64,000 nucleotides of DNA, from assembly GCF_000372525.1 (NCBI RefSeq), contig NZ_AQUR01000106.1:1-64000 (forward strand). Reading direction: 5' to 3'. A program made the translations under genes and the position numbers. A model generated the notes under the pieces. It saw only the letters and a program-made list of their open reading frames with translations, was not told the origin of the DNA and did not search any database. Source of the stretch: Cupriavidus neocaledonicus (GTDB lineage: Bacteria; Pseudomonadota; Gammaproteobacteria; Burkholderiales; Burkholderiaceae). Positions 1-64,000 of this stretch are shown in pieces; positions within the stretch are counted from its first letter, which is position 1, and each line of letters starts with the position of its first letter.

Positions 1-336
1 GGTCAGCAGCGGCAGCAGGATATTGCGGCCAAGGTCTGACGGGGCGGCGATCTTCAGCGTGCCCTGTAATGCACGCTGTTCGCCGTGCAGGCGGTCCCGG
101 CCTTCCTTGAGCTTGGCCAGCACTTCGTCCGCATACGGCAGGTACTGTTCGCCCTCGGCAGTGAGCCGCAGGCTGCGAGTGGACCGTGCGAACAGCCGGA
201 TGTCGAGCTCTTTCTCCAGGCGCTGGATGGCTGCGCTGACCTGTCCGGGCAGCAGGTCGGCCTCGCGAGCGGCGTTCGAGAAGCTGCCAAGCGCTGCGGT
301 TCGCAAAAACAGTTGCAGATCGTCGAGTCTGATCAT
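1..336 (-). CDS. LysR-family transcriptional regulator, N-terminal part (runs off the left edge)
   Basis: The first 112 codons of a LysR regulator are present, reading leftward from an ATG at 336; the rest lies outside the window. Residues 1-60 form the winged HTH (MIRLDDLQLFLRTAALGSF, then an AAxxxxLxxGQVSAAIQRLE helix-turn-helix and LFARSTRSLRLT), typical of the CrgA-like branch of LysR proteins. It is divergent from the nitroreductase gene at 495, which is the usual arrangement for a LysR regulator and its target. A 7-5-7 palindrome directly precedes the start codon. Family assignment is firm; the effector is unknown. Confidence 0.9.
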   Translation of the reverse strand, partial: MIRLDDLQLFLRTAALGSFSNAAREADLLPGQVSAAIQRLEKELDIRLFARSTRSLRLTAEGEQYLPYADEVLAKLKEGRDRLHGEQRALQGTLKIAAPSDLGRNILLPLLT

Positions 337-355
337 TTTCACTCTGATAGTGAAA
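337..355. promoter_or_regulatory. Palindromic operator candidate for the LysR regulator
   Basis: TTTCACT-ctgat-AGTGAAA is a perfect 7-5-7 inverted repeat touching the start codon of the LysR gene and lying 140 bp before the divergent nitroreductase gene. LysR proteins usually bind dyads of this kind and autoregulate. That this dyad is used is an inference. Confidence 0.5.
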
Positions 356-494
356 GTCTTGCCAGATTCTCCCAGTTTTTCGACAACGCCGCAGTGACGA
401 AAATGCCAAACCAGTCCGGGCCGCCCTGGCAGGACGATACGCAGTCGCGTTGAACGAATCCCCGTAGTTTCCGAACCATGAACTGGAGCAGAAC

Positions 495-1148
495 ATGAAT
501 TTCACTGACGCCGTACTTTCCCGCCATACCGTCAAGGCTTACGAAGGCGGTAAGACCTTGCCCCAGGAACAGGTCGACATGCTGCTGGCATGGCTGCACA
601 ACAGCCCGTCGTCGGTGAACTCGCAGCCGTGGCATTTTGTGGTGGCGTCGACGCCCGAGGGGCGCGAGACGATCGCCAAGGCGGCCACTGGCACGTTTTC
701 CTACAACCATCCGAAGATCGTCGATGCCTCGCACGTGATCGCCCTGTGCATGCGTGCCGACCTGGACGAAGCGCATCTTCGCGCCATCCTGGCGCAGGAG
801 GAAAGCGACGGCCGGTTCAAGGTCGAAGGCGCTCGCGAAGGCCAGGACAAGGCCCGGCGTTCGTATGTGGACTTGCATCGCTACGAGCTGCGGGATGTGC
901 CGCAATGGATGGAGAAACAGGTCTACCTTGCCCTTGGCGGTCTGCTGCTGGGCGCTGGCATGCTGGGGATCGATGCGACGCCGATGGAGGGCTTCGACGC
1001 GTCGGCGCTGGATGCGGCACTCAATCTGCGCGAGCGTGGCCTCACCAGCGTCGTACTGGTGTCGCTGGGCCGCCGCAGCGAACAGGACTTCAATGCCGGA
1101 CTGCCGAAGTCGCGTCTGCCGAAAGAGGTAGTGTTCACCAATATCTGA
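495..1148 (+). CDS. nfsB: Oxygen-insensitive NAD(P)H nitroreductase, NfsB type
   Basis: This 217-residue flavoprotein matches E. coli NfsB in length and along its whole sequence. It has the N-terminal RHTVKAY segment, the FMN-binding SPSSVNSQPWHFVVAS stretch near residues 37-52, QVYLALGGLLLGAG in the middle, and the C-terminal LPKSRLP motif. The family reduces nitroaromatics, quinones and flavins by two-electron steps with an FMN cofactor, as a cytoplasmic dimer. The ATG at 495 follows GGAGCAG. It is divergent from a LysR gene that probably controls it. The natural substrate is unknown. Confidence 0.93.
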   Translation: MNFTDAVLSRHTVKAYEGGKTLPQEQVDMLLAWLHNSPSSVNSQPWHFVVASTPEGRETIAKAATGTFSYNHPKIVDASHVIALCMRADLDEAHLRAILAQEESDGRFKVEGAREGQDKARRSYVDLHRYELRDVPQWMEKQVYLALGGLLLGAGMLGIDATPMEGFDASALDAALNLRERGLTSVVLVSLGRRSEQDFNAGLPKSRLPKEVVFTNI

Positions 1149-1249
1149 GGCGGATTGGGCCATCGTTGCCTGGTTGGGACGACGCCCGCGCCAGGTATCG
1201 TGCTTCAGGTGTCACGTCCTGGGCGAGCTTCCAGCCCGCCAGCTCGGTG

Positions 1250-1399
1250 ATCGCGCCGTCTGCTTCGCAGAGCCATTAGCGGCAACGTCAGTATCGCCTT
1301 GCTGGAACTGGTGACCACGGGCTTGCCTGCACGCTCGATAGCTGCGATCACGCCGCTAACCTGTATGCCGGCACACAGGCGGGCGGCATATAGGAATGA
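1250..1399 (-). pseudogene. Possible decayed fragment of an Asp/Glu-racemase-like (arylmalonate decarboxylase/maleate isomerase) gene
   Basis: Read leftward, this stretch encodes a peptide with LCAGIQ, then a helix ending in IERAGKPVVTSSSKA. This resembles the C-terminal region of the Asp/Glu racemase superfamily, where a catalytic Cys segment is followed by an 'I..lE...gkPVvtSN.A' motif. The frame then degrades; a neighbouring frame continues with a plausible EADGAITELAGWKLAQD peptide, which suggests a frameshift. There is no usable start codon. The resemblance is judged by eye and is weak. The rest of 1149-1434 holds nothing else I can name. Confidence 0.25.
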
Positions 1400-1434
1400 G
1401 GCCCGGCGCCGGCAACGCAGCGCCACCAACCCCT

Positions 1435-2403
1435 TCAATCCACACTCGCCCCCGACGCCTGCACCAGCTTCGCCCACTTGTCCGTATCGCGGCGGATCAG
1501 CGCCGAGAACTGCTCCGGCGTCGAAGTCAGCGGCGCAGCGCCGGCCTGCACCAGCTTGTCCCGCATCGCCTTGTCCTGTGCGATGCGCGTGATTTCCTGC
1601 GACAGGCGGCTGGAGACCTCGGGGGGCAATCCGCGCGGACCCACCACGCCGAACCAGACATCGGCCTCATAGCCCGCAATGCCCGCCTCGGCCATGGTCG
1701 GCACATCGGGCAGTGCCGGCGAGCGCGTGGCGCTGGTCACGGCCAGTGCGCGCAGGCGGCCGGCCTTCACATGCGGCAGCGAGCCCGGCAGGTTGTCGAA
1801 CATCAGTTGCACCTGGTTGGCAAGCAGGTCGGCCATCGCCGGGCCGCTGCCCTTGTAGGGCACGTGCACGATCTGGACGCCGGCCATCGACTTGAACAGC
1901 TCGCCCGACAGATGGTTGGTGGTGCCGTTGCCGGCCGAGCCCATATTGAGCTTGCCGGGGTTGGCCCTGGCATAGCTGACCAGCTCGCGCACGTTCCTGG
2001 CCGGCACGTTCGGATTGACCACCAGGATGTTGGGCACGCCGGCGAACAATGCCACCGGCGAGAAATCCTTCTGCGGATCGAACGGCAGCTTCCGGTAGAG
2101 GGTAGCGTTGATCGATTGCGTTCCCACGGTGCCAAACATCAGCGTGTAGCCGTCGGCCGGCGCCTTGGCCACGAGATCCGAGCCGATGGTGCCGCCGGCG
2201 CCCGGACGGTTGTCCACCACCACCTGCTGGCCGAGGGTTTCGGACAAGCGGGTGGCCAGTACGCGGCCGAGCAGGTCGGTGGTGCCGCCGGGGGGAAAGG
2301 GCACCACCATGCGGATGGGTTTGTCGGGGTAGGGGCCGGCGGCGGCCAGGCTCGTCGCCAGCGTCAGACAGGTGGCAGCCAGGGCATGTGCAAGGTTCTT
2401 CAT
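1435..2403 (-). CDS. Bug/TctC-family tripartite tricarboxylate receptor (periplasmic solute-binding protein)
   Basis: This 322-residue Bug protein starts at the ATG at 2403, preceded by GGAG 12 bases upstream; an in-frame ATG at 2439 would put 12 extra residues before the signal peptide. Residues 1-23 are a Sec signal peptide. The mature part opens with the family hallmark YPDKPIRMVVPFPPGGTTD, followed by DNRPGAGG, ADGYTLMFG, GSAGNGTTNHLSGELF and HVPYKGSGPA, which shape the carboxylate-binding cleft. It follows the ArgH-like lyase in the same direction with a 61-bp gap, so both are probably one operon, and the receptor may deliver the lyase substrate. No TctA/TctB subunit is nearby. Confidence 0.93.
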   Translation of the reverse strand: MKNLAHALAATCLTLATSLAAAGPYPDKPIRMVVPFPPGGTTDLLGRVLATRLSETLGQQVVVDNRPGAGGTIGSDLVAKAPADGYTLMFGTVGTQSINATLYRKLPFDPQKDFSPVALFAGVPNILVVNPNVPARNVRELVSYARANPGKLNMGSAGNGTTNHLSGELFKSMAGVQIVHVPYKGSGPAMADLLANQVQLMFDNLPGSLPHVKAGRLRALAVTSATRSPALPDVPTMAEAGIAGYEADVWFGVVGPRGLPPEVSSRLSQEITRIAQDKAMRDKLVQAGAAPLTSTPEQFSALIRRDTDKWAKLVQASGASVD

Positions 2404-2464
2404 GGGGGCAGGATCTCCGTGGGACAAGGATAAGGGCAATGCCGGCTGCGATGTGCGGCGCGGC

Positions 2465-3970
2465 TCAGCCTTGTGATGCGAGGTGGTTGACCGAGCGCTT
2501 CAGTACCGCGCGCGCGGCGTCGAGGCGAGCCCGGGTGGCGTCAAGGGATTCGCGTGCGCGGTGCGTGGCGGCGCGCTGGGCGGCGATGTTGTCGCGGACC
2601 AGTACCGGCGCGGGTCCGCCGGCGGCCATGCGCGCGGCGACGCCCTGTTCGGGGTCGAGGCAGCGGGCGACCGCGGCGGCATCCAGTCCGGCCGCGCGGC
2701 CGGCGACGCGCATCGCGGCGGCATCGACCATGTCGGCGCTGATCTCGTCCGCGGGCAAGTGCTGGTCGAGCGCGTCCCGCACCACGGCACCGACGATGTG
2801 ATGCGCCTGGCGAAACGACATGCCGGCCTCGCGCACCAGCGCGTCGGCCAGGTCGGTCGCGGTGGAGAAATCGCGGCGCGCGCGCGCCAGCATGCCGGCG
2901 CGTTGCGGCGTGGCGTTGGCGATCACCAGCCGCAGCAGCGACAGGCAGCGCAGGCATTCGTCGCCGGCCTCCCAGAAACCGCGCATGCTCTCGCGGTTGC
3001 CGTCGCCCGAGTGCGTGAAATGGCTGCCCTTGAGCGCCGCCAGCGCGCCGGTCAGCAGGCCCAGCATGTGGCCGCCCTTGCCCTTCAGGTACTCCAGCAC
3101 CACCGGGTTCTTCTTCTGCGGCATGATGCTGGAGGTGCCTGCGACGCTGTCCGGGAAGTCGATCAGGCCGAACTCGGGCGTGGCCCAGACGTACAGGTCC
3201 TGCGCCACGCGGCCCCAGCTGACCGCACCCACGGTGATCGCCGCCAGCATCTCCCAGGCAAAGTCGCGCGAAGCCACGGCGTCGAGCGAGTTGGGCGCAT
3301 GGGTGGAGAAGCCCAGCCAGTGCGCCGTCGCCGCGCGGTCGATCGCAAAGGCGGTGCCGGCCAGCGCGCCGGCGCCGAGCGGGCAGGCATCCAGGCGCGC
3401 CAGCGCCTGCTCCATGCGCGCGATATCGCGGCCGAGCGACTCGGCAAAGCCGGCAAGGTAGTAGCCATAAGTGATCGGCTGCGCGGCCTGCAGGTGCGTA
3501 TAGCCGGGCATCACCACCGCGGCATGGGCGTCGGCCCGCTCCAGCGCCGCGGTGCGCACCGCCAGCATCGCTTCCAGGATATCCAGCGCCAGGTCGCGTG
3601 CACGCAGCCGGTCATGCGTGGCCAGGATGTCGTTGCGGCTGCGCGCGACATGCAGCCTGCCGCCGGCGTCGGCGCCGGCCATCTGCATCAGGTGGGCTTC
3701 GTAGTTGAAGTAGGCGTCCTCGCGCGCAGGATCCAGCGGCACGGCGCCAGGCCCCTCGGCTTCGATGCGTAGCAGTGACTGCGCCAGTACCGCGGCCACG
3801 TCCGCCGGGACCAGCCCGGTGCCATGCAGCATCAGCAGGTGGGCCTGGTTGATATCGGTCAGGTAGCGAAAGCCGCTGCCGAATTCGCGCATCAGGCGCG
3901 GCAGGTAGATGTGCTCGCATACCTCGGCGGCGGTGGGCTGGGTCAGGCGTCGGCTGACTTTGGATTCCAT
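2465..3970 (-). CDS. Argininosuccinate lyase-like protein (fumarase/aspartase superfamily)
   Basis: This 501-residue protein has the superfamily signature GTSSIMPQKKNP at about 278-289, whose flexible loop carries the catalytic serine, plus GYTHLQ at 156-161 and HVARSRND at 107-114. The superfamily eliminates fumarate from N- or O-substituted succinates. The ArgH motif GRSRNDQ is changed to ARSRNDI and the protein is about 40 residues longer than biosynthetic ArgH. Together with its place upstream of a Bug receptor, away from arg genes, this suggests a catabolic paralogue acting on an imported N-substituted aspartate or similar acid. EDDS lyase is one known ArgH-like catabolic enzyme. The specificity is inference. 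Confidence 0.85.
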   Translation of the reverse strand: MESKVSRRLTQPTAAEVCEHIYLPRLMREFGSGFRYLTDINQAHLLMLHGTGLVPADVAAVLAQSLLRIEAEGPGAVPLDPAREDAYFNYEAHLMQMAGADAGGRLHVARSRNDILATHDRLRARDLALDILEAMLAVRTAALERADAHAAVVMPGYTHLQAAQPITYGYYLAGFAESLGRDIARMEQALARLDACPLGAGALAGTAFAIDRAATAHWLGFSTHAPNSLDAVASRDFAWEMLAAITVGAVSWGRVAQDLYVWATPEFGLIDFPDSVAGTSSIMPQKKNPVVLEYLKGKGGHMLGLLTGALAALKGSHFTHSGDGNRESMRGFWEAGDECLRCLSLLRLVIANATPQRAGMLARARRDFSTATDLADALVREAGMSFRQAHHIVGAVVRDALDQHLPADEISADMVDAAAMRVAGRAAGLDAAAVARCLDPEQGVAARMAAGGPAPVLVRDNIAAQRAATHRARESLDATRARLDAARAVLKRSVNHLASQG

Positions 3971-4102
3971 GCTGTGTGATCTCCGAAACGATGGAGCCAG
4001 TATGGAAATCCGCTGTATATATCGTCAAATCAGTATTTTGTTCCTCCTCATACGTTTTTGATATGCTTGCGGGCAAGCCGCTGATCCCGACCGCCGCCAG
4101 CC

Positions 4103-4978
4103 ATGAACTACAAGCAGATCGAAGCGTTCCGCGCCGTCATGCTGACGCGCTCGATGACCGAAGCCGCCGCGCAGCTCCATACCTCGCAGCCCAACATCAG
4201 CCGCGTGATCGGGCAACTGGAACGCGAGGCGGGCTTCCGGCTGTTCGAGCGCGTCGGCAACCGGCTCGCGCCGACGGACGAAGCCGAAGCCTTGTTTCTC
4301 GATGTGGAGCGCTCCTTCGTCGGCCTCGACAGCCTGCGCGCGTCGGCCCGGTCGATCCGTGAATCCGGCGTGGGCACGCTGCGCATCGGCACCGTGCCGT
4401 CGATCGCGATGAGCGTGATGCCGCAGGCAATCCTGGCGTTCCGCGAGCGCTATCCCGACGTACCGATCGCCGTGCATACGAACGACTCGCCCACGGTGGC
4501 CAAATGGACCGCGGCGCGCTTCTGCGATATCGGGCTGGTGTCGTACCTGGCCGAGACCACCGGCATCCGCAGCGAGTTGCTGCGCCGCGAGGACGGCGTG
4601 TGCATCGTGCCGGCGACGCACCGGCTCGCGCGCAAGCGCCGCCTGCACGCCAGCGACCTCGATGGCGAGCGCTTTATCTCGCTGACGCATGGCGACGGCA
4701 CCCGCGCCACGGTCGACGCCGCGTTCGTGCCGGCAGACCGGCGCGTGCTGACCCTGGAGACCCCTTACGCCGCCACCATCTGCACGATGGTGGGGATGGG
4801 CCTGGGGGTCAGCGTGGTCAACCCGCTGGTGGTGCGCAGCCTGAAGCCGGCGGGTGTCAAGGCGATCCCCTTCGAGCCGGTGATCGCTTTCGAGAGCCAC
4901 ATCCTGTTCAATCCGCAGCGGCCGGTGCCGGCGCTGGCGCAGTGGTTCCTGGCGTGCTTGCGGAAGGTTACCGGATAA
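4103..4978 (+). CDS. LysR-family transcriptional regulator
   Basis: A 291-residue LysR protein. The winged HTH covers residues 1-62 (MNYKQIEAFRAVMLTRSMTEA, SQPNISRVIGQLE, LFERVGNRLAPT) and a periplasmic-binding-like effector domain follows (LRIGTVPSIAMSVMPQAI from about residue 92). It is divergent from the ArgH-like lyase across a 132-bp gap that is AT-richer than its surroundings, so it probably controls the lyase-Bug operon. I found no clean palindrome in that gap. The effector is likely the imported acid or a product of it. Confidence 0.92.
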   Translation: MNYKQIEAFRAVMLTRSMTEAAAQLHTSQPNISRVIGQLEREAGFRLFERVGNRLAPTDEAEALFLDVERSFVGLDSLRASARSIRESGVGTLRIGTVPSIAMSVMPQAILAFRERYPDVPIAVHTNDSPTVAKWTAARFCDIGLVSYLAETTGIRSELLRREDGVCIVPATHRLARKRRLHASDLDGERFISLTHGDGTRATVDAAFVPADRRVLTLETPYAATICTMVGMGLGVSVVNPLVVRSLKPAGVKAIPFEPVIAFESHILFNPQRPVPALAQWFLACLRKVTG

Positions 4979-5101
4979 ACACTTGGCGGTCCTTCCCATA
5001 TGGCGAACCCATCGTCGGGGGAAGGCGCCGTAGCGGTGGCTTGTCCAGTGAATTGACGGCCGGTGGCAAAGACAGTGCAATTTCTGGCGCGCCTTTTTGT
5101 T

Positions 5102-5138
5102 CAAGAAAGCGAGGCTGCCGGTGCGCGCGCAGCCTCGC
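5102..5138 (-). terminator. Intrinsic terminator-like hairpin after the MFS gene
   Basis: A perfect 10-bp stem (GCGAGGCTGC / GCAGCCTCGC at 5109-5118 and 5129-5138) with a 10-base loop lies just beyond the MFS stop codon. Read leftward it is followed by TTTCTTG. It could serve both the MFS gene and the convergent LysR gene. Confidence 0.6.
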
Positions 5139-5149
5139 CACCTTCTGTG

Positions 5150-6400
5150 TCATCCCGAGGGCTCGACGTGGCGAAACGCCCGGAATAGCGCCAGGTCGTA
5201 GGCAATCTTGAGCACGCCGCACGCGACCAGCGGCGCTCCAGCCCAACCAGCGATCAGCAGCGCGCCGGCAATTGTGGGTCCCAGGGCCGCAGCAAAGCTC
5301 CGCGGGACCGCAGTCAGGCTCGCCGCCGCCGGACGCTCCGGTGGCGTGACCACTGCCATGACATAGGCCGTCCGCGTAGGCACATCCATCTGGGACAGCG
5401 CACTGCGCACGAGCAGCAATGCCAGAGCAGGAACCAGGGCCGGCGCGAATGCAGCGGCGATCAGGCACAGGCTGGAAGGTATGTGCGTAAACACCATGGT
5501 ATTGAGCAAGCCGAACTTCCGCGCCAGAGGCACAGCGATCAGTTGGGAACCCGCCGTCAGCAGCCCTGCCCAGAAAAAAAACTGACCGGCAGCACCCGGC
5601 GAAAGGCCAAAGCGCTGCATCAACCAAAGCGAGAGCAATGCGTTCACCACCAGGCCGCCGGCAAAGGCATCGATGCTGAACAGTAACGCCAGGCGAATGA
5701 CGATCGCACGCGAAGGGCCAAGCGGGGTGGTCGTGGGTGCGGAGTGCGGCTCGGGGTCCGGCAGTCGGGCATAGAGAAGCCACAAGGCAACTCCGGTCAG
5801 CGCATAGACGATGAACATTGCGCGCATGGCGGTGAGCGATGACACACCGACACGGGCAACGAGCAGGTCAGGTAACGCCGCGGCGAGGGCACCCAGGGCG
5901 GCGGACAAAGCGCCTGTCAGGCCGTAGCGGGCGAACAACGCCGTACGGGCAGCGGGAGCGGCGGAGTTCGCCAGCCGGGCCTGCTCCAGCGGCAGAAACA
6001 GGCTGACGTCTCCGGAACCGGGGTTGAGCGTGCCGACAAAGGCAACAAGCAGGAGCGGCAACAGCGAGGACAACCCGGCAAAGCCCATTCCGGTTGCTGC
6101 CATCAACCCGGCGGCCAGCATCAGCATGCGGCGCTGCGGGTAGCGCTGGGCGGCCATGCCGACCAGCATCGTAGCCAGGGCAGAACCGACCAACGTGGTG
6201 CTGCTGATCAACCCGACCGCAAGCGGATCGAACCCCAGTGCAAGCAGGTATGCCGGCAACAGCACGGCCACGAAACCGTCGCATATGCCCCGAAGCGCAC
6301 GGCCAAAGAGCAGTCGCAAGGCCTCCCGCTCGACATCGACAGGCAACACCAGGCGCGCGAATCCGTCTGAAATTGCCGTCGGTTTCCGGAGGAAGCGCAT
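5150..6400 (-). CDS. Major facilitator superfamily transporter
   Basis: This 416-residue inner-membrane protein is predicted to have about 12 hydrophobic helices separated by short basic loops (for example AAQRYPQRRML after the second to third helix), the usual MFS pattern. The ATG at 6400 is chosen because GGAGGAA precedes the MRFLRKP start at a suitable distance; an in-frame upstream ATG at 6460 adds 20 unlikely residues. It stands alone, convergent with the preceding LysR gene and ending at a terminator hairpin. Drug export or organic-acid transport are both possible; the sequence does not decide. Confidence 0.85.
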   Translation of the reverse strand: MRFLRKPTAISDGFARLVLPVDVEREALRLLFGRALRGICDGFVAVLLPAYLLALGFDPLAVGLISSTTLVGSALATMLVGMAAQRYPQRRMLMLAAGLMAATGMGFAGLSSLLPLLLVAFVGTLNPGSGDVSLFLPLEQARLANSAAPAARTALFARYGLTGALSAALGALAAALPDLLVARVGVSSLTAMRAMFIVYALTGVALWLLYARLPDPEPHSAPTTTPLGPSRAIVIRLALLFSIDAFAGGLVVNALLSLWLMQRFGLSPGAAGQFFFWAGLLTAGSQLIAVPLARKFGLLNTMVFTHIPSSLCLIAAAFAPALVPALALLLVRSALSQMDVPTRTAYVMAVVTPPERPAAASLTAVPRSFAAALGPTIAGALLIAGWAGAPLVACGVLKIAYDLALFRAFRHVEPSG

Positions 6401-6699
6401 GCTCAGGCCCCGCTGCTGACCGTGCCCGATTGCTGGCCAGGACCGGGGAAGTCGGCGCATCCGCGGCAGCGCGCCAGGCGGGCATACTGGCCTTGCCCAC
6501 GATCCGGTCCGATGTGATGATCAATCGCTGCTGTGCTCACTTTGTTTGGTCGAATAGCATGACGATCAGCAAGATCAAACACCAGGGGAACGCAGTCATG
6601 AGCGCATCGCCGGACTGCTTCTTATCGGCTGTTCACTGGCTCTTGCTGCCCTGTTGCGGACCTTCGGATTTCTGGCTGAAGTCCTGCTTGGCGCAGCCC
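6401..6699. other. Intergenic region upstream of the MFS gene
   Basis: This 299-bp gap presumably carries the promoter of the leftward MFS gene. A rightward hydrophobic reading frame occurs at about 6605-6735, but it lacks a start codon and runs into the antisense of the LysR gene. I see no convincing gene here. Confidence 0.4.
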
Positions 6700-7599
6700 C
6701 TACGCCGTCTCATTCGCCTGGTCCTTGAGCCATTGTCTAAAGACCTGCAGCGATGGCAGTTGCGCGGACTCATCCGGGTACACCAGATAGTAGCCTTTCG
6801 GATAACGCCATGTACGACGCGACAGGCGTTTCAATCGGCCGAGCGCAATCATGTCGTCGGCCATGTACGGAGGGAGTAGCGCTACGCCCATTCCGGCAAC
6901 TGATGCATTTAACGCCATCGACATGATCTCGTAGCGAGGGCCTTCGCGCGTGGCTTCGCCCTCGATGCCTTCGAGCCTGAACCATTCGTCCCACGCGTCG
7001 GGCAAGGTCTGATGGTGAATCAGCGCCGAGCGGGGCGTATCCGCGCTGATCGTCTTGCCATGTTTGCGGATCCATTCCGGTGCGGCATAAGGCGACAGCA
7101 TCAGCGGCAGCACAAACTCATTGTGAAGTCCGTCGCGCTGTCCGTCGCCAAACTCCAGCGACGCGTCCACGGCCGTCGTGCGGAAGTCCACTGGCCCGAC
7201 GCGCGTGCCGAGATTCAGTGTGATCTCGCCGTGGTCTCTCGTGAAACCGGGCAGGCGGGGAATCAGCCAGTAGGTGCCGACGGAGGCGCCGGCCGAAAGC
7301 GAAAGCGCTCCGCCGCGGCCCTTCAGCGCCATCACATTCGCCGTCGCGCGTTCCAGCCTTTGCAGTAACGGCGCAACCTCGTTCAGGTAGTAGCGGCCGG
7401 CGTCGGTTAACACCAGTGCATCGCGCCGGCGCGTGAACAGCCTGACGCCGAGCCTGCCTTCCAGCGTCTGGATCTGCCGGCTTACCGCTCCCTGCGTGAG
7501 CTGGAGCTCCCTTGCTGCTGCGGTGAAGGAATGCAGCCGCGCGCTGGCCTCCAGGCACAGCAGTGACATCGTGGAGGGGGCGCGTACGTGGAAGTTCAT
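6700..7599 (-). CDS. LysR-family transcriptional regulator, GcvA-like
   Basis: A 299-residue regulator of the GcvA subgroup. It opens MNFHVRAPSTMSLLCLEAS, then has the helix-turn-helix FTAAARELQLTQGAVSRQIQTLE and LFTRRRDALVLTDAG. The effector domain contains the subgroup's WLIPRLPGF segment and ends with WRYPKGYYLVYP and FRQWLKDQ. The start at 7599 fits the GcvA-type N-terminus better than the in-frame ATG at 7644. It is divergent from the Bug-asparaginase-deacylase operon across 162 bp that contain a 6-5-6 palindrome, and is most likely the operon's regulator. Confidence 0.9.
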   Translation of the reverse strand: MNFHVRAPSTMSLLCLEASARLHSFTAAARELQLTQGAVSRQIQTLEGRLGVRLFTRRRDALVLTDAGRYYLNEVAPLLQRLERATANVMALKGRGGALSLSAGASVGTYWLIPRLPGFTRDHGEITLNLGTRVGPVDFRTTAVDASLEFGDGQRDGLHNEFVLPLMLSPYAAPEWIRKHGKTISADTPRSALIHHQTLPDAWDEWFRLEGIEGEATREGPRYEIMSMALNASVAGMGVALLPPYMADDMIALGRLKRLSRRTWRYPKGYYLVYPDESAQLPSLQVFRQWLKDQANETA

Positions 7600-7641
7600 G
7601 GGGCAAGGGGGGCTGGCCAACTGGAGTTCAGTACGGACATC

Positions 7642-7658
7642 CATGAGAATACCTCATG
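7642..7658. promoter_or_regulatory. LysR-type operator candidate (T-N11-A dyad)
   Basis: CATGAG-aatac-CTCATG is a perfect 6-5-6 inverted repeat in the divergent gap between the GcvA-like regulator and the Bug gene. Its core TGAG-N5-CTCA matches the LysR-type T-N11-A pattern. Use by the neighbouring regulator is inferred. Confidence 0.5.
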
Positions 7659-7761
7659 CCAGCCCCAGGAAACATGGCTTGTCCAACGCCGCTTGCGACT
7701 CTACGATCTGTCGGACACACGGGGAGTTTTTCAAGACAAGAGCGACGCAGGAGAAAGGCCA

Positions 7762-8751
7762 ATGACCACGACACGCTTTACACGGCGCGAGATGATGAAG
7801 CTGGGACTCGCCGCCGCATCACTGGGCCTGCCGGGCCTGTCACGGGCCGCCGGGTGGCCTGCGCGGCCAATCCGGCTCGTCGTGCCGTCCGCCGCCGGCG
7901 GCTCGCCGGATGCTGTATGCCGGATCCTGGCCGAAGAGCTTTCGGTGTCTCTGGGACAGCCGTTCATCGTCGACAACAAGCCGGGCGGGGCAGGCAACGT
8001 CGGCATGGTGGATCTGGTCAATGCCGCCGCGGATGGCTACACGTTCGGTTACGGCAATGTCGGCACGCTCGCCATCAACAAGTCGCTGTTCCGCAAGCTG
8101 CCCTACGATCCGGACAGGCAACTCGTGCCGGTAGCCTTGCTTGGCTATGTCCAAAACGCATTGGTGGTGCGCAAGGACCTGGGCGTGAACAGCGTCCAGG
8201 CGCTTGTCGCGCTGGCCAAGGCCAAGCCTGGCACGCTGACGATGGGGTCGGCCGGCAATGGCACGACCGGGCACCTGAGCGGGGAACTGTTCAAGAGCAT
8301 GACCGGCACATCGATGACCCACGTGCCGTATCGCGGCAGTCCGCAAGCGATTCAGGACCTGATGGGCGGGCAGGTCGACCTGATGTTCGACAATCTCAGC
8401 TCGATCTCGCCACATATCAAGGCCGGCCGGATCAGGGCGCTGGCCGTGACCGGCGCACAGCGCAGCGGCCTGTTCCCGGACCTTCCGACCCTGGCTGAAT
8501 CGGGCGTGGCCGGCTACGACATTGTGGCCTGGGGCGGCATCGTGGCGCCGGCGAAGACGTCGCCAGACATCGTCGCCGGGCTGAACCGTGCCATCAATGC
8601 CAGCCTGGCCAAGCCGGCGGTGCGCGAGCGCTATGCCGCCATCGGCTTCGAGACGCTGACCGGCCCGCCCGCGCGGCTGACCGAGCGCGTGACGCGCGAG
8701 ACGCCGCTCTGGGCTGGCGTCATCAAGCGCTCCGGCGCGCAAGTGGACTGA
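7762..8751 (+). CDS. Bug/TctC-family periplasmic receptor
   Basis: A 329-residue Bug protein. The ATG at 7762 follows GGAGAAAGG at the right distance and starts an unusual signal peptide, TRREMMKLGLAAASLG, whose twin arginines look Tat-like rather than Sec-like. The mature part has RPIRLVVPSAAGGSPD, DNKPGGAGN, ADGYTFGYG, GSAGNGTTGHLSGELFKSM and HVPYRGSPQA. It is first in an operon with a periplasmic asparaginase (32-bp gap) and an N-acyl-D-amino-acid deacylase. The context suggests binding of an acidic amino acid or an N-acyl derivative; Bordetella BugD and BugE bind aspartate and glutamate. Confidence 0.92.
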   Translation: MTTTRFTRREMMKLGLAAASLGLPGLSRAAGWPARPIRLVVPSAAGGSPDAVCRILAEELSVSLGQPFIVDNKPGGAGNVGMVDLVNAAADGYTFGYGNVGTLAINKSLFRKLPYDPDRQLVPVALLGYVQNALVVRKDLGVNSVQALVALAKAKPGTLTMGSAGNGTTGHLSGELFKSMTGTSMTHVPYRGSPQAIQDLMGGQVDLMFDNLSSISPHIKAGRIRALAVTGAQRSGLFPDLPTLAESGVAGYDIVAWGGIVAPAKTSPDIVAGLNRAINASLAKPAVRERYAAIGFETLTGPPARLTERVTRETPLWAGVIKRSGAQVD

Positions 8752-8783
8752 CCTGTCAAACCTTACCCCTCGGGAAACGCATC

Positions 8784-9866
8784 ATGAAGACTTCCATTCG
8801 CGCATGCCTGGCGTGGCTCGCACTGACGCCCATGTTCGCACTGCCTGCGGCGGCCCAACAGGCCAAAGGCCAGTCCGAGCCATCCGCCAATGCCCGCAAG
8901 CCCGGCGTGGTCATCCTTGCCACCGGCGGCACGATCGTCAGCTCCACGCGCTCGCCCACGGACATGGCCAATTACAGCGGCGCCCTGGCCGGCGTCGATT
9001 CGCTGCTGAAGGCAGTGCCGCAGATTCACGACTACGCCAACGTGAGGGCCGAACAGATCGTCAACGTCGGCAGCAACGTCATTACCAGCGAAAACATTCT
9101 CAACCTTGCCAAGCGGGTGAACGCCTTGCTCGCGGAACCCGAGGTGGCGGGCGTCGTCGTGACGCACGGCACGGACACGATGGAGGAGACGGCATATTTC
9201 CTGAGCCTCGCTACGCGGTCGAGCAAGCCGGTCGTCATCACGGGATCGATGCGGCCTGCTACTTCGCTCAGCGCGGACGGCCCGGTCAACCTGCTCGACG
9301 CGGTCATGGTGGCCGCCGATCCAGGCTCGCGCGACCGCGGCGTCATGGTCGTGATGAACGACCGCATCAGCGCGGCGCGGTACGTGACCAAGATGAACAC
9401 GCTGAACGTCGACACGATGGGCGCGCTGGAGCAAGGCTACCTTGGCGCCATTGCCGGCGAGCGCGTGATCTATTACTTCGAGCCGGCACGCGCCAAGGGC
9501 GAACTGTACTTCGACGTGTCTGCCGTCACCAAGCTGCCGCAGGTGGAGCTGGTCTATCGCTACCAGGGGCAGGAAATGCAGCTCGTGCGCGATGCGGTGG
9601 CGGAGGGCGCGCGGGGCGTGGTCATCGGGTTCACCGGCAATGGCAACGCCAGCGCCGACCACGAAGCCCTGATTCGGGAGTTCGGCAGCAAGGGGATTCC
9701 GGTTGTCCGCAGCTCCCGTGCGGTGAGCGGCATCGTGACGCCCAAGCTGTCGGGCAGCATGGCCACCGGCAGCCTGTCTGCGCAGAAGGCACGCATCCTG
9801 TTGATGCTCGCGCTGAGCCAGACCAGCGACCTGGGGCAGATCTCAGAGTTCTTCGCGCAACAATGA
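8784..9866 (+). CDS. ansB: Periplasmic type II L-asparaginase
   Basis: A 360-residue asparaginase with a Sec signal peptide (residues 1-24, ending PAAAQQ). Both catalytic triad signatures are present: ATGGTI with nucleophile Thr50, and VVTHGTDTMEETAYFL with the Thr130-Asp131 pair. Type II enzymes hydrolyse L-asparagine, often also glutamine, to the acid and ammonia in the periplasm. It lies between a Bug receptor and a deacylase, so the acid released outside could be captured by the Bug protein. Type II rather than cytoplasmic type I is supported by the signal peptide. Confidence 0.93.
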   Translation: MKTSIRACLAWLALTPMFALPAAAQQAKGQSEPSANARKPGVVILATGGTIVSSTRSPTDMANYSGALAGVDSLLKAVPQIHDYANVRAEQIVNVGSNVITSENILNLAKRVNALLAEPEVAGVVVTHGTDTMEETAYFLSLATRSSKPVVITGSMRPATSLSADGPVNLLDAVMVAADPGSRDRGVMVVMNDRISAARYVTKMNTLNVDTMGALEQGYLGAIAGERVIYYFEPARAKGELYFDVSAVTKLPQVELVYRYQGQEMQLVRDAVAEGARGVVIGFTGNGNASADHEALIREFGSKGIPVVRSSRAVSGIVTPKLSGSMATGSLSAQKARILLMLALSQTSDLGQISEFFAQQ

Positions 9867-9882
9867 AATCCGGGACAAGCGC

Positions 9883-11331
9883 ATGACTACGACGCTGGAT
9901 CTGATTATCGAAGGCGGCACCGTCATCGACGGCACTGGCGCTCCCCGTCGGCGCCTGGACTTGGGTATCGCGGGGGACCGCATCGTTCGCCTTGGCGATC
10001 TGTCGGGTGTCCCCGCAGCCAGACGCTTCGATGCGTCCGGGCGCATCGTGGCCCCGGGCTTCATCGACGTGCATACGCATGATGACCGGCTCCTGCTCGA
10101 TGCGCCGCAAGGTCCGCATCCGAAGCTGTCGCAAGGCGTAACGACCGTCGTCACCGGCAATTGCGGGATCAGCCTGGCGCCGCTGCAATCGTCCGGAACG
10201 CCGCCCGCGCCGCTCGACCTGCTCGGGACAGGCGCCTGGCGATACGAGAGTTTTGGCGACTATCTGGACGAACTGGAGGCGTGCGGGCCGGCGGTCAATG
10301 CGGCCTGCCTGGTCGGGCATTCGACGCTGCGGGTAAGGCGCATGAACCGGCTCGACCGGGTCGCCACGGCAAGGGAGCAGCAGTTCATGGCGGCAGATCT
10401 CGACGCCGCGCTTGCGGCGGGTGCCATCGGCATGTCCACCGGGCTTTATTACCCGCCTGCCAGGGCGGCGGACACCGCCGAAGTGATCGCGGTCGGCGCG
10501 CCGCTGACCAAGGCTCACGGCATCATCACGATGCATATCCGGGATGAGGGCGACGCCATCGCCGACGCATTGGCCGAAGCGCTGCAGATCGGCCATGCGC
10601 TTGGCATCGAGACCGTACTGTCCCACCACAAGCTGGTCGGCAAGGCCAATCACGGGCGATCCGTGGAAACGCTGGCCATGATCGAAGCGGCCGGCAGGAA
10701 GCAGTCGGTCTGCCTGGACTGCTACCCGTACAACGCCTCGTCAACCATGCTGCTGCCGGCGAGGATTGCACAGTCCGACGATGTCCGGGTGACATGGTCC
10801 AAGGCCGATCCCACGGCTGCCGGGCGGTCACTGTTTGCACTGGCGCGGGAGCGGGGGACATCGCCCGAGGCGCTTGCCGAGGCCCTGCAACCGGCGGGCG
10901 CCATTTATTTCGCCATGAGCGAAGACGATGTGAGCCGCATTCTCCGGTACCCGGCCACGATGGTCGGGTCCGATGGCCTGGCACATGACGTGAGTCCGCA
11001 TCCTCGACTGTGGGGAACCTTCCCGCGCGTACTGGGCCACTATGCGCGAGATCGGGGGCTCTTTCCGCTGGAAACCGCCGTGCACAAGATGACCGGGCTG
11101 AGCGCCGGTCGCTTTGGCCTTGCCGGGCGAGGTATCGTCGCTGAGAACCACTATGCCGATATTGTCGTGTTCGACGAGCAATCGGTGGGCGACTCGGCGA
11201 CATTCGACCAGCCGACGGCAGTGAGTACTGGTATCGAGGCGGTGTTCGTTAACGGAAAGCTGGCCTGTCAGGACGGCGAGTCGAGGGACCTGCACGCCGG
11301 CAGTGTGCTGCGACACGGGGGCGCAAGATAG
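9883..11331 (+). CDS. N-acyl-D-amino-acid deacylase (D-aminoacylase)
   Basis: A 482-residue amidohydrolase-superfamily protein with no signal peptide, so probably cytoplasmic. Zinc-site motifs are visible: HTHDD (His64, His66) after APGFIDV, Cys95 in TGNCGIS, SHHKLVGKANHG in the middle and the late GSDGLAHD aspartate. This set of metal ligands is typical of D-aminoacylases, which release the free D-amino acid and a carboxylate. It is 16 bp after the asparaginase gene. The three-gene operon suggests use of asparagine-like amides and N-acyl-D-amino acids. The exact amino acid preference is not decidable here. Confidence 0.88.
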   Translation: MTTTLDLIIEGGTVIDGTGAPRRRLDLGIAGDRIVRLGDLSGVPAARRFDASGRIVAPGFIDVHTHDDRLLLDAPQGPHPKLSQGVTTVVTGNCGISLAPLQSSGTPPAPLDLLGTGAWRYESFGDYLDELEACGPAVNAACLVGHSTLRVRRMNRLDRVATAREQQFMAADLDAALAAGAIGMSTGLYYPPARAADTAEVIAVGAPLTKAHGIITMHIRDEGDAIADALAEALQIGHALGIETVLSHHKLVGKANHGRSVETLAMIEAAGRKQSVCLDCYPYNASSTMLLPARIAQSDDVRVTWSKADPTAAGRSLFALARERGTSPEALAEALQPAGAIYFAMSEDDVSRILRYPATMVGSDGLAHDVSPHPRLWGTFPRVLGHYARDRGLFPLETAVHKMTGLSAGRFGLAGRGIVAENHYADIVVFDEQSVGDSATFDQPTAVSTGIEAVFVNGKLACQDGESRDLHAGSVLRHGGAR

Positions 11332-11383
11332 AACGTGTGGTGCATCAATGGTCCGGGCTCGCCGCCCGGTCCGACAACCAACG

Positions 11384-12286
11384 CTATTCGACACCACGCG
11401 CGGTTTTAAGCCGTTTGAGGAACCAACGGCCGGCGGGGCCGGGTGGCGTGTCTTTCCGGTACACAGCGAACATGGCGATAGGGGGTGTGTGCGGATCGAA
11501 GGCTTCGAGCCGCAAGGGCACGAGGTTCCCGGTATCGAGGTCATCCTGGACCATCGCCACCGGCATATGGCCCCATCCGAATCCAGCGCGTAGAAATGCA
11601 TGCTTGGCACCCAGATCGGCAAGTCGCCAGATCTGTGGAGAGAAGACGCCGAAAGTCTGGCCTTCCGTCAGTGCCGTGCGGTCGGTCAGCACCAGTTGCA
11701 CATGTTCCTTTAGATCCCCCGGCCGGATGATCCCTTTCTTTGACGCCAGCGGGTGTGACGGCGCGGTGACCGTGATCATTGGAACATCCAGCAATTTCTC
11801 GGCGTCGAGAATCTCCGGCACCGATGGCATCGAGCCGCTGATGCCGAGCCGGCACGCCTGGGCAAGTACGGGCTGCATGACGGCGCCAAGCGCTTCGACG
11901 TAAAGCCGCAATGGGGTGTGCGGAAATTCGTTTCGGAACGCGCCTACGGCGTCGGTCAACGACGCCATCGGATACATCACGTCCACCACGACGGACAGTT
12001 CGGGTTCGAGTCCATCGGATATCACGCGCGCCTTGGCCTTGAAGCCGTCCATGCCGCTGACCACCACGCGCGCCTGCGCGAGCAAGGCGGCCCCTTCGTC
12101 CGTCAGCCGCGGATAGCGCCCGGCCCGATCGAAGAGCTGCACGCCGATCTGTCCCTCCAGGTTGGCCAGCGTATGGCTGACCACGGACTGCGCGCGTCGC
12201 AGTTTGCGGCCAGCGGCGGAGAAGCTGCCTTCATCGGCGGCGGCGATGAAGGTGCGAAGCTGGTCCAGCGAGACGGCGTCGAGCAT
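11384..12286 (-). CDS. LysR-family transcriptional regulator
   Basis: A 300-residue LysR protein: HTH in residues 1-62 (MLDAVSLDQLRTFIAAADEGSF, RRAQSVVSHTLANLE, LFDRAGRYPRLT), then an effector-binding domain. It is convergent with the deacylase gene, only 52 bp apart, and divergent from the DoxX operon. Two overlapping palindromes lie between its start codon and the DoxX gene, so control of that operon with autoregulation is the best inference. Confidence 0.92.
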   Translation of the reverse strand: MLDAVSLDQLRTFIAAADEGSFSAAGRKLRRAQSVVSHTLANLEGQIGVQLFDRAGRYPRLTDEGAALLAQARVVVSGMDGFKAKARVISDGLEPELSVVVDVMYPMASLTDAVGAFRNEFPHTPLRLYVEALGAVMQPVLAQACRLGISGSMPSVPEILDAEKLLDVPMITVTAPSHPLASKKGIIRPGDLKEHVQLVLTDRTALTEGQTFGVFSPQIWRLADLGAKHAFLRAGFGWGHMPVAMVQDDLDTGNLVPLRLEAFDPHTPPIAMFAVYRKDTPPGPAGRWFLKRLKTARGVE

Positions 12287-12288
12287 GT

Positions 12289-12315
12289 ATCTATGGAATA
12301 GATGGATTGCATCTA
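12289..12315. promoter_or_regulatory. Overlapping LysR-type operator dyads
   Basis: ATCTAT-gga-ATAGAT (12289-12303) and TAGATG-gattg-CATCTA (12299-12315) are two perfect inverted repeats sharing five bases. The first fits the T-N11-A LysR box. They sit two bases from the LysR start codon and about 75 bp upstream of the DoxX gene, a classic place for a divergent LysR regulator. Confidence 0.55.
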
Positions 12316-12387
12316 GAAATATAGGCTTCCTTGATACGTGTCAAGCCCCTAATCTTCGGTCATCCACTCTTTGAAAGGATGATCACC

Positions 12388-12819
12388 ATGAACCCCAACC
12401 TCAATGTCTCCCTGAACGCAAACTCGGCGCTTCCGGCCGCTGGCCGCACGCTCATTGCGGCGATCTTCTTCATTAGCGGCATCGGCAAGATCCTGGCCCC
12501 CGGCGCGACCATGGCCTATATCGGATCGCTGGGTCTCCCCGCCCCAGCGCTCGGACTGATTGGCGCACTGACGCTGGAGCTGGCGGGCGCCGCGCTGTTG
12601 GTCGTTGGCTACAAGACGCGCCTGGTTGCTCTCCTGCTTGCTGCCTACGCTGTCGCAACCGCGCTGATTTTCCACCACGCTCTCGCCGACCAGAACCAGA
12701 TGTTCCATTTCCTGAAGAACCTGGCAATGGCAGGTGGCCTTCTCCAGGTGGTCGCATTTGGCGCGGGGGCCTTCAGCCTAGACAACCGTCGCGCGCCGGC
12801 CGGGCGTGCGGTCGCCTGA
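12388..12819 (+). CDS. DoxX-family membrane protein
   Basis: A 143-residue protein with four predicted transmembrane helices: AAGRTLIAAIFFISGIGKI, LGLIGALTLELAGAALLVVG, LVALLLAAYAVATALIF and the C-terminal AMAGGLLQVVAFGAGAF. The 'RxLlaaiFfisGigKi' opening and the late FLKNLAMAGGLLQ segment are DoxX hallmarks. The ATG at 12388 is preferred over 12379 because AAGG lies nine bases ahead. DoxX proteins are small inner-membrane proteins linked to quinone and redox stress. It is first in an operon with a SnoaL-like protein and a quinone oxidoreductase, which fits electrophile defence. Confidence 0.9.
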   Translation: MNPNLNVSLNANSALPAAGRTLIAAIFFISGIGKILAPGATMAYIGSLGLPAPALGLIGALTLELAGAALLVVGYKTRLVALLLAAYAVATALIFHHALADQNQMFHFLKNLAMAGGLLQVVAFGAGAFSLDNRRAPAGRAVA

Positions 12820-12844
12820 CCATTGCATCGCTGGAGACAACATC

Positions 12845-13273
12845 ATGACCATCGCTACAACGCTTCTGCGGCAACACCTCCAATCGCTGGTGGACGCGCC
12901 GCAACAATGGCAGGAACTGATCGCCGAGAACATCGTATGGGACTTGCCCTATGCCCCCAGCCTGGGCCATCCGCTGAGACTCGAAGGCCGCGAATCCGTG
13001 TTGCGGCACGCGAGCTGGTTCGCGGGGGCGGTCAGGGACTTTCACTTCTTCGATGCCATCGTGACGGCGACCGATGACCCGCTGCATGCGATCGCACGGG
13101 TCCGTGGCGAGGGCTTGATTGCCGCGACTGGCCGCACCTACCGCCAGGAGTACGTCGTGTTTCTGACCGCCCGGGACGGCCGCATCGTGCATCTGCGCGA
13201 GTATTTCGACCCCGTCCAGGCCGCCCTTGCCCTCGATGCCCCGGTGGTGGGCGTCTCTTCCAGGAGCATTTGA
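12845..13273 (+). CDS. SnoaL/NTF2-like protein
   Basis: A 142-residue single-domain protein of the NTF2/SnoaL fold: an N-terminal helix (LLRQHLQSLVD), WQELIAENIVWDLPYAPSLG, LRLEGRESVLRHASWFAG, and the late sheet GRTYRQEYVVFLTARDGRIVHLREYFDP, which is a strong family signature. The start at 12845 follows CTGGAGACAACATC. The fold is used by isomerases, cyclases and hydrolases as well as binding proteins, so the reaction cannot be named. It sits between DoxX and the quinone oxidoreductase, and its stop codon overlaps the next start. Confidence 0.85.
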   Translation: MTIATTLLRQHLQSLVDAPQQWQELIAENIVWDLPYAPSLGHPLRLEGRESVLRHASWFAGAVRDFHFFDAIVTATDDPLHAIARVRGEGLIAATGRTYRQEYVVFLTARDGRIVHLREYFDPVQAALALDAPVVGVSSRSI

Positions 13274-14199
13274 TGAAAGCCATTCGAGTAACTGCCTATG
13301 GCAGCCCCGACCGCCTGACTCTGGTCGAGATGGACGACCCGGTGCCCGGCGACAATGAGGTATTGATCGAGGTTGCGGCGGCCTCGGTAAATCCCATCGA
13401 CTGGAAGATCGTCAGCGGCGCCATGCAGGCCTTTATACCGCTTCCCCTGCCATTTACGCCAGGCGTGGATGCCGCGGGGACCGTCATCGCGGTGGGGCGC
13501 AACGTCACCACCCTGAAGCCGGGGGATGAGGTCATGGGCTTTATCGGCATCGTGGGAGCCTTCGCCACCCGCGCTGTCGTGGAAGCGGCCCGGCTGGCGC
13601 GCAAGCCTGCGAGCCTGACTTTCGCGCAAGCCGCTGCGCTTCCCGCGGCGTCGCTGACGGCATGGCAGGCGCTGCACGAGCATGGCGTCCTGCAAGCCGG
13701 TCAGTCCGTCCTGATTCACGGTGCGGCGGGCGGCGTCGGCAGTGCAGCCGTGCAGCTTGCCAGGCTGGCCGGTGCCCGTGTGATCGGCACCGGCTCGGCC
13801 GGGAATCGCGACTATGTGCAAAGCCTTGGCGCGGACGCGTTCATCGATTACCGTGCCGAGGATTTCGCCAGGCGTGTCGCGGGGGTAGACCTGGTGCTGG
13901 ACCTGATCGGGGGCGAAACGCAGCAGAGGTCATGGTCAGTCCTGAAGCCCGGCGGCACGCTGGTTTCGACCGTTGCAAGGCCTGACGCGGCACGCGCCCA
14001 CGATGCGCAGGCGAGCGGCAGACATTTTGCGACCCGTAGCGATGGGCCGCTGCTCGGGAAGCTGGCAGCGCTCCACGCGTCCGGCGACCTGCGCACCCAC
14101 ATCGATTCGGTCTTTTCTCTTTCAGCCGCTGGCCAGGCGCTTCGCCACAGCATGGGCGGCCACGTCAGAGGCAAGGTCGTGGTGGACGTGGCCCGCTAG
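13273..14199 (+). CDS. NADP-dependent zinc-free alcohol dehydrogenase / quinone oxidoreductase (MDR superfamily)
   Basis: A 308-residue medium-chain reductase. It has the N-terminal GroES-like domain (MKAIRVTAYGSPDRLTLVE, VNPIDWKIVSG, PGVDAAGTV) and a Rossmann NADPH site HGAAGGVGSAAVQLAR near residues 150-165. Structural and catalytic zinc ligands are missing, as in quinone oxidoreductases. The ATG overlaps the previous stop by one base (TGATG), so the genes are translationally coupled. Likely role: NADPH-dependent reduction of quinones or enones in a stress operon with DoxX. Confidence 0.92.
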   Translation: MKAIRVTAYGSPDRLTLVEMDDPVPGDNEVLIEVAAASVNPIDWKIVSGAMQAFIPLPLPFTPGVDAAGTVIAVGRNVTTLKPGDEVMGFIGIVGAFATRAVVEAARLARKPASLTFAQAAALPAASLTAWQALHEHGVLQAGQSVLIHGAAGGVGSAAVQLARLAGARVIGTGSAGNRDYVQSLGADAFIDYRAEDFARRVAGVDLVLDLIGGETQQRSWSVLKPGGTLVSTVARPDAARAHDAQASGRHFATRSDGPLLGKLAALHASGDLRTHIDSVFSLSAAGQALRHSMGGHVRGKVVVDVAR

Positions 14200-14206
14200 G
14201 GATTGC

Positions 14207-14287
14207 TTAGGCACCGGAGCGAACCGCCGGCGGGGTGAGCGACTCGCGCATGTCGCGCGCCGCCTCGACCGGCATCCTGCCGAAAAG
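14207..14287 (-). pseudogene. Remnant of an AraC-family regulator (last 26 codons and stop)
   Basis: Read leftward this encodes LFGRMPVEAARDMRESLTPP... up to a TAA stop. It matches the C-terminal end of the intact AraC protein at 41492-42418 (LFGRTPVEEARDMRESFSLSP). The DNA match includes a shared 20-mer and the final Gly-Ala before the stop. Upstream codons no longer match, so only the tail survives. It lies at the end of the DoxX operon, which suggests a lost AraC gene or a rearrangement joint. Confidence 0.75.
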
Positions 14288-14385
14288 CGCGGCGTCTGCA
14301 TCCTCAGCCAAGATTCCCAAACGGCGATCAGCACTTCCGGAGCAGGCCTGAGAGAGACCCTGGTGCGCCAGCCGCGCGACGATGT

Positions 14386-14619
14386 CTACGGGGCATCGTC
14401 GCCTTCCGTTGCCGCGTCATCGCGGTATTCGAGCAGGTCTCCCGGCTGGCAATCCAGCGCCTTGCAGATGCGTTCGAGCGTATCGAAGCGGATGCCTTTC
14501 ACCTTTCCCGATTTCAGCAGCGACAGGTTGGGCTCGGAGATTCCGATACGCTGTGCCAGCTCGCGGGACTTCATCTTGCGCTCCGCCAGAAGCACGTCAA
14601 GTCTGACCAATACCGTCAT
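14386..14619 (-). CDS. Cro/CI-type (Xre) HTH regulator, YozG-like
   Basis: A 77-residue DNA-binding protein, almost all HTH: LAERKMKSRELAQRIGISEPNLSLLKSGKVKGIRFDTLERICKALDCQPGDLLEY. This short single-domain type is often encoded beside a DUF2975 membrane protein, as here, where the DUF2975 gene lies six bases upstream in the same operon. It probably autoregulates the pair; the palindrome at 15244-15273 in front of the operon is a candidate site. Confidence 0.9.
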   Translation of the reverse strand: MTVLVRLDVLLAERKMKSRELAQRIGISEPNLSLLKSGKVKGIRFDTLERICKALDCQPGDLLEYRDDAATEGDDAP

Positions 14620-14625
14620 TGTTCC

Positions 14626-15198
14626 TCAGACAAATCCTTTGTTTTCTTCGGCTATCCGAACGGCTTCGAGCATCGCCCACGCGATGGCGAGCAGCAGACC
14701 ACCGAGCAGGCTGACGAAGTAGTCGCTCAGCGTGATGGCGATGATCCAATAGGGCTTGCCGGGCACGCCCACCAGCGCCAGGCCCGTTAACAGCCGGATC
14801 AGCGGGACCGCTGGCCCCATTGCCGCCAATGCCAGCGCAATGCGACGCAGTCGAATGGCCGTGTCGATTGTCAGCACTTCACCGCGCCCGAAAGCCACGA
14901 ACATCCGCCGCGCCTGGTGCAGCATGCAGATTAACAGGGTCAGCCCAATACCGGTGGCAAGAAAGCCGGCTGCCCGGTGCATCGGCAACACCTGCACGGG
15001 ATATGCCGTGGACGCGTGCGTGATCCCGCGCACCACGCGCTCCAGCTTCGCTGCAGACGACCCGAACCATATCCATGCGGTGCTGACCAGCGCCACCGCG
15101 CCGCCCAATGTCGTCAACCACTGCATCGTGCGCGACAACGCGCGAATCCGGTGCAGCGCAGCGCCTTCAGGGATTGAGGAGGCAGACGAAACGAACAT
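14626..15198 (-). CDS. DUF2975 integral membrane protein
   Basis: A 190-residue membrane protein with about four helices: TTLGGAVALVSTAWIWFG, AAGFLATGIGLTLLICMLHQ, LALAAMGPAVPLIRLLTGLALVG and FVSLLGGLLLAIAWAMLEA. It ends with ARxxxEENKGFV-like residues (VRIAEENKGFV), a DUF2975 signature. Such proteins are paired with small Xre regulators; their biochemical function is unknown. The pair is transcribed leftward, divergent from an outer-membrane protein gene. Confidence 0.85.
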   Translation of the reverse strand: MFVSSASSIPEGAALHRIRALSRTMQWLTTLGGAVALVSTAWIWFGSSAAKLERVVRGITHASTAYPVQVLPMHRAAGFLATGIGLTLLICMLHQARRMFVAFGRGEVLTIDTAIRLRRIALALAAMGPAVPLIRLLTGLALVGVPGKPYWIIAITLSDYFVSLLGGLLLAIAWAMLEAVRIAEENKGFV

Positions 15199-15243
15199 GC
15201 AGAGACTCCGTTCGAAAAAGAGTTGCGAAAGTCCACATTGTAT

Positions 15244-15273
15244 TGTAAAACGGCAATGTTTTATCGTTTTACA
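15244..15273. promoter_or_regulatory. AT-rich inverted repeat, operator candidate
   Basis: TGTAAAACG and CGTTTTACA form a perfect 9-bp inverted repeat with a 12-base spacer in the AT-rich gap between the divergent DUF2975/HTH operon and the outer-membrane protein gene. It could bind the Xre regulator and control either side. No database support is available here. Confidence 0.4.
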
Positions 15274-15301
15274 TTAAATTATTTATACGAAAGGTAAATG
15301 C

Positions 15302-15916
15302 ATGTGGACTTTAGCACACGCGCGCACATCCCTCGGCGCAGTCTCTCTCACGCTCGCGCTGCTCGGTGTCACGGCGCCCGAGGCGCGGGCACAGCAGCTG
15401 GCTTCGCCGGCTGACGAATTCTGGTACGTCGGCGGAGATCTTGGCTACACCCGACAAAAATTCAGCACCGACCGTCCGGGCTGGACGGGCGTATCGTCCA
15501 ACAACCTGGCGGTAGCCTTCCGCGGCGGATACCAATTCTCGCGCTATGTGTCGGTCGAGAGCACGGTTTCCAGCCTCGGTGCGGCGGAAGCGGAATCAGG
15601 CAGCAGCAAGGACAAGTTCAGCATCGGCGCGTGGACGGCCAGCGTGGTCGGCCATTTGCCCGTGACCGAGCGATTCTCGCTGCTGGGCATCGCGACCGTG
15701 GGCTGGGTGGAGGGTGACCGCTCGGGTGACGTGGAATCGAGAAACCGGTCAGCCGGGCTGCTCACCCTGGGAGTCGGCGCCGTCTATGCGTTCTCACCGA
15801 ACTGGCGCTTGCGCGGCCAGTACACGAACTTCGGCAAGCTGACCTGGAAAGGCAGCAACGATGCCGCTGTAAAGACCCAGACGTTCACCCTCGGTGTCGA
15901 CTACATGTTCCGATAG
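15302..15916 (+). CDS. OmpA-like outer-membrane beta-barrel protein
   Basis: A 204-residue exported protein: Sec signal peptide of about 30 residues ending in EARAQQ, then alternating amphipathic strands (WYVGGDLGYTRQKF, LAVAFRGGYQFSRYVSVES, FSIGAWTASVVGHLPV, FSLLGIATVGWVEG, LTLGVGAVYAFSPNWRLRGQYTNFG, FTLGVDYMFR). The terminal phenylalanine-containing strand is typical of barrels inserted by BamA. It fits an eight-strand OmpA/Opa-like barrel without a periplasmic domain. Its role is unknown; it is not in an operon with its neighbours. Confidence 0.85.
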   Translation: MWTLAHARTSLGAVSLTLALLGVTAPEARAQQLASPADEFWYVGGDLGYTRQKFSTDRPGWTGVSSNNLAVAFRGGYQFSRYVSVESTVSSLGAAEAESGSSKDKFSIGAWTASVVGHLPVTERFSLLGIATVGWVEGDRSGDVESRNRSAGLLTLGVGAVYAFSPNWRLRGQYTNFGKLTWKGSNDAAVKTQTFTLGVDYMFR

Positions 15917-16090
15917 CAGGCGGTCCGGCCCGCAGCGTGAACACTCGAACAATCAGCTGTTGTGCCAGCTTCGATACTATCGCTCCCACTCACCGGCGGC
16001 CTCTGACTAAGGGGCAGCCTCAGAACCTGGACGAAGTGGTAACACGATTAATGCCTTCTACGATGCCTCGCGGCGTCGCGACAGTTTTAT

Positions 16091-16720
16091 ATGACTTACA
16101 AACTCATCGCGTTTGATTTCGACGGTACGTTGGCCGATTCGATGGAATGCTTTCTGCAGGCTGTCGACGTGGCATCCCGCAAACATGGGTTTCGGTCGCT
16201 CCAGGGCGATCTGCTCGCGCAAGCGCGCAGCAGCTCAGCGCGAGACATCATGCGGCTGCTTGGCGTGCCGCTGTGGAAGGTGCCTGCCATTACCATCGAG
16301 GTGAGGCGGCTGATGCACGAGCGCATCGCGCAGGTGTCGCTATTCCCGAACGTGGCCAAGACGCTGAATGCGCTGGCGCGGCGTGGTATCAGCCTCGCCG
16401 TTGCCACCTCGAACGACGAAGCCGTCGTGCGCACGATCCTCGGTCCCGCCGTGTGCGAACGGATCGGGCATTTCAGCTGCGGCATTTCGATGTTCGGCAA
16501 GACGCGCAAGCTGCGGGCGTTGGTCTCGTCCGCCGGTGTGCGTCCGGACGAGGCTTTGTATGTCGGCGACGAGATCCGCGACGCGCAAGCCGCCAGCGCC
16601 GCCGGCATGGCGTTCCGCGGCGTAGCCTGGGGTTACACGGCCGCGGCGGCGTTGCAGTTGCACTGTGCAACGCCACTGCTTGCAAGCCCGCAGGACTTGC
16701 TTGATTTGTCCCGCACCTGA
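16091..16720 (+). CDS. HAD-superfamily hydrolase (phosphoglycolate phosphatase-like)
   Basis: A 209-residue HAD phosphatase. Motif I is FDFDGTLADS with nucleophile Asp9 and Asp11, motif II the Ser/Thr region LAVATSNDEA, and motif IV VGDEIRDAQAASAAGM. An alpha-helical cap lies between motif I and II. The layout matches Gph-like phosphatases, but the cap gives no clear substrate. It is monocistronic and convergent with an AraC gene, with a hairpin between them. Confidence 0.88.
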   Translation: MTYKLIAFDFDGTLADSMECFLQAVDVASRKHGFRSLQGDLLAQARSSSARDIMRLLGVPLWKVPAITIEVRRLMHERIAQVSLFPNVAKTLNALARRGISLAVATSNDEAVVRTILGPAVCERIGHFSCGISMFGKTRKLRALVSSAGVRPDEALYVGDEIRDAQAASAAGMAFRGVAWGYTAAAALQLHCATPLLASPQDLLDLSRT

Positions 16721-16764
16721 ACCGCCAGACCGCGTGTACGTCGTGATGGCACGGTAGCACTGCG

Positions 16765-16794
16765 CACCTGGGGCATCGCCCGATGTCCCGGGTG
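16765..16794. terminator. Bidirectional hairpin between convergent genes
   Basis: CACCTGGGGCATCG and CGATGTCCCGGGTG pair over 14 positions including two G-U pairs, around a very short loop. It lies between the convergent HAD and AraC genes. No clear T-tract is present, so termination is inferred from position and stem strength. Confidence 0.45.
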
Positions 16795-16844
16795 CAATCC
16801 TTTCGCAGGCAGAAGGCGCAGCCGGCAGTGAAAGTTTGCGGCGG

Positions 16845-17795
16845 TCACGCTCTCGCCGATGCGCGGCGAGCCCTGAGCGTCTGCGATGGCAGAACGCCGA
16901 AGTGGGCGCTGTAGAGAGCGGCGAAGCGACCGAAGTCCCATACACCGAACCGTCCGCAGATGCCGGAGACCGTATCGCCCGGCGCAGCGTTGCATAGTGC
17001 CGCACGGATGGCGTGCATGCGGTACAGCGCCAGATATCGGTGCGGCCCCATGCCCAGGTATCGATGGAATACGTTGCGGACGCTGCGCTCGGACGCTTCG
17101 GCAGCCGCGCAGAGATCGTTCACAAAGATCGGCGTTTCCCCCATTAAATTGAGCAGGTCCAGTGCCCGGCTGAGAATCTGCCGATGGCGCGGCTTTTGCC
17201 GGATACTGGCCGCGCCTTCATCGATGGTCAGCACGGCGCGAAACACCAGGTCGACCAGCTCGTTTCGCGCTGCGTGCTCAGCGCCTGGATAGCGCAACTG
17301 GGCCGGATCATCGCGCTCGACACGCATGATTCGCCATATCGTCGTCAGTAGCGCAATCACGCCCCGGCGTCCGGTGCACACCAGGTTGTTGGACAGCAGC
17401 GTCGCGTCGAACTCGTCGGCATGAGTGTGGACCCAGTGCATCACCAAGGGTGCAGAAATCGCCACGGTCAACCAGCTTGCTGCTCGCTCCGCAACGATGT
17501 GGAACATCAGGTCGGGCGCCATCCATCCGACGGTCTGCGCGTTGAAGGCATGGCCATCGACGATAGTGCATTGCTGTGCACTCAGAGGAATGAAGATATT
17601 GAAGTAGCCAGGCATGCCGATGCCGGAATAGGCCGTGGGCGCTCCCTCTCGACCCATCATGATCGCCACGCCGTTGAGGTCGATCAGCTTCAGCCGCCAA
17701 TCCCTTTGCGGCCTGGACCGCAACACATACCTTCCCTGGACGCCGTAAAGCGCGGCCTCGAATTCATCGAATTCCGGGCAGACCAGTTGCGTCAT
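16845..17795 (-). CDS. AraC-family transcriptional regulator
   Basis: A 316-residue protein with the DNA-binding double HTH at the C-terminus (from about residue 215: CAAAEASERSVRNVFHRYLG, PHRYLALYRMHAIRAAL, SGICGRFGVWDFGRFAALYSAHFGVLPSQTLR). The N-terminal part is an effector domain without a recognised ligand motif, resembling regulators of choline or ethanolamine-type pathways only loosely. It is divergent from an isochorismatase-like gene across a 129-bp gap, its likely target. Confidence 0.9.
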   Translation of the reverse strand: MTQLVCPEFDEFEAALYGVQGRYVLRSRPQRDWRLKLIDLNGVAIMMGREGAPTAYSGIGMPGYFNIFIPLSAQQCTIVDGHAFNAQTVGWMAPDLMFHIVAERAASWLTVAISAPLVMHWVHTHADEFDATLLSNNLVCTGRRGVIALLTTIWRIMRVERDDPAQLRYPGAEHAARNELVDLVFRAVLTIDEGAASIRQKPRHRQILSRALDLLNLMGETPIFVNDLCAAAEASERSVRNVFHRYLGMGPHRYLALYRMHAIRAALCNAAPGDTVSGICGRFGVWDFGRFAALYSAHFGVLPSQTLRARRASARA

Positions 17796-17924
17796 TGGAT
17801 CGCTCCCCGCGTTTCACATCCCGGCGCCTCGCAAAGACCAGGCGAGATTTGCCGATTTTACGTAGCCGCGGATCAAGGTTTCAAGAAATGATGATCTGCA
17901 GTAGGGATGGAAAATGAGGGCGAT

Positions 17925-18557
17925 ATGACAGACGCGGCCAAACCAGGACCATATTCCGCAGCTTCCACAGGATTGCTGCTTGTGGATCCCTACAACGATT
18001 TCCTGAGCGAGGGCGGCAAGCTCTATGGCCGGGCCAAGCCAGTCGCGGACCAGGTCGGGACGCTGGCCAACTTGAAAAAGGTCGTGGCCACGGTACGCGC
18101 CGCGCGCATCAAGGTGCTTTATGTGCCACACCATCGATCTAGGTCAGGTGACTTCGCCGCCTGGAAACACCCTAGCCCTTACCAGCTAGGCGCCAGCCGC
18201 GCGCAGGTTTTTGCCGAGGGCAGCTGGGGCGGCCAGTGGCATCCGGATTTCGAGCCGCTGCCTGGGGACGTCATCATTCACGAGCATTGGGGCGGTAGCG
18301 GCTTTGCCAACACCGACCTTGACTTGCAGCTCAAGCAGCACGGCATTCAGAAAGTCATTCTGATCGGAATGCTGGCCAATACCTGCATCGAGGCGACCGG
18401 GCGTTTTGCCGCGGAGCTTGGCTATCACGTGACGCTGGTGCGCGATGCCACGGCAGCATTTTCTGCCGAGGCCATGCATGCCGCGCATGAGATCAACGGA
18501 CCGACATTCGCCCATGCAATCGTCACGACAGCGGAGTTGTGCGCGGCGTTGGGGTGA
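17925..18557 (+). CDS. Isochorismatase-family cysteine hydrolase
   Basis: A 210-residue hydrolase with the family triad: Asp21 in LLLVDPYNDF, a lysine in the middle segment and Cys154 in GMLANTCIEATGRFAAELGYHVTLVRDAT. The start at 17925 follows GAGGGCGAT; an in-frame ATG at 17907 is possible. The family hydrolyses amides and vinyl ethers (isochorismate, nicotinamide, N-carbamoyl compounds), so the substrate is uncertain. It is followed in the same direction by a chloroperoxidase-like hydrolase 96 bp on. Confidence 0.88.
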   Translation: MTDAAKPGPYSAASTGLLLVDPYNDFLSEGGKLYGRAKPVADQVGTLANLKKVVATVRAARIKVLYVPHHRSRSGDFAAWKHPSPYQLGASRAQVFAEGSWGGQWHPDFEPLPGDVIIHEHWGGSGFANTDLDLQLKQHGIQKVILIGMLANTCIEATGRFAAELGYHVTLVRDATAAFSAEAMHAAHEINGPTFAHAIVTTAELCAALG

Positions 18558-18653
18558 TTCGGGCGTCGTACCACGGCGCCAGTTCGTGCGGTGAGCGCAG
18601 CCACATATACCAACGCTCCTGCGGACAGGGGCAATCAACCGGGAGGTAATGCC

Positions 18654-19478
18654 ATGCAGACGGTCAGAACCAAGGATGGTGTGGATATCTTCTACAAGGA
18701 TTGGGGCAGCGGCCAGCCCATTGTCTTTTCTCATGGATGGCCGCTGAGTGCGGACGACTGGGACGCGCAGATGATGTTCTTCCTGAATCAGGGGTTCCGC
18801 GTGATTGCGCATGATCGTCGCGGCCACGGCCGCTCGACCCAGACCGCCAGCGGCCATGACATGGACCACTATGCCGACGACCTGGCAACGCTGACGACCC
18901 ACCTGGACCTGAAAAACGCTGTCCACGTCGGGCATTCGACCGGCGGCGGCGAAGTGGTGCGCTATCTGGCGCGACACGGCGAAAGCCGCGTCGCGAAGGC
19001 CGTCCTGATTGCCGCTGTGCCGCCGCTGATGGTCAAGACAGAAGCCAATCCGGAGGGCTTGCCGAAGGAAGTCTTCGACGGCTTCCAGGCGCAGGTGGCC
19101 CAAAACCGGGCGCAGTTCTACCGCGATATCCCTGCAGGCCCCTTTTATGGCTACAACCGCCCAGGTGCCAAGGCGGACGAAGGGGTGATCGCGAACTGGT
19201 GGCGCCAGGGCATGCAGGGCGGCGCCAAGGCACACTACGATGGCATCGTTGCTTTTTCCCAGACTGACTTTACGGAAGATCTGAAGAAGATTGCCGTGCC
19301 GACGCTGGTAATGCACGGCGACGACGATCAGATCGTCCCTTACGCCGATTCCGCGCCGCTCTCGGCAAAGCTGTTGCGCAACGGCACGCTGAAGACCTAC
19401 AAGGGCTTCCCGCATGGCATGCCTACCACGCATGCGGAAACCATCAACGCGGACCTGCTGGCATTTCTCCGGTCCTGA
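18654..19478 (+). CDS. Alpha/beta hydrolase, cofactor-free (non-heme) chloroperoxidase type
   Basis: A 274-residue hydrolase closely resembling bacterial cofactor-free haloperoxidases: [26 protein letters not shown], nucleophile Ser95 in GHSTGGGE, acid in HGDDDQIVP near 222-230, and His254 in [11 protein letters not shown]. These enzymes are perhydrolase/esterases; halogenation is indirect through peracids. The ATG at 18654 follows GGGAGGTAATGCC. It is the second gene after the isochorismatase-like hydrolase, possibly co-transcribed. Confidence 0.92.
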
Positions 19479-19517
19479 TCAACACCAGGCCAGGCCCATG
19501 GCCGGCCTCGTTTCCAT

Positions 19518-19549
19518 GCGCTAGGGGCAACAGGCGTTGCCCCTAGCGC
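19518..19549. terminator. Strong bidirectional hairpin between convergent genes
   Basis: GCGCTAGGGGCAAC and GTTGCCCCTAGCGC form a perfect 14-bp stem with a four-base loop (AGGC), between the ends of two convergent hydrolase genes. The stem is very stable but lacks an adjacent T-run. Termination is inferred from place and stability. Confidence 0.65.
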
Positions 19550-19612
19550 CCGCCCCCGGCGGCCGGCTCGGAGAGAAAGTGCCTGTCAACGCTGGGCCGC
19601 CTTGCGCAGAAC

Positions 19613-20548
19613 TCACTTACTGCGGTCAGCAGACGTCCTGGTCAAGAAATCGTGAATGTAGTCGGATATAAGCGCAGGGTGCTGGTGCTGTGGGGCGTGC
19701 CCTGTTTCGGAGAAGAAGATGAACTGTGCCTGCCGCATCTTTCCGATCAAAGGAAACCAGTTCTGTCCGGCAGTGCTTGTATCGTGGTCTCCGGCGATAA
19801 CCAGGATAGGCAAATCGACCTGCTCCATGCGTTCGCGTCGGCGCTCTTCGTCGTTGCGAAAGCCCTCCGCCGCCTTAAAGTACGGTGCGAACTCTTCGGG
19901 CGTGGATGGTATCCTGGAAGTCACGCCAGCCCTTGCATAGATCCGTTCGTGCGAGGCCTTGGCCTGAGCGCGGCTTGCCGCGGAGGCTGGCTCGAAGAAC
20001 AGAATTTCCTCATCGGCGAGATCGTTCACGGGTTTGAATGCCCGCTCGAGAAACACCTGCTGCAGCGGGATCTCATTGTGCCCCGGCGGGTTGGTGCCAA
20101 TCAGGATGGCGTGAGTTACGCGTTGGGTGTGCTCTAAAAGGTAGGTCTGAGCCACCAGACCACCCCATGACCAGCCGAGGAGGACAAAGCGTTCTGCGTT
20201 GATTGCATTGGCGAAGTCGTCGATGAACTTCGATGCCAACGCCATGGCCTCGGGCAATTTGCCAGTCGAGTACGCGATGCCGGGATAGTCGACAGTGACG
20301 ACGGTGTATCGCGACGCCAGCGCATCCAGGAACAATGGATCCCATGTATCAAGCGTGCCGCGCAAGCGGTTGGCGAGAATGATCATCGGACCCTGACCGA
20401 ACCTGCGATAGGCAATCCTGTCGTTTCCTACCGTCACGTACAACGTGCCAGCGGCTGCCGCCGGGACTGCGAGGTCGCCGGCGGCCAAAGGGCCTGATTC
20501 AGGGAGGACACCAGACGACGACATGCTAGCGGTGGACAGCTGATTCAT
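19613..20548 (-). CDS. Alpha/beta hydrolase
   Basis: A 311-residue alpha/beta-hydrolase-fold protein. The nucleophile elbow is GWSWGG with Ser127, the acid is in VIAGDHDTST, and the histidine in SETGHAPQHQHP near the end. The Trp beside the nucleophile is less common than the usual GxSxGG residues but occurs in the family. The ATG at 20548 follows CAGGAGATGCTGTC. The first 35 residues are low-complexity Ser/Ala/Pro without a clear signal peptide. Esterase or haloalkane-dehalogenase-like chemistry is possible; the substrate is unknown. Confidence 0.85.
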   Translation of the reverse strand: MNQLSTASMSSSGVLPESGPLAAGDLAVPAAAAGTLYVTVGNDRIAYRRFGQGPMIILANRLRGTLDTWDPLFLDALASRYTVVTVDYPGIAYSTGKLPEAMALASKFIDDFANAINAERFVLLGWSWGGLVAQTYLLEHTQRVTHAILIGTNPPGHNEIPLQQVFLERAFKPVNDLADEEILFFEPASAASRAQAKASHERIYARAGVTSRIPSTPEEFAPYFKAAEGFRNDEERRRERMEQVDLPILVIAGDHDTSTAGQNWFPLIGKMRQAQFIFFSETGHAPQHQHPALISDYIHDFLTRTSADRSK

Positions 20549-20762
20549 GACAGCATCTCCTGGGAAGCTGGTGGCGAGCTTCACCACCGAATCATGGGTA
20601 AGGGCGCGGATGCAGGACAGAATGCCGGCATGTCAGGCGAATAAGGCATCGATGGCATCCGTCATCGGGAGACTGGGCAAATACGCCAGCCAAACACCAT
20701 TTCGGGATCGTCGCTGTTACCAACCCACCGGTTACATCCACCCGGTCGGCGCGGCGGCGAGT

Positions 20763-21260
20763 TCAGAGGGTGACCGCCATTCGGCGCGAGCGCCGAATGC
20801 GCGAGACCTGGATGGCTGCGCCGATCAGGTAGATCACGAAGGCGATGCCAACTATTGCTTTAAGGGTCGGGTCTTCCGGACCGGTGAACGCGGGAGCGCC
20901 CACCGGCACGCGCGTGCCGGTCTCGGTCAATCCTGGAATCAGGTGGAAGAACAGCGTGAGCGAGTAGCCCAGTACCGCCGTGTAGCGCGCCACGGCCGTT
21001 CCCTCGCGACGTTCGGCAACACCGGCGATGGCCAGTACGACAAGTGTCAGTATTGCCAGTGCGTGGGGCGGTCCGAATCCGCCATGGTGGAAGATAAAGA
21101 GCCCGGTAAATGCTGTCGCTGCAGTCAGCCATACATAGAGACGGCCGGGGCGGGTGCGGGTTCCAATCTCGCCGTACTTGAACAACGCCACCAGGCCACA
21201 AGCCACCGCCACGAGGGCAATGGCGGTGTGGAACATTCCGATCGGGCTGAGGTTGAGCAT
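20763..21260 (-). CDS. Small integral membrane protein (DUF2306-like)
   Basis: A 165-residue membrane protein with four predicted helices (MLNLSPIGMFHTAIALVAVACGLVALF, LYVWLTAATAFTGLFIFHHGG, ALAILTLVVLAIAGVA, and LKAIVGIAFVIYLIGAAIQV). The FHTAIALVA opening and conserved His residues in the second and third helices (FHHGGFGPPHAL, FFHLIPG) suggest the DUF2306 group; I am only moderately sure of that. The start at 21260 begins the hydrophobic N-terminus. Function unknown. Confidence 0.75.
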   Translation of the reverse strand: MLNLSPIGMFHTAIALVAVACGLVALFKYGEIGTRTRPGRLYVWLTAATAFTGLFIFHHGGFGPPHALAILTLVVLAIAGVAERREGTAVARYTAVLGYSLTLFFHLIPGLTETGTRVPVGAPAFTGPEDPTLKAIVGIAFVIYLIGAAIQVSRIRRSRRMAVTL

Positions 21261-21479
21261 GGCAAGCACTCCCGGTTCACGGTTTTGACGCCACCGGGCC
21301 AAGTGCCGGCGCATCGGGCAGATGATCCGCCCGCTTCAGCGCAAACGCTACGTAAAAACGGCAAACTGAGAGATTCCACGACCGCCTTGGGCCAGCGGCC
21401 TTGTCGGTATCGTGGCGGCCTCGAGGGTTCGTTTAGAATCCGGGGCATTGACAGAAATGTGTGCAGTTCCTACCTCACC

Positions 21480-22487
21480 ATGAGCAAGCGGCTTACCAGC
21501 ATCGACATAGCCAACCTGGCAGGGGTTTCACAAACCACCGTCTCCCGTGTGCTTCAGGATTTGCCGTCGGTGAAGCCGGAGACCAAGGCGCGGGTCTTGA
21601 AGGTCATACAGGACTACGAGTATTCGCCCAGTGCGGCAGCTCGACAGATGAAGACGCGTCGCAGCGGGACGGTTGCGGTGGTGATCGCGAGCCTGTCTAA
21701 CCCGTTGTACCCGATGCTGCTCCAACTGTTGGTCGATCGGCTCGCTAGTCGCGGCTTCCGCACAACGGTCTGGGAGCTCGAAGGAAAGATGGACGAGGCC
21801 ACGGTGCGTGCGCTTGCCGAAAGCGCTACCGATGGCGTCATCTTTGCCGCCGCGCTGGATGAGTCCAGGGAGATGCTGACCCGGGTCGCGGCCGAGAAGC
21901 CGATCATCCTGATCCATCGCTCTGTCGGAACCGACTTGTTCGACACCATCGTGAGCGACAACTATGCCGGCGGCCGGCGGGTTGCGGACTATTTCGTGTC
22001 AGCGGGCAGAAAGTGCATTGGACTGATCTCGGCGGCGTCCAGCAAGAGTTCCAAGGCAAGCACGATCCGCGAACGCGAGCGGGGCTTTATGGAAGGGCTT
22101 GGCGCGTTGAGTCAGGGGAACGCATTCGTGCGGGCCGATGCCGCCGACTTTAGCTACGAGTATGGCTTTCGGACGATGCAGACACTGCTCGCCGAACGTC
22201 CTGATGTCGATGCCGTGTTCTGCACCAATGACATTGTTGCGATCGGTGCGCTGGATGCCGCCCGTCACAGTGGCAAGCAAGTCCCGGGCGAGCTCTGGGT
22301 CGTCGGCTATGACGATATTCCCATGGCGAGGTGGGAGTGCATCAGCCTTAGCACTGTCCAGCAGCCTTTGCCAGCCATGGTGGAGCAGGTAGTAGACCGG
22401 CTCCAGCGTCGTATGACTACGCCGGACCTGGCCCCGTACACGTTTGTGCTACCTAATGATCTCGTATTGCGGCGCACAACATCCTGA
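21480..22487 (+). CDS. LacI-family transcriptional regulator
   Basis: A 335-residue LacI protein. Residues 1-50 are the HTH and hinge (LTSIDIANLAGVSQTTVSRVLQDLPSVKPETKARVLKVIQDYEYSPSAAARQMK) and the rest is a periplasmic-binding-like effector domain (VAVVIASLSNPLYPMLLQLL, DGVIFAAALDE, VGYDDIPMARWECISLSTVQQP). The reading frame is open far upstream, but the HTH fixes the ATG at 21480. It is directly upstream of, and in line with, the FAD oxidoreductase / dehydratase / Bug operon, which it probably controls. Confidence 0.94.
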   Translation: MSKRLTSIDIANLAGVSQTTVSRVLQDLPSVKPETKARVLKVIQDYEYSPSAAARQMKTRRSGTVAVVIASLSNPLYPMLLQLLVDRLASRGFRTTVWELEGKMDEATVRALAESATDGVIFAAALDESREMLTRVAAEKPIILIHRSVGTDLFDTIVSDNYAGGRRVADYFVSAGRKCIGLISAASSKSSKASTIRERERGFMEGLGALSQGNAFVRADAADFSYEYGFRTMQTLLAERPDVDAVFCTNDIVAIGALDAARHSGKQVPGELWVVGYDDIPMARWECISLSTVQQPLPAMVEQVVDRLQRRMTTPDLAPYTFVLPNDLVLRRTTS

Positions 22488-22489
22488 GC

Positions 22490-22517
22490 TTGGCAGTTTT
22501 TTATTTCCGCCTATAAT
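22490..22517 (+). promoter_or_regulatory. Sigma-70 promoter for the FAD oxidoreductase/IlvD-Edd/Bug operon
   Basis: TTGGCA (22490-22495) and a consensus TATAAT (22512-22517) are 16 bp apart, just after the LacI stop codon and about 80 bp before the next gene. A 12-mer aatgactacgta overlaps the end of the -10 box (22515-22526) and recurs over the start codon (22595-22606); both copies are operator candidates for the LacI protein. Confidence 0.7.
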
Positions 22518-22595
22518 GACTACGTAACCAAATTGGACGGGAAGCGTGAGCCGGGCCGAGTGGACCCGGCATCACGCATTTTTTTTGGAGACAAA

Positions 22596-23930
22596 ATGAC
22601 TACGTATTCATCGGATGTGGTGTCCGAGCCGGCTCGGTCTACATCCGTGTTTCGCACGGCAGACGTCTGCGTCGTGGGAGGTGGCGCTGCCGGGGTGGCT
22701 GCCGCGATTGCGGCGGCGCGAACGGGTGCCAGGGTACTGCTTCTGGAGCGCGAAGGCTTTTTAGGCGGCACCCTGACGTCGGTGAGCCTGGGCAGCATCT
22801 GTGGCCTCTACGCGGTCACCGATACAGAGGTACAGCAGATTGTGGGTGGGTTCTGCAACGAAGTCATCGGGCGACTGCGGTCACTTGACGGCCTCGGGGA
22901 AACGACGCGATGGCTCGAGACGGCTTCGCTGCCCTACGATCTGTTCGCCATGAAGGTCGCTCTCGACCAGCTCGTCCAGGAGGCAAAGGTCGAGGTCTTG
23001 TTTCATGCGCTGGTGGTTGGTGTCGCCATGAAAGAGCGCGAACTGGACGCCGTGCTGATCGAGACCAAGGAAGGGCGACTCGCCATCCGGGCAAAGTCGT
23101 TCGTGGACTGCTCTGGCGATGCCGACCTGGTGAACTTCGCCGGCGGGCCTTGCGAAATTTCGGAAGGCGATCTTCAGTTTCCTACCACCATGGTACGGTT
23201 CGGCGGCGTTGACACCGACTCGCTGGCCCGCTTGAGCCGCCCGGCTCTTCGCGAAAGGCTTGAGCTGGCTGTCGCCGACGGCTACGACCTTCCTCGCACC
23301 GCCGGCGGCGTATTTGCCGAACGGCCAGGCCTTGCGCATCTGAACATCACGAAAGTGGCGGTGGACGGCAAATCGCCCAACCCGTTCGACCTCAGTGTCA
23401 TGTCGCGGGCAGAGATTACGGGGCGGGAACAAGTCTGCACATACCTGAAGGCATTCCGAAAGTACGTGCCGGGATTCGAGTCGGCCTTCGTCATGGATAC
23501 CGGCGCGGTGATCGGCATCCGTGAAAGTCGGCGTACCGTCGGGAGCTACGTCCTCACTGACAAGGATGTTCTCGAAGGAGCGCGCTTCGACGATGCCATC
23601 GCGTGCTGTGCATGGCCAATGGAGGACCACGCTGCGGGCAGGGCGACCAAATGGATCTGGTTGCCGCCTGGCACGTACTTCCAGATTCCCCTGCGTTCGC
23701 TTCTGCTGGAAGGCTTCGACAACCTGATGGTGGCTGGCCGTTGTGCATCGGCCACGCATGGCGCGCAGGCCTCGATCAGAGTCACCGCGCAATGCTTCGC
23801 CATGGGCGAAGCGGCAGGGCATACCGCTGCAACGGCAGCGGGACGGGGGATCAGCGTTCACCATGTTCCGGCGTCCGATATCCAGCAGGTGCTGGAAAAC
23901 AATGGTGCCTTCCTTGGAGCCTTGCAATGA
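22596..23930 (+). CDS. FAD-dependent oxidoreductase (FAD_oxidored, PF12831-like)
   Basis: A 444-residue flavoprotein: dinucleotide-binding GGGAAGVAAAIAAARTGARVLLLER at residues 28-52, FVDCSGDADLVNFAG in the middle, and GRCASATHGAQASIRV...MGEAAGHTAA near the C-terminus, which binds the FAD in this family. The start at 22596 follows TTGGAGACAAA. The final ATGA overlaps the start of the dehydratase gene, so the two are translationally coupled. It probably oxidises a hydroxy or sugar acid before or after the dehydratase step; the reaction is not certain. Confidence 0.88.
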   Translation: MTTYSSDVVSEPARSTSVFRTADVCVVGGGAAGVAAAIAAARTGARVLLLEREGFLGGTLTSVSLGSICGLYAVTDTEVQQIVGGFCNEVIGRLRSLDGLGETTRWLETASLPYDLFAMKVALDQLVQEAKVEVLFHALVVGVAMKERELDAVLIETKEGRLAIRAKSFVDCSGDADLVNFAGGPCEISEGDLQFPTTMVRFGGVDTDSLARLSRPALRERLELAVADGYDLPRTAGGVFAERPGLAHLNITKVAVDGKSPNPFDLSVMSRAEITGREQVCTYLKAFRKYVPGFESAFVMDTGAVIGIRESRRTVGSYVLTDKDVLEGARFDDAIACCAWPMEDHAAGRATKWIWLPPGTYFQIPLRSLLLEGFDNLMVAGRCASATHGAQASIRVTAQCFAMGEAAGHTAATAAGRGISVHHVPASDIQQVLENNGAFLGALQ

Positions 23931-25612
23931 ATTCCCCGAAATACCGTAGCAATTTCGCCCCGGGTACGACCCGCTGGGCACTGCGCAAGGCCCAATGGCA
24001 AGCCCTGGGGCTGAGCGATGCCGACCTGGACAAGCCGAAGATTGCCGTGGTCAACACCTCGTCGGAGCTGTCGAGCTGCTTCAGTCATCTCGATGGCGTA
24101 TCCGCTCACGTGAAGGCGGCGATCCGCGCGGCAGGTGGCGTACCCTTCGAGGTCCGCACCGCCGCCCCCAGCGACTTCATTACCAGCGCAGGCAAGCAGG
24201 GCCGCTACATCCTCCCGTCCCGCGACCTGATCGTGAACGACATCGAAGTGCAAGTCGAGGGCGCACAACTCGACGGCATGGTGTGCCTGGCTTCCTGCGA
24301 CAAGACGACGCCGGGACAAATGATGGCCGCGGCGCGGCTGGACATTCCGACACTGGTGGTGATTTGCGGCTATCAGGCCAGTGGTCAGTACAAGGGGGAG
24401 CATGTGGACATCGAAGATGTGTTCGAGAAGGTCGGCATGCACGTGACTGGTCAACTGTCCTTCGAGGACCTGGACGGCATGTGCAGGCGCGCCGTGCGCA
24501 GCCCCGGTGTGTGCGCGGGCCTGGGGACTGCGAACTCCATGCACATCGTCTGCGAGGCATTGGGTCTGACGCTGCCAGGCGCCAGTCCGGTGCTGGCCAA
24601 CTCTCCTGCGATGGTCGACCAGGCCCGAGCCGCCGGCGCACGCATTGTCGAGATGGTCAACGAAGGCCTGACGCCCCGCAGCATTCTCACGCCGGCGGCC
24701 TTCCGGAACGCCGTGCGCGTCGCCCTGGCACTGTCGACGTCGATCAACGTGCTTCGCCACCTGCAAGGTGTTGCGGAGGAGGCCGGAACGGATGTGGATC
24801 TCTACGATCTCTTCGACCGGCTCGGCCGCGAGGTGCCGTTGCTTGCAACCGTCAAGCCCAACGGTCCGCACCGTACGGAGGAGCTTGAAGCGGCGGGTGG
24901 CACCCTTGCGACGATCAAACGTCTGGCGTCCATGATCGAGCAGGAGTGCCTGACGGCCTCCGGCAAGACGTGGCAGGCAATTCTGGACGAATACGAGGCG
25001 CCATCGCCGTCGATCCTGCGCACGTTGGACAACCCCGTCTCCACGAAGCCGTCGCTGGTCATCCTGAAAGGATCGCTTGCGCCCGAGGGTAGCATTCTCA
25101 AGCTCGGCAATGCCGGCGAGAAGGCCGAAAGCTTCCGTGGCAAGGCGATGGTGTTTCACTCCCAGGAGGAAGCTCTCGCGGCATTGGCGGAGGGCCGTAT
25201 CACGGAGGGGACCGTAGCGTGCCTGCGTGGTATGGGCCCGATTGGCGGTCCGGGCGTGGCCCTGGCGTCGTCATTCGTCGCTGCCGTCGAAGGCGCGGGC
25301 TTCAACGGCAAGGTCGCAGTCGTGACCGATGGCCAGCTATCTGGCTTGAACCGCGGTGTCGCGGTCGGTCAGGTGTGCCCCGAAGCCGCAGCCGGTGGGC
25401 CCTTGGCTCTGGTCCGGGATGGCGACGAGATCGAGATCGACATCCCCGCAAGGCAGATCAACTTGCTTGTCGACGAGAAGGAGATGGCTTCGCGTCGGGT
25501 CGATGCAGCACCCATTCAGGGAGCTACGGAGCAAGGCTGGCTGAACATCTACAGCAAGACGGTGAAGCCGCTCGCCAGGGGCGCGGTACTGATACCCATC
25601 CATCCCCGATAA
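23927..25612 (+). CDS. IlvD/Edd-family dehydratase (sugar-acid or dihydroxy-acid dehydratase)
   Basis: A 561-residue Fe-S dehydratase. Candidate cluster ligands are Cys51 (SSCFSHLDG), Cys124 (ASCDKTTPGQ) and Cys196 (SPGVCAGLGTANSM). The C-terminal domain has RGMGPIGGPGV and TDGQLSGLNRGVAVGQVCPEAAAGGPLALV, which binds Mg and substrate. The family dehydrates dihydroxy acids (IlvD), 6-phosphogluconate (Edd) or aldonic acids. Its place between an oxidoreductase and a Bug receptor, away from branched-chain genes, points to a catabolic sugar-acid dehydratase. The start is the ATG in the ATGA overlap. Confidence 0.9.
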   Translation: MNSPKYRSNFAPGTTRWALRKAQWQALGLSDADLDKPKIAVVNTSSELSSCFSHLDGVSAHVKAAIRAAGGVPFEVRTAAPSDFITSAGKQGRYILPSRDLIVNDIEVQVEGAQLDGMVCLASCDKTTPGQMMAAARLDIPTLVVICGYQASGQYKGEHVDIEDVFEKVGMHVTGQLSFEDLDGMCRRAVRSPGVCAGLGTANSMHIVCEALGLTLPGASPVLANSPAMVDQARAAGARIVEMVNEGLTPRSILTPAAFRNAVRVALALSTSINVLRHLQGVAEEAGTDVDLYDLFDRLGREVPLLATVKPNGPHRTEELEAAGGTLATIKRLASMIEQECLTASGKTWQAILDEYEAPSPSILRTLDNPVSTKPSLVILKGSLAPEGSILKLGNAGEKAESFRGKAMVFHSQEEALAALAEGRITEGTVACLRGMGPIGGPGVALASSFVAAVEGAGFNGKVAVVTDGQLSGLNRGVAVGQVCPEAAAGGPLALVRDGDEIEIDIPARQINLLVDEKEMASRRVDAAPIQGATEQGWLNIYSKTVKPLARGAVLIPIHPR

Positions 25613-25635
25613 ACTAGACTTGGAGGAGACACATC

Positions 25636-26610
25636 ATGAAAGCATTGATCAAAACTGCGTGTCGTGCGGCCATCGCGGCTTCGGCCCTGGCCTCAGGCAT
25701 CGCCATGGCAGCCTACCCGGACAAGCCTGTGCGCATTGTTGTGCCATATCCGCCGGGTGGCGCATCCGATACGACCGCGCGTGTGCTGAGCGAAAAACTG
25801 AAGGAGGTTACCGGTGCCACGTTTGTGGTCGAGAACCGGCCCGGCGCAAACGGAAATATCGCCGCCGAGATGGTGGCCAAATCGCCGGCAGATGGCTATA
25901 CGCTGCTGATGGCGAACGTCGGCCCGAATGCCATCAGCCAGTCGATCTACCCGCACCTCGGCTACGACGTCAACAAGAGTTTCGCCCCGATCGGGCAAAC
26001 CACCACGGTGCCGATCGTCCTGGTGGCCGGACCGAAGGTCAAGGCGGCGGACATCAAGGGGCTGGTGGCAGAAGTCAAGGCCAACCCGGGCAAGTACACC
26101 TTTGCCTCGGCTGGCAATGGCTCCTCCAATCACCTGGTGGGCGAGATGTTCAACGCCGGGCTGAAGACGGACATGATGCACGTGCCCTATAAGGGCGATG
26201 GCCCGGCTCTGACCGATGTGATGGCCGGGCAGGTGTCCATGATGTTCACTACGGCCGTCGCTGCACGTCCGTTCGTGAGCGGAGGCAAGCTCAGGCTCAT
26301 CGCAGTGGCAAGCAAGAAGCGAGTGCCTGCGTTTCCCAATGCACCGACGATCGATGAATCCGTGCTGAAGGGATTCGACGCCTCTTCCTGGGGCGGTCTC
26401 GTTGCACCTGCCGGAACTTCGCCAGAAATCATCAGGCAACTGAGTGGGGCACTGATGAAGGTGCTTGCCATGCCGGAAGTGAAGAGCCAGCTGGCGACGC
26501 TTGGTGCCGAAGTGGTGGCAACCGGGCCCGATGAGTTTGCACGCTATATCAAGAGCGAAGCCGACAAGTGGGGCGCTGTCGCGAAGTCGGCAAACGTGGT
26601 CGCTGAATAA
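25636..26610 (+). CDS. Bug/TctC-family periplasmic receptor
   Basis: A 324-residue Bug protein with a Sec signal peptide (residues 1-25, ending IAMAAYP) and mature motifs YPDKPVRIVVPYPPGGASD, ENRPGANGN, ADGYTLLMANVGPNAIS, ASAGNGSSNHLVGEMF and HVPYKGDGPALTD. It is the last gene of the operon, 23 bp after the dehydratase, and probably captures the sugar acid handled by the operon. It is most like the receptor at 37260-38243 (shared LMAN.GPNAI and YKGD.P motifs), so the two may recognise related ligands. Confidence 0.93.
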   Translation: MKALIKTACRAAIAASALASGIAMAAYPDKPVRIVVPYPPGGASDTTARVLSEKLKEVTGATFVVENRPGANGNIAAEMVAKSPADGYTLLMANVGPNAISQSIYPHLGYDVNKSFAPIGQTTTVPIVLVAGPKVKAADIKGLVAEVKANPGKYTFASAGNGSSNHLVGEMFNAGLKTDMMHVPYKGDGPALTDVMAGQVSMMFTTAVAARPFVSGGKLRLIAVASKKRVPAFPNAPTIDESVLKGFDASSWGGLVAPAGTSPEIIRQLSGALMKVLAMPEVKSQLATLGAEVVATGPDEFARYIKSEADKWGAVAKSANVVAE

Positions 26611-26626
26611 GCCAGCCCGGAATGTG

Positions 26627-26664
26627 ATCGGCCCTTGAGACCTCGTCTGGTCTCAGGGGCCGAT
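26627..26664 (+). terminator. Long hairpin after the Bug gene
   Basis: ATCGGCCCTTGAGACC and GGTCTCAGGGGCCGAT pair over 16 positions with one G-T pair and a six-base loop, 17 bp after the Bug stop codon. No strong T-run follows. A second hairpin with a T-run lies 70 bp on. Confidence 0.6.
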
Positions 26665-26734
26665 TGCGTTTGTCCCGTCGCGCAGTACGGGACTGCGGCA
26701 AGCGGTGCGGAAAGAGGAAGCGGCAAGCAGAAGA

Positions 26735-26765
26735 CCCTGCAAACATCATTGCAGGGCATTTTTTT
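26735..26765 (+). terminator. Rho-independent terminator
   Basis: CCCTGCAA-acatca-TTGCAGGG is a perfect 8-bp stem followed by CATTTTTTT, a textbook intrinsic terminator in the rightward direction. It is the second of two hairpins ending the LacI-region operon. Confidence 0.85.
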
Positions 26766-26888
26766 GGGGATCGCGCCTGATTCCTGGCCGGTCAGGGAAT
26801 CTCTGACGCCGCTTCGGGCAGGCTTGCGCACACGGTGCGCTGCCAACGTCCGCCGACAGATTCGGGCGGATCAACAAAAATCCCGCCG
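26766..26888. other. Non-coding stretch between terminator and IS remnant
   Basis: I see no gene, repeat or strong secondary structure here. It ends with the left copy of the GAGGTA direct repeat that flanks the IS remnant. Confidence 0.4.
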
Positions 26889-26894
26889 GAGGTA
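26889..26894. repeat. Left target-site duplication of the IS remnant
   Basis: GAGGTA here is repeated at 27116-27121, directly outside the two inverted repeats. Six bases is slightly longer than the usual 3-5 for IS3 elements; the boundary may be off by a base. Confidence 0.7.
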
Positions 26895-27115
26895 TGAACT
26901 GACCCCAAGAAGTTGGACAGCTAAGACGGTGGGCTAAGCCATGGAGGGCTGATTCCTGTATTGCACAGGACTCAGCCCTTTTAGTTTGGTCCTGATACGG
27001 TGGTGGTAACAGTCAAATAGCGCTCGACGACCCGGCGCTTGAACTTCTCATCGTACTTCGCCATGAAAAACACCCCAAAGGTTGGATCGGTGTCCAACCT
27101 TTGGGGTGCAGTTCA
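26895..27115 (-). mobile_element. Internally deleted IS3-family element (IS150-like), 221 bp
   Basis: Both terminal inverted repeats are present: TGAACTGACCCCAAGAAG... at the left end and the reverse complement TGAACTGCACCCCAAAGG... at the right end, both continuing into TTGGACA. Reading leftward from 27064, the first codons give MAKYDEKFKRRVVERYL, the start of an IS3 OrfA. Within 60 bp the DNA switches to the last codons of OrfB (YHHRIRTKLKGLSPVQYRNQP, stop at 26934). About 1 kb of transposase sequence is therefore missing. GAGGTA flanks both ends (26889-26894 and 27116-27121) as a target duplication. The right end also forms a 14-bp hairpin (27073-27106). It cannot move by itself. Confidence 0.9.
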
Positions 27116-27121
27116 GAGGTA
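27116..27121. repeat. Right target-site duplication of the IS remnant
   Basis: GAGGTA, the partner of the copy at 26889-26894. Confidence 0.7.
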
Positions 27122-27155
27122 CGGCGGGATCTTGAAGCATGCACGCGGACCTGAG

Positions 27156-27183
27156 CGTGTCCGCTACCGTGCGGACACGTTTT
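27156..27183. terminator. Hairpin after the leftward Bug gene
   Basis: CGTGTCCGC-taccgt-GCGGACACG is a perfect 9-bp stem with a six-base loop, 12 bp beyond the stop of the leftward operon. The TTTT run is on the rightward side, so it would also block transcription coming from the IS side. Confidence 0.6.
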
Positions 27184-27194
27184 CGACGCAGCCG

Positions 27195-28193
27195 TTACTC
27201 CAATGAGACGTTCGCATCGCGGACCACGCTTCCCCATTTCTGGATCTCGGCTTCCACGAGTGTGGCGAATTTGGTCGGGGAGCTACCCACGACCTCCACG
27301 CCCTGTTCGCGGAATCGCTTCACGATGTCCGGATCGGCCAGGGCCTTCGCGATTTCCTGGTTGAGCTTCTGGACGATCTCCTTTGGCGTGCCAGCGGGTG
27401 CCTGAATGCCGAACCAGACGTTGACCTCGTAGCCGGGCACCCCCGATTCAGCGACGGTCGGAACGTTTGGCAGCAGCGTGGATCGCTGCTGACCGGTGAC
27501 GGCTACGGGCTTGAACTTGCCGGCTCGGATCTGGTTCATCACATTGGGCAAGTTGTCGAACAGCACATCGATTTCACCGCCGAGCAGGGCGGCAACAGCC
27601 GGGCCACTGCCTTTATACGGGACGTGCGTCAGCCTGGTACCGGTCATCTTCTCGAAGAGTTCCATCGACAGATGATTGGAGGAACCGGACCCAGTGGAGC
27701 CGTAGTTCAGCTTGCCGGGATTCTTCCTTGCAAAATCAACCATGTCCTTGACGGTCGCAAGCCCAAGGTCGTTTCGCGCCACCAGCACGTTCTGGGTGCT
27801 GGCAGCCCAGATGACCGGAGCAAAATCCTTGGTCGCGTTGTAGGGAAGCTTCGTGCCGTACAACGCGGGAAGTGCGGCGAACGGCAGCGGCGTAATCAGC
27901 AACGTGTAGCCATCGGGGGCGGCTTTCGCAACCATCGAATTGCCGATCAATGTGTTGCCTCCGGGTCGATTGTCAACGACCACCGGTTGCTTCCAGAGCT
28001 TGGTCAGCTTCTCGCCCACGGTGCGCGCGAGCGTGTCGTTGAAGCCGCCGGGGGTATATGGCACGACGATGCGAATGGGCTTGTCCGGGTACGCATCGCT
28101 CGTAGCGCCCATGGCGCCACCGAAGGCGGTGGCGCCGACGGCGCCCGCCAGGGATGACAGAATCCATTTGCACGCGGTTCTTCTGCTAGGCAT
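27195..28193 (-). CDS. Bug/TctC-family periplasmic receptor
   Basis: A 332-residue Bug protein. The ATG at 28193 follows GAAGGAGACAAAG; in-frame ATGs further upstream lack a site. The signal peptide (SRRTACKWILSSLAGAVGATAFGG) again begins with twin arginines. Mature motifs are YPDKPIRIVVPYTPGGFND, DNRPGGNTL, PDGYTLLITPLPFAALP, GSTGSGSSNHLSMELFEKM and HVPYKGSGPAVAA. It is the last gene of the seven-gene leftward sugar-acid operon and probably binds its substrate. Confidence 0.93.
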   Translation of the reverse strand: MPSRRTACKWILSSLAGAVGATAFGGAMGATSDAYPDKPIRIVVPYTPGGFNDTLARTVGEKLTKLWKQPVVVDNRPGGNTLIGNSMVAKAAPDGYTLLITPLPFAALPALYGTKLPYNATKDFAPVIWAASTQNVLVARNDLGLATVKDMVDFARKNPGKLNYGSTGSGSSNHLSMELFEKMTGTRLTHVPYKGSGPAVAALLGGEIDVLFDNLPNVMNQIRAGKFKPVAVTGQQRSTLLPNVPTVAESGVPGYEVNVWFGIQAPAGTPKEIVQKLNQEIAKALADPDIVKRFREQGVEVVGSSPTKFATLVEAEIQKWGSVVRDANVSLE

Positions 28194-28252
28194 CTTTGTC
28201 TCCTTCACCATCTTTTGTATGGGGTGGATCAGTGTCTGCTGAGCGGATTTGC

Positions 28253-29401
28253 TCAGAACTTGACGACGTAACCGGGGCCGTCGATCGACGGGTACTGCTT
28301 GAAGATGTCCTCGTCGACTTCGACGCCCAGGCCCGGTGCTTCCGGCGGGACCACGCAACCATCCCTGCCGATTTCGAAGGTCTTGCCGAACATGTCGCGG
28401 AAGGGATTGAACTGCGAAACGCAGGCTTCGAAGTAGCCGGCGTTCTCGGTTGCCGCGAGGAAATGCAGCGTCGCGGCATGATTGAGGCCGGTAGCGGAGC
28501 TGTGGGCGTGGATGGGGATGCGGAAGGCCGAGGCCATGGCGGCGATGCGCATGCCTTCCGTAATGCCGCCCGTCTTGGACAGGTCGGGTTGCCAGACCTG
28601 GACTGCCCCGGCTTCCAGCAGTTGCGCAAACTCGAACCGCATGAAGTGATTCTCGCCGGCCGCGAGCGGGACGACCGGGGAAATCCGGGCAGCCTCGCGA
28701 TACGAAGCGAAATCGTTGCAGGCGAATGGTTCCTCGAGCCAGCCCGCCTGGATTTCCGCCAGCACAGGCATGACACGGCGCACGTCGGCGATCGTGTAGG
28801 CCGTATTGGCATCGGTCAGGATGTCGACGTCAGCGCCGAGCACGCGGCGCACATGGCGTACGCGCTCGATATCCGCCTTGACCGAGTCGCCGATGCGCAG
28901 CTTGACGGCCTGGTAGCCCTGTTCGATATAGGACTGGGCCTCTTCGGCCAGCGACGCCGCGGGCTGGTATCCGAGCGCGATGCCGCCGGCATAGGCCGGA
29001 ATGCGTCGACGCGAGCCGCCCAGCAGCTTGTAGAGCGGCATCTTCGCCGCCTTGCCGCGGATATCCCAGAGTGCCATGTCGATGCCCGAATGCGCCAGCG
29101 CGGCGCCGGCGCCAAGACCATGGCTGGAGAACTGCATGCGGTGCACGCGCTGCCAGATGCCGACCACGTCCGTGGCGTCCATGCCAACCAGCAGCGGCGA
29201 CAGCGTGTTGTGAATCAGGCTGGTGATGGCGCCCGGACTGCGCCCGGGATGCGACTCGCCATAGCCCACGATGCCTTCGGATGTCTCAACGCGGATGATG
29301 ATCGCGTCACGCTTGAGCGTACTGCCCACGCCCATGGTGACCGTTTTGCCTTCGGGCAGACGATAGGACAGGGGGATTGCGGTAATGCGGGTGATCTTCA
29401 T
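28253..29401 (-). CDS. Enolase-superfamily dehydratase/racemase (mandelate racemase-like)
   Basis: A 382-residue enolase-superfamily enzyme with a capping N-terminal domain and TIM barrel. Visible active-site residues are Lys167-x-Arg169 (VKLRIG), metal ligands Asp197 (LTDANTAY), Glu223/224 (WLEEPF) and Glu250 (AAGENHF), then Asp273 (QPDLSKTGGI) and His298/His300 (PIHAHSS). A His-Asp dyad of this type marks the mandelate racemase subgroup, whose members mainly dehydrate sugar acids. The KxR motif in place of KxK is less common. It overlaps the upstream dehydrogenase by ATGA. The sugar acid is not identifiable. Confidence 0.9.
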   Translation of the reverse strand: MKITRITAIPLSYRLPEGKTVTMGVGSTLKRDAIIIRVETSEGIVGYGESHPGRSPGAITSLIHNTLSPLLVGMDATDVVGIWQRVHRMQFSSHGLGAGAALAHSGIDMALWDIRGKAAKMPLYKLLGGSRRRIPAYAGGIALGYQPAASLAEEAQSYIEQGYQAVKLRIGDSVKADIERVRHVRRVLGADVDILTDANTAYTIADVRRVMPVLAEIQAGWLEEPFACNDFASYREAARISPVVPLAAGENHFMRFEFAQLLEAGAVQVWQPDLSKTGGITEGMRIAAMASAFRIPIHAHSSATGLNHAATLHFLAATENAGYFEACVSQFNPFRDMFGKTFEIGRDGCVVPPEAPGLGVEVDEDIFKQYPSIDGPGYVVKF

Positions 29402-30411
29402 TGCATTGTCTCCTGGTTGTCAGCGTTGAATTCGGGGTTGACGATGTTGCGCGGTCGTTCGCCTCGCAGCAGGGCGAGCATCGTGTCGGCGGCGGCCAGC
29501 CCCATGGCCATGGAGGCGTGCTGGGTCAGGCCGGCGATATGCGGTGTCAAAAGGACGTTCTGCAGGTCCCGAAGCGGGCTGTCGTCCGGAAGCGGATGTT
29601 GTTCAAATACATCGAGTACGGCGCCGCCTATGGTGCCGCTGCGCAATGCGTCGACCAGGTCCGCCTGCCGGATGATGGCGCCCCGTGCCACATTGACGAG
29701 CACCGTAGTCGGACGCGCATGCGCCAAAAGCGTCTTGTTCACCATGCCTCTTGTTGCTGCGGTAAGCGGGCACGCGATTACGATGTAGTCGCTATGGGCA
29801 AACAAGGCGGAAAGTTCCGCCGGGGCGACGTGCGGCGGGAGCCTGGATGGTGTCAACGTATGCGCAAGCAGCTTCATGCCGAAGCCCGCGCCTGCGATCT
29901 CCGCGACCCGGCGCCCGATGGCCCCGAAGCCAATGATTCCGAGCGTGGAGCCGCGCAGCTCCCTGGATTGCCCTGCCGCGATCGTGCGGCGGTTCCAGTC
30001 GCCCTTGCGCACGGCATCGTCGAAGGCTGCCAGCCGCCTGGTCATTGCGAGCATGGCGGATACCGCAAATTCGGCAACGGCGTTCGAGTTCGTGTCCGGC
30101 GTATTGGCCACCGGGATGCCGTGAGCCGTGGCGCGGTCTACCGGAATGAAATCCACGCCAACACCATGACGAACGACGGCGCGAAGACGATGCCCGCGCT
30201 CGAACAGATCGCCAGGGAGCTGTCGCCGTACGATCAGGCCGTCAACCTGCGCAATGCGATCTCGCAACGCTTGATCACTGGCCGCGCCGATCAGTCCTGG
30301 CGGCAGTAACTCGACGTCGGCGTCAGCCGCCAGGCGAGCATGCGCCTCCGGGACGATGGCATCGGTCAGCAGCACAAGCGGGCGACGCGCGACCGCGGCG
30401 GCTTGTGTCAT
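29398..30411 (-). CDS. D-isomer-specific 2-hydroxyacid dehydrogenase
   Basis: A 337-residue NAD-dependent dehydrogenase: NAD-binding LGIIGFGAIGRRVAEIA near residues 155-171, the Arg in NVARGAII, a Glu in the VLDVFEQHPLP region, and the catalytic His in LLTPHIAGLT. The family interconverts D-2-hydroxy and 2-keto acids. It overlaps both neighbours by four bases (ATGA), so it is tightly coupled within the operon. A second member of the family starts the same operon at 34900. Confidence 0.92.
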   Translation of the reverse strand: MTQAAAVARRPLVLLTDAIVPEAHARLAADADVELLPPGLIGAASDQALRDRIAQVDGLIVRRQLPGDLFERGHRLRAVVRHGVGVDFIPVDRATAHGIPVANTPDTNSNAVAEFAVSAMLAMTRRLAAFDDAVRKGDWNRRTIAAGQSRELRGSTLGIIGFGAIGRRVAEIAGAGFGMKLLAHTLTPSRLPPHVAPAELSALFAHSDYIVIACPLTAATRGMVNKTLLAHARPTTVLVNVARGAIIRQADLVDALRSGTIGGAVLDVFEQHPLPDDSPLRDLQNVLLTPHIAGLTQHASMAMGLAAADTMLALLRGERPRNIVNPEFNADNQETMQ

Positions 30412-31484
30412 GCGAGCACCGCCCTGGCGATTTCGGCGCCCATTTCCTGTGTAGTGGCCCTTCCACCCAGGTCGGGCGTCAGTACGCGATCGGGATGCGT
30501 CAGGACAGTTTCGATGGCCTTCATGATCGCGGCCGCTGCCTTGGGCTGACCGAGGTGTTCCAGCATCATGGCCCCAGACCAGATCTGCCCGATGGGATTC
30601 GCGATGCCTTGTCCGGCGATGTCCGGGGCGGAGCCATGCACCGGTTCGAACATCGACGGATATTTCCGCTCCGGGTTGATGTTTGCGCTCGGCGCCACGG
30701 CGATCGTTCCCGTGATGCCGGGGCCGAGATCGGAGAGGATGTCGCCGAACAGGTTCGATCCGACCACGACGTCGAAGCGCTCCGGGGACATCGCGAACCG
30801 CGCTGCCAGGATATCGATGTGGTACTGGTCGGTGCGGATGTCCGGATAGTCGGCACCCACTGCGGCAAACCGCTCGTCCCAGTAGGGCATGGAATGGAAG
30901 ATGCCATTGGACTTGGTGGCCGATGTCACATGATTCCGGCCGAGCTTCCTGGCGAGATCAAACGCATAGCGCATGATCCGATCGGTTCCGCGACGGGTGA
31001 AAATGGCCTCCTGCGTGACGAACTCATGTTCCGTGCCGGCGAACATGCGGCCGCCAACTTGCGAGTATTCGCCTTCGGTGTTCTCGCGCACGATCCAGAA
31101 GTCGATGTCGCCGGGCTTCTTGTTGGCGAGCGGGCAGGGCACCCCGGGCAGAAGCCGGACCGGTCGCAGGTTCACGTACTGGTCGAATTCGCGGCGGATC
31201 GGGATGAGGAGGTTCCACAGTGATACGTGGTCCGGCACGCCGGGGAAACCGACTGCGCCGAGAAAGATGGCGTCAGAGTCGCGTAGCCGCTCGATGCCAT
31301 CGGACGGCATCATGCTTCCCTGGGCGTGGTAGCGGGCGCAGCTCCAGTCATGGGTCGTGAAGGCGAGCGTGAAGCCGAACTTAGCGCTCGCGGCTTCCAG
31401 GACCCGGATGCCTTCGGGGACCACTTCGTTGCCAATGCCGTCGCCTGGAATGACGGCAATCCTGTATTGCTGGTTTGTGATCAT
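30408..31484 (-). CDS. Tartrate/D-malate dehydrogenase (isocitrate/isopropylmalate dehydrogenase family)
   Basis: A 358-residue beta-decarboxylating dehydrogenase: IPGDGIGNEVVPEG at the N-terminus, VNLRPVRLLPGVPCPL, the ENTEGEYS substrate loop, SNLFGDILSDLGPGITG with metal-binding aspartates, and EPVHGSAPDIAGQGIANPIG. These match TtuC/DmlA (tartrate and D-malate dehydrogenases) better than LeuB. The ATG at 31484 follows GGAAACCGACACC; the in-frame ATG at 31505 lacks a ribosome site. It may oxidise and decarboxylate a tartrate- or malate-like intermediate. Confidence 0.9.
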   Translation of the reverse strand: MITNQQYRIAVIPGDGIGNEVVPEGIRVLEAASAKFGFTLAFTTHDWSCARYHAQGSMMPSDGIERLRDSDAIFLGAVGFPGVPDHVSLWNLLIPIRREFDQYVNLRPVRLLPGVPCPLANKKPGDIDFWIVRENTEGEYSQVGGRMFAGTEHEFVTQEAIFTRRGTDRIMRYAFDLARKLGRNHVTSATKSNGIFHSMPYWDERFAAVGADYPDIRTDQYHIDILAARFAMSPERFDVVVGSNLFGDILSDLGPGITGTIAVAPSANINPERKYPSMFEPVHGSAPDIAGQGIANPIGQIWSGAMMLEHLGQPKAAAAIMKAIETVLTHPDRVLTPDLGGRATTQEMGAEIARAVLA

Positions 31485-31504
31485 GGTGTCGGTTTCCGGG
31501 ACCA

Positions 31505-32389
31505 TCAGCGAAAGGAGGCCGGCTCGGCCAGCAGTGCGACAAGCTCCGGCACGGTGCCATGGGGCCGTTGGTCATAGGCGCCGGCGTAGGTCTCGCGGAT
31601 CGCTGACGCGGTCGCATGACTGGCGCCAGCTTCGCTCGCCATGGTGTCGTAGTAGGTCATGTCCTTCAGCGCGTTGGAGATGGTGAAGCGGAACCCGGAG
31701 CTGTCGCCCCGCTCAATGAAGGGACGCAGGCGTTCCAGGATGACACCGGCGCCGCCGCCCTTGGCCAGTACATCGACAAGGATTTCGGGACGGACATCCG
31801 CGCGTGCTGCGCAGGCGGCAGCCTCTGCCAGGACTGCGGAGAAACCGAGAGACACGAAGTTGTGCAGCAGCTTGAGCCGGTGTCCGGCACCGACAGGCCC
31901 GGCGAAGGTGATGTTTTCGGCGAAGCTCTGCAGCAGTGGCAGGCATTCCTGGTAAAGCGACGCGTCGCCGCCGACGATCAGGTTGAGTCGCCCCTCGGCG
32001 GCTTCTTTGGGCGTACGCGTCATTGGCGCGTCCATGAACCTGCCACCGGCCTTGTGCACGGCGGCGGCGATGCGCTCGGTCGAAGAGGGAATCGCCGTCG
32101 AGCAATCGATGACCACGGTACCGGGCCGCAGGGCGCTGAGGAGGCCTTGGGCGCTGAAAAGCACTTCCTCGACCTCGGGGGATCCGGTAACGCAGAGAAT
32201 GACGATGTCGACCTGGCCCGCGAGTTCCGGGATAGCCGGTACGGATTTCGCCCCCGCCTTCAGCAATGCGTCGAGTGGCTGATTGCCTGGATGTTCGAGG
32301 ACCACCAGCGGATAACCATGCTTTGCCACATTCGTCGCGATGCCATGGCCCATCATGCCAATGCCGATCATGCCCACTGTTTTCTTCAT
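31505..32389 (-). CDS. 3-hydroxyisobutyrate dehydrogenase-family oxidoreductase (tartronate semialdehyde reductase-like)
   Basis: A 294-residue beta-hydroxyacid dehydrogenase: Rossmann motif MIGIGMMGHGIA at residues 7-18, DCSTAIPSSTERIAA, the substrate motif DAPMTRTPKEAAEG, and a catalytic lysine in GAGHRLKLLHNF. The start follows CAGGAGACAGCATC. Family members reduce tartronate or succinate semialdehydes or oxidise 3-hydroxyisobutyrate. With the aldehyde dehydrogenase next to it, it could process a semialdehyde formed from the sugar acid. Confidence 0.9.
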   Translation of the reverse strand: MKKTVGMIGIGMMGHGIATNVAKHGYPLVVLEHPGNQPLDALLKAGAKSVPAIPELAGQVDIVILCVTGSPEVEEVLFSAQGLLSALRPGTVVIDCSTAIPSSTERIAAAVHKAGGRFMDAPMTRTPKEAAEGRLNLIVGGDASLYQECLPLLQSFAENITFAGPVGAGHRLKLLHNFVSLGFSAVLAEAAACAARADVRPEILVDVLAKGGGAGVILERLRPFIERGDSSGFRFTISNALKDMTYYDTMASEAGASHATASAIRETYAGAYDQRPHGTVPELVALLAEPASFR

Positions 32390-32418
32390 GATGCTGTCTC
32401 CTGTCGTTGTCTCGCGGC

Positions 32419-33879
32419 TCAGCGCAATGCCAGGCCGCCAGCGCAGATGTACTTGACCTCGATGTAGTCCTCGATGCCGTATTTGGATCCCTCCCGGCCG
32501 ATGCCCGACTCCTTCACACCGCCGAACGGGGCGACCTCGGTGGAGATCAGTCCCTCGTTCAGGCCCACGATGCCGCATTCGAGCGCTTCTGCCACGCGCC
32601 AGGAGCGCGCGTAGTCGGTGGTGTAGAAATAGGCAGCCAGTCCGAAGGGCGTGTCATTGGCCATGGCGACGGCTTCTTCCTCGGTCTTGAAGCGGATCAG
32701 GGGGGCCACCGGGCCGAAGGTCTCCTCGTTCATGAGCTTCGCCTTCGGCGACACGTCCGTGAGGATCGTCGGCTTGAAGAAGCGGCCGCCGAGGGCGTGG
32801 GCCCTGCCGCCGGTGAATACCTGAGCACCCAGAGAGACGGCGTCGAAGATGTGTTCGCGAACCTTCTCGATCGCCGCGTCGTCAATCAGCGGTCCGAGAT
32901 CCACGCCCGGTGTCATGCCATCGCCGACGACCTGAGCTTCCACTGCGATCCTGAGCTTCTCTGCGAACGTGTCGTAGACGCCGTCCTGGACGAAGATGCG
33001 GTTGGCGCAGACGCAGGTCTGACCGGCATTGCGAAACTTCGAGGCCATCACGCCGGCGACGGCAGCGTCGAGGTCGGCGTCGTCGAAGATGAGGAATGGC
33101 GCGTTGCCGCCCAGTTCCATGGAAACCTTCTTCACCGTACCGGCGCATTGCTCGAGGAGAGTCTTGCCGACGTCGGTGGAGCCCGTGAACGACAGCTTGC
33201 GCACGACGGGGCTCGATGTGAGCTCACGCCCCACAACGGAGGCGGAACCAGTGACCACATTCAGTACCCCGTCGGGGATTCCCGCTTCCCTGGCCAGTGC
33301 GGCGAGCGCCAGCGCAGAGAAGGGCGTGGCCGAGGCAGGCTTGATCACGATCGTGCAGCCTGCAGCCAGGGCGGCGCCTGCCTTGCGGGTGATCATCGCA
33401 TTCGGGAAATTCCACGGGGTGATGGCGGCGACGACGCCGACGGGCTGCTTGATGACGAGGATGCGGCGGTCCGATGACGGCGCGGGAATCACATCGCCAT
33501 AGATCCGGCGTGCTTCTTCCGAGAACCATTCAATAAAGCCGGACCCGTAGGCAATCTCGCCACGCGATTCTTTCAGCGGTTTGCCTTGCTCAAGCGTGAG
33601 GATCGTTGCCAGGTCCTCCTGGTTGGCCATGCAGAGATCGAACCATCGACGCAGCAGGCGGCTGCGTTCGCGCGAGCTGGTCGCGCGCCATGCCGGAAGG
33701 GCGCGGTCCGCCGCGGCGATGGCTGCCTGGACGTCTGCCGCCGTCATGCGGGGCACGGTACCGAGCTGCTGCCCCGTTGCAGGATTCGTGACGGGCACCA
33801 CTTCGCCGTCAGCAGCGTCTACCCATTGGCCATTCACGTGGCACTGTTGGCGGAAGAGAGAAGGATTCTGGATCTGCAT
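32419..33879 (-). CDS. NAD(P)-dependent aldehyde dehydrogenase, succinate-semialdehyde dehydrogenase type
   Basis: A 486-residue aldehyde dehydrogenase with catalytic Glu255 (MELGGNAP) and Cys289 (NAGQTCVCANR), the cofactor segment TPWNFPNAM...IKPASATP, and FTGSTDVGK. It resembles GabD and related semialdehyde dehydrogenases along its length. The ATG at 33879 follows GGAGTTCCTTTTC; the frame is open upstream but that part is antisense-like. It probably oxidises an aldehyde acid released in the pathway. Confidence 0.93.
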   Translation of the reverse strand: MQIQNPSLFRQQCHVNGQWVDAADGEVVPVTNPATGQQLGTVPRMTAADVQAAIAAADRALPAWRATSSRERSRLLRRWFDLCMANQEDLATILTLEQGKPLKESRGEIAYGSGFIEWFSEEARRIYGDVIPAPSSDRRILVIKQPVGVVAAITPWNFPNAMITRKAGAALAAGCTIVIKPASATPFSALALAALAREAGIPDGVLNVVTGSASVVGRELTSSPVVRKLSFTGSTDVGKTLLEQCAGTVKKVSMELGGNAPFLIFDDADLDAAVAGVMASKFRNAGQTCVCANRIFVQDGVYDTFAEKLRIAVEAQVVGDGMTPGVDLGPLIDDAAIEKVREHIFDAVSLGAQVFTGGRAHALGGRFFKPTILTDVSPKAKLMNEETFGPVAPLIRFKTEEEAVAMANDTPFGLAAYFYTTDYARSWRVAEALECGIVGLNEGLISTEVAPFGGVKESGIGREGSKYGIEDYIEVKYICAGGLALR

Positions 33880-33916
33880 GAAAAGGAACTCCGGTCGCTT
33901 TGACTTGAGGGGGGAA

Positions 33917-34900
33917 TCAGGAAAGCAGGTTGGCGGGTCGTTCGCCGCGGCGCAGTGCCGCGATCCCGTCGAGCAGAAGCCATCCCATGGCGTTGCGCGT
34001 TTCTTCTGTCGCGCTGCCGATATGCGGACTGAGAAAGACGTTGTCGAGGGCGCGATAGCGCGGATCGAGGTTCGGCTCGTTGGCGAAGACATCAAGGCCG
34101 GCAGAAAAGACGTGGCCGTTGTTCAGCGCTTCGATCAGCGCATCGTCATCGACGATGTCGCCGCGGGAAATATTGACGACCACCGCGCCAGGGGGCAGTG
34201 CCCGGATGTGCGCCTGATCGAGCGTTCCTTTGAGCTGGGGGGAACCCGGTGCCGCGACCAGCAGCATCTCGCTGTGTCGGCAGAGGCTTTCGAGAGTCGC
34301 GTGGTAGATGGCGCCCTCGGCAAGCTCTGGCCCGAGCCGGGAGCGGTTGTGGTAGTGGATCTGCAAGCCGAATGCGCGGGCACGCGTGGCGATGGCCCGG
34401 CCGATGCGCCCCATCCCGAATATGCCGAGCCGCTTGCCGACCAGGCCTTTGCCCAGCAGTTGCGTGGGCGCCCAACCTGCCCATTGGCCGCTGCGGACCA
34501 TGCGATCTGCTTCATGACCGCGCCGTGCGGCATTGAGCAGGAGCATTAGCGCGACTTCGGCACAAGCATCGCTCAGGACGTCAGGCGTATGCAGGACCTC
34601 GATGCCGAGTTCGCGAGCCGTGGCCAAGTCGATGTGGTCGTAGCCTACCGAGAGAGTGGCCACTGTCCTGAGGGTGGGTGACAGTGCGCGCAATACCTGG
34701 CCGTCAATGCGCTCCGTCGCGGTCACCAGCAGAACGCTCGCGGCCCTGGCGCGCGCGATGATCGTGGCGGAATCGGTCAGTTCGTCGCTTTCGTTCAGGG
34801 TTACGACGAAGCGCTCTTTCAGCGCGGCTTCGATCTCCGCCGGCATGCGTCTGCATACGTAAACATTTTCAAGCGACTGATGGTGATCCTGGGCCGTCAT
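33917..34900 (-). CDS. D-isomer-specific 2-hydroxyacid dehydrogenase (glyoxylate/hydroxypyruvate reductase-like)
   Basis: A 327-residue dehydrogenase: SVGYDHIDLATARELGI, HTPDVLSDACAEVALMLLL, NAD site LGIFGMGRIGRAIATRA, NISRGDIVDDDALIEAL, GLDVFANEPNLDPRY and the catalytic His in FLSPHIGSATEETR. These match GhrB-type glyoxylate/2-ketogluconate reductases. It is the first gene of the leftward operon and lies divergent from a FadR-type regulator. Confidence 0.92.
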   Translation of the reverse strand: MTAQDHHQSLENVYVCRRMPAEIEAALKERFVVTLNESDELTDSATIIARARAASVLLVTATERIDGQVLRALSPTLRTVATLSVGYDHIDLATARELGIEVLHTPDVLSDACAEVALMLLLNAARRGHEADRMVRSGQWAGWAPTQLLGKGLVGKRLGIFGMGRIGRAIATRARAFGLQIHYHNRSRLGPELAEGAIYHATLESLCRHSEMLLVAAPGSPQLKGTLDQAHIRALPPGAVVVNISRGDIVDDDALIEALNNGHVFSAGLDVFANEPNLDPRYRALDNVFLSPHIGSATEETRNAMGWLLLDGIAALRRGERPANLLS

Positions 34901-34959
34901 GGATGTAGTCTCCTCGGGGTTTGCGACAGCGTCGCACGAAATCGTTGTGTTCTTGTGAG

Positions 34960-34970
34960 TTGTATTACAA
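34960..34970. promoter_or_regulatory. GntR/FadR-type operator
   Basis: TTGTA-T-TACAA is a perfect 5-1-5 palindrome that fits the tNGTNNNACNa consensus of FadR-subfamily GntR regulators. It sits in the AT-rich gap between the divergent regulator and operon genes, 60 bp from the operon start codon. Confidence 0.65.
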
Positions 34971-35076
34971 ATTCATATTATTAGTATGTCAAGCAAATTT
35001 ATTTGAGTGCTATGATGTCAACCAGGAATGCCGCACGCCGACGCGCGGCGAAGCAAGCACAAGTGGGGCAATTACC

Positions 35077-35928
35077 TTGCAGAGCACAACGAGAAATCTG
35101 ACCGAACCAGCGCAGCCGCCGGCGGGAAAAAGCGGTGTCGAGCCCACCTTGGCCGACCGCGTCACCGAACACCTCGCCGGGCAGATCCGGCGCGGTCTGT
35201 ACCCCGTCAATGCCCGCCTGCCGACGGAAAAGTTCATGACCGAGCAGTACGGCGTGAGCCGCACCGTGATTCGTGAAGCCATTTCCCGGCTTAAGTCCGA
35301 GGGCCTCGTGGAAAGCCGGCAGGGGAGCGGTACGGTGGTGCTCAATCCGGCGACCGCAGAGGTATTCCGCCTTGGGCGTGGCGGTTCCGACCCGGCCTTG
35401 GGCGTCGTGCGAATCCTGGAACTTCGCCGTGGGATTGAAGCGGAAATGGCCGCATTGGCTGCGGAGCGCCGCAGCGAAAGGCAAATGGACGACATCCGGA
35501 ACGCTTTGCGCGAAATCGACTCTGCAGTGCGAGCAGGCGGCGACGGCGTCGAAGAAGACCTGGCATTCCATCTTGCGGTGTCCCGTGCCACCGGCAATCC
35601 CCACTACACCGAGCTACTCGGCATGTTGACGCGGGCGTTGACAGACGCCATCCGTCTCACCCGCGGCAATGAAGCCAGGCAAAGCGATCTGGCTGCGCAG
35701 GTCCGCACCGAGCATGCGGAGATCTGCGCCGCGATCGAAACCCGGGATCCGCAACGCGCCCGCCAGGCGGCCTTCCTGCACATGCGCAATACCGAGGAGC
35801 GGATTCTCACCGCCGGACGGGACTTCTGGACCGGCGACAGCCGGACTGCCGCGCAGAGACTGGCGGGAGCCGACCTTTCGACAGTGATACGGCGTGCTGC
35901 GGAGGGGGGCAGGACCGAAGCCGAATAG
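35077..35928 (+). CDS. GntR-family regulator, FadR subfamily (FCD effector domain)
   Basis: A regulator of about 283 residues. The winged HTH (LADRVTEHLAGQIRRGLYPVNARLPTEKFMTEQYGVSRTVIREAISRLKSEGLVESRQGSGTVV) is followed by an all-helical FCD domain (ILELRRGIEAEMAALAAERR, DLAFHLAVSRATGNPHYTELL, EHAEICAAIETRDPQRARQAAFLHM) whose Asp/His residues bind a metal and the effector acid. No in-frame ATG precedes the HTH; the TTG at 35077 is the best start, with an earlier TTG at 34921 possible. It is divergent from the seven-gene operon and most likely represses it. Confidence 0.88.
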   Translation: MQSTTRNLTEPAQPPAGKSGVEPTLADRVTEHLAGQIRRGLYPVNARLPTEKFMTEQYGVSRTVIREAISRLKSEGLVESRQGSGTVVLNPATAEVFRLGRGGSDPALGVVRILELRRGIEAEMAALAAERRSERQMDDIRNALREIDSAVRAGGDGVEEDLAFHLAVSRATGNPHYTELLGMLTRALTDAIRLTRGNEARQSDLAAQVRTEHAEICAAIETRDPQRARQAAFLHMRNTEERILTAGRDFWTGDSRTAAQRLAGADLSTVIRRAAEGGRTEAE

Positions 35929-36061
35929 AAGCCGCTTCGCTTCGCGAACCCGACCATTCCACGGGGGCAGAGCTGACAGCCTCCTTGCGCCGTGCAGCCG
36001 GCGAAGGGGCGCGGTCGCGGTCACGGCTGGCGGCGGTCCGGCACGGCGTGCGCCCTCTACA

Positions 36062-37084
36062 CTAAGGCGCCGCCACGATTTTCACCGCAGCAGTACTTTC
36101 CCGAACGATCAGCTCCGGCTCGAATTCGTCCTGCAGATCGTCCCGCCGTGCCGCGCCTTCTATCTGCGCAATAATGTTGCGCGCGGTCAGTTCGCCGATA
36201 CGCACGGGATTCGACCGCATGGTTGTCAGGGTAGGCGTGATAAGTTCCGCAACCTCCCAGTCCCCGAAACCGGTCACGGAGATATCGTCCGGAATGGACC
36301 GGCCCAGGGCGCGGCACTCGGCGATGGCGGCGACCGCGATGAAGTCGTTTATGCAGATCAGTGCGGTAGGCCGATGTGGACTGGTCAGGCAGGCCCGCGC
36401 CGCGGCGCGGACCGGCTCGACCTCATAGGGCGTGGGCAGGACCAGTTCCTCGCGCAGGGCGATGCCATGTTCGCTGAGCACGTCCTTGACGCCTTCGAGC
36501 CGCTGGACCGACAGATGCTGGGTGTTCAGCGGCCCCGGCAGGACGGCGAATTCGCGGTGCCCGAGGTTCACCAGATAGGCGGTCAGGCGCCGCATCGCGA
36601 GCCGGTTGTCGTAGCCAACCGTCGGATGGCTGCCTTCGCGATCCGTTGCCCACATCAGCACATAGGGGACATTGTGCTTATGGATCAGCGAGAAGACGTC
36701 GGGGTGGTGCTGCGAGCCGATGATGGCGATGCCGTCCACGCGCCGCTCCAGCATTTCCCGCGCGCAGCGCAACTCGATGTCGCTGTTGTCGCGATGGCAC
36801 GTCAGAAGAACGGTATAGCCGAGCGCTTCGAGCTGCTTCTCCAGGGTGTCCACGGCTCTTGCGTACAGTTCGTTCATCAGCGTCGGGGCAATGATGCCGA
36901 TGGACATGGTCCGTCCCGAACGCAGGATCCGCGCAGCGGCAAAAGGCACGTAGTCGAGGCTGGCAATCGCTTCCTGCACGCGCTTCAGCGTCTCGGGCCG
37001 CAGCAGTTCAGGCGCCGACAACGCGCGCGATACGGTGGCGGAAGACACGCCGGCAAGGAGAGCGACCTGTTTCACGTTGACCAT
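36062..37084 (-). CDS. LacI-family transcriptional regulator
   Basis: A 340-residue LacI protein: HTH MVNVKQVALLAGVSSATVSRALSAPELLRPETLKRVQEAIASLDYVPFAAARILRSGR, then an effector domain with MSIGIIAPTLMNELYARAVDTLE, RRVDGIAIIGSQ and the C-terminal DDISVTGFGDWEVAELITPTLTTM. The ATG at 37084 or 37093 could start it; neither has a clear ribosome site. It follows the FAD-oxidase / CoA-transferase / Bug genes in the same direction. The perfect LacI-type palindromes at 41196-41279 upstream of that operon are its probable targets. Confidence 0.92.
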   Translation of the reverse strand: MVNVKQVALLAGVSSATVSRALSAPELLRPETLKRVQEAIASLDYVPFAAARILRSGRTMSIGIIAPTLMNELYARAVDTLEKQLEALGYTVLLTCHRDNSDIELRCAREMLERRVDGIAIIGSQHHPDVFSLIHKHNVPYVLMWATDREGSHPTVGYDNRLAMRRLTAYLVNLGHREFAVLPGPLNTQHLSVQRLEGVKDVLSEHGIALREELVLPTPYEVEPVRAAARACLTSPHRPTALICINDFIAVAAIAECRALGRSIPDDISVTGFGDWEVAELITPTLTTMRSNPVRIGELTARNIIAQIEGAARRDDLQDEFEPELIVRESTAAVKIVAAP

Positions 37085-37259
37085 ATTCGGCATGCCTCGA
37101 AAGCGAAGGGAAGAGCAAGGTTGGAGTGAAGGATGAGCCCGTCCAGGGGTGCCCTGGCGGCCCAGCCCGACGCCGCATTGTATCGTCGAGGGGCTAGTCC
37201 GCTGGTCAGGAACGCCACGCAAGCGCCGGTCGAGGCCATGCGACCGGCGCTTGCCGCGG

Positions 37260-38243
37260 CTAGTCGAGCCGCACCTTCGAAGAGTCCGCAACCTTCTTCC
37301 ATTTGGCGAGTTCGGCGCGAAGGAAGGCGTCAAACGACTCCGGCGTGCCGCCCACGATCTCGGCGCCCTGGGCCAGCAGCTTCTCCCGGATGTCCTGATA
37401 TTGCAGCGCCTTGTTGAACTCAGCATTCATCTTGGTGATGATCGCCGCCGGGGTGCCGGTCGGTACCATGAAGCCGCCCCAGGAGACGGCCTCATAGCCG
37501 CTAATGCCCAGTGCTTCGTCTACCGTGGGAACATCCGGCAAGGACGGGAGGCGCTTCTTGCTGGTGACCGCAAGCGCGCGCAGCTTGCCGCTCTTGACCT
37601 GCGGCATGCCGGCCAGGGCCGTCGGCAGCGCGACGTGGATCTGCCCGCCCAGCACGTCGGTCAGCGAGGGTGCGTCGCCCTTGTAAGGGACATGCGCCAT
37701 CTTGACGCCCGCCATGGAATTGAGCAGCTCGCCCGCGAGGTGGTTGCTCGCCCCGTTGCCTGCCGAGCCGAAGGTGATTTCGCCAGGCTTATCCTTGGCC
37801 ATGGCGATCAGTTGCTTCAGATCCTTGATGGGGGAGTTCGCCGCCGTGACGATGACCAGCGGCACCGTGGTCGCCAGGATCACGGGCGCGAAATCCCTGA
37901 CCGAGTCATAAGGCAATTTCGAATAGACCGCGGGATTGATGGCATTCGGTCCAAGGTTGGCCATCAGCACCGTGTATCCGTCCGCGGCCGATTTTGCTAC
38001 CAGTTCGTTGGCGATGATGCCGTTGGCCCCCGGCCGGTTCTCGATAACGACTGATTCTCCCCAGGCCTGGCTGAGCTTTGCGCTCAGCAGCCTGGCGGTG
38101 ACATCCGAAGCGCCACCGGGCGGATAGGGCAGGACCACCCGGACCGGCTGGGCGGGCCAGTCCTTGGCCGCCGCGTGCGGTGAGGCGGAGATCGCTGCCA
38201 GGCAAAGCAGGGCGGCGGAAGCTTGTCGTAGATATCGATGCAT
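37260..38243 (-). CDS. Bug/TctC-family periplasmic receptor
   Basis: A 327-residue Bug protein with a Sec signal peptide (MHRYLRQASAALLCLAAISASPHAAA) and mature motifs WPAQPVRVVLPYPPGGASD, ENRPGANGI, ADGYTVLMANLGPNAIN, GSAGNGASNHLAGELLNSM and HVPYKGDAPSLTD. It is third in an operon after a FAD-linked oxidase and a CoA-transferase. The ligand is probably a hydroxy acid used by the oxidase. Confidence 0.93.
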   Translation of the reverse strand: MHRYLRQASAALLCLAAISASPHAAAKDWPAQPVRVVLPYPPGGASDVTARLLSAKLSQAWGESVVIENRPGANGIIANELVAKSAADGYTVLMANLGPNAINPAVYSKLPYDSVRDFAPVILATTVPLVIVTAANSPIKDLKQLIAMAKDKPGEITFGSAGNGASNHLAGELLNSMAGVKMAHVPYKGDAPSLTDVLGGQIHVALPTALAGMPQVKSGKLRALAVTSKKRLPSLPDVPTVDEALGISGYEAVSWGGFMVPTGTPAAIITKMNAEFNKALQYQDIREKLLAQGAEIVGGTPESFDAFLRAELAKWKKVADSSKVRLD

Positions 38244-38313
38244 GATGGGTCTCCTGTCTCCTGATGCGATCCTGCTTCGGGATCGCGCTTGTGCTACTTG
38301 TGCTACCTGCGCT

Positions 38314-39537
38314 TCAAATCGAGCCTTCCCGGCGCAATCCCGAAATCCGGTCCGCCGACCAGCCTAGCTCGCGGCTCAGGATGTCGTCCGTATGCTCGCC
38401 GAGCACCGGCGGCGCACGCCGGTACTCGACAGTGGAGCGGGAGAACTTGATCGGGTTGGCGATCTGCGGCGCGATCGCTCCGCTTCCATGGGGAAGCGAG
38501 AACACCATGCCGCGCGACCGCACTTGCGGATCCGACAAGGCCTGCGGAATCGTATGGATCGGTCCGCACGGCACGCCGGCGGCTTCCAGTCTGACCAGCC
38601 AGGCTGCCGTGTCGCGGCCACGGAATCGGTCCGCCAGCAAGAACACCAGGCTCTCGCGGTGCTTCAGGCGCGCGGCGTTGGTCGCGTAGCGCTCGTCGCG
38701 TGCCAGTTCGCCCAGCTCCAGTGCGTCGCACAGGGCGCCGAACTGCCGGTCGTTGCCGACGGCAACGATCAGCGCGCCATCACTGGTCGCGAACGACTGG
38801 TAGGGCGCGAGGTTCGGATGGGCGTTCCCCCAACGTCGTGGCTCGGAACCCGCTACCAGATAGTTGGAAGCCTGGTTCGCAAGCCACGCGACCTGCGTGT
38901 CGAGCAGGCTCATGTCGATGTACTGGCCGCGTGCGCTCCCGACCCGTTCGAACAAGGCGCTGACGATGGCCACCGATGCGTACATCCCTGTCATCAGGTC
39001 CGAGATCGGTACGCCGCATTTCTGCGGCCCGCCGCCGGGGCGGTCGTCGCACTCGCCGGTGATGCTCATGAGCCCGCCCATGGCCTGTACCACGAAGTCG
39101 TAGCCGGCCCGGTGGCTGTACGGCCCGGTCTGCCCGAAGCCGGTGATCGAGCAGTACACCAGGCGTGGATTGAGCGCCGCCAGCGTGTCGTAGTCCAGGC
39201 CATAGCGCCGCATGTCGCCGCACTTGTAGTTCTCGACGAAGACGTCGGCCGTCTTTGCCAGTTCGCGCAGCACGGTCTGTCCTGCCTCGCTGCTGACGTC
39301 CACGGTGATCGAGCGCTTGCCCCGATTGGCGCAGAGAAAATAGGCCGACTCGGCCGTCAGGGTGCCGTCTTCCCGGGCAAGGAAGGGCGGCCCCCAGGCG
39401 CGCGTGTCGTCCCCGCTGCCGGGTCGCTCCACCTTGATCACGTCGGCACCGAGGTCCGACAGCAACTGGGTGCTCCACGGTCCCGCAAGGATGCGGCTCA
39501 GGTCGAGCACCCGGATGCCTTCCAAAGGTCCTGCCAT
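38314..39537 (-). CDS. Class III CoA-transferase (CaiB/BaiF family)
   Basis: A 407-residue CoA-transferase: GIRVLDLSRILAGPWSTQLLSDLGADVIKVERPGSGD at the N-terminus, NRGKRSITVD, VENYKCGDMRRYGLDY, catalytic Asp180 in GVPISDLMTG, GQYIDMSLLD and the final LGEHTDDIL. Class III enzymes move CoA between two carboxylic acids through an aspartyl intermediate. It lies 28 bp after the FAD-linked oxidase and 70 bp before the Bug gene, and presumably activates the oxidised or imported acid. Confidence 0.93.
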   Translation of the reverse strand: MAGPLEGIRVLDLSRILAGPWSTQLLSDLGADVIKVERPGSGDDTRAWGPPFLAREDGTLTAESAYFLCANRGKRSITVDVSSEAGQTVLRELAKTADVFVENYKCGDMRRYGLDYDTLAALNPRLVYCSITGFGQTGPYSHRAGYDFVVQAMGGLMSITGECDDRPGGGPQKCGVPISDLMTGMYASVAIVSALFERVGSARGQYIDMSLLDTQVAWLANQASNYLVAGSEPRRWGNAHPNLAPYQSFATSDGALIVAVGNDRQFGALCDALELGELARDERYATNAARLKHRESLVFLLADRFRGRDTAAWLVRLEAAGVPCGPIHTIPQALSDPQVRSRGMVFSLPHGSGAIAPQIANPIKFSRSTVEYRRAPPVLGEHTDDILSRELGWSADRISGLRREGSI

Positions 39538-39565
39538 GGTTTTGCCTCCTGTGAATGCCCGGGCT

Positions 39566-41167
39566 TCAGCTCGGGTCGAACAGCACGCCGGGATTCAGGA
39601 TCTGCTTGGGGTCGAACGCTTGCTTGGCCGCCTTCAGCGCGGTGCAGAACAGCTCGGGCCGCTCCTTGTCATACCAGGGACGATGGTCCCGTCCGAGCGC
39701 GTGGTGGTGGGTGACGGTGCCGCCCGCGTCCACCATGGCCTGTTCCGCCACCCGCTTGATTGCCATGTACTGCTCGGGTATGCGGGCCTTGTCGCCGTAG
39801 GCAAACCAGGTGAAGTAGGGCGCGGGGCCGTCCGGATACAGGTGGGTGAAGCGGCACGTCACCGAGCCCGGGCGTCCCGTCACTTCGCGGATGATGCGAT
39901 GCGTCTCGTTCTTGACGTGCTGGTGAAGTGCGGCGAAGCGGTCCCAGGTGACGGCGGTTTCCATGGTTTCGCGCATGACCCCGCGTGCAATGGCGTACTC
40001 GCGCAGATAGGGTCCGCGCAGGAACTTGTTGCGCCAGCTAGCCGTGGCCGAATCGGCACCTTCCTCGTTGGTTGCCGCAGCGGTCTCCCAATCGCCGCCG
40101 CATGCCGCGCAGATCTCCAGCGCGCGCGCCATCCACGCATCGACCGGGTGATCCGCCGACTCGAAGCCCAGCACGAGGATGTCATAGGAGCCGTCGCTGG
40201 AGCCGGTGTAGGCTGCCTCCTCGCGCTCGACCAGGCGCGCGTTCGCGGGGTTCAGGCCAGACTGGGACAGCAGCCGTGTCGCCTCGACGGCCTTGGCATA
40301 GTCGCGGAAGCGCACCGTGGTCTGCTTGCGGTAGACCGGGCGGCGGTGCAGCTTGACCCAGGCCTCGGTAATGATGCCAAGCGCGCCCTCCGAGCCCAGA
40401 AACAGCCGGTCGGGATTGGGGCCCGAGCCCGATACCGGAAAGCGGCGCGACTCGATATTGCCCGCGGGGGTTACGACCTTCAGGCTTTCGATGTGGTCGT
40501 CGATCTGCGTGTATGCGGTGGCGAAATGCCCGGCAGCGCGGGTTGCGATCCAGCCCCCCAGCGACGAAAACTCCCATGCCTGCAGGAAAAAGCGCATGGT
40601 CAGCCCGGTCGGCTTGAGCTGGCGTTCCAGGCTCGGCCCGAGCACGCCGGCCTGGATGCGCGCGGCTTGCGAAGTCTGGTCGACTTCCAGCACCTTGTCG
40701 AAGTGTTTGAGGTCGAGCGTGAGGACGCCCCGGTAGCGATCGTGCTCCGGAGGGTTTACCCCGCCGACCACGCTGGAGCCGCCGCCGTAGGGAACGACGG
40801 CAAGCTGTTGGCGGCCGCACCAGTCGAAGAGATCGACGATGTCCTGTTCGGTCCTGGGATACGCGACCACGTCTGGCGGATTCGGGAACTCTTTCCGAAT
40901 GGCCCGCGCCACGTCCACCGTACCGGCGCCATAGGTGTGATAAAGGCGGTCGTAGTGGTCGGTCGTGCAGATCTCACGCAGCGTTGCAGGCGGCTGCACG
41001 CGCGGGGCGCGAAGTTCGATTTCGTCCGCGCTGGGGAAGGGCATGGCCTCGAAATGCTCGACCCCCAGCAACCGGCTCCACGCGGCCTCGAACTCCGAGA
41101 TTTCCTGCGGCGTGACGGTGTCTCCTTCGTAGCCCCAGCCATAAAACTTGCGACGGCGTTCCTGCAT
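39566..41167 (-). CDS. FAD-linked oxidase (alkyldihydroxyacetonephosphate synthase/glycolate oxidase-like)
   Basis: A 533-residue flavoenzyme. It has a PCMH-type FAD-binding domain (VVPYGGGSSVVGGVNPPEHDRYRGVLTLDLKHFDKVLEVD, AWEFSSLGGWIATRAAG, GSEGALGIITEAWVKLH) and a C-terminal cap domain with HHHALGRDHRPWY, which supplies active-site histidines. The opening RRRKFYGWGYEGD resembles alkyldihydroxyacetonephosphate synthases, but in this setting 2-hydroxyacid oxidation is more likely. The ATG at 41167 follows CAGGAGACATCGAC. It heads the operon and lies just below two LacI operators. Confidence 0.9.
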   Translation of the reverse strand: MQERRRKFYGWGYEGDTVTPQEISEFEAAWSRLLGVEHFEAMPFPSADEIELRAPRVQPPATLREICTTDHYDRLYHTYGAGTVDVARAIRKEFPNPPDVVAYPRTEQDIVDLFDWCGRQQLAVVPYGGGSSVVGGVNPPEHDRYRGVLTLDLKHFDKVLEVDQTSQAARIQAGVLGPSLERQLKPTGLTMRFFLQAWEFSSLGGWIATRAAGHFATAYTQIDDHIESLKVVTPAGNIESRRFPVSGSGPNPDRLFLGSEGALGIITEAWVKLHRRPVYRKQTTVRFRDYAKAVEATRLLSQSGLNPANARLVEREEAAYTGSSDGSYDILVLGFESADHPVDAWMARALEICAACGGDWETAAATNEEGADSATASWRNKFLRGPYLREYAIARGVMRETMETAVTWDRFAALHQHVKNETHRIIREVTGRPGSVTCRFTHLYPDGPAPYFTWFAYGDKARIPEQYMAIKRVAEQAMVDAGGTVTHHHALGRDHRPWYDKERPELFCTALKAAKQAFDPKQILNPGVLFDPS

Positions 41168-41195
41168 GTCGATGTCTCCTGTGTGGTTTTCGCGC

Positions 41196-41213
41196 AATGT
41201 AATCGATTACATT
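41196..41213. promoter_or_regulatory. LacI-type operator O1 (perfect palindrome)
   Basis: AATGTAATCGATTACATT is a perfect 18-bp palindrome with a central CG, the hallmark of LacI-family sites. It lies 28 bp upstream of the FAD-linked oxidase start. A second copy is 66 bp away. Confidence 0.8.
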
Positions 41214-41261
41214 TCAGGGTAAAAAATACTGCGGAACCGCAGTGTTTATGGCAAAACCGGC

Positions 41262-41279
41262 AATGCAATCGATTACATC
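41262..41279. promoter_or_regulatory. LacI-type operator O2
   Basis: AATGCAATCGATTACATC matches O1 at 16 of 18 positions. The centres are 66 bp apart, about six helical turns, so a LacI dimer pair could loop the promoter between them. Confidence 0.75.
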
Positions 41280-41491
41280 AGTGTAGGCGAGGGAAGATCG
41301 ATGTCAAGGGAGAAAAACAGGACTTTCAGCAGAGGCAGGACGACGATGGAAGGCGTGGGGGAGCGGGGCAAGGAATGAAGCGGTCAGGGCACGGGTGCAG
41401 AAGAGCCCGGCTGCGCCAGCCAGGCCTTCAGCCACGCCATGGGCCGTCAAGTGAGGCAAGGTCCTCTTGCAAGCGGCCTGATGAAAATCGC
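41280..41491. other. Intergenic stretch between operators and the AraC gene end
   Basis: I see no gene or repeat in these 212 bases. They separate the upstream side of the leftward oxidase operon from the 3' end of the AraC gene. Confidence 0.4.
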
Positions 41492-42418
41492 CTAGGCACC
41501 AAAGCCCACCGCCGGCGAAAGCGAGAAAGACTCGCGCATGTCGCGCGCTTCTTCAACCGGCGTTCTGCCGAAAAGGCGTTTGAATTCCCGGCTGAACTGC
41601 GAGGTGCTTTCGTAGCCGACTCGTCCTGCCGCTGCCGCGGCGGTGACGCCGTCGCGAATCATCATCAGGCGCGCATGGTGAAGGCGGGTGGACTTGATGT
41701 ACTGGATAGGCGAAGTCTGCGTCACGGCGCGGAAGTTTGCGTGAAATGCCGGCACGCTCATGCCGGCTTCTTCCGCAAGGCGCGTTACGTTGAGCGGTGA
41801 AGCATAGTCGGCGTGGATGCGCTTGAGCGCTTTCGCGACGCGGCCGAAGCGTCCATGGTGAGCCAGGGCGGCGCGCATCGCGCCGCCCTGTGCGCCGGTC
41901 AGGACGCGGTAGCAGATCTCTCGCACCAGGGCCGGTCCCAGGATCCGGGCATCCATGGGCACCGTCAATGCCTCCAGCAGCCGGACCGTTGCGCCGGCCA
42001 GGTTCTCGTCGAGCTCGGTAGACACCATCAGGTTCGGTGGTTCGTCGGGAAGATGCCCGGCGGCACTGATCTGGGTGATCAACTCGCTGAGTTCGATCAG
42101 GTCAAGGTGGATGGAAACGGCGAGCATGGGGGCCTCGGCCGAAGCCTGCGTTTCCGTCGAGAACGGCAGCGGTACGGACAGCACGAGGTAATGCTGGGCG
42201 TCATAGACATAGACGTCGTTACCGAGGAAGCCCAGCTTGCGGCCCTGGCAAACGATGACGATGCTCGGCTCGTACAGCACCGGCGTGCGCCCGAGGGGCC
42301 GGTCGGAGCGCATCAGCCGAACGCTATCGAGCGCCGACTGGGTGTACCCCTCGTTAGGCGCCAGCTTCTCGATGAGCCGGACCATTCTGACGGAAGCGGG
42401 GGAGCGGGCCTTCGACAC
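41492..42418 (-). CDS. AraC-family transcriptional regulator (AraC_N type)
   Basis: A 308-residue regulator with an N-terminal cupin-like domain (RTPVLYEPSIVIVCQGRKLGFLGNDVYVYDAQHYLVLSVPLPF) and a C-terminal double HTH (FGRVAKALKRIHADYASPLNVTRLAEEAGMSVPAFHANFRAVTQTSPIQYIKSTRLHHARLMM, VGYESTSQFSREFKRLFGRTP). The start is a GTG at 42418 with GGAG seven bases ahead. It belongs to the YqhC-like group that often controls short-chain reductases, and is divergent from three SDR genes here. Its C-terminal tail is duplicated as a stump at 14207-14287. Confidence 0.92.
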   Translation of the reverse strand: MSKARSPASVRMVRLIEKLAPNEGYTQSALDSVRLMRSDRPLGRTPVLYEPSIVIVCQGRKLGFLGNDVYVYDAQHYLVLSVPLPFSTETQASAEAPMLAVSIHLDLIELSELITQISAAGHLPDEPPNLMVSTELDENLAGATVRLLEALTVPMDARILGPALVREICYRVLTGAQGGAMRAALAHHGRFGRVAKALKRIHADYASPLNVTRLAEEAGMSVPAFHANFRAVTQTSPIQYIKSTRLHHARLMMIRDGVTAAAAAGRVGYESTSQFSREFKRLFGRTPVEEARDMRESFSLSPAVGFGA

Positions 42419-42484
42419 CGCCGTCTCCTGTTGTTGGCGACAGGCGCCATTCTAGCCCCCGCTTGAGCCCGGCGCCAGCGCGTT

Positions 42485-42548
42485 TGATAGGAATAGGCAA
42501 TAACGCCATCGAACCGTGTATTCAGCGGAAGAACGGCCATCCCTATCA
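42485..42548. promoter_or_regulatory. Inverted repeat pair, AraC operator candidate
   Basis: TGATAGGAATAGG (42485-42497) and CCATCCCTATCA (42537-42548) form an imperfect inverted repeat (TGATAGGrATrG on each strand) with a 39-base spacer, in the gap between the AraC gene and the SDR operon. Use by the AraC protein is inferred. Confidence 0.4.
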
Positions 42549-42667
42549 TTCACTCACCGGCCAACGAACCATATCGCTTAATTCGGGGCCGCAACCCTGC
42601 CGCTGGCGCTGCGCTGCAAGCGCGGGCATCAGCGGCGAGATCCGAACCTGCAATAGGAGTATGCAAG

Positions 42668-43408
42668 ATGGCAAAGACATCCAACGAATCCAAGGTCATT
42701 CTGATCACCGGCGCCAGCAGCGGCATCGGCGAGGGCGCGGCCCGTTTGCTCGCCGCGCAGGGACACCGGCTTGTGATTGGCGCGCGCCGCACCGACCGGC
42801 TCGCAGCGCTGACGCAGTCGATCGAAGCATCCGGCGGCACGGTTCGCTATCGTGAACTCGACGTGACCTCGGCCAGTGACGTGGCGGCATTCGCGCGGTT
42901 CGCGCTCGATGCCTTCGGTCGCATCGACGTGCTGATCAACAACGCCGGCGTGATGCCGCTGTCGCCGCTCAACGCCCTGAGGGTAGACGAGTGGAACCGG
43001 ATGATCGACGTGAATATCCGTGGCGTACTGCACGGCATAGCCGCGGTGCTGCCGACGATGGAACGGCAAGGCGAGGGCCAGATCATCAATATTTCCTCGA
43101 TTGGCGGGCTTTCCGTGTCGCCGACTGCCGCGGTCTACTGCGCCACCAAGTTTGCCGTCCGCGCCATTTCGGATGGGCTGCGCCAGGAGACCGACAAGAT
43201 CCGCGTCACCGTGATCTGCCCTGGCGTGGTGGAGTCCGAGCTGGCCGACTCGATCTCCGACGAGACCGCGCGCACTGCCATGCAGGAGTTCCGTCGCGTC
43301 GCCATCGCGCCTGACGCCATCGCCCGCGCCATTGCTTACGCGGTGGCGCAGCCGGCTGAAGTCGACGTCAGCGAGATCGTCGTACGTCCCACCGCCAGCC
43401 CGTTCTGA
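42668..43408 (+). CDS. Short-chain dehydrogenase/reductase
   Basis: A 246-residue classical SDR: cofactor motif TGASSGIGEGAA near residues 14-25, NNAGVMPLS, catalytic Ser in IINISSIGGLSVSPTAAVYCATKFA with Tyr and Lys in the YxxxK pattern. The basic residues after the second strand (GARRTDRL) favour NADP(H). AGGAG lies eight bases before the ATG. It is the first of three SDR genes transcribed together. The carbonyl substrate is unknown. Confidence 0.93.
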   Translation: MAKTSNESKVILITGASSGIGEGAARLLAAQGHRLVIGARRTDRLAALTQSIEASGGTVRYRELDVTSASDVAAFARFALDAFGRIDVLINNAGVMPLSPLNALRVDEWNRMIDVNIRGVLHGIAAVLPTMERQGEGQIINISSIGGLSVSPTAAVYCATKFAVRAISDGLRQETDKIRVTVICPGVVESELADSISDETARTAMQEFRRVAIAPDAIARAIAYAVAQPAEVDVSEIVVRPTASPF

Positions 43409-43458
43409 CCCAGCCGCTACGTCGATACGTCCCACGCAACCCGATCAAGGAAAACATC

Positions 43459-44220
43459 ATGACATCACGCAACACAGCCAGTGGCGCTTTCGCAGGCAAG
43501 GTCGCCATCGTTACCGGTGCAGCCAGTGGCATTGGCCTGGCCACGACGGAACTGCTTCACGCCGAGGGCGCGAATGTGATTGCCGTCGGGCGCGGCCGCA
43601 ACGTGGAGAACCTTGCCCGTCCCGGCATCGTCCCCGTCGTCGCCGATGTGGCGCACGAGGACAGCGCGGTCCGGGCCGTCGCTACCGCGATCGACCGCTT
43701 TGGCAAGCTCGACATCCTGGTCAATAACGCGGCGGTCATCATCAACAAGGCTCTGGTGGATATGTCGCTGGAAGACTGGAACGGCATCCAGGCCGTCAAT
43801 GCCACCGGCGCCTTCCTGTTCTCGCGCGAGGCCATGCGCGCGATGGTGCCGGCAAAGACCGGCGCCATCGTCAACGTGGGGTCCTACGCCTGCTATCAGG
43901 CCTTTCCGCTGATCGCGGCCTATGCGGCGTCAAAGGGCGCGCTGGCGCAGCTGACGCGGGCGCTGTCGCTGGAAGCCATCGAACATGGCATTCGCGTCAA
44001 TGCGGTGGGCTCCGGCGATGTCATCACCAACATTACCAATCACATCCATGCGGATGGCCAGGCATTCCTTGCCGAGCATGGCAAGAAAGCACCCATCCGG
44101 CGCGCGGCCCAGCCGAAGGAGATTGCCGAGGTGATCGCCTTCCTCGCATCGGAAAAGGCCAGCTTCATCGTCGGAGCGGTGGTCATGGCCGACGGCGGCA
44201 TGAGCGTGGCCTTGCCCTGA
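43459..44220 (+). CDS. Short-chain dehydrogenase/reductase
   Basis: A 253-residue SDR: TGAASGIGLATTELL, VNNAAVIINK, and IVNVGSYACYQAFPLIAAYAASKGAL with the YxxxK pair. The C-terminal FIVGAVVMADGGMSV is typical of FabG-like members. It follows the first SDR after 50 bp. Its low similarity to the other two suggests different substrates rather than recent duplication. Confidence 0.93.
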   Translation: MTSRNTASGAFAGKVAIVTGAASGIGLATTELLHAEGANVIAVGRGRNVENLARPGIVPVVADVAHEDSAVRAVATAIDRFGKLDILVNNAAVIINKALVDMSLEDWNGIQAVNATGAFLFSREAMRAMVPAKTGAIVNVGSYACYQAFPLIAAYAASKGALAQLTRALSLEAIEHGIRVNAVGSGDVITNITNHIHADGQAFLAEHGKKAPIRRAAQPKEIAEVIAFLASEKASFIVGAVVMADGGMSVALP

Positions 44221-44267
44221 ATAAGCCGGTCCGACGCATCTTTTTAGTGACTCAAGGATTCAACATC

Positions 44268-45116
44268 ATGAAACAAGCATCCCGTACATGGTTCATCACC
44301 GGCGCATCGAAGGGCGTCGGCCAAAAGCTCGTTACCCGTCTGTTGGAGCAAGGCCACCGGGTGGCGGCAACCTCCCGCACGGCCGCATCGCTGACGCAGG
44401 CATTCGGTGCGGCGTCCGACCGCTTCCTGCCGCTCGAGGTCGACCTGACCAATGATCGCAGCGTCCGGCAGGCCATCGACAAGACCGTGCAATGGTTCGG
44501 CGTTCTCGACGTGGTCGTCAACAATGCCGGCTACGCCCAGCAAGGCACCGTCGAGGCATTGTCGGACGACGAGCTTCGCCGCAATGTCGAGGTCAACTTC
44601 TTTGCACCGGTGGCTGTCCTGCGCCACGCGCTGCCGCAGCTGCGCCGCCAGCGCAGCGGGCACATCATCAACATCTCGTCTATCGTTGGCTACCAGGGCG
44701 GGTATGCGGGATGGGGCAGCTACGTGGCGAGCAAGTTCGCGCTATCCGGACTGACGGAATCCCTTGCCGCCGAGGTGGCCGAGCTGGGCATTCGCGCGAC
44801 GGTGGTGTATCCGGGCCCGGTGCGCACCGATTTCCTGGCGGAGGGTGCGCTCGCGGTGGCCGGGCGGCAGATCGACGACTACTCGCAGGCCAGGGCTTCG
44901 CTCGACCTGCACCTGGACCCCTTGCATGGCCGCCAGGCCGGCGATCCCGACAAGCTGGCGCTGCTGATCATCCAGGCCGCGACGGTCGAGGCCCCTCCGC
45001 TGCACTTGTTCGCGGGCAAGATTGCCAACGAACTGGCGGCCGCGAAGGCGAGCGCTGTCGCCAAGGACCTCGACGCCTGGAGGGGCTCGTCTGAGGCCAC
45101 CGATTTCGCAGACTGA
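44268..45116 (+). CDS. Short-chain dehydrogenase/reductase
   Basis: A 282-residue SDR: ITGASKGVGQKLVTRLLEQGHRVAATSRT at the N-terminus, VVNNAGYAQQGTVEALSDDELRRNVEVNFF, IINISSIVGYQGGYAGWGSYVASKFALSG and a longer C-terminal part than its two neighbours. The arginine after the second strand suggests NADP(H). It is last in the SDR operon and is followed by a terminator hairpin at 45132. Confidence 0.92.
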   Translation: MKQASRTWFITGASKGVGQKLVTRLLEQGHRVAATSRTAASLTQAFGAASDRFLPLEVDLTNDRSVRQAIDKTVQWFGVLDVVVNNAGYAQQGTVEALSDDELRRNVEVNFFAPVAVLRHALPQLRRQRSGHIINISSIVGYQGGYAGWGSYVASKFALSGLTESLAAEVAELGIRATVVYPGPVRTDFLAEGALAVAGRQIDDYSQARASLDLHLDPLHGRQAGDPDKLALLIIQAATVEAPPLHLFAGKIANELAAAKASAVAKDLDAWRGSSEATDFAD

Positions 45117-45131
45117 CCGATGAGTGCGCAT

Positions 45132-45155
45132 GTCCCGCCTGGCCGGGACATTTTC
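45132..45155 (+). terminator. Rho-independent terminator after the SDR operon
   Basis: TGTCCCG-cctggc-CGGGACA is a perfect 7-bp stem followed by TTTT, 16 bp after the last SDR stop codon. It also separates the operon from the convergent sigma-54 activator gene. Confidence 0.75.
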
Positions 45156-45175
45156 CCTGGGATCCGGATACGCGC

Positions 45176-46939
45176 CTATTTCGATCGCGACGCGTGCGGC
45201 CCGCGCTCCAGGATCTTGTACAGATGCGAGCGGGAAATCCCGAGCTGCCCGGCCGCGCGTTTCTTGTTGCCGCCGTGGCGCGCGACCGCATCCATTACCG
45301 CGGCATAGGCCAGTTCCCGCATGCCCGCGGCGGCCTCGGCCGGTAAGCGGTGTGCGGCCGTGGGTGATGGCAGGTCGTCCGTCGCGGCCGTCTCGCAGGG
45401 ACCCGCAGCTTCGGGCGCATGCACGGTGCTCTGGCTTTGCGGTCCCGATAGCCCGCGCGCCGACTCGCCGCGTGCAAAATCCGCCACGCGCAGCGAGCGG
45501 CCGTCGCAGAACACCAATGCCTCCTCGATGCGCTGGCGCAGCTGGCGCACATTGCCGGGCCATGGCTGGCCGGCGAGGTAACGCGCCACTTCGTGGTCGA
45601 TGCCCGGCGCCGGCATGGCGTTGCGCGTGCAGAAGGCTTCGACGAAATGCTGCAGCAGCGCCGGGATGTCCTCGCGCCGCTGGCGCAGCGCGGGAATGCG
45701 CAGCACCACGCCGCTCAGCCGGTAGTACAGGTCGAGGCGAAAACGCCCGGCGTCGATCAGCTCGGGAATGTCGCGGTTGGTGGCCGACACCAGCCGGAAG
45801 TCGACCCGCTGCGCGCGGCGGCTGCCAAGCCGTTCGACCATGTGGTCTTCGAGCACGCGCAACAGCTTGACCTGCATCTCCATGGGGATGTCGGCGACCT
45901 CGTCGAGGAAGACCGTGCCGCCCGCCGCCAGTTCGAGCTTGCCCGCCTGTCCCTGGCGCTGGCTCCCGGTGAAGGCGCCCGGCGCGTGCCCGAACAGCTC
46001 CGCCTCGATCAGCGTGGCGGGCAGGGCAGCGAGGTTCAGGCTGACCAGCGGCCGCGCGCTGGCCGGCTCGGTTCCGGCGCCGTGGATGGCGCGGGCCACC
46101 AGTTCCTTGCCGGTGCCGCTTTCGCCCAGGATCAGCACCGGCACGTCAAGGCGGGCCACGGTCTGGATTTCCCGGCGCAGGCGCTGCATCGGCGCGCTTT
46201 CGCCGATCAGCCCGAACGTCGGTTGCGGTGCGTGCAGGCCGTGGCGCAGGCCATCGACCTCGCGCTGGTAGCGCGCCACCTCGGAGCGCAATTCGACCAG
46301 TTCCTTGTGCATGCGGACCAGCGCTTCCGGCCCCTTGAACATGACCTGCCCGATGGCGCCCACCACCTCCCCGTCCTGGCGGATCGGCATGCGGTTGACC
46401 ACGCGGGTGGCACCGTCAAGCTGCTGCAACTGCCCGATCTCCGCCTTGCCGCTGGCCACCACCTGCGGCAGCCGCGAATTGGGGATGACCTCGGGCGCCG
46501 GACGGCCGATGCCGCCGCCGGTATCGAGGCCGAGGAATTTCTCATGGACGGGACTGATGAAACGCACCCGTCCCGCCTTGTCGACCACGGTGATGGCCTG
46601 GTACGGGTCGTTCAGGAAGTAGTCCAGGATCGCGCCGGCGAACGGCACCGTGCCGAGGAAGTCGAGCAGCACGGCCTGGGCGTCGACGCGATGCAGGACG
46701 ATCAGCCGGCGCTCGCCGTCTTCCAGGGACAAGCCAATGAATCGCCCGCCGGCTGCGTCGACGGGAAAGACCCTGCGTCCCGGTTCCGCTGCGCCTGCGC
46801 GGGCGCATGCGGCGAACGCCGCGTCGGCGATGGCGGCATCGGTACAGGCACCGAGCGCTGCCTCGCGGGTGCCGTCGCGAGCACAGACCAGCACGCCGAG
46901 CCCGAACCGGTCTGCATCTTGTGTCGTCATTGAGGGCAC
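45176..46939 (-). CDS. Sigma-54-dependent transcriptional activator (PAS, AAA+, Fis HTH)
   Basis: A 587-residue enhancer-binding protein. The N-terminal half has a PAS-like domain ([35 protein letters not shown]). The AAA+ domain has Walker A GESGTGKE near 270, the sigma-54 contact loop GAFTGS at 321-326 and Walker [12 protein letters not shown]. The C-terminus is a Fis-type HTH ([23 protein letters not shown]). The loop ends in Ser in place of the usual Ala, a mild variant. The GTG at 46939 is chosen because GGAG lies seven bases ahead; the ATG at 46930 has no site. It is divergent from the carboxylase operon, whose promoter looks sigma-54 dependent. Confidence 0.92.
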
Positions 46940-46969
46940 ATTGTGTCTCCGTGCGTGCCTCCTGTGTGG

Positions 46970-46980
46970 ACACGTCGTGT
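46970..46980. promoter_or_regulatory. Possible activator-binding palindrome
   Basis: ACACG-T-CGTGT is a 5-1-5 palindrome about 80 bp upstream of the sigma-54 promoter, a usual distance for an enhancer site of the neighbouring activator. It is short, so chance is possible. Confidence 0.3.
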
Positions 46981-47054
46981 AGTCATTGGGGACATCGTAC
47001 TGAGGGCGGAGAAATTATTCAATGTAATCAAGGCACCCGTTGCGATTAGCGGGC

Positions 47055-47069
47055 TGGCATGTCTCCTGC
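47055..47069 (+). promoter_or_regulatory. Sigma-54 (-24/-12) promoter
   Basis: TGGCATGTCTCCTGC matches the consensus TGGCACGNNNNTTGC with GG and GC at exact spacing and two mismatches. It is 46 bp upstream of the first carboxylase gene and next to a divergent sigma-54 activator gene. Confidence 0.8.
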
Positions 47070-47114
47070 GATAAGTTGGCAACACATGTACCAGGCAAAA
47101 AACAGGAGAAGGCA

Positions 47115-48665
47115 GTGAGCTGGCAGCCCGAAATCGATGAACTGGCCCACCGTCGACGGCTTGCCGCCCGCATGGGCGGTGAAGGCAAGGTGGAACGCCA
47201 CAAGGCGGCCGGCAAGCTGACGGTGCGCGAGCGTATCGATGCCCTGGCCGATCCCGGCTCGTTCCGCGAGGTCGGCGGCCTGACCGGCAGCGGCCGCTAC
47301 GACAGCAACGGGCGGCTGGTGGACCTGGTTCCCTCCAACCTGGTAATGGGACGCGCGCAGGTCGGCGGCCGGCCGGCGGTGCTTGTCGGGGATGATTTCA
47401 CCGTGCGCGGCGGTGCCAACGAGGGCGCGGTGGGCGACAAGCTGATCCACGCCGAAAAGATGGCGCATGACCTGCGGCTGCCGATGATCCGGCTGGTCGA
47501 CGGCACCGGCGGCGGCGGCTCGGTGCGCAATATCGAGATCAAGGGCCATACCCTGATCCCCACCATGAAGGTCTGGCAGCACGTGGTGGAGAACATGTCG
47601 GTGGTGCCGGTAGTGTCGCTGGCCCTGGGCTCGGTGGCGGGCATGGGCGCGGCGCGCGTGGCCGCCAGCCACTATTCGGTGATGGTCAGGGACACCTCGC
47701 AACTGTTCAGCGAGGGCCCGCCGTCGGTCGTGGCCCGGGTGGGCGAGGCGCTCAGCAAGAACGAACTGGGCGGCAGCCAGATCCACACCCGCAACGGCGT
47801 GGTCGACGATGAGGTCGGCACCGAGCAGGAGGCCTTCGTGCGCGCGCGCCGGTTCCTGTCCTATCTGCCGCCCTCCGTCTTTGCACTGCCGCCGCGCAGC
47901 GAGCCCGGGGACGACGCCGCGCGTCGCGACCCATGGCTGCTGTCGGCGATTCCGCGGGACAGCCGGGCGGACTACGAGATCCGGCCGATCATGCAGGCGC
48001 TGTTGGATGCCGATTCCTGTTTCGAGATCGGCAGGCACTGGGGCTGCGCCGTCGTCACCGCGCTGGCCCGCCTGGATGGCTGGCCGGTGGCGGTGATCGC
48101 CAGCGACCCGTCCTTTCATGGCGGCAGCTGGGACAGCGACAGCGCCGAGAAATTCACCCGCTTCGTCGACATGGCCCAGGCCTTCCATCTGCCGGTGGTC
48201 AACCTGGTCGATACGGCCGGCTTCCGGGTAGGCCTGGAGGCCGAACGGGCAGGGATCATGCGCTATGGCGTGCGCGCGCTGTCGGCGCTCTACCAGGCCA
48301 CGGTGCCGTGGTGCTCGGTGATCCTGCGCCGCGCCTATGGCGTGTCGGCGGCCGCACACCAGCACATGGGCCGCTTCAATTTCCGCTATGCCTGGCCCTC
48401 CGCCAACTGGGGCGCCTTGCCGCTCGAAGGCGGCCTCGATGTCGCCTACAAGGCCGAGATCGAAGGCGCCGACGATCCGGTGCAGAAGCGCGCCGAGATC
48501 GAGCTGCGCGTGCGCAGCCTGACCTCGCCGTTCCGCAGCGCGGAAGCCTTCGTCATCGAGGACATCATCGACCCGCGCGACACCCGCGCGCTGCTGTGCG
48601 AGTTCGCCAACCTGGCGGCGCCGCTGCGCGAGGCGGGGATCAGCCGCTTTGGCATACGGCCCTGA
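47115..48665 (+). CDS. Acyl-CoA carboxylase carboxyltransferase (beta) subunit
   Basis: A 516-residue carboxyltransferase of the propionyl/methylcrotonyl-CoA carboxylase beta family, with two crotonase-fold halves: RHKAAGKLTVRERIDALADPGSF, LVDGTGGGGSVRNIE, GSVAGMGAARVAASHYSVMVRDTSQLFSEGPP, and in the second half PVVNLVDTAGFRVGLEAERAGIMRYG and RRAYGVSAAAHQHMGRFNFRYAWPSANWGALPLEGG. The start is a GTG at 47115 with AGGAG at the right distance. It is the first gene of the sigma-54 operon. The next gene already contains its own carboxyltransferase domain, so this is an extra CT subunit. Confidence 0.9.
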   Translation: MSWQPEIDELAHRRRLAARMGGEGKVERHKAAGKLTVRERIDALADPGSFREVGGLTGSGRYDSNGRLVDLVPSNLVMGRAQVGGRPAVLVGDDFTVRGGANEGAVGDKLIHAEKMAHDLRLPMIRLVDGTGGGGSVRNIEIKGHTLIPTMKVWQHVVENMSVVPVVSLALGSVAGMGAARVAASHYSVMVRDTSQLFSEGPPSVVARVGEALSKNELGGSQIHTRNGVVDDEVGTEQEAFVRARRFLSYLPPSVFALPPRSEPGDDAARRDPWLLSAIPRDSRADYEIRPIMQALLDADSCFEIGRHWGCAVVTALARLDGWPVAVIASDPSFHGGSWDSDSAEKFTRFVDMAQAFHLPVVNLVDTAGFRVGLEAERAGIMRYGVRALSALYQATVPWCSVILRRAYGVSAAAHQHMGRFNFRYAWPSANWGALPLEGGLDVAYKAEIEGADDPVQKRAEIELRVRSLTSPFRSAEAFVIEDIIDPRDTRALLCEFANLAAPLREAGISRFGIRP

Positions 48666-48727
48666 GAGCGGCCAGGCCCGGCATCCCGGGCATGCCACGG
48701 ACATCGAATTACAGAGAGGAGACTGCG

Positions 48728-51700
48728 TTGAAGAAGCTGTTGATCGCCAATCGAGGGGAGATCGCGCTGCGCGTGCTGCGCGCCGCACGCGATCTCGAGA
48801 TCGGGACCGTGTCGGTCTATTCGCAGGACGACCAGGCCGCGCTGCACCGGATCCTGGCCGACGAGGCCGTCGCCCTCGACGGCGCCGGGCCAGCGGCGTA
48901 CCTCGACATGGCAGGCATCATCGCCGCGGCCAGGGCATGCGGCTGCGATGCGATCCACCCGGGCTATGGCTTCCTCAGCGAACGGGCCGACTTTGCCCGG
49001 GCCTGCCAGGATGCCGGCATCCGCTTTATCGGCCCCACCGTGGAGCAACTTGCACTATTCGGCGACAAGGGGCGAGCGCTTGAACTGGCGGCCGGCAGCG
49101 ACGTGCCGGTCATGCCGGCGACGCGCGGCGCGGCCTCGCTGCAAGACATCGCCAGTTTCTTCGACCAGCAAGGCGGCGCGGGCGTGGTGATCAAGGCGGT
49201 CGGCGGGGGCGGCGGCCGCGGCATGCGCGTGGTACGCCGGCGCGAGGACCTGGCCGAAGCCTATGCGCGCTGCCGTTCCGAGGCGGGCTCGGCCTTTGGC
49301 ATCGATGCCGTCTACGCCGAGCGCCTGGTTGCGCGCGCGCGCCATATCGAAGTGCAGATCGCCGGCGACGGCGCGCACGTGATTGCCCTGGGCGAACGCG
49401 ACTGCACCCTGCAGCGCCGCTTCCAGAAGCTGGTCGAGATCGCTCCCAGCCCGGTACTGAAACCGCAGCTGCGCGAGCAGATCATCAAGGCGGCGCTCCG
49501 GCTGGCGCGCCGCGTCAACTACCAGAGCCTGGGCACCTTCGAGTTCCTGGTCGAGGAAACCGAAGCGGGCGAGCAGAAGGACTTTGTCTTCATCGAAGCC
49601 AATCCGCGCTTGCAGGTCGAGCACACCATCACCGAGCAGGTCACCGGCGTCGACCTGGTCGCGCTGCAGATCGGCATCGCCGCGGGGCAGACGCTCGCCG
49701 ATCTCGGCCTGGATCCCGCTGCGCCGCCGCCGGTGCGCGGCTATGCCATCCAGGTGCGCATCAACGCCGAGATCACCGATGCGCAAGGCCTGGCGCGTCC
49801 CGCGCACGGCCGGCTGGAGCGCTTCGATGCGCCTTCGGGCCCGGACGTTCGCGTCGATTCCCATGGCTACACCGGCTATGAACCGTCGCCCAATTTCGAC
49901 ACCCTGCTGGCCAAGCTGATCGTCACCAGCGCAGCGCCGAAGTTCGACGCGGCGGTGCGGCGCCTGCAGCGCAGCCTGGCGGAGTTCCGCATCGCCGGCG
50001 TGCCGACCAACCTCAACCTGCTGCGCGCGCTGGTGCAGCGCGACGATTTCCTCGCGCAGGACGTCCACACCCGGCACTTCGAGGCGATCGTGCAGGAACT
50101 GACCGCGGCGGCGGAGGCGATGGCGCAGGCCGGACGCGCGCACGAAGCCTTGCTGGGCGGCGTGGCCCATCCTGCGCAGGCGCTCGCGCCGCGCCCCGCC
50201 GATGCGGAAGAGCAAATCGGCGAGGGCCTGGTCGCGGTCCGTGCGCCGCTGACGGGCAGGGTGGTGGAGATTGGCGTGGCGCTGGACGAAATCGTCAAGC
50301 CCGGCCAGACCGTCGCGGTGCTCGACGCCATGAAGATGGAGCATGCCATCGTCGCCGGATGCGGCGGCCGCGTGGTCGACCTGCGGCTGGAGCCGGGCGC
50401 GCTGGCTTCGGAAAACCAGGTGCTGATCGTGCTGGAGCAGATCGAGGCCGATGGCATCGCCGTGGCTGCCGCCCGGCAGGTCGATCCCGATGCGATTCGC
50501 GCCGACCTGCAGCGCGTGCTGGACCGCCATGCCTGCCTGGATGACGCCGCGCGTCCCGATGCCGTCGCCAGGCGCCGCGCGCGCGGGCAGCGCACCGCGC
50601 GCGAGAACGTCGCCGACCTGTGCGATCCGGATACCTTCGTCGAGTACGGTGCGCTGGCCCTCGCCGCGCAGGCTTCGCGCCGCAGCCAGCAGGACCTCAT
50701 TGCCAACACCCCGGCGGATGGCCTGATCACGGGCATCGGCAACATCAACGGCGAACTGGTCGGCACGGAACGAGCGCGCAGCGCGGTGATGGCCTACGAC
50801 GCCACGGTGATGGCTGGCACGCAGGGCAAGCGCAACCATATCAAGACCGACCGCATCGTCGAGGTGGCGCTGCGCGACGAGCTGCCCCTGGTGCTGTTCG
50901 GCGAAGGCGGTGGCGGCCGGCCCGGGGACGTGGATTTCCCTTCGGTGTCCGGGCTGTACCAGCCGTCGTTCGCCGCCTTTGCCGGGCTGAGCGGCAATGT
51001 GCCGGTGGTGGGCATCGTCTCGGGGCGCTGTTTCGCCGGCAACGCGGCCTTCGTCGGCTGCTGCGACGTCATCATTGCCGACAAGTCGGCCAATATCGGC
51101 ATGGCGGGACCGGCCATGATCGAAGGCGGCGGCCTCGGCACCTTCCGCCCGGAGGACGTCGGTCCCGCATCGGTCCAGGTTGCCAACGGCGTGGTCGATA
51201 TCCTGGTCGACAACGAGGCCCAGGCCGTGCAGGTGGCGAAGCACTACCTGTCCATGTTCCAGGGGCGCGTGGCGCACTGGAGCGCGCCGCAAGCGCTGGC
51301 GCTGCGCCATGTCGTGCCGGAGAACCGGCTGCGCGTGTACGACACCCGCAAGGCCATCGAGGGCATCGCCGACGTCGGCAGCGTGCTGATGCTGCGCGCC
51401 GGCTTCGGCGCGGGCATCCACACCGCGCTGGCCCGCGTGGAAGGCCAGCCCGTTGGCATCATGGCCAATAATCCCTATCACCTTGGCGGCGCCATCGATG
51501 CGGACGCCGCGGACAAGGCGTCGCGCTTCATGCAGCTGTGCGATGCGCACCGCCTGCCGATCATCTCGCTGATCGACACCCCGGGGTTCATGGTGGGTCC
51601 GGAATGCGAGGCCCGGGCGCAGGTGCGGCACGTGTCGCGCATGTTCCTGACGGCGGCCAAGCTGCGTGTCGCGCTACTGGCGGTGACGCTGCGCAAGGGC

Positions 51701-52045
51701 TATGGCCTGGGTGCGATGGCCATGGCGGGTGGTGGCTTCCGCTCGGCAAGCTTCACGGTGTCGTGGCCGACCGGCGAATTCGGGCCGATGGGCCTGGAGG
51801 GCGCGGTCAGGCTGGGCTTCAAGAAGGAGCTCGAAGCCGTGCCGGATGGCCCGGAGCGCAAGGCGCTGTTCGACAGGCTGGTCGCCCAGTCCTACGAGCG
51901 CGGCCACGCGATCAACACCGCGGCCGCAGTCGAGATCGATGCGGTGATCGACCCGGCGCAGACCCGCAAGTGGATCGCACAGGGCATCGCCTCGGCGGAC
52001 TTGCGCGGCCGCAGGGAGCGCCGCGGATTTGTCGACGCGTGGTAA
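48728..52045 (+). CDS. Single-chain acyl-CoA carboxylase (biotin carboxylase - BCCP - carboxyltransferase fusion)
   Basis: A 1105-residue fused carboxylase. Residues 1-450 are biotin carboxylase (LIANRGEIALRVLRAARDL, HPGYGFLSERADFA, ATP loop GGGGGRGM, EANPRLQVEHTITEQVTG). Residues about 500-580 are the biotinyl domain with Lys536 in LDAMKMEHAIV. Residues about 590-1105 are a beta-type carboxyltransferase (RARGQRTARENVADLCDPDTFVEYG, GGRPGDVDFPSVSG, SLIDTPGFMVGPECEARAQVRHVSRMF). This domain order and size match the long-chain acyl-CoA carboxylase type known from Mycobacterium avium and Rhodopseudomonas. The start is a TTG at 48728 after GAGGAGACTGCG. Its acyl-CoA substrate is unknown. Confidence 0.9.
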   Translation: MKKLLIANRGEIALRVLRAARDLEIGTVSVYSQDDQAALHRILADEAVALDGAGPAAYLDMAGIIAAARACGCDAIHPGYGFLSERADFARACQDAGIRFIGPTVEQLALFGDKGRALELAAGSDVPVMPATRGAASLQDIASFFDQQGGAGVVIKAVGGGGGRGMRVVRRREDLAEAYARCRSEAGSAFGIDAVYAERLVARARHIEVQIAGDGAHVIALGERDCTLQRRFQKLVEIAPSPVLKPQLREQIIKAALRLARRVNYQSLGTFEFLVEETEAGEQKDFVFIEANPRLQVEHTITEQVTGVDLVALQIGIAAGQTLADLGLDPAAPPPVRGYAIQVRINAEITDAQGLARPAHGRLERFDAPSGPDVRVDSHGYTGYEPSPNFDTLLAKLIVTSAAPKFDAAVRRLQRSLAEFRIAGVPTNLNLLRALVQRDDFLAQDVHTRHFEAIVQELTAAAEAMAQAGRAHEALLGGVAHPAQALAPRPADAEEQIGEGLVAVRAPLTGRVVEIGVALDEIVKPGQTVAVLDAMKMEHAIVAGCGGRVVDLRLEPGALASENQVLIVLEQIEADGIAVAAARQVDPDAIRADLQRVLDRHACLDDAARPDAVARRRARGQRTARENVADLCDPDTFVEYGALALAAQASRRSQQDLIANTPADGLITGIGNINGELVGTERARSAVMAYDATVMAGTQGKRNHIKTDRIVEVALRDELPLVLFGEGGGGRPGDVDFPSVSGLYQPSFAAFAGLSGNVPVVGIVSGRCFAGNAAFVGCCDVIIADKSANIGMAGPAMIEGGGLGTFRPEDVGPASVQVANGVVDILVDNEAQAVQVAKHYLSMFQGRVAHWSAPQALALRHVVPENRLRVYDTRKAIEGIADVGSVLMLRAGFGAGIHTALARVEGQPVGIMANNPYHLGGAIDADAADKASRFMQLCDAHRLPIISLIDTPGFMVGPECEARAQVRHVSRMFLTAAKLRVALLAVTLRKGYGLGAMAMAGGGFRSASFTVSWPTGEFGPMGLEGAVRLGFKKELEAVPDGPERKALFDRLVAQSYERGHAINTAAAVEIDAVIDPAQTRKWIAQGIASADLRGRRERRGFVDAW

Positions 52046-52088
52046 GCGCCGTGCCTGACAAACCCCCACATAGAGCCAAGAGGTTGCC

Positions 52089-54560
52089 ATGATCAAGCAT
52101 GGGTTTGACCCGGCGCAGCTGGCGCTGGGCGGCGTGCGCGTGCTCGAGGTCGGCAGCGGCCCGGCGCTGGCGTACGCGGGCAAGCTGTTTGCCGACTTCG
52201 GCGCAGAAGTCATCAAGGTCGAGAGCCCCGCGGGCGACGCTTGGCGGCGGATGCCGCCGCTGGTGAGCGCACCGGATGCCGGGCAGCCGGAAAGCGCGCT
52301 GTTTGCGTGGCTGAATACCAACAAGCGAAGCGTTAGCGCCGACGACCGGAACGTAGAGGATGGCGCCTGGCTGGCACAGCTGGCGCTGACGTGCGACGTG
52401 GTGCTGGATGCCCGTGCGCTGGCTGAAGGCCCGGGCATTCCCGGCACGCCGGTCTGGCGGCGGGCGGCCGATGACACGCCACCGCACGAGCCGATCGAGG
52501 TGGCACTCACGTGGTTCGGCGAGAGCGGGCCGTACAGCCATTACGCCGGCGCCGAAGCCGTGTGCCGCGCGCTTGCCGGCGCCGTGCACGGCAGCGGTCC
52601 CGCGGCGGGGCCGCCGCACATGCCGCACGACGTGCAGTCGGCGATCGTGGTGGGGCTGAGTGCGTTCTCAGCCGCCGTCGCGGCGCTGATCGGCAGCGGC
52701 CAGGGCAGCCGCCGCTATGTGCTGAGCGCCCACGAAGCGATCTTCGGCGTGGTCGAGATGGAAGCGGGCATGGTGCAGGACAGGCGCCATCCGCTGAAGC
52801 GCCTTGGCGTCAACCGGTTCTGCGGCACGCATCCGGCCGGGATCTACCAGACGGCCGAAGGGTGGATCGGCATCTTTACGCACACCCTGCCGCAGTGGAA
52901 GGGCCTGTGCGAGGCCATCGGGCGTCCGGATCTTGGCGGCGATCCGCGCTACGCCAGCGGCCCGGAACGGATGGAACGCGCCGACGAGATCGACGCGCTG
53001 CTGCTGCCTGCCTTCCTGACGCGCACGGCGCGGCAGTGGTTCGAGATCCTTGGCGACAAGAAGCATCCGGCCGTGATCGTGCCGACCATGGAGACCCTGC
53101 TTGGCCAGGCAGTGCACCGGCAGCGCGGCGCCTTCGTGCCGGTCGGCGTGGGCGGCGCCTGGTTCGAAGGCCCGGTGGTGCCGCTGCGCCTCGATGCGGC
53201 GGGCCCGCTGCCCGGGGGCGATGCGCCGGCAAAGGGTGCGCATGACCTGCACTACCGCACCGCGGGGCTGGATCATCAGCCGCGCCAGACGCTGAGGCGA
53301 ACGGCCGGCGAGCGCTTGCCGCTGGCCGGCATTCGCGTCGTCGACCTGACCATGGGCTGGGCGGGGCCGCTGGCGGCGCGCACGCTGGCCGACTTTGGCG
53401 CGGAGATCATCAAGGTCGAAAGCACCGGTTATCCCGACTGGTGGCGTGGCGCCAATTTCACCGAGGCGTTCTATCGGGACAGGCTGTACGAGAAGAACAC
53501 GAACTTCAACCTGATGAACCGCAACAAGCTCGGCATTACGCTGGACCTGACACGGCCCGAAGGCAAGCAGTTGCTGCTGCGGCTGGTCGAAGGTGCCGAC
53601 GCGGTCATCGAGAATTATTCCGCCGAGGTCCTGCCCAAGCTCGGGCTGGACTACGAAGCGCTGCGCGCCAGGAACGAACGGCTGGTGATGCTGTCGATGC
53701 CGGCCTTCGGGCTTGGCAACGCGTGGAGCAATACCCGCGCGTACGGCGGCACGCTCGAGCAGGCCAGCGGGCTGCCGCTATATACGGGGCACCCGGATGG
53801 TCCGCCGGCCATGACGTCATACGCCTATGGCGATCCCATCGGTGGCCTGAACGGCGGCGCGGCGATCCTGCTGGCGCTGTTGGCGCAGCAGGCGACGGGG
53901 CAGGGGCGGCACATCAATCTGTCGCAGGTAGAGGCGATGCTGCCGATGGCGGCACCGTTCATGCTGGAGCAATCCGTCACCGGCGCCGTCTCGCCGCGGC
54001 AGGGCAATCGCCATCCGATGCACTCGCCGCATGGGTGCTTCCGTTGCGCAGGCGACGATGCGTGGATCGTGCTGACGGTGACCGATGCGGACTGGCCCGC
54101 GCTGTGCCGGGCCATCGGCCGGGCGGACCTCGCGGCCGATCCCGGCCTGGCGCGGGCCCCGGGACGGCGCGGCCAGGAGGGCAGGATCGAGCAGGCGATC
54201 AAGTCCTGGTGCGTGCGCCGCGACGCCGAAGCGGCAATGCAGCAGCTGCAACAGGCCGGCATCGCCGCCGGCGTGGTGCGGCCGATGTCGCAGGTGCTGC
54301 AGGACCCCCATCTGTGCGCGCGCGGGTTCTGGCGCCAGGTCGAGCGCGCCCACGTCGGCACCTACACAGCCAGCACCGCATGGTTCAGGACCGGGCCGGA
54401 CCCCGTGCCGATCCGCCATGTCGCGCCGACGCTGGGCGAACACACCGAAGCGGTGCTGCGCCGCGTGCTTGGGCTCAGCGCGGACCAGATCGCAAGCCTG
54501 GCACAACAGGGCATCACCGGCACGGTCGCGAAGCCAAAGCAGGCAAGGCCAATGCCGTGA
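52089..54560 (+). CDS. Tandem class III CoA-transferase (two fused CaiB/BaiF domains)
   Basis: An 823-residue protein made of two CaiB/BaiF units. The first opens LEVGSGPALAYAGKLFADFGAEVIKVESPAGD, with candidate catalytic Asp181 (MPHDVQSA). The second starts near 410 with VVDLTMGWAGPLAARTLADFGAEIIKVES and has Asp582 in YAYGDPIGG, followed by RHINLSQVEA and LGEHTEAVL. The tandem layout and length resemble DddD, the DMSP CoA-transferase/lyase, but shared architecture does not prove shared chemistry. It lies 43 bp after the fused carboxylase and probably activates the imported acid with CoA. Confidence 0.88.
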   Translation: MIKHGFDPAQLALGGVRVLEVGSGPALAYAGKLFADFGAEVIKVESPAGDAWRRMPPLVSAPDAGQPESALFAWLNTNKRSVSADDRNVEDGAWLAQLALTCDVVLDARALAEGPGIPGTPVWRRAADDTPPHEPIEVALTWFGESGPYSHYAGAEAVCRALAGAVHGSGPAAGPPHMPHDVQSAIVVGLSAFSAAVAALIGSGQGSRRYVLSAHEAIFGVVEMEAGMVQDRRHPLKRLGVNRFCGTHPAGIYQTAEGWIGIFTHTLPQWKGLCEAIGRPDLGGDPRYASGPERMERADEIDALLLPAFLTRTARQWFEILGDKKHPAVIVPTMETLLGQAVHRQRGAFVPVGVGGAWFEGPVVPLRLDAAGPLPGGDAPAKGAHDLHYRTAGLDHQPRQTLRRTAGERLPLAGIRVVDLTMGWAGPLAARTLADFGAEIIKVESTGYPDWWRGANFTEAFYRDRLYEKNTNFNLMNRNKLGITLDLTRPEGKQLLLRLVEGADAVIENYSAEVLPKLGLDYEALRARNERLVMLSMPAFGLGNAWSNTRAYGGTLEQASGLPLYTGHPDGPPAMTSYAYGDPIGGLNGGAAILLALLAQQATGQGRHINLSQVEAMLPMAAPFMLEQSVTGAVSPRQGNRHPMHSPHGCFRCAGDDAWIVLTVTDADWPALCRAIGRADLAADPGLARAPGRRGQEGRIEQAIKSWCVRRDAEAAMQQLQQAGIAAGVVRPMSQVLQDPHLCARGFWRQVERAHVGTYTASTAWFRTGPDPVPIRHVAPTLGEHTEAVLRRVLGLSADQIASLAQQGITGTVAKPKQARPMP

Positions 54561-54606
54561 GCCCTGCAAGTATTCAGAAAGACCATTATTACGACACGGA
54601 GACGAC

Positions 54607-55635
54607 ATGAACAAGCCGACATGGATCCAGCGCTGCCAGGCAGGCGTAAAGGCCGGCAAACGCGGCATGGCCGCAGCCGCGCTCGGCATCGTGGCCACGA
54701 CGATGGCCGCGCCGGCCGCGGGCCAGAATACCGGCTGGCCCAACAAGCCGATCCGGATGATTGTTCCCTTTCCGGCGGGATCGTTCACGGATACCGTGGC
54801 CCGGGTACTTTCCGAGCGCCTGGCCAGGTCCCTCGGCCAGCCTGTAGTGGTCGAAAACAAGGCGGGCGCGAACGGGCTGATCGGCGTGGGCGAGGCCGCC
54901 AGGGCCGCGCCCGACGGCTATACGCTGCTGGTCACCAACTCCAGCAGCATTACCATCAACCCGCAGATCTACAAGAAGGGCACCTATTCGCCAAAGGACT
55001 TCACGCCGGTCACCCTGGTCCTGGAGGCACCTTTCATCCTTGTCGCCAACCCTGACTGGTCGCAGAAAAACGCGGTCGGCTCGGTGCCGGAACTGGTGCG
55101 CTACGCGGCGCAGCACCCCGGCAAGGTCAGCTATGGCTCGGCCGGCCCGGGAAATATCGCGCATCTCAGCTTTGCCATGCTGAACAACCGGGCCAGGATC
55201 AAGACCACGCACATTCCGTACAAGTCCGCGGCCCAGGCCCAACTGGCCGTGATCAGCGGTGAGCTGGATACCGCCTTCGACACCTGGACGGCGCTGCCGC
55301 AGATCAAGGCGGGCAAGCTCAGGCCCCTCGCCGTTACCGCATCGAAGCGCATGGCGCAGTTGCCGGAAGTGCCCACGCTGGAGGAGCTTGGCATCTCGCC
55401 CTTCGACGTGACTTTCTGGATCGGCATGCTGGTACCGGCCGGCACGCCGCCGCAGATCGTCCAGAAGCTCCATTCGGTCGCGCAAGGGCTTGTCGAGGAC
55501 AGCAAGGCCAAGACAGCGCTGGGCCAGCAAGGCGATGTCGTGATGATCGATCCGGCCAATTTCGCGAAGCGCGTGGCAAGAGAGGAGGGCAACTGGACGG
55601 CGGTGATCCAGCGCGAAGCCATCACGCTCGATTGA
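54607..55635 (+). CDS. Bug/TctC-family periplasmic receptor
   Basis: A 342-residue Bug protein with a longer signal region (residues 1-40; basic start NKPTWIQRCQAGVKAGKRG then MAAAALGIVATTMAAPAAGQ) and mature motifs WPNKPIRMIVPFPAGSFTD, ENKAGANGL, PDGYTLLVTNSSSITIN, GSAGPGNIAHLSFAMLNNRARI and HIPYKSAAQAQ. It is the last gene of the sigma-54 carboxylase operon. The usual PPGG loop is PAGSFTD and the YKG motif is YKSAAQ, so its binding pocket differs from the other Bug proteins here. Confidence 0.92.
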   Translation: MNKPTWIQRCQAGVKAGKRGMAAAALGIVATTMAAPAAGQNTGWPNKPIRMIVPFPAGSFTDTVARVLSERLARSLGQPVVVENKAGANGLIGVGEAARAAPDGYTLLVTNSSSITINPQIYKKGTYSPKDFTPVTLVLEAPFILVANPDWSQKNAVGSVPELVRYAAQHPGKVSYGSAGPGNIAHLSFAMLNNRARIKTTHIPYKSAAQAQLAVISGELDTAFDTWTALPQIKAGKLRPLAVTASKRMAQLPEVPTLEELGISPFDVTFWIGMLVPAGTPPQIVQKLHSVAQGLVEDSKAKTALGQQGDVVMIDPANFAKRVAREEGNWTAVIQREAITLD

Positions 55636-55852
55636 GCCGGCGGACGGCGCCACGGGCGTGGCGGATTCCGCGGGGAATGTGCATGCTGGCGTATGTTGCT
55701 TGACAGCGCCAGGCGGTCGGTATGCGGCAGCCTGGCGTGGCCAGGCGGTGTTGCGCGAAGCGTCGGCCACGGCCCACCCGGGCAGTTTTGTTCCTGCTGC
55801 GCCGACGTCTGCATTTCCTGCAGGCAGCCGCGTGCTTCGTTCCGCTTGCAGG
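55636..55852. other. Intergenic stretch after the carboxylase operon
   Basis: I see no gene or clear terminator in these 217 bases. They lead into the tandem repeat at 55853. Confidence 0.4.
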
Positions 55853-55897
55853 TCCCCCGCTTGTAACTCCCCCGCTTGTAACTCCCCCGCTTGTAAC
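55853..55897. repeat. 15-bp tandem repeat, three perfect copies
   Basis: TCCCCCGCTTGTAAC occurs three times without spacer, 70 bp upstream of the lytic transglycosylase gene; a partial, diverged unit precedes it. It is non-coding and could vary in copy number by slippage. Confidence 0.9.
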
Positions 55898-55966
55898 TCC
55901 CTATATCACGCCTAGACTCCATATGGGCAAACCGCGCGCTTGCTTGCACGGCTTGCGATCCCCGCC

Positions 55967-57508
55967 ATGTCCGCTGTCCGCCCTTCCCGCTGGCTGGCAG
56001 GCCTCCTTCTGTCCGGCCTGATGGGCGCGCTCAGCCCTGGCGGACCCTCTGCGGCAGCCCAGCAACCGCCGCCATCGCCAAAGCCGGCAGCGTCGGCCCC
56101 TGGCGCTGCCGCCGCGACAGACCAGGCCACTGCCGCCAAGCCGCGCGGCCTGAACCTTGCCAACAAGCCCCGTACCGGCGATTTCGACGTGATGCTCAAG
56201 AGCCGCGTCATCCGCGTGCTGGTGCCGTACAGCCGCACGCTTTACTTCAGCGACAAGGGCCGCGAGCGCGGACTGACCGCGGAGCTGGTGCGTGACTTCG
56301 AGCGCTACCTGAACAAGAAATACGCCGACCAGCTCGGCAAGCGCCCGCTGACTATCGTCATCATCCCGACCACGCGCGACCGGCTGCTGCCCGACCTGAT
56401 GGCGGGGCTTGGCGATATTGCCGCCGGCAACCTCACCGAGACCGAAAGCAGGCTCAGGCAGGTGGACTTCACCGCGCCGCGCGACCGCAAGCCGGTGCGC
56501 GAGCTGGTGGTCACGGGGGCAAAGGCGCCGCCGTTGCAGCGCCTCGACGATCTCGCCGGGAAGACCGTGCATGTACGTCGCGCCAGCAGCTATTTCGAAA
56601 GCCTGACCGTGCTGAACGACGGCCTGCGCCGCGCCGGCAAGGCGCCGATCAGGCTGGTCATGCTGCCCGACGCGCTCGAGGACGAAGACGCGCTCGAGAT
56701 GCTCAACGCGGGCGTGCTGCAAATCCTGGTGGTCGATGACTGGAAGGCCGCGATGTGGGCGCAGATCCTGCCGAACATCAAGGTGCGCGAAGATCTTGCG
56801 GTGCGCGAAGGCAGCTATACCGGCTGGGCCTACCGCAAGAACAGCCCGCAACTGCGGCAGGCGATCGAAGACTTCTACCTCAATTTCGTCAAGAAGCAGG
56901 GCGGAGCGGAGTACCGGCTCAAGCAGACCATGCTGCGCATCAAGCAGATCAAGAACAATACCGACGATGCCGAGTACAAGCGCTTCCAGCAGACCATCGC
57001 CTTCTTCGAGAAGTACGGCAAGGACTATGGCTTCGACCCGCTGATGCTGGCCGCGCAGGGTTTCCAGGAATCACAGCTGAACCAGGAGGCGCGCAGCCAT
57101 GTCGGCGCGATCGGCATCATGCAGATCATGCCGGCCACCGGCAAGGAGCTGAATGTCGGCAATATCCGGATGGCCGAGGCCAACGTCCACGCCGGCGCCA
57201 AGTACATGGACCGGCTGATGACGAAGTACTTCCCCGACGCGCATTTCTCGGAAGCGAACCGGCCGCTGTTCGCCTTCGCCAGCTATAACGCCGGGCCGGG
57301 CAATATCGCCAAGATGCGCAAGGAAGCGGCGGCGCGCGGGCTGGATCCCGACAAGTGGTTCAACAACGTCGAGATCGTGGTGGCGGAGAAGATCGGCATC
57401 GAGACCACCACCTATGTGCGCAATATCTTCAAGTACTACGCGGCGTACCGGCTGATGCAGGACATGCAGGCGTCGCGCGAGCGCGCGATCCGAGAGGTAC
57501 AGAAATAG
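55967..57508 (+). CDS. Membrane-bound lytic murein transglycosylase, MltF-like
   Basis: A 513-residue exported protein. Residues 1-34 are a signal peptide (RPSRWLAGLLLSGLMGALSPGG), then a Pro/Ala-rich linker. Residues about 70-300 resemble a solute-binding domain (IRVLVPYSRTLYFSDKGRERGLTAELVRDFE, LVVTGAKAPPLQRLDDLAGKTVHVRRASSYFESL). The C-terminal SLT domain has catalytic Glu368 (GFQESQLNQEA), HVGAIGIMQIMPATG and FASYNAGPGN. The order matches MltF, which cleaves peptidoglycan glycan strands. The ATG at 55967 is used although no clear ribosome site precedes it. It is unrelated to the catabolic operons. Confidence 0.92.
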   Translation: MSAVRPSRWLAGLLLSGLMGALSPGGPSAAAQQPPPSPKPAASAPGAAAATDQATAAKPRGLNLANKPRTGDFDVMLKSRVIRVLVPYSRTLYFSDKGRERGLTAELVRDFERYLNKKYADQLGKRPLTIVIIPTTRDRLLPDLMAGLGDIAAGNLTETESRLRQVDFTAPRDRKPVRELVVTGAKAPPLQRLDDLAGKTVHVRRASSYFESLTVLNDGLRRAGKAPIRLVMLPDALEDEDALEMLNAGVLQILVVDDWKAAMWAQILPNIKVREDLAVREGSYTGWAYRKNSPQLRQAIEDFYLNFVKKQGGAEYRLKQTMLRIKQIKNNTDDAEYKRFQQTIAFFEKYGKDYGFDPLMLAAQGFQESQLNQEARSHVGAIGIMQIMPATGKELNVGNIRMAEANVHAGAKYMDRLMTKYFPDAHFSEANRPLFAFASYNAGPGNIAKMRKEAAARGLDPDKWFNNVEIVVAEKIGIETTTYVRNIFKYYAAYRLMQDMQASRERAIREVQK

Positions 57509-57615
57509 CAGCCGGCACCAGTGGCCGGCACCGCGGGAGCAAGCCCATGCGCTCTCGCGCTCTGAGCACGATGGCCATCACCAAAGCGTTGCCCCGCCGG
57601 CATGCCCGGGCGCGA

Positions 57616-58434
57616 TTAGTTCTGCGCGCCAACGGCACCGCTGGCGATGACCTGCTCCATCCGAAGATTCGCAATGCCCGCATCGAAGCGGGCGCGGCTG
57701 CCGCCCAGGATCTCGGTGGCCTGCCCGGCTGCCTTCAGCAGCGTCGCGATGGCCGCGAACATCGTTGGCGCGGCGCTGAATCTCTGCCTGGGTCCCGATA
57801 ACGTCAGGGCGCCCGCCAGTTCGCCCGTGGCGCCGAATACCGGCACGGATGCTGCAGCGGTTTCCGCTTCACGCTCGCCATAGGACACCGCCCACAGGCG
57901 ATCACGCACCTGCTGCCAGCGCGGATCGCCGGGTTCGCTGAAGGCGAGCAGCACTTTGCCCGAGGCGCCGCGGTCGATGGGAAATTCGTCGCCGACACCA
58001 ATGGACACGCGCACGGCCCGCGCGGGCTCGACGCGATACAGCACCAGGCGACGGTCTCCCTGCCGGACATAGAACGATGCGGTCTCGCCGAGTTCGCGGC
58101 TGAGCTGCTCCAGCAGGTTCTCGATGACCGGGCCGACCCGGAACGAGCGCTGGAAGATCGCGGCCAGCCGCAGCGGCTCCGGTCCGATCGCGTATTGCCC
58201 GTCCTCCAGTTTGCGTATAAAGCCGCCGTGCTCGAGGGCAGCCAGCAGGCGCAGCACCGTGCTCTTGTACAGATTCGTGCGACGCGACAGTTCGGTCAGG
58301 CTCAGGCGCTCGTCGGCCGGGCCGAATGCGCCCAGGATGGCGAAAGCGCGGTCCAGTACGGCCACGCCGCTGGAGGCATCGGATGCCACGGCCAGTGGAA
58401 GGCCACGGTTGGGGGATGTCTGGTTCTCGTCCAT
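57616..58434 (-). CDS. IclR-family transcriptional regulator
   Basis: A 272-residue IclR protein. The N-terminal winged HTH (VAVLDRAFAILGAFGPADERLSLTELSRRTNLYKSTVLRLLAALEHGGFIRKLEDGQYAIGPEPLRLAAIF) is followed by a GAF-like effector domain (DRRLVLYRVEPARAVRVSIGVGDEFPIDRGASGKVLLAF, VPVFGATGELAGALTLSGP). The ATG at 58434 is preferred over one at 58485. It is divergent from the amidohydrolase / Bug / CoA-transferase operon, and three matching dyads lie between them. Confidence 0.93.
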   Translation of the reverse strand: MDENQTSPNRGLPLAVASDASSGVAVLDRAFAILGAFGPADERLSLTELSRRTNLYKSTVLRLLAALEHGGFIRKLEDGQYAIGPEPLRLAAIFQRSFRVGPVIENLLEQLSRELGETASFYVRQGDRRLVLYRVEPARAVRVSIGVGDEFPIDRGASGKVLLAFSEPGDPRWQQVRDRLWAVSYGEREAETAAASVPVFGATGELAGALTLSGPRQRFSAAPTMFAAIATLLKAAGQATEILGGSRARFDAGIANLRMEQVIASGAVGAQN

Positions 58435-58447
58435 AGGGGTGGGGTCG

Positions 58448-58464
58448 GTTCTGTCTAGTAGAAC
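58448..58464. promoter_or_regulatory. IclR operator copy 1 (GTTCT-N7-AGAAC)
   Basis: A 5-7-5 dyad, GTTCT-gtctagt-AGAAC, 13 bp upstream of the IclR start codon, placed for autoregulation. The same pattern recurs twice near the divergent operon. Confidence 0.7.
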
Positions 58465-58532
58465 ATACGCCACAGGAAATCGCAAAAAATAGGGGTATAC
58501 GCGTATGTCTGCCGCGCCGTATCGGTACTAAA

Positions 58533-58569
58533 GTTCTCTCACATAGAACATTGGTCTATCTAATAGAAC
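58533..58569. promoter_or_regulatory. IclR operator copies 2 and 3
   Basis: GTTCT-ctcacat-AGAAC (58533-58549) and GGTCT-atctaat-AGAAC (58553-58569) lie in tandem with exactly 20 bp between starts, so both face the same side of the helix. They end 20 bp before the amidohydrolase gene. Confidence 0.7.
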
Positions 58570-58588
58570 ACTTCATGACGTGCCCCGG

Positions 58589-59638
58589 ATGTCCCTTCCC
58601 TCACACAACATGACTGCGACGACAAGCAACTATCTTCCGGTGCGCCCGGAGTGGCTGGCCTCCGGGGCGGAGCCGGCGCTGGAGCCGGACTTGCCGATCG
58701 TGGATGCGCACCACCATTTCTACGAGCGACCGGGCTGGACGTATCTGCCCGACGACTACAGCGAGGACCTGCACTGCGGACATAACGTGCGCGCTTCCGT
58801 CTACATGCAAGCGTTGACGCGCTACCGCCCGGCGGGCCCCGAGGCGCTGCGCCCGGTTGGCGAGACCGAATTCGTCGCGGCCGCCACCGCGGCGCCCGGA
58901 GAAGGCGAGCCGCAAGTGGCGAAAGCCATTGTTGGCTACGCCGACCTGCGGCAGGGCGCCGCCGTGCGCGACGTGCTGGCCGCCCACATCGAGGCAGGCC
59001 GTGGCCGCTTCCGCGGCGTGCGACACCTCGCCACCTGGGATGCCGACGCGTCGCTGGCCAATCCGCTCACCGCTGCGCCCCGGGGGTTGTTGCTCGATCC
59101 TCGGTACCGCGCCGGGGTGTCGGAGCTGGCGGGGCTGGGCCTCTCCTACGATGCCTGGCTGTTCTTTCCGCAGCTGCCGGAACTGTTTGCGCTGGCGAAA
59201 GCCAACGCGGACACCACGGTCATCGTCAACCATTGCGGCGGCGTGGTCCGCATCGGCCCGTATCGCGACCAGCAGGCCGAAGTCTTTGCACGCTGGTCGC
59301 TCGAGATGCGCGCATTGGCCCGGCTGCCAAACGTCTACGTCAAGCTGGGTGGCCTGGGGATGCGCATCAACGGCTTTGATTTCGAGCGGGGCGAGCGTCC
59401 GCCTTCGTCCACCGATCTCGCCGACGCCTGGAAGCCGTGGATGCTCACGTGCATCGAGGCGTTCGGCGCCGAGCGCTGCATGTTTGAAAGCAATTTTCCG
59501 GTGGACAAGGGTTCGTACCCCTACAGCAACGGCTGGAACGCCTTCAAGCGCCTGACCGCGCAGGCCAGCCCGGCCGAGCGCGATGCGCTTTTCCGCGGTA
59601 CGGCAAGCGCCGTCTACCGGCTTGGCGAACCCACCTGA
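58589..59638 (+). CDS. Amidohydrolase 2-family protein (TIM-barrel metal hydrolase)
   Basis: A protein of about 349 residues. The metal-binding start is VDAHHHFYERPGWTYLPDDY, the barrel continues with RGVRHLATWDAD, TVIVNHCGGVVR and NVYVKLGGLGMRI, and a late ESNFPVDKGSY carries the conserved aspartate. These are marks of the amidohydrolase 2 family, which includes lactonases and decarboxylases of aromatic and pyrone pathways. GTG 58580, ATG 58589 and ATG 58610 are all possible starts; none has a clear ribosome site. It is the first gene of the IclR-linked operon. Lactone hydrolysis is the likeliest role. Confidence 0.87.
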   Translation: MSLPSHNMTATTSNYLPVRPEWLASGAEPALEPDLPIVDAHHHFYERPGWTYLPDDYSEDLHCGHNVRASVYMQALTRYRPAGPEALRPVGETEFVAAATAAPGEGEPQVAKAIVGYADLRQGAAVRDVLAAHIEAGRGRFRGVRHLATWDADASLANPLTAAPRGLLLDPRYRAGVSELAGLGLSYDAWLFFPQLPELFALAKANADTTVIVNHCGGVVRIGPYRDQQAEVFARWSLEMRALARLPNVYVKLGGLGMRINGFDFERGERPPSSTDLADAWKPWMLTCIEAFGAERCMFESNFPVDKGSYPYSNGWNAFKRLTAQASPAERDALFRGTASAVYRLGEPT

Positions 59639-59757
59639 ACCGCGGAGCCGGCGCGCCCCGTGACAGCCACGGACGGTGCGCCAGCTTCCCGACATTTCCT
59701 GACCAAAGCGACACGCTCGCCGGACGGCGCCGTGTTGCCGTCTGAACTGGAGACGAC

Positions 59758-60777
59758 ATGACTATCGCATTCGCCACCCCCCGGGTTGCCACCGGGCAGG
59801 GGCAGACCTTTGCCCGCGCGCTGCTGGGCTGCGCCTTGTCGGCGCTGCTTGCCGCGGGCGCCGCGGGCGCAGCGGCGGCCGAGGCCTATCCCGCGAAGCC
59901 GGTCCGGCTGATCGTGCCATTCCCGCCCGCGGGCGGCACCGACGTGCTGTCGCGGCTGGTGTTCAACAAGATCGGCATGGCCACCAAGTGGAACATCGTG
60001 GTGGAAAACCGTGCGGGCGCCGGCGGCAATATCGGGCTGGACAGCGTCGCCAAGGCCCGGCCCGATGGCTACACCCTGGGCATGGGCCAGACCGCCAACC
60101 TGGCGATCAATCCCACGCTGTACCCCAGGATGCCCTACGACGCGCAGAAGGACTTCACGCCGGTGGCGCTGTTGGCGGCACAGCCGGTAGTGCTGATCGT
60201 GCGCAATGACGCGCCCTACAAGAATGTCGCAGACCTGGTTGCCGCCGCGAGGGCGAGGCAGTTGTCGATGGCATCCGCTGGCACTGGCACGGTCGGACAC
60301 CTGACCGGCGAGATGTTTGCGCGGCGCGCAGGCATCAAGATGCTGCACGTGCCATACAAGGGCGCCTCGCCGGCGCTGACGGACCTGATGGGCGGGCAGA
60401 CCGATTTCTACTTCGCCACGCCGCCGATTGCCATGCCGATGATCAAGGCCGGCAAAGTGCGCGCGCTGGCGGTGACTTCGGCCAGGCGCATGCCGTTGCT
60501 GCCGGCACTGCCGACCATTGCAGAGTCGGGCTACGCCGGTTTCCAGGCGGAAGACTGGAAGGCACTGGTGGCGCCGGCCGGCACGCCGCCTGAAGTCGTG
60601 GCGCGCCTGAATGCCGAGATCAACAAGGCGCTGGCGCAGCCGGACACCATCAGCAAGCTGCGTGAAGAAGGCAGCGAGCCGCGCGGCGGTTCCGCCCGCG
60701 ACCTTGCCGCCTTTATCCACAGCGAGAACGCGCGCTGGGGCGACATCGTGCGCCAGTCCGGCGCGCGTGCCGAATAA
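59758..60777 (+). CDS. Bug/TctC-family periplasmic receptor
   Basis: A 339-residue Bug protein with a Sec signal (ALLGCALSALLAAGAAGAAAAEA) and mature motifs YPAKPVRLIVPFPPAGGTDVLSR, ENRAGAGGN, PDGYTLGMGQTANLAIN, ASAGTGTVGHLTGEMF and HVPYKGASPALTD. GGAGACGAC precedes the ATG. It lies between the amidohydrolase and the CoA-transferase, one of two Bug genes in this cluster. Confidence 0.93.
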   Translation: MTIAFATPRVATGQGQTFARALLGCALSALLAAGAAGAAAAEAYPAKPVRLIVPFPPAGGTDVLSRLVFNKIGMATKWNIVVENRAGAGGNIGLDSVAKARPDGYTLGMGQTANLAINPTLYPRMPYDAQKDFTPVALLAAQPVVLIVRNDAPYKNVADLVAAARARQLSMASAGTGTVGHLTGEMFARRAGIKMLHVPYKGASPALTDLMGGQTDFYFATPPIAMPMIKAGKVRALAVTSARRMPLLPALPTIAESGYAGFQAEDWKALVAPAGTPPEVVARLNAEINKALAQPDTISKLREEGSEPRGGSARDLAAFIHSENARWGDIVRQSGARAE

Positions 60778-60799
60778 CGCGATGTCGTCGGAAGCCGCC

Positions 60800-61999
60800 A
60801 TGCAAAAACCCCTGCGCAATATTCGCGTGCTCGACCTCACCAACGTGCTGGCCGGGCCCTTCTGCTGCCACCAGCTTGCCCATATGGGTGCCGAGGTCAT
60901 CAAGGTGGAGACCCCGGGCACCGGCGACCTCGCGCGCCAGCTCGGCGCCGATGCCGAACTCAACCAGCGCCTGATGGGGGTGTCGTTCCTGGCGCAGAAC
61001 CCTGGCAAGCGGTCGATCACCATCAACCTCAAGCATGCGCGTGGCAAGGAGGTGTTCCGCAAGCTGGTGCGCGGCGCCGACGTAGTGGTCGAGAATTTCC
61101 GGCCCGGCGTGATGCACCGGCTTGGCCTGGGCTACGACACGCTCAGGCAGGACAACCCGCGCCTGATCTACTGTGCCATCTCCGGGTTTGGCCAGGACGG
61201 GCCGCTGGCGGAACTGCCGGCCTATGACCAGATCATCCAGGGCATGTCGGGCGTGATGAGCATTACCGGCGATGCGCAGACCGCGCCGTACCGTGTCGGG
61301 TATCCGGTGTCGGACACCATCGGCGGCCTGACCGCTGCGTTTGCCGTGGCGGCGTCGCTGGCGGACCACCAGCGCACCGAAGGCTACTTCATCGATGTAT
61401 CGATGCTTGAGGCCACGCTTGCGACCATGGGCTGGGTGGTGTCCAACCACCTGATCGCCGGCCGCGACCCGATGCCGATGGGCAACGAGAACATGACCGC
61501 CAGCCCGTCGGGGACGTTCCGTACCGGCGACGGGCTGCTCAATATCGCCGCCAACAAGCAAGAGCAGTTCGAGGCCGTGTGCCGCGTGGTGGGCCGGCCC
61601 GAACTCGCCACCGACGAACGCTTTGCCCGACGCCAGGCGCGCCTGGCCAACCGCGCCGCGCTGACCGCGGCGCTGGAAGCCGAACTGGCCCGCAAGCCGG
61701 CCACGGAATGGTGGCCGTTGCTGAACGATGCCGGGGTACCGGCAGGGCCGGTCCTGAGCGTGCCCGACACGCTGGCGCATCCGCAGGTGCGCGACCGCGG
61801 CATGATCGGCGCCTTCGCCAATGCTCCGGGCGTCGGGCGCGATATCCGGGTGGTGCGCACCGGCTTCAAGCTTAACCGGGAGGCGCCTGCAGTCGACACG
61901 CCGCCGCCCGAGCTGGGCCAGCATACGCGCGAGATCCTGGGCCAGCTGGGCTACAGCGACGCGGACATCCAACAACTGAGCGAGGAGCGCGCGGTATGA
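60800..61999 (+). CDS. Class III CoA-transferase (CaiB/BaiF family)
   Basis: A 399-residue CoA-transferase: IRVLDLTNVLAGPFCCHQLAHMGAEVIKVETPGTGD, NPGKRSITINLKHARG, VVENFRPGVMHRLGLGYDTL, catalytic Asp172 in GYPVSDTIGG, FIDVSMLEATLAT, and GQHTREIL at the end. The ATG at 60800 with GGAAG ahead is preferred over 60782. Its stop overlaps the start of the citryl-CoA-lyase-like gene (ATGA). The pair could make and then cleave a citryl-CoA-like thioester. Confidence 0.93.
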   Translation: MQKPLRNIRVLDLTNVLAGPFCCHQLAHMGAEVIKVETPGTGDLARQLGADAELNQRLMGVSFLAQNPGKRSITINLKHARGKEVFRKLVRGADVVVENFRPGVMHRLGLGYDTLRQDNPRLIYCAISGFGQDGPLAELPAYDQIIQGMSGVMSITGDAQTAPYRVGYPVSDTIGGLTAAFAVAASLADHQRTEGYFIDVSMLEATLATMGWVVSNHLIAGRDPMPMGNENMTASPSGTFRTGDGLLNIAANKQEQFEAVCRVVGRPELATDERFARRQARLANRAALTAALEAELARKPATEWWPLLNDAGVPAGPVLSVPDTLAHPQVRDRGMIGAFANAPGVGRDIRVVRTGFKLNREAPAVDTPPPELGQHTREILGQLGYSDADIQQLSEERAV

Positions 62000-62868
62000 G
62001 CGACATCGACAAGGCACCCACCGGCGCGGATCGCGCCATGGACCCGGGCCAGCGCCTGGCGCAGGACTGGTGGCGCACGGAAATCATCGACATGCGTCCG
62101 GGCGAGATCCGCTACCGCGGCTATCCCATCGAACAACTGATCGGCCGTGTCTCGTTCGCGCAGATGATCTGGCTGATGCTGCGTGGCGAGCTGCCCGGCC
62201 CGGGCCAGGGCGAACTGCTTGATGCGGCGCTGATGGCCGCCGTCGACCATGGCCCGCAGGCGCCCAGCATCGCCATCGCCCGCATGGCGGCGACGTGCGG
62301 CGTGGGGCTGAACAATGCGATGGCCTCGGCCGTCAACGTGCTGGGCGACGTGCATGGCGGCGCGGGCGAGCAGGCGGTGGCGCTGTATGAAGACGTCGCG
62401 GCGCGCATCGACGCCGGCATCGACCTGGAAGAGGCCGTCGCCGCCGCGCTGCAGCACTATCGCGACCTGCACGGCAAGTTCGTATCGGGCTTCGGCCACC
62501 GCTTCCATCCCCTCGATCCGCGCGCGCCGCGCCTGCTCGCACTGGTGGAGCAGGCCGCGGCAGACGGCGTTGTCAACGGTCGCTACGCGGCCATCGCGGT
62601 GGCCATCGAGCGGGCGCTGTCGGCGGGCCGCAGCAGGCCGATCCCGATGAATATCGACGGCGCCACCGCCGTCATTTATGCGGAACTGGGCTTCCCCGCA
62701 CCGCTGGCGCGCGGGCTGTTCTGCCTGTCGCGATCGGTCGGCATCCTGGCGCATGCGTGGGAGCAGACCAACCAGGGCGGCCGCAACAAGGGACCCATCC
62801 CGCGCCAGTTCCTGTGGACCTATGACGGCGCGCCGCAGCGCGACGTGCCCGACGCCGGCATGCCTTGA
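61996..62868 (+). CDS. Citrate synthase-superfamily protein, citryl-CoA lyase-like
   Basis: A 290-residue protein of the citrate synthase superfamily, much shorter than the roughly 430 residues of citrate synthase and without its N-terminal part. Motifs include GEIRYRGYPIEQLIGRVSFAQMIWLMLRGELP, the substrate-loop region LGDVHGGAGEQAVALYED, GFGHRFHPLDPRAPRLL with the conserved His, and FCLSRSVGILAHAWEQTNQGGRNKGPIP with the late Arg. The short form matches citryl-CoA lyase-type enzymes, which split a citryl-CoA-like ester to acetyl-CoA and an oxo acid. Coupling to a CoA-transferase supports cleavage rather than synthesis. The substrate is inference. Confidence 0.88.
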   Translation: MSDIDKAPTGADRAMDPGQRLAQDWWRTEIIDMRPGEIRYRGYPIEQLIGRVSFAQMIWLMLRGELPGPGQGELLDAALMAAVDHGPQAPSIAIARMAATCGVGLNNAMASAVNVLGDVHGGAGEQAVALYEDVAARIDAGIDLEEAVAAALQHYRDLHGKFVSGFGHRFHPLDPRAPRLLALVEQAAADGVVNGRYAAIAVAIERALSAGRSRPIPMNIDGATAVIYAELGFPAPLARGLFCLSRSVGILAHAWEQTNQGGRNKGPIPRQFLWTYDGAPQRDVPDAGMP

Positions 62869-62916
62869 CGCGCTGATCCATCCCGCCCCGGAGAGATCCC
62901 ACTTCCGCACGGATTC

Positions 62917-62948
62917 AAAAAAAAGCGCGGGGCGCATGAACGCCCCGC
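62917..62948 (-). terminator. Leftward-facing intrinsic terminator
   Basis: GCGGGGCG-catgaa-CGCCCCGC with eight A bases before it. Read leftward it is a GC-rich stem followed by GC and TTTTTTTT, a strong intrinsic terminator. Both flanking genes run rightward, so its direction is unexpected. Confidence 0.75.
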
Positions 62949-63020
62949 CGAAACCTCGCTCGCGCGTGAACGCGGCGCAACCACGCGCGTGCGGCAAGCC
63001 AACACCAAGGAGACAGCCTC

Positions 63021-63980
63021 ATGTTGACCCGACTGATCGCCACCGCCGCGCTGGTTTGCGCGAGCGCATCCGGCCATGCCGAACCATGGCCAGCCAAGCC
63101 CGTCCGTATCGTCGTGCCGTACTCGGCCGGCGGTACCACCGACTTTGTTGCGCGGCAGATTGCGCAAAAGCTGACCGAAAGCACCGGCAAGTCCTTCTTC
63201 GTCGAGAACAAGCCCGGGGCCAGCGGTACGATCGGCACGATGCAGGTTGCCCGGGCCGCTCCGGACGGGTACACCCTGCTGGCCAACGACACGACATACA
63301 CGATGCTGCCGTCGCTGTTCAAGGCGCTGCCCTGGGACCATGAGCATGACCTCGAGCCGGTCACTACCATCGCGCAAACGCCGGTAACCCTGATCGTTCC
63401 GGCCGGGTCGCCGTTCAGGACCCTGCAGCAGCTGATCGGCTTCGCCAGGCAGCATCCCGGCAAGCTCAATTTCGGCTCGGGCGGAGCGGGCAGCTCCACG
63501 CATTTGTCCGCCGAAGTGTTCGAGCAGCGTGCAGGCGCCAGCCTGACCCATATCCCTTACAAGGGGGCGGGGGAAGCGCTGATGGGCCTGATTTCCGGGA
63601 ACGTCGACCTGCTGATTACAGCGACCCCGACCGCAATTCCGCAGGTCAAGGGTGGCAAGGCGCGCGCACTCGCCGTGACCGGCGCCAGCCGTGTGCCGGG
63701 CTTGCCCGACGTGCCGACCTTTGCGGAAGCCGGACTGCCGGACTACAAGGTGACAAACTGGTTTGGCCTGGCCGCGCCGAAGGGGACCCCGCCGGAGTTG
63801 ATCAGGACGCTGCAAGGCGCCGTGCAGAAAAGCGTGCAGGGCGCCGACTTCAGGGAGCGGCTGGCCGGCATGGGCGCGAAGCCTGGCGGGATGCCGCCGG
63901 CGGATTTTGCAAAGCTGATCAGGCAGGATACGGTTACCTGGACCCAGGTGGCGAAGGCCGCCAACGTCAAGCCGGAATGA
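63021..63980 (+). CDS. Bug/TctC-family periplasmic receptor
   Basis: A 319-residue Bug protein: short Sec signal (MLTRLIATAALVCASASGHA), then WPAKPVRIVVPYSAGGTTD, ENKPGASGT, PDGYTLLANDTTYTMLP, GSGGAGSSTHLSAEVFEQR and HIPYKGAGEALMG. The ATG follows AAGGAGACAGCCTC. It is the last gene of the IclR-linked cluster in this window and the second Bug receptor there; the 152-bp gap with a hairpin suggests partly separate expression. Confidence 0.93.
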   Translation: MLTRLIATAALVCASASGHAEPWPAKPVRIVVPYSAGGTTDFVARQIAQKLTESTGKSFFVENKPGASGTIGTMQVARAAPDGYTLLANDTTYTMLPSLFKALPWDHEHDLEPVTTIAQTPVTLIVPAGSPFRTLQQLIGFARQHPGKLNFGSGGAGSSTHLSAEVFEQRAGASLTHIPYKGAGEALMGLISGNVDLLITATPTAIPQVKGGKARALAVTGASRVPGLPDVPTFAEAGLPDYKVTNWFGLAAPKGTPPELIRTLQGAVQKSVQGADFRERLAGMGAKPGGMPPADFAKLIRQDTVTWTQVAKAANVKPE

Positions 63981-64000
63981 AGCCAGGACGATAACAGCGC

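Follow-up and report, generated by a model that had tools for sequence, protein, structure and literature searches.

The four genes at positions 47,115 to 55,635 of the window, by which we mean the whole 64,000-nt stretch of DNA that was analysed, form together with their divergent activator a real, regulated set. With moderate confidence we read the operon as an acid-induced, sigma-54-controlled pathway entry unit that is a hybrid of two carboxylase systems, in which a free-standing carboxyltransferase (CT) would be fed by a single-chain carboxylase (FUS). Every protein of the operon is a member of a described family, and the features are as follows.

45176..46939, minus strand: activator of the sigma-54 family (Pfam PF00158, PF25601, PF02954), divergent from CT
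46922..46994, no strand: putative upstream activator sites, palindrome TGTCNNCNNNGNNGACA (window matches to TGTCYNCNNTGNGGACA with 1-2 mismatches)
47055..47070, plus strand: predicted -24/-12 promoter TGGCATGtctcCTGCG (from conservation across orthologous regions)
47115..48665, plus strand: CT, PccB/MmdA-like carboxyltransferase subunit, 516 aa, GTG start (PF01039, 2.7e-86)
48728..52045, plus strand: FUS, LCC-type single-chain BC-BCCP-CT carboxylase, 1105 aa (Pfam; 4rcn match)
52089..54560, plus strand: COAT, tandem class III CoA-transferase, 823 aa (PF02515, 3e-168, two stretches)
54607..55635, plus strand: Bug/TctC periplasmic acid-binding receptor (PF03401, 1e-64)

The sequence-only reading had described four genes running in one direction with small gaps and divergent from the activator, and this arrangement was borne out, the gaps CT/FUS, FUS/COAT and COAT/Bug being 62, 43 and 46 nt on one strand. 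It had also known of no described pathway with this combination; our literature searches, which covered mostly open-licence papers and few subscription ones, likewise turned up no description of the CT-FUS-COAT-Bug set.

Families of the operon proteins

The best start of FUS is the TTG at 48728 behind AGAGGAG, with which predicted frames of 1104-1106 aa in many relatives agree; the longer open frame starts at 47933. Its Pfam domains (Biotin_carb_N, CPSase_L_D2, Biotin_carb_C, Biotin_lipoyl and Carboxyl_trans) stand in the order BC-BCCP-CT, the LCC structure 4rcn aligns to residues 25-1107 (frame counted from 48662), and the CT and BC parts match PDB 5fif and 5h80. The fusion thus belongs to the known LCC family. 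The biotin site (A/S)MK is present in 126/126 aligned FUS sequences, the window reading DAMKMEH, and the BC motifs, EANPRLQVEHT in the window, are conserved across the same 126.

In CT the Carboxyl_trans domain (PF01039) covers the whole length of the protein, from residue 28 to 500 of 515. The best PDB match is the PccB protein 8pn8, and 1x0u is also a PccB-type match over the length of CT; transcarboxylase 12S is among the matches, with the PccB proteins scoring higher. The best NCBIfam model, MmdA, lies far below its cut-off (289 vs 999 bits). CT and the CT domain of FUS are 27% identical.

COAT contains two CoA_transf_3 stretches. Asp582 in its C-half is D in 61/61 aligned sequences and stands opposite an Asp in the benzylsuccinate enzyme, YfdW and the other PDB chains shown, a column that we take to be the catalytic Asp of class III CoA-transferases, and Asp181 in the N-half is D in 50/61, with E or P in three Pseudorhodoferax sequences and a gap in eight Acidimicrobiales-type rows. 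The last gene encodes a TctC protein; tctA and tctB are absent among the four operon genes.

Conservation of the gene set and exchange of its parts

The sequence-only reading would have fallen if no relative kept the gene order. CT-FUS-COAT is found in the same order in 32/60 genomes of the genus Cupriavidus (Form A), and all five genes stand together at 18 FUS loci among the best 80 of the 344 FUS relatives given by a contig scan, with a partial activator match in one of them (L077). All five genes were seen in 23 of the 32 Form A genomes: 13 genomes were seen as whole sets, with a partial activator or Bug at the region ends in L120 and L130, and of 19 further genomes, in which CT-FUS-COAT was seen in short loci, ten show all five genes, including the window and G016 (L128). 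In the remaining nine the activator and Bug lie beyond the region compared, except for the activator of G008.

Another 11 of the 60 genomes have an arrangement that we call Form B, and 17 have neither; a CT copy of at least 80% identity occurs in 43/60 and two such copies in 0/60. Form B consists of the activator, CT, Bug, an acyl-CoA synthetase, separate BC and BCCP, and usually a hotdog thioesterase. The synthetase is of a 703-aa type, and the one tested is probably NDP-forming, judging from a below-cut-off match to acetate-CoA ligase alpha. BC is present in 10/11 loci (the contig of L124 ends before BC), the BCCP is about 70 aa long with ESMKM (read in 7), and the thioesterase is in line in 9/11, L124 ending early and that of L123 being on another contig. 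The Form B CT orthologues of the genus are 80-84% identical to the window CT. Form B with the activator was also found outside the genus in G192, G295 and G325, with the hotdog gene in two of the three.

The third arrangement, Form C, which occurs in other Burkholderiales, is FUS-COAT-Bug without CT beside it, seen at 15 loci among the best 80 of 344, in Pseudorhodoferax, Noviherbaspirillum aerium, Advenella, Achromobacter, Bordetella, Jezberella and others; four of these loci have the activator at 49-55% identity and two more have a relative at 32-33%. Within the same 80, a Bug relative occupies the same place in Form A and C loci, tandem COAT is found at 43 FUS loci, in ten of which, the Acidimicrobiales-type loci, COAT is 26-27% identical and convergent with FUS, and AMP-forming ligases of one cluster adjoin FUS at at least 13 loci by rough gene calling. 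Two members of the cluster were checked against NF004822 (cut-off 782 bits), of which one passed (951) and one was below (546). In the FUS tree (FastTree, 68 of 126 rows) Form A is nested within Form C and their joint clade lies among the ligase-linked FUS, so COAT apparently replaced the ligase once in the sampled set. One genus genome, G031, keeps FUS-COAT-Bug and is without CT (at least 80%) and activator, and its FUS falls inside the Form A group of the tree.

The order-level search of 399 genomes found CT (E<=1e-150) in 29 and tandem COAT (E<=1e-100) in 8, and 20 of these places were examined for neighbours. Tandem COAT adjoins CT in G040, where FUS is missing, and no other operon gene adjoins CT in the distant relatives L146, L147, L151, L153, L155, L160, L161 and L164.

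The hotdog gene is present in 60/60 genus genomes (E<=1e-40), and in the window's genome (G000, 6.77 Mb) the thioesterase, with 87% identity, stands alone on C80. Its flanks match those of Form B on both sides in 8/11 loci and on a single side in L124 and L141, where contigs end, with no match in L123; therefore either the C80 site once held a Form B segment, since lost or relocated, or the segment was inserted there in the relatives. We tentatively prefer the reading that Form B was lost at this site, with CT and the activator moving to FUS-COAT-Bug, because the hotdog gene follows BC outside the genus too (L156, L158). Compared with the Form B hotdog protein, those of two Form C loci (L048 and L110) show 53-57% identity.

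Probable origin and maintenance of the free-standing CT

In the CT tree, for which 50 of 70 rows were used after near-copies were dropped, the Form A CTs form one group against Form B (support 100/97), while the branching of Form A, the genus Form B and the outside Form B at the base was not separated. For the extra CT, the best reading is that it corresponds to the carboxyltransferase subunit of the Form B BC/BCCP/CT enzyme. It had been puzzled over as an addition to a complete enzyme; it appears instead to belong to a BC/BCCP/CT carboxylase in its own right, which stands under the same activator elsewhere.

Both CTs, the free-standing one and the FUS domain, are under purifying selection: omega between the window and 7 relatives was 0.08-0.16 for CT and 0.06-0.10 for the CT domain of FUS, as compared with 0.10-0.13 for the FUS BC part, 0.13-0.26 for the COAT halves and 0.16-0.23 for the activator. 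The CT frame is without stops in 31/32 Form A genomes and is split only in G077, where the activator is also in pieces.

Activator and regulatory DNA

The activator carries Sigma54_activat (AAA+) and HTH_8 (Fis-type HTH) domains by Pfam. Thus the AAA and Fis parts of the PAS-AAA-Fis architecture proposed earlier stood, whereas the PAS part did not: Pfam gives no PAS match at E<=1e-3, and the N-terminal region matches no Pfam family. Residues 103-485 match the NCBIfam PrdR model below its cut-off (317.5 vs 795 bits), and the loop reads GAFTGS, not GAFTGA. An activator relative is transcribed divergently to CT in Forms A and B; four Form C loci have one that diverges from hotdog-FUS. Long branches were joined in the activator tree, so we did not use its order of Forms B and C.

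The proposed -24/-12 promoter, TGGCATGtctcCTGCG, has 3 mismatches to TGGCACGN4TTGCW. At two mismatches or fewer the window contains 8 matches, TGGCATGtctcCTGCG not among them, against a chance mean of 14.95, and calling a promoter from the consensus in the window alone was rejected, there being no excess over chance; for this reason we turned to conservation. We compared 49 activator-to-first-gene intergenic regions, of which 41 were left after 8 near-copies of the same strain were dropped. The strict pattern TGGCAYGN4BTGC occurs in 34/41 of these distinct regions, against 0.04 expected from mononucleotide shuffles, and is missing in 7/41; this conservation is the sole ground on which the box is credible. 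In the Form A and B regions that have it, the box stands 30-68 bp ahead of CT, and in the four Form C loci it is 5' of the hotdog gene, in Pseudorhodoferax directly so, with FUS next.

Three copies of a palindrome lie further upstream in the window, at 46922-46938, 46956-46972 and 46978-46994, the first of them overlapping the activator frame at its 5' end; the whole window has 7 matches to TGTCYNCNNTGNGGACA at 1-2 mismatches against a chance mean of 2.54. Across the distinct regions, TGTCNNCNNNGNNGACA at one mismatch or fewer occurs at 74 sites in 36/41, against 0.4 expected, and is missing in 5/41. Among the Form B regions outside the genus, it is present in G192 and G325 (L156, L158) and missing in G295 (L157). 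Thus the upstream sites and the -24/-12 signals are common to Forms A and B, and the box extends to Pseudorhodoferax. Both patterns were written after the regions had been viewed, the palindrome motif after 25 of them, and the occurrences are not independent events because most regions come from one genus. A genome-wide regulon drawn from the upstream-site pattern was tried and rejected as too unspecific (78+81 matches vs 21+27 in the backward control). The AAA+ domain, the Fis-type HTH, the -24/-12 box and the upstream sites together mark the operon as a predicted sigma-54-dependent unit.

Proposed function and alternative readings

Bug proteins bind, class III enzymes transfer CoA and biotin enzymes carboxylate at the expense of ATP; these are established activities of the families. 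On this basis Bug would capture a carboxylic acid outside the cell, the regulator would be activated by this acid or by a derivative of it, COAT would transfer CoA onto the acid, probably from succinyl-CoA or a similar donor, and biotin-dependent carboxylation would spend one ATP to put CO2 on the acyl-CoA. This is the sequence of capture, CoA activation and carboxylation that the sequence-only reading had proposed; families and neighbours support it, and the reactions themselves are deduced from them. The activation step fits, since sister FUS adjoin an AMP-forming ligase and an acyl-CoA synthetase accompanies CT in Form B.

The activator and CT would derive from the multi-subunit Form B enzyme and FUS-COAT-Bug from the single-chain Form C system. 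Because the Form A operon has no BC or BCCP gene of the separate kind, its CT would most likely draw the carboxyl group from the BC-BCCP of FUS, making one carboxybiotin source for two acyl-CoA sites. The fuller version, in which FUS BC-BCCP feeds two CT sites with different acyl-CoA ranges and the multi-subunit operon first joined the LCC operon under the same activator and then lost BC and BCCP, we offer only tentatively. The identity of CT to the FUS CT domain is low, and an LCC-type BCCP may not suit a CT of the PCC type. The Form C loci and G031, in which FUS has no CT beside it, speak against the hybrid, and so do the regions that are missing an upstream site or the strict box.

Those same loci are what would be expected if CT were a passenger or backup, with FUS alone carboxylating as in Form C and CT kept at the locus by its tie to the promoter and activator. 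We consider this unlikely, however, since the omega of CT is about that of the FUS BC part and its frame stays open in all Form A genomes but one. Somewhat unlikely, too, is that CT uses BC and BCCP from elsewhere, for example the housekeeping AccC/AccB, with FUS and CT being separate, co-regulated carboxylases. The window's genome does have other BC-like genes (10 matches to FUS, the operon's own included), and three CT relatives (L145, L162, L163) have no BC match in the region examined; but Form B has BC and BCCP downstream of CT and BC adjoins CT in L159, which suggests that the CT lineage often has a co-encoded partner, and in Form A the sole co-encoded BC-BCCP is that of FUS.

The MmdA model, the 12S match and the presence of two CTs with one BCCP would also fit carboxyl transfer, in which COAT activates a malonate-type acid and its carboxyl group moves via the FUS biotin to a second acyl-CoA on CT. 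This decarboxylase/transcarboxylase reading appears improbable: with its BC motifs intact, FUS is expected to carboxylate with ATP as the driving force, none of the four genes encodes a Na+ pump subunit, CT falls far short of the MmdA cut-off and PccB outscores 12S. Finally, Bug and CoA-transferase genes are abundant, a test of 10 further window proteins having turned up four other TctC and another CoA-transferase, and one could imagine adjacent catabolic genes without a common function. That they are chance neighbours is hardly conceivable and is already contradicted by the conservation of CT-FUS-COAT in the genus, of FUS-COAT-Bug in several other genera and of the shared regulatory sites.

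We return to the hybrid reading and its substrate. Additional genes at the Acidimicrobiales-type loci encode an enoyl-CoA hydratase, an FMN monooxygenase and, by matches below cut-off, PuuE-like hydrolases, L159 adds a hydratase/3-hydroxyacyl-CoA dehydrogenase and a thiolase, and L152 an oligopeptide-type ABC transporter. These neighbours are suggestive of beta-oxidation-like steps after carboxylation, and carboxylation as preparation of an acyl-CoA for beta-oxidation would fit. Naming the acid from neighbour genes was attempted and rejected, as they point to no single acid. The Form B Bug is 35-40% identical to the window Bug within the genus, and the ligands of Forms A and B may therefore differ; outside the genus the values are 65% in G192 (L156) and 37-38% in L157 and L158. 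The 65% in G192 would speak for one acid common to both Forms, and the 35-40% in the genus against it.

The odd gene set thus becomes a testable case of enzyme-part swapping: depending on the bacterium, the carboxylase behind a related activator is multi-subunit, single-chain, or present in both versions within one operon, and the neighbour for CoA activation varies too, from a CoA-transferase with FUS to an acyl-CoA synthetase in Form B and an AMP-forming ligase beside sister FUS. The inducing acid, once identified, would give one of these enzymes a concrete role. If FUS indeed serves CT, a carboxybiotin arm would be common to a single-chain enzyme and a free-standing CT.

Comparison with known systems

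DddD-type tandem CoA-transferases have tandem class III domains in about 840 residues. By description COAT resembles them in this architecture, and no DMSP context was seen among the neighbours looked at. Among PDB chains, the best match of COAT is the benzylsuccinate CoA-transferase subunit 9fn0_B, which, like formyl-CoA transferases, aligns nearly end to end with the C-half; unlike these, COAT has two halves per chain, and its N-half Asp is not invariant.

The multi-subunit propionyl/acetyl-CoA carboxylases have a PccB-type CT like that of the window, and Form B likewise has separate BC and BCCP. Unlike in these enzymes, the Form A operon is without separate BC or BCCP. The window CT reads AGMG and YGVS opposite AGGD and FGGA of 8pn8, and similar letters are found throughout its subfamily, which has AG(M/L/K)GAAR where 8pn8 has AGGDVY and mostly YGV(A/S) where 8pn8 has FGGA. 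We take the AGGD and FGGA segments of PccB to be those of the oxyanion hole, which the main-chain NH groups of the CT segments may still serve.

FUS is like LCC (4rcn) and the 'Carboxylase' structures 5fif and 5h80 in its BC-BCCP-CT order and biotin site. Enzymes of the LCC type are homohexamers and take a broad to long range of acyl chains. According to PMC6491548, the Pseudomonas-like LCC accepts C2-C16 acyl-CoA and has a Km for palmitoyl-CoA 350-fold lower than that for acetyl-CoA. Unlike in the LCC systems, the neighbours of FUS include a tandem CoA-transferase and a Bug receptor, as well as a second CT in a chain of its own.

Related loci in other genomes and in the window

The separate carboxyltransferase (CT) and the single-chain BC-BCCP-CT carboxylase (FUS) are co-located a second time, distant from Cupriavidus, in an uncultured actinobacterium (L101:6372-11825), where a CT relative (51%) and a FUS relative (52%) are arranged tail to tail; this CT relative forms a very long branch in the CT tree. 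Within Cupriavidus, three other loci (L125, L126 and L127) carry a CT relative of 43-45% near biotin carboxylase (BC), second CT and Bug genes, with a single CoA-transferase also present near it in L125 and L127. The locus of G031 (L144) has FUS, the tandem CoA-transferase and Bug, without CT and the activator. Because a putative resolvase-like frame, judged by eye, lies ~4 kb upstream of FUS there, a mobile element may have removed both genes.

The 64 kb hold four TctC/Bug receptor genes besides the operon's own, so that a Bug gene nearby is, taken alone, weak evidence. One of the four belongs to a second cluster at 37263-41197 (-), listed below.

Other Bug genes and the second CoA-transferase cluster in the window
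1438-2439, TctC/Bug receptor gene
25636-26607, TctC/Bug receptor gene
63021-63977, TctC/Bug receptor gene
37263-38243, -, TctC/Bug receptor gene of the second cluster
38317-39537, -, single class III CoA-transferase of the second cluster
39569-41197, -, FAD-linked oxidase of the second cluster

In eight Acidimicrobiales-type loci (L079, L081, L089, L091, L092, L093, L094 and L106), FUS is accompanied by a divergent tandem CoA-transferase, and the same loci encode a pair of PuuE-like hydrolases together with an FMN monooxygenase of the NtaA/DmoA type, labels taken from the annotation of one member each of protein clusters c13, c16 and c17. This FUS/tandem CoA-transferase/hydrolase/monooxygenase set is an unnamed, conserved cluster.
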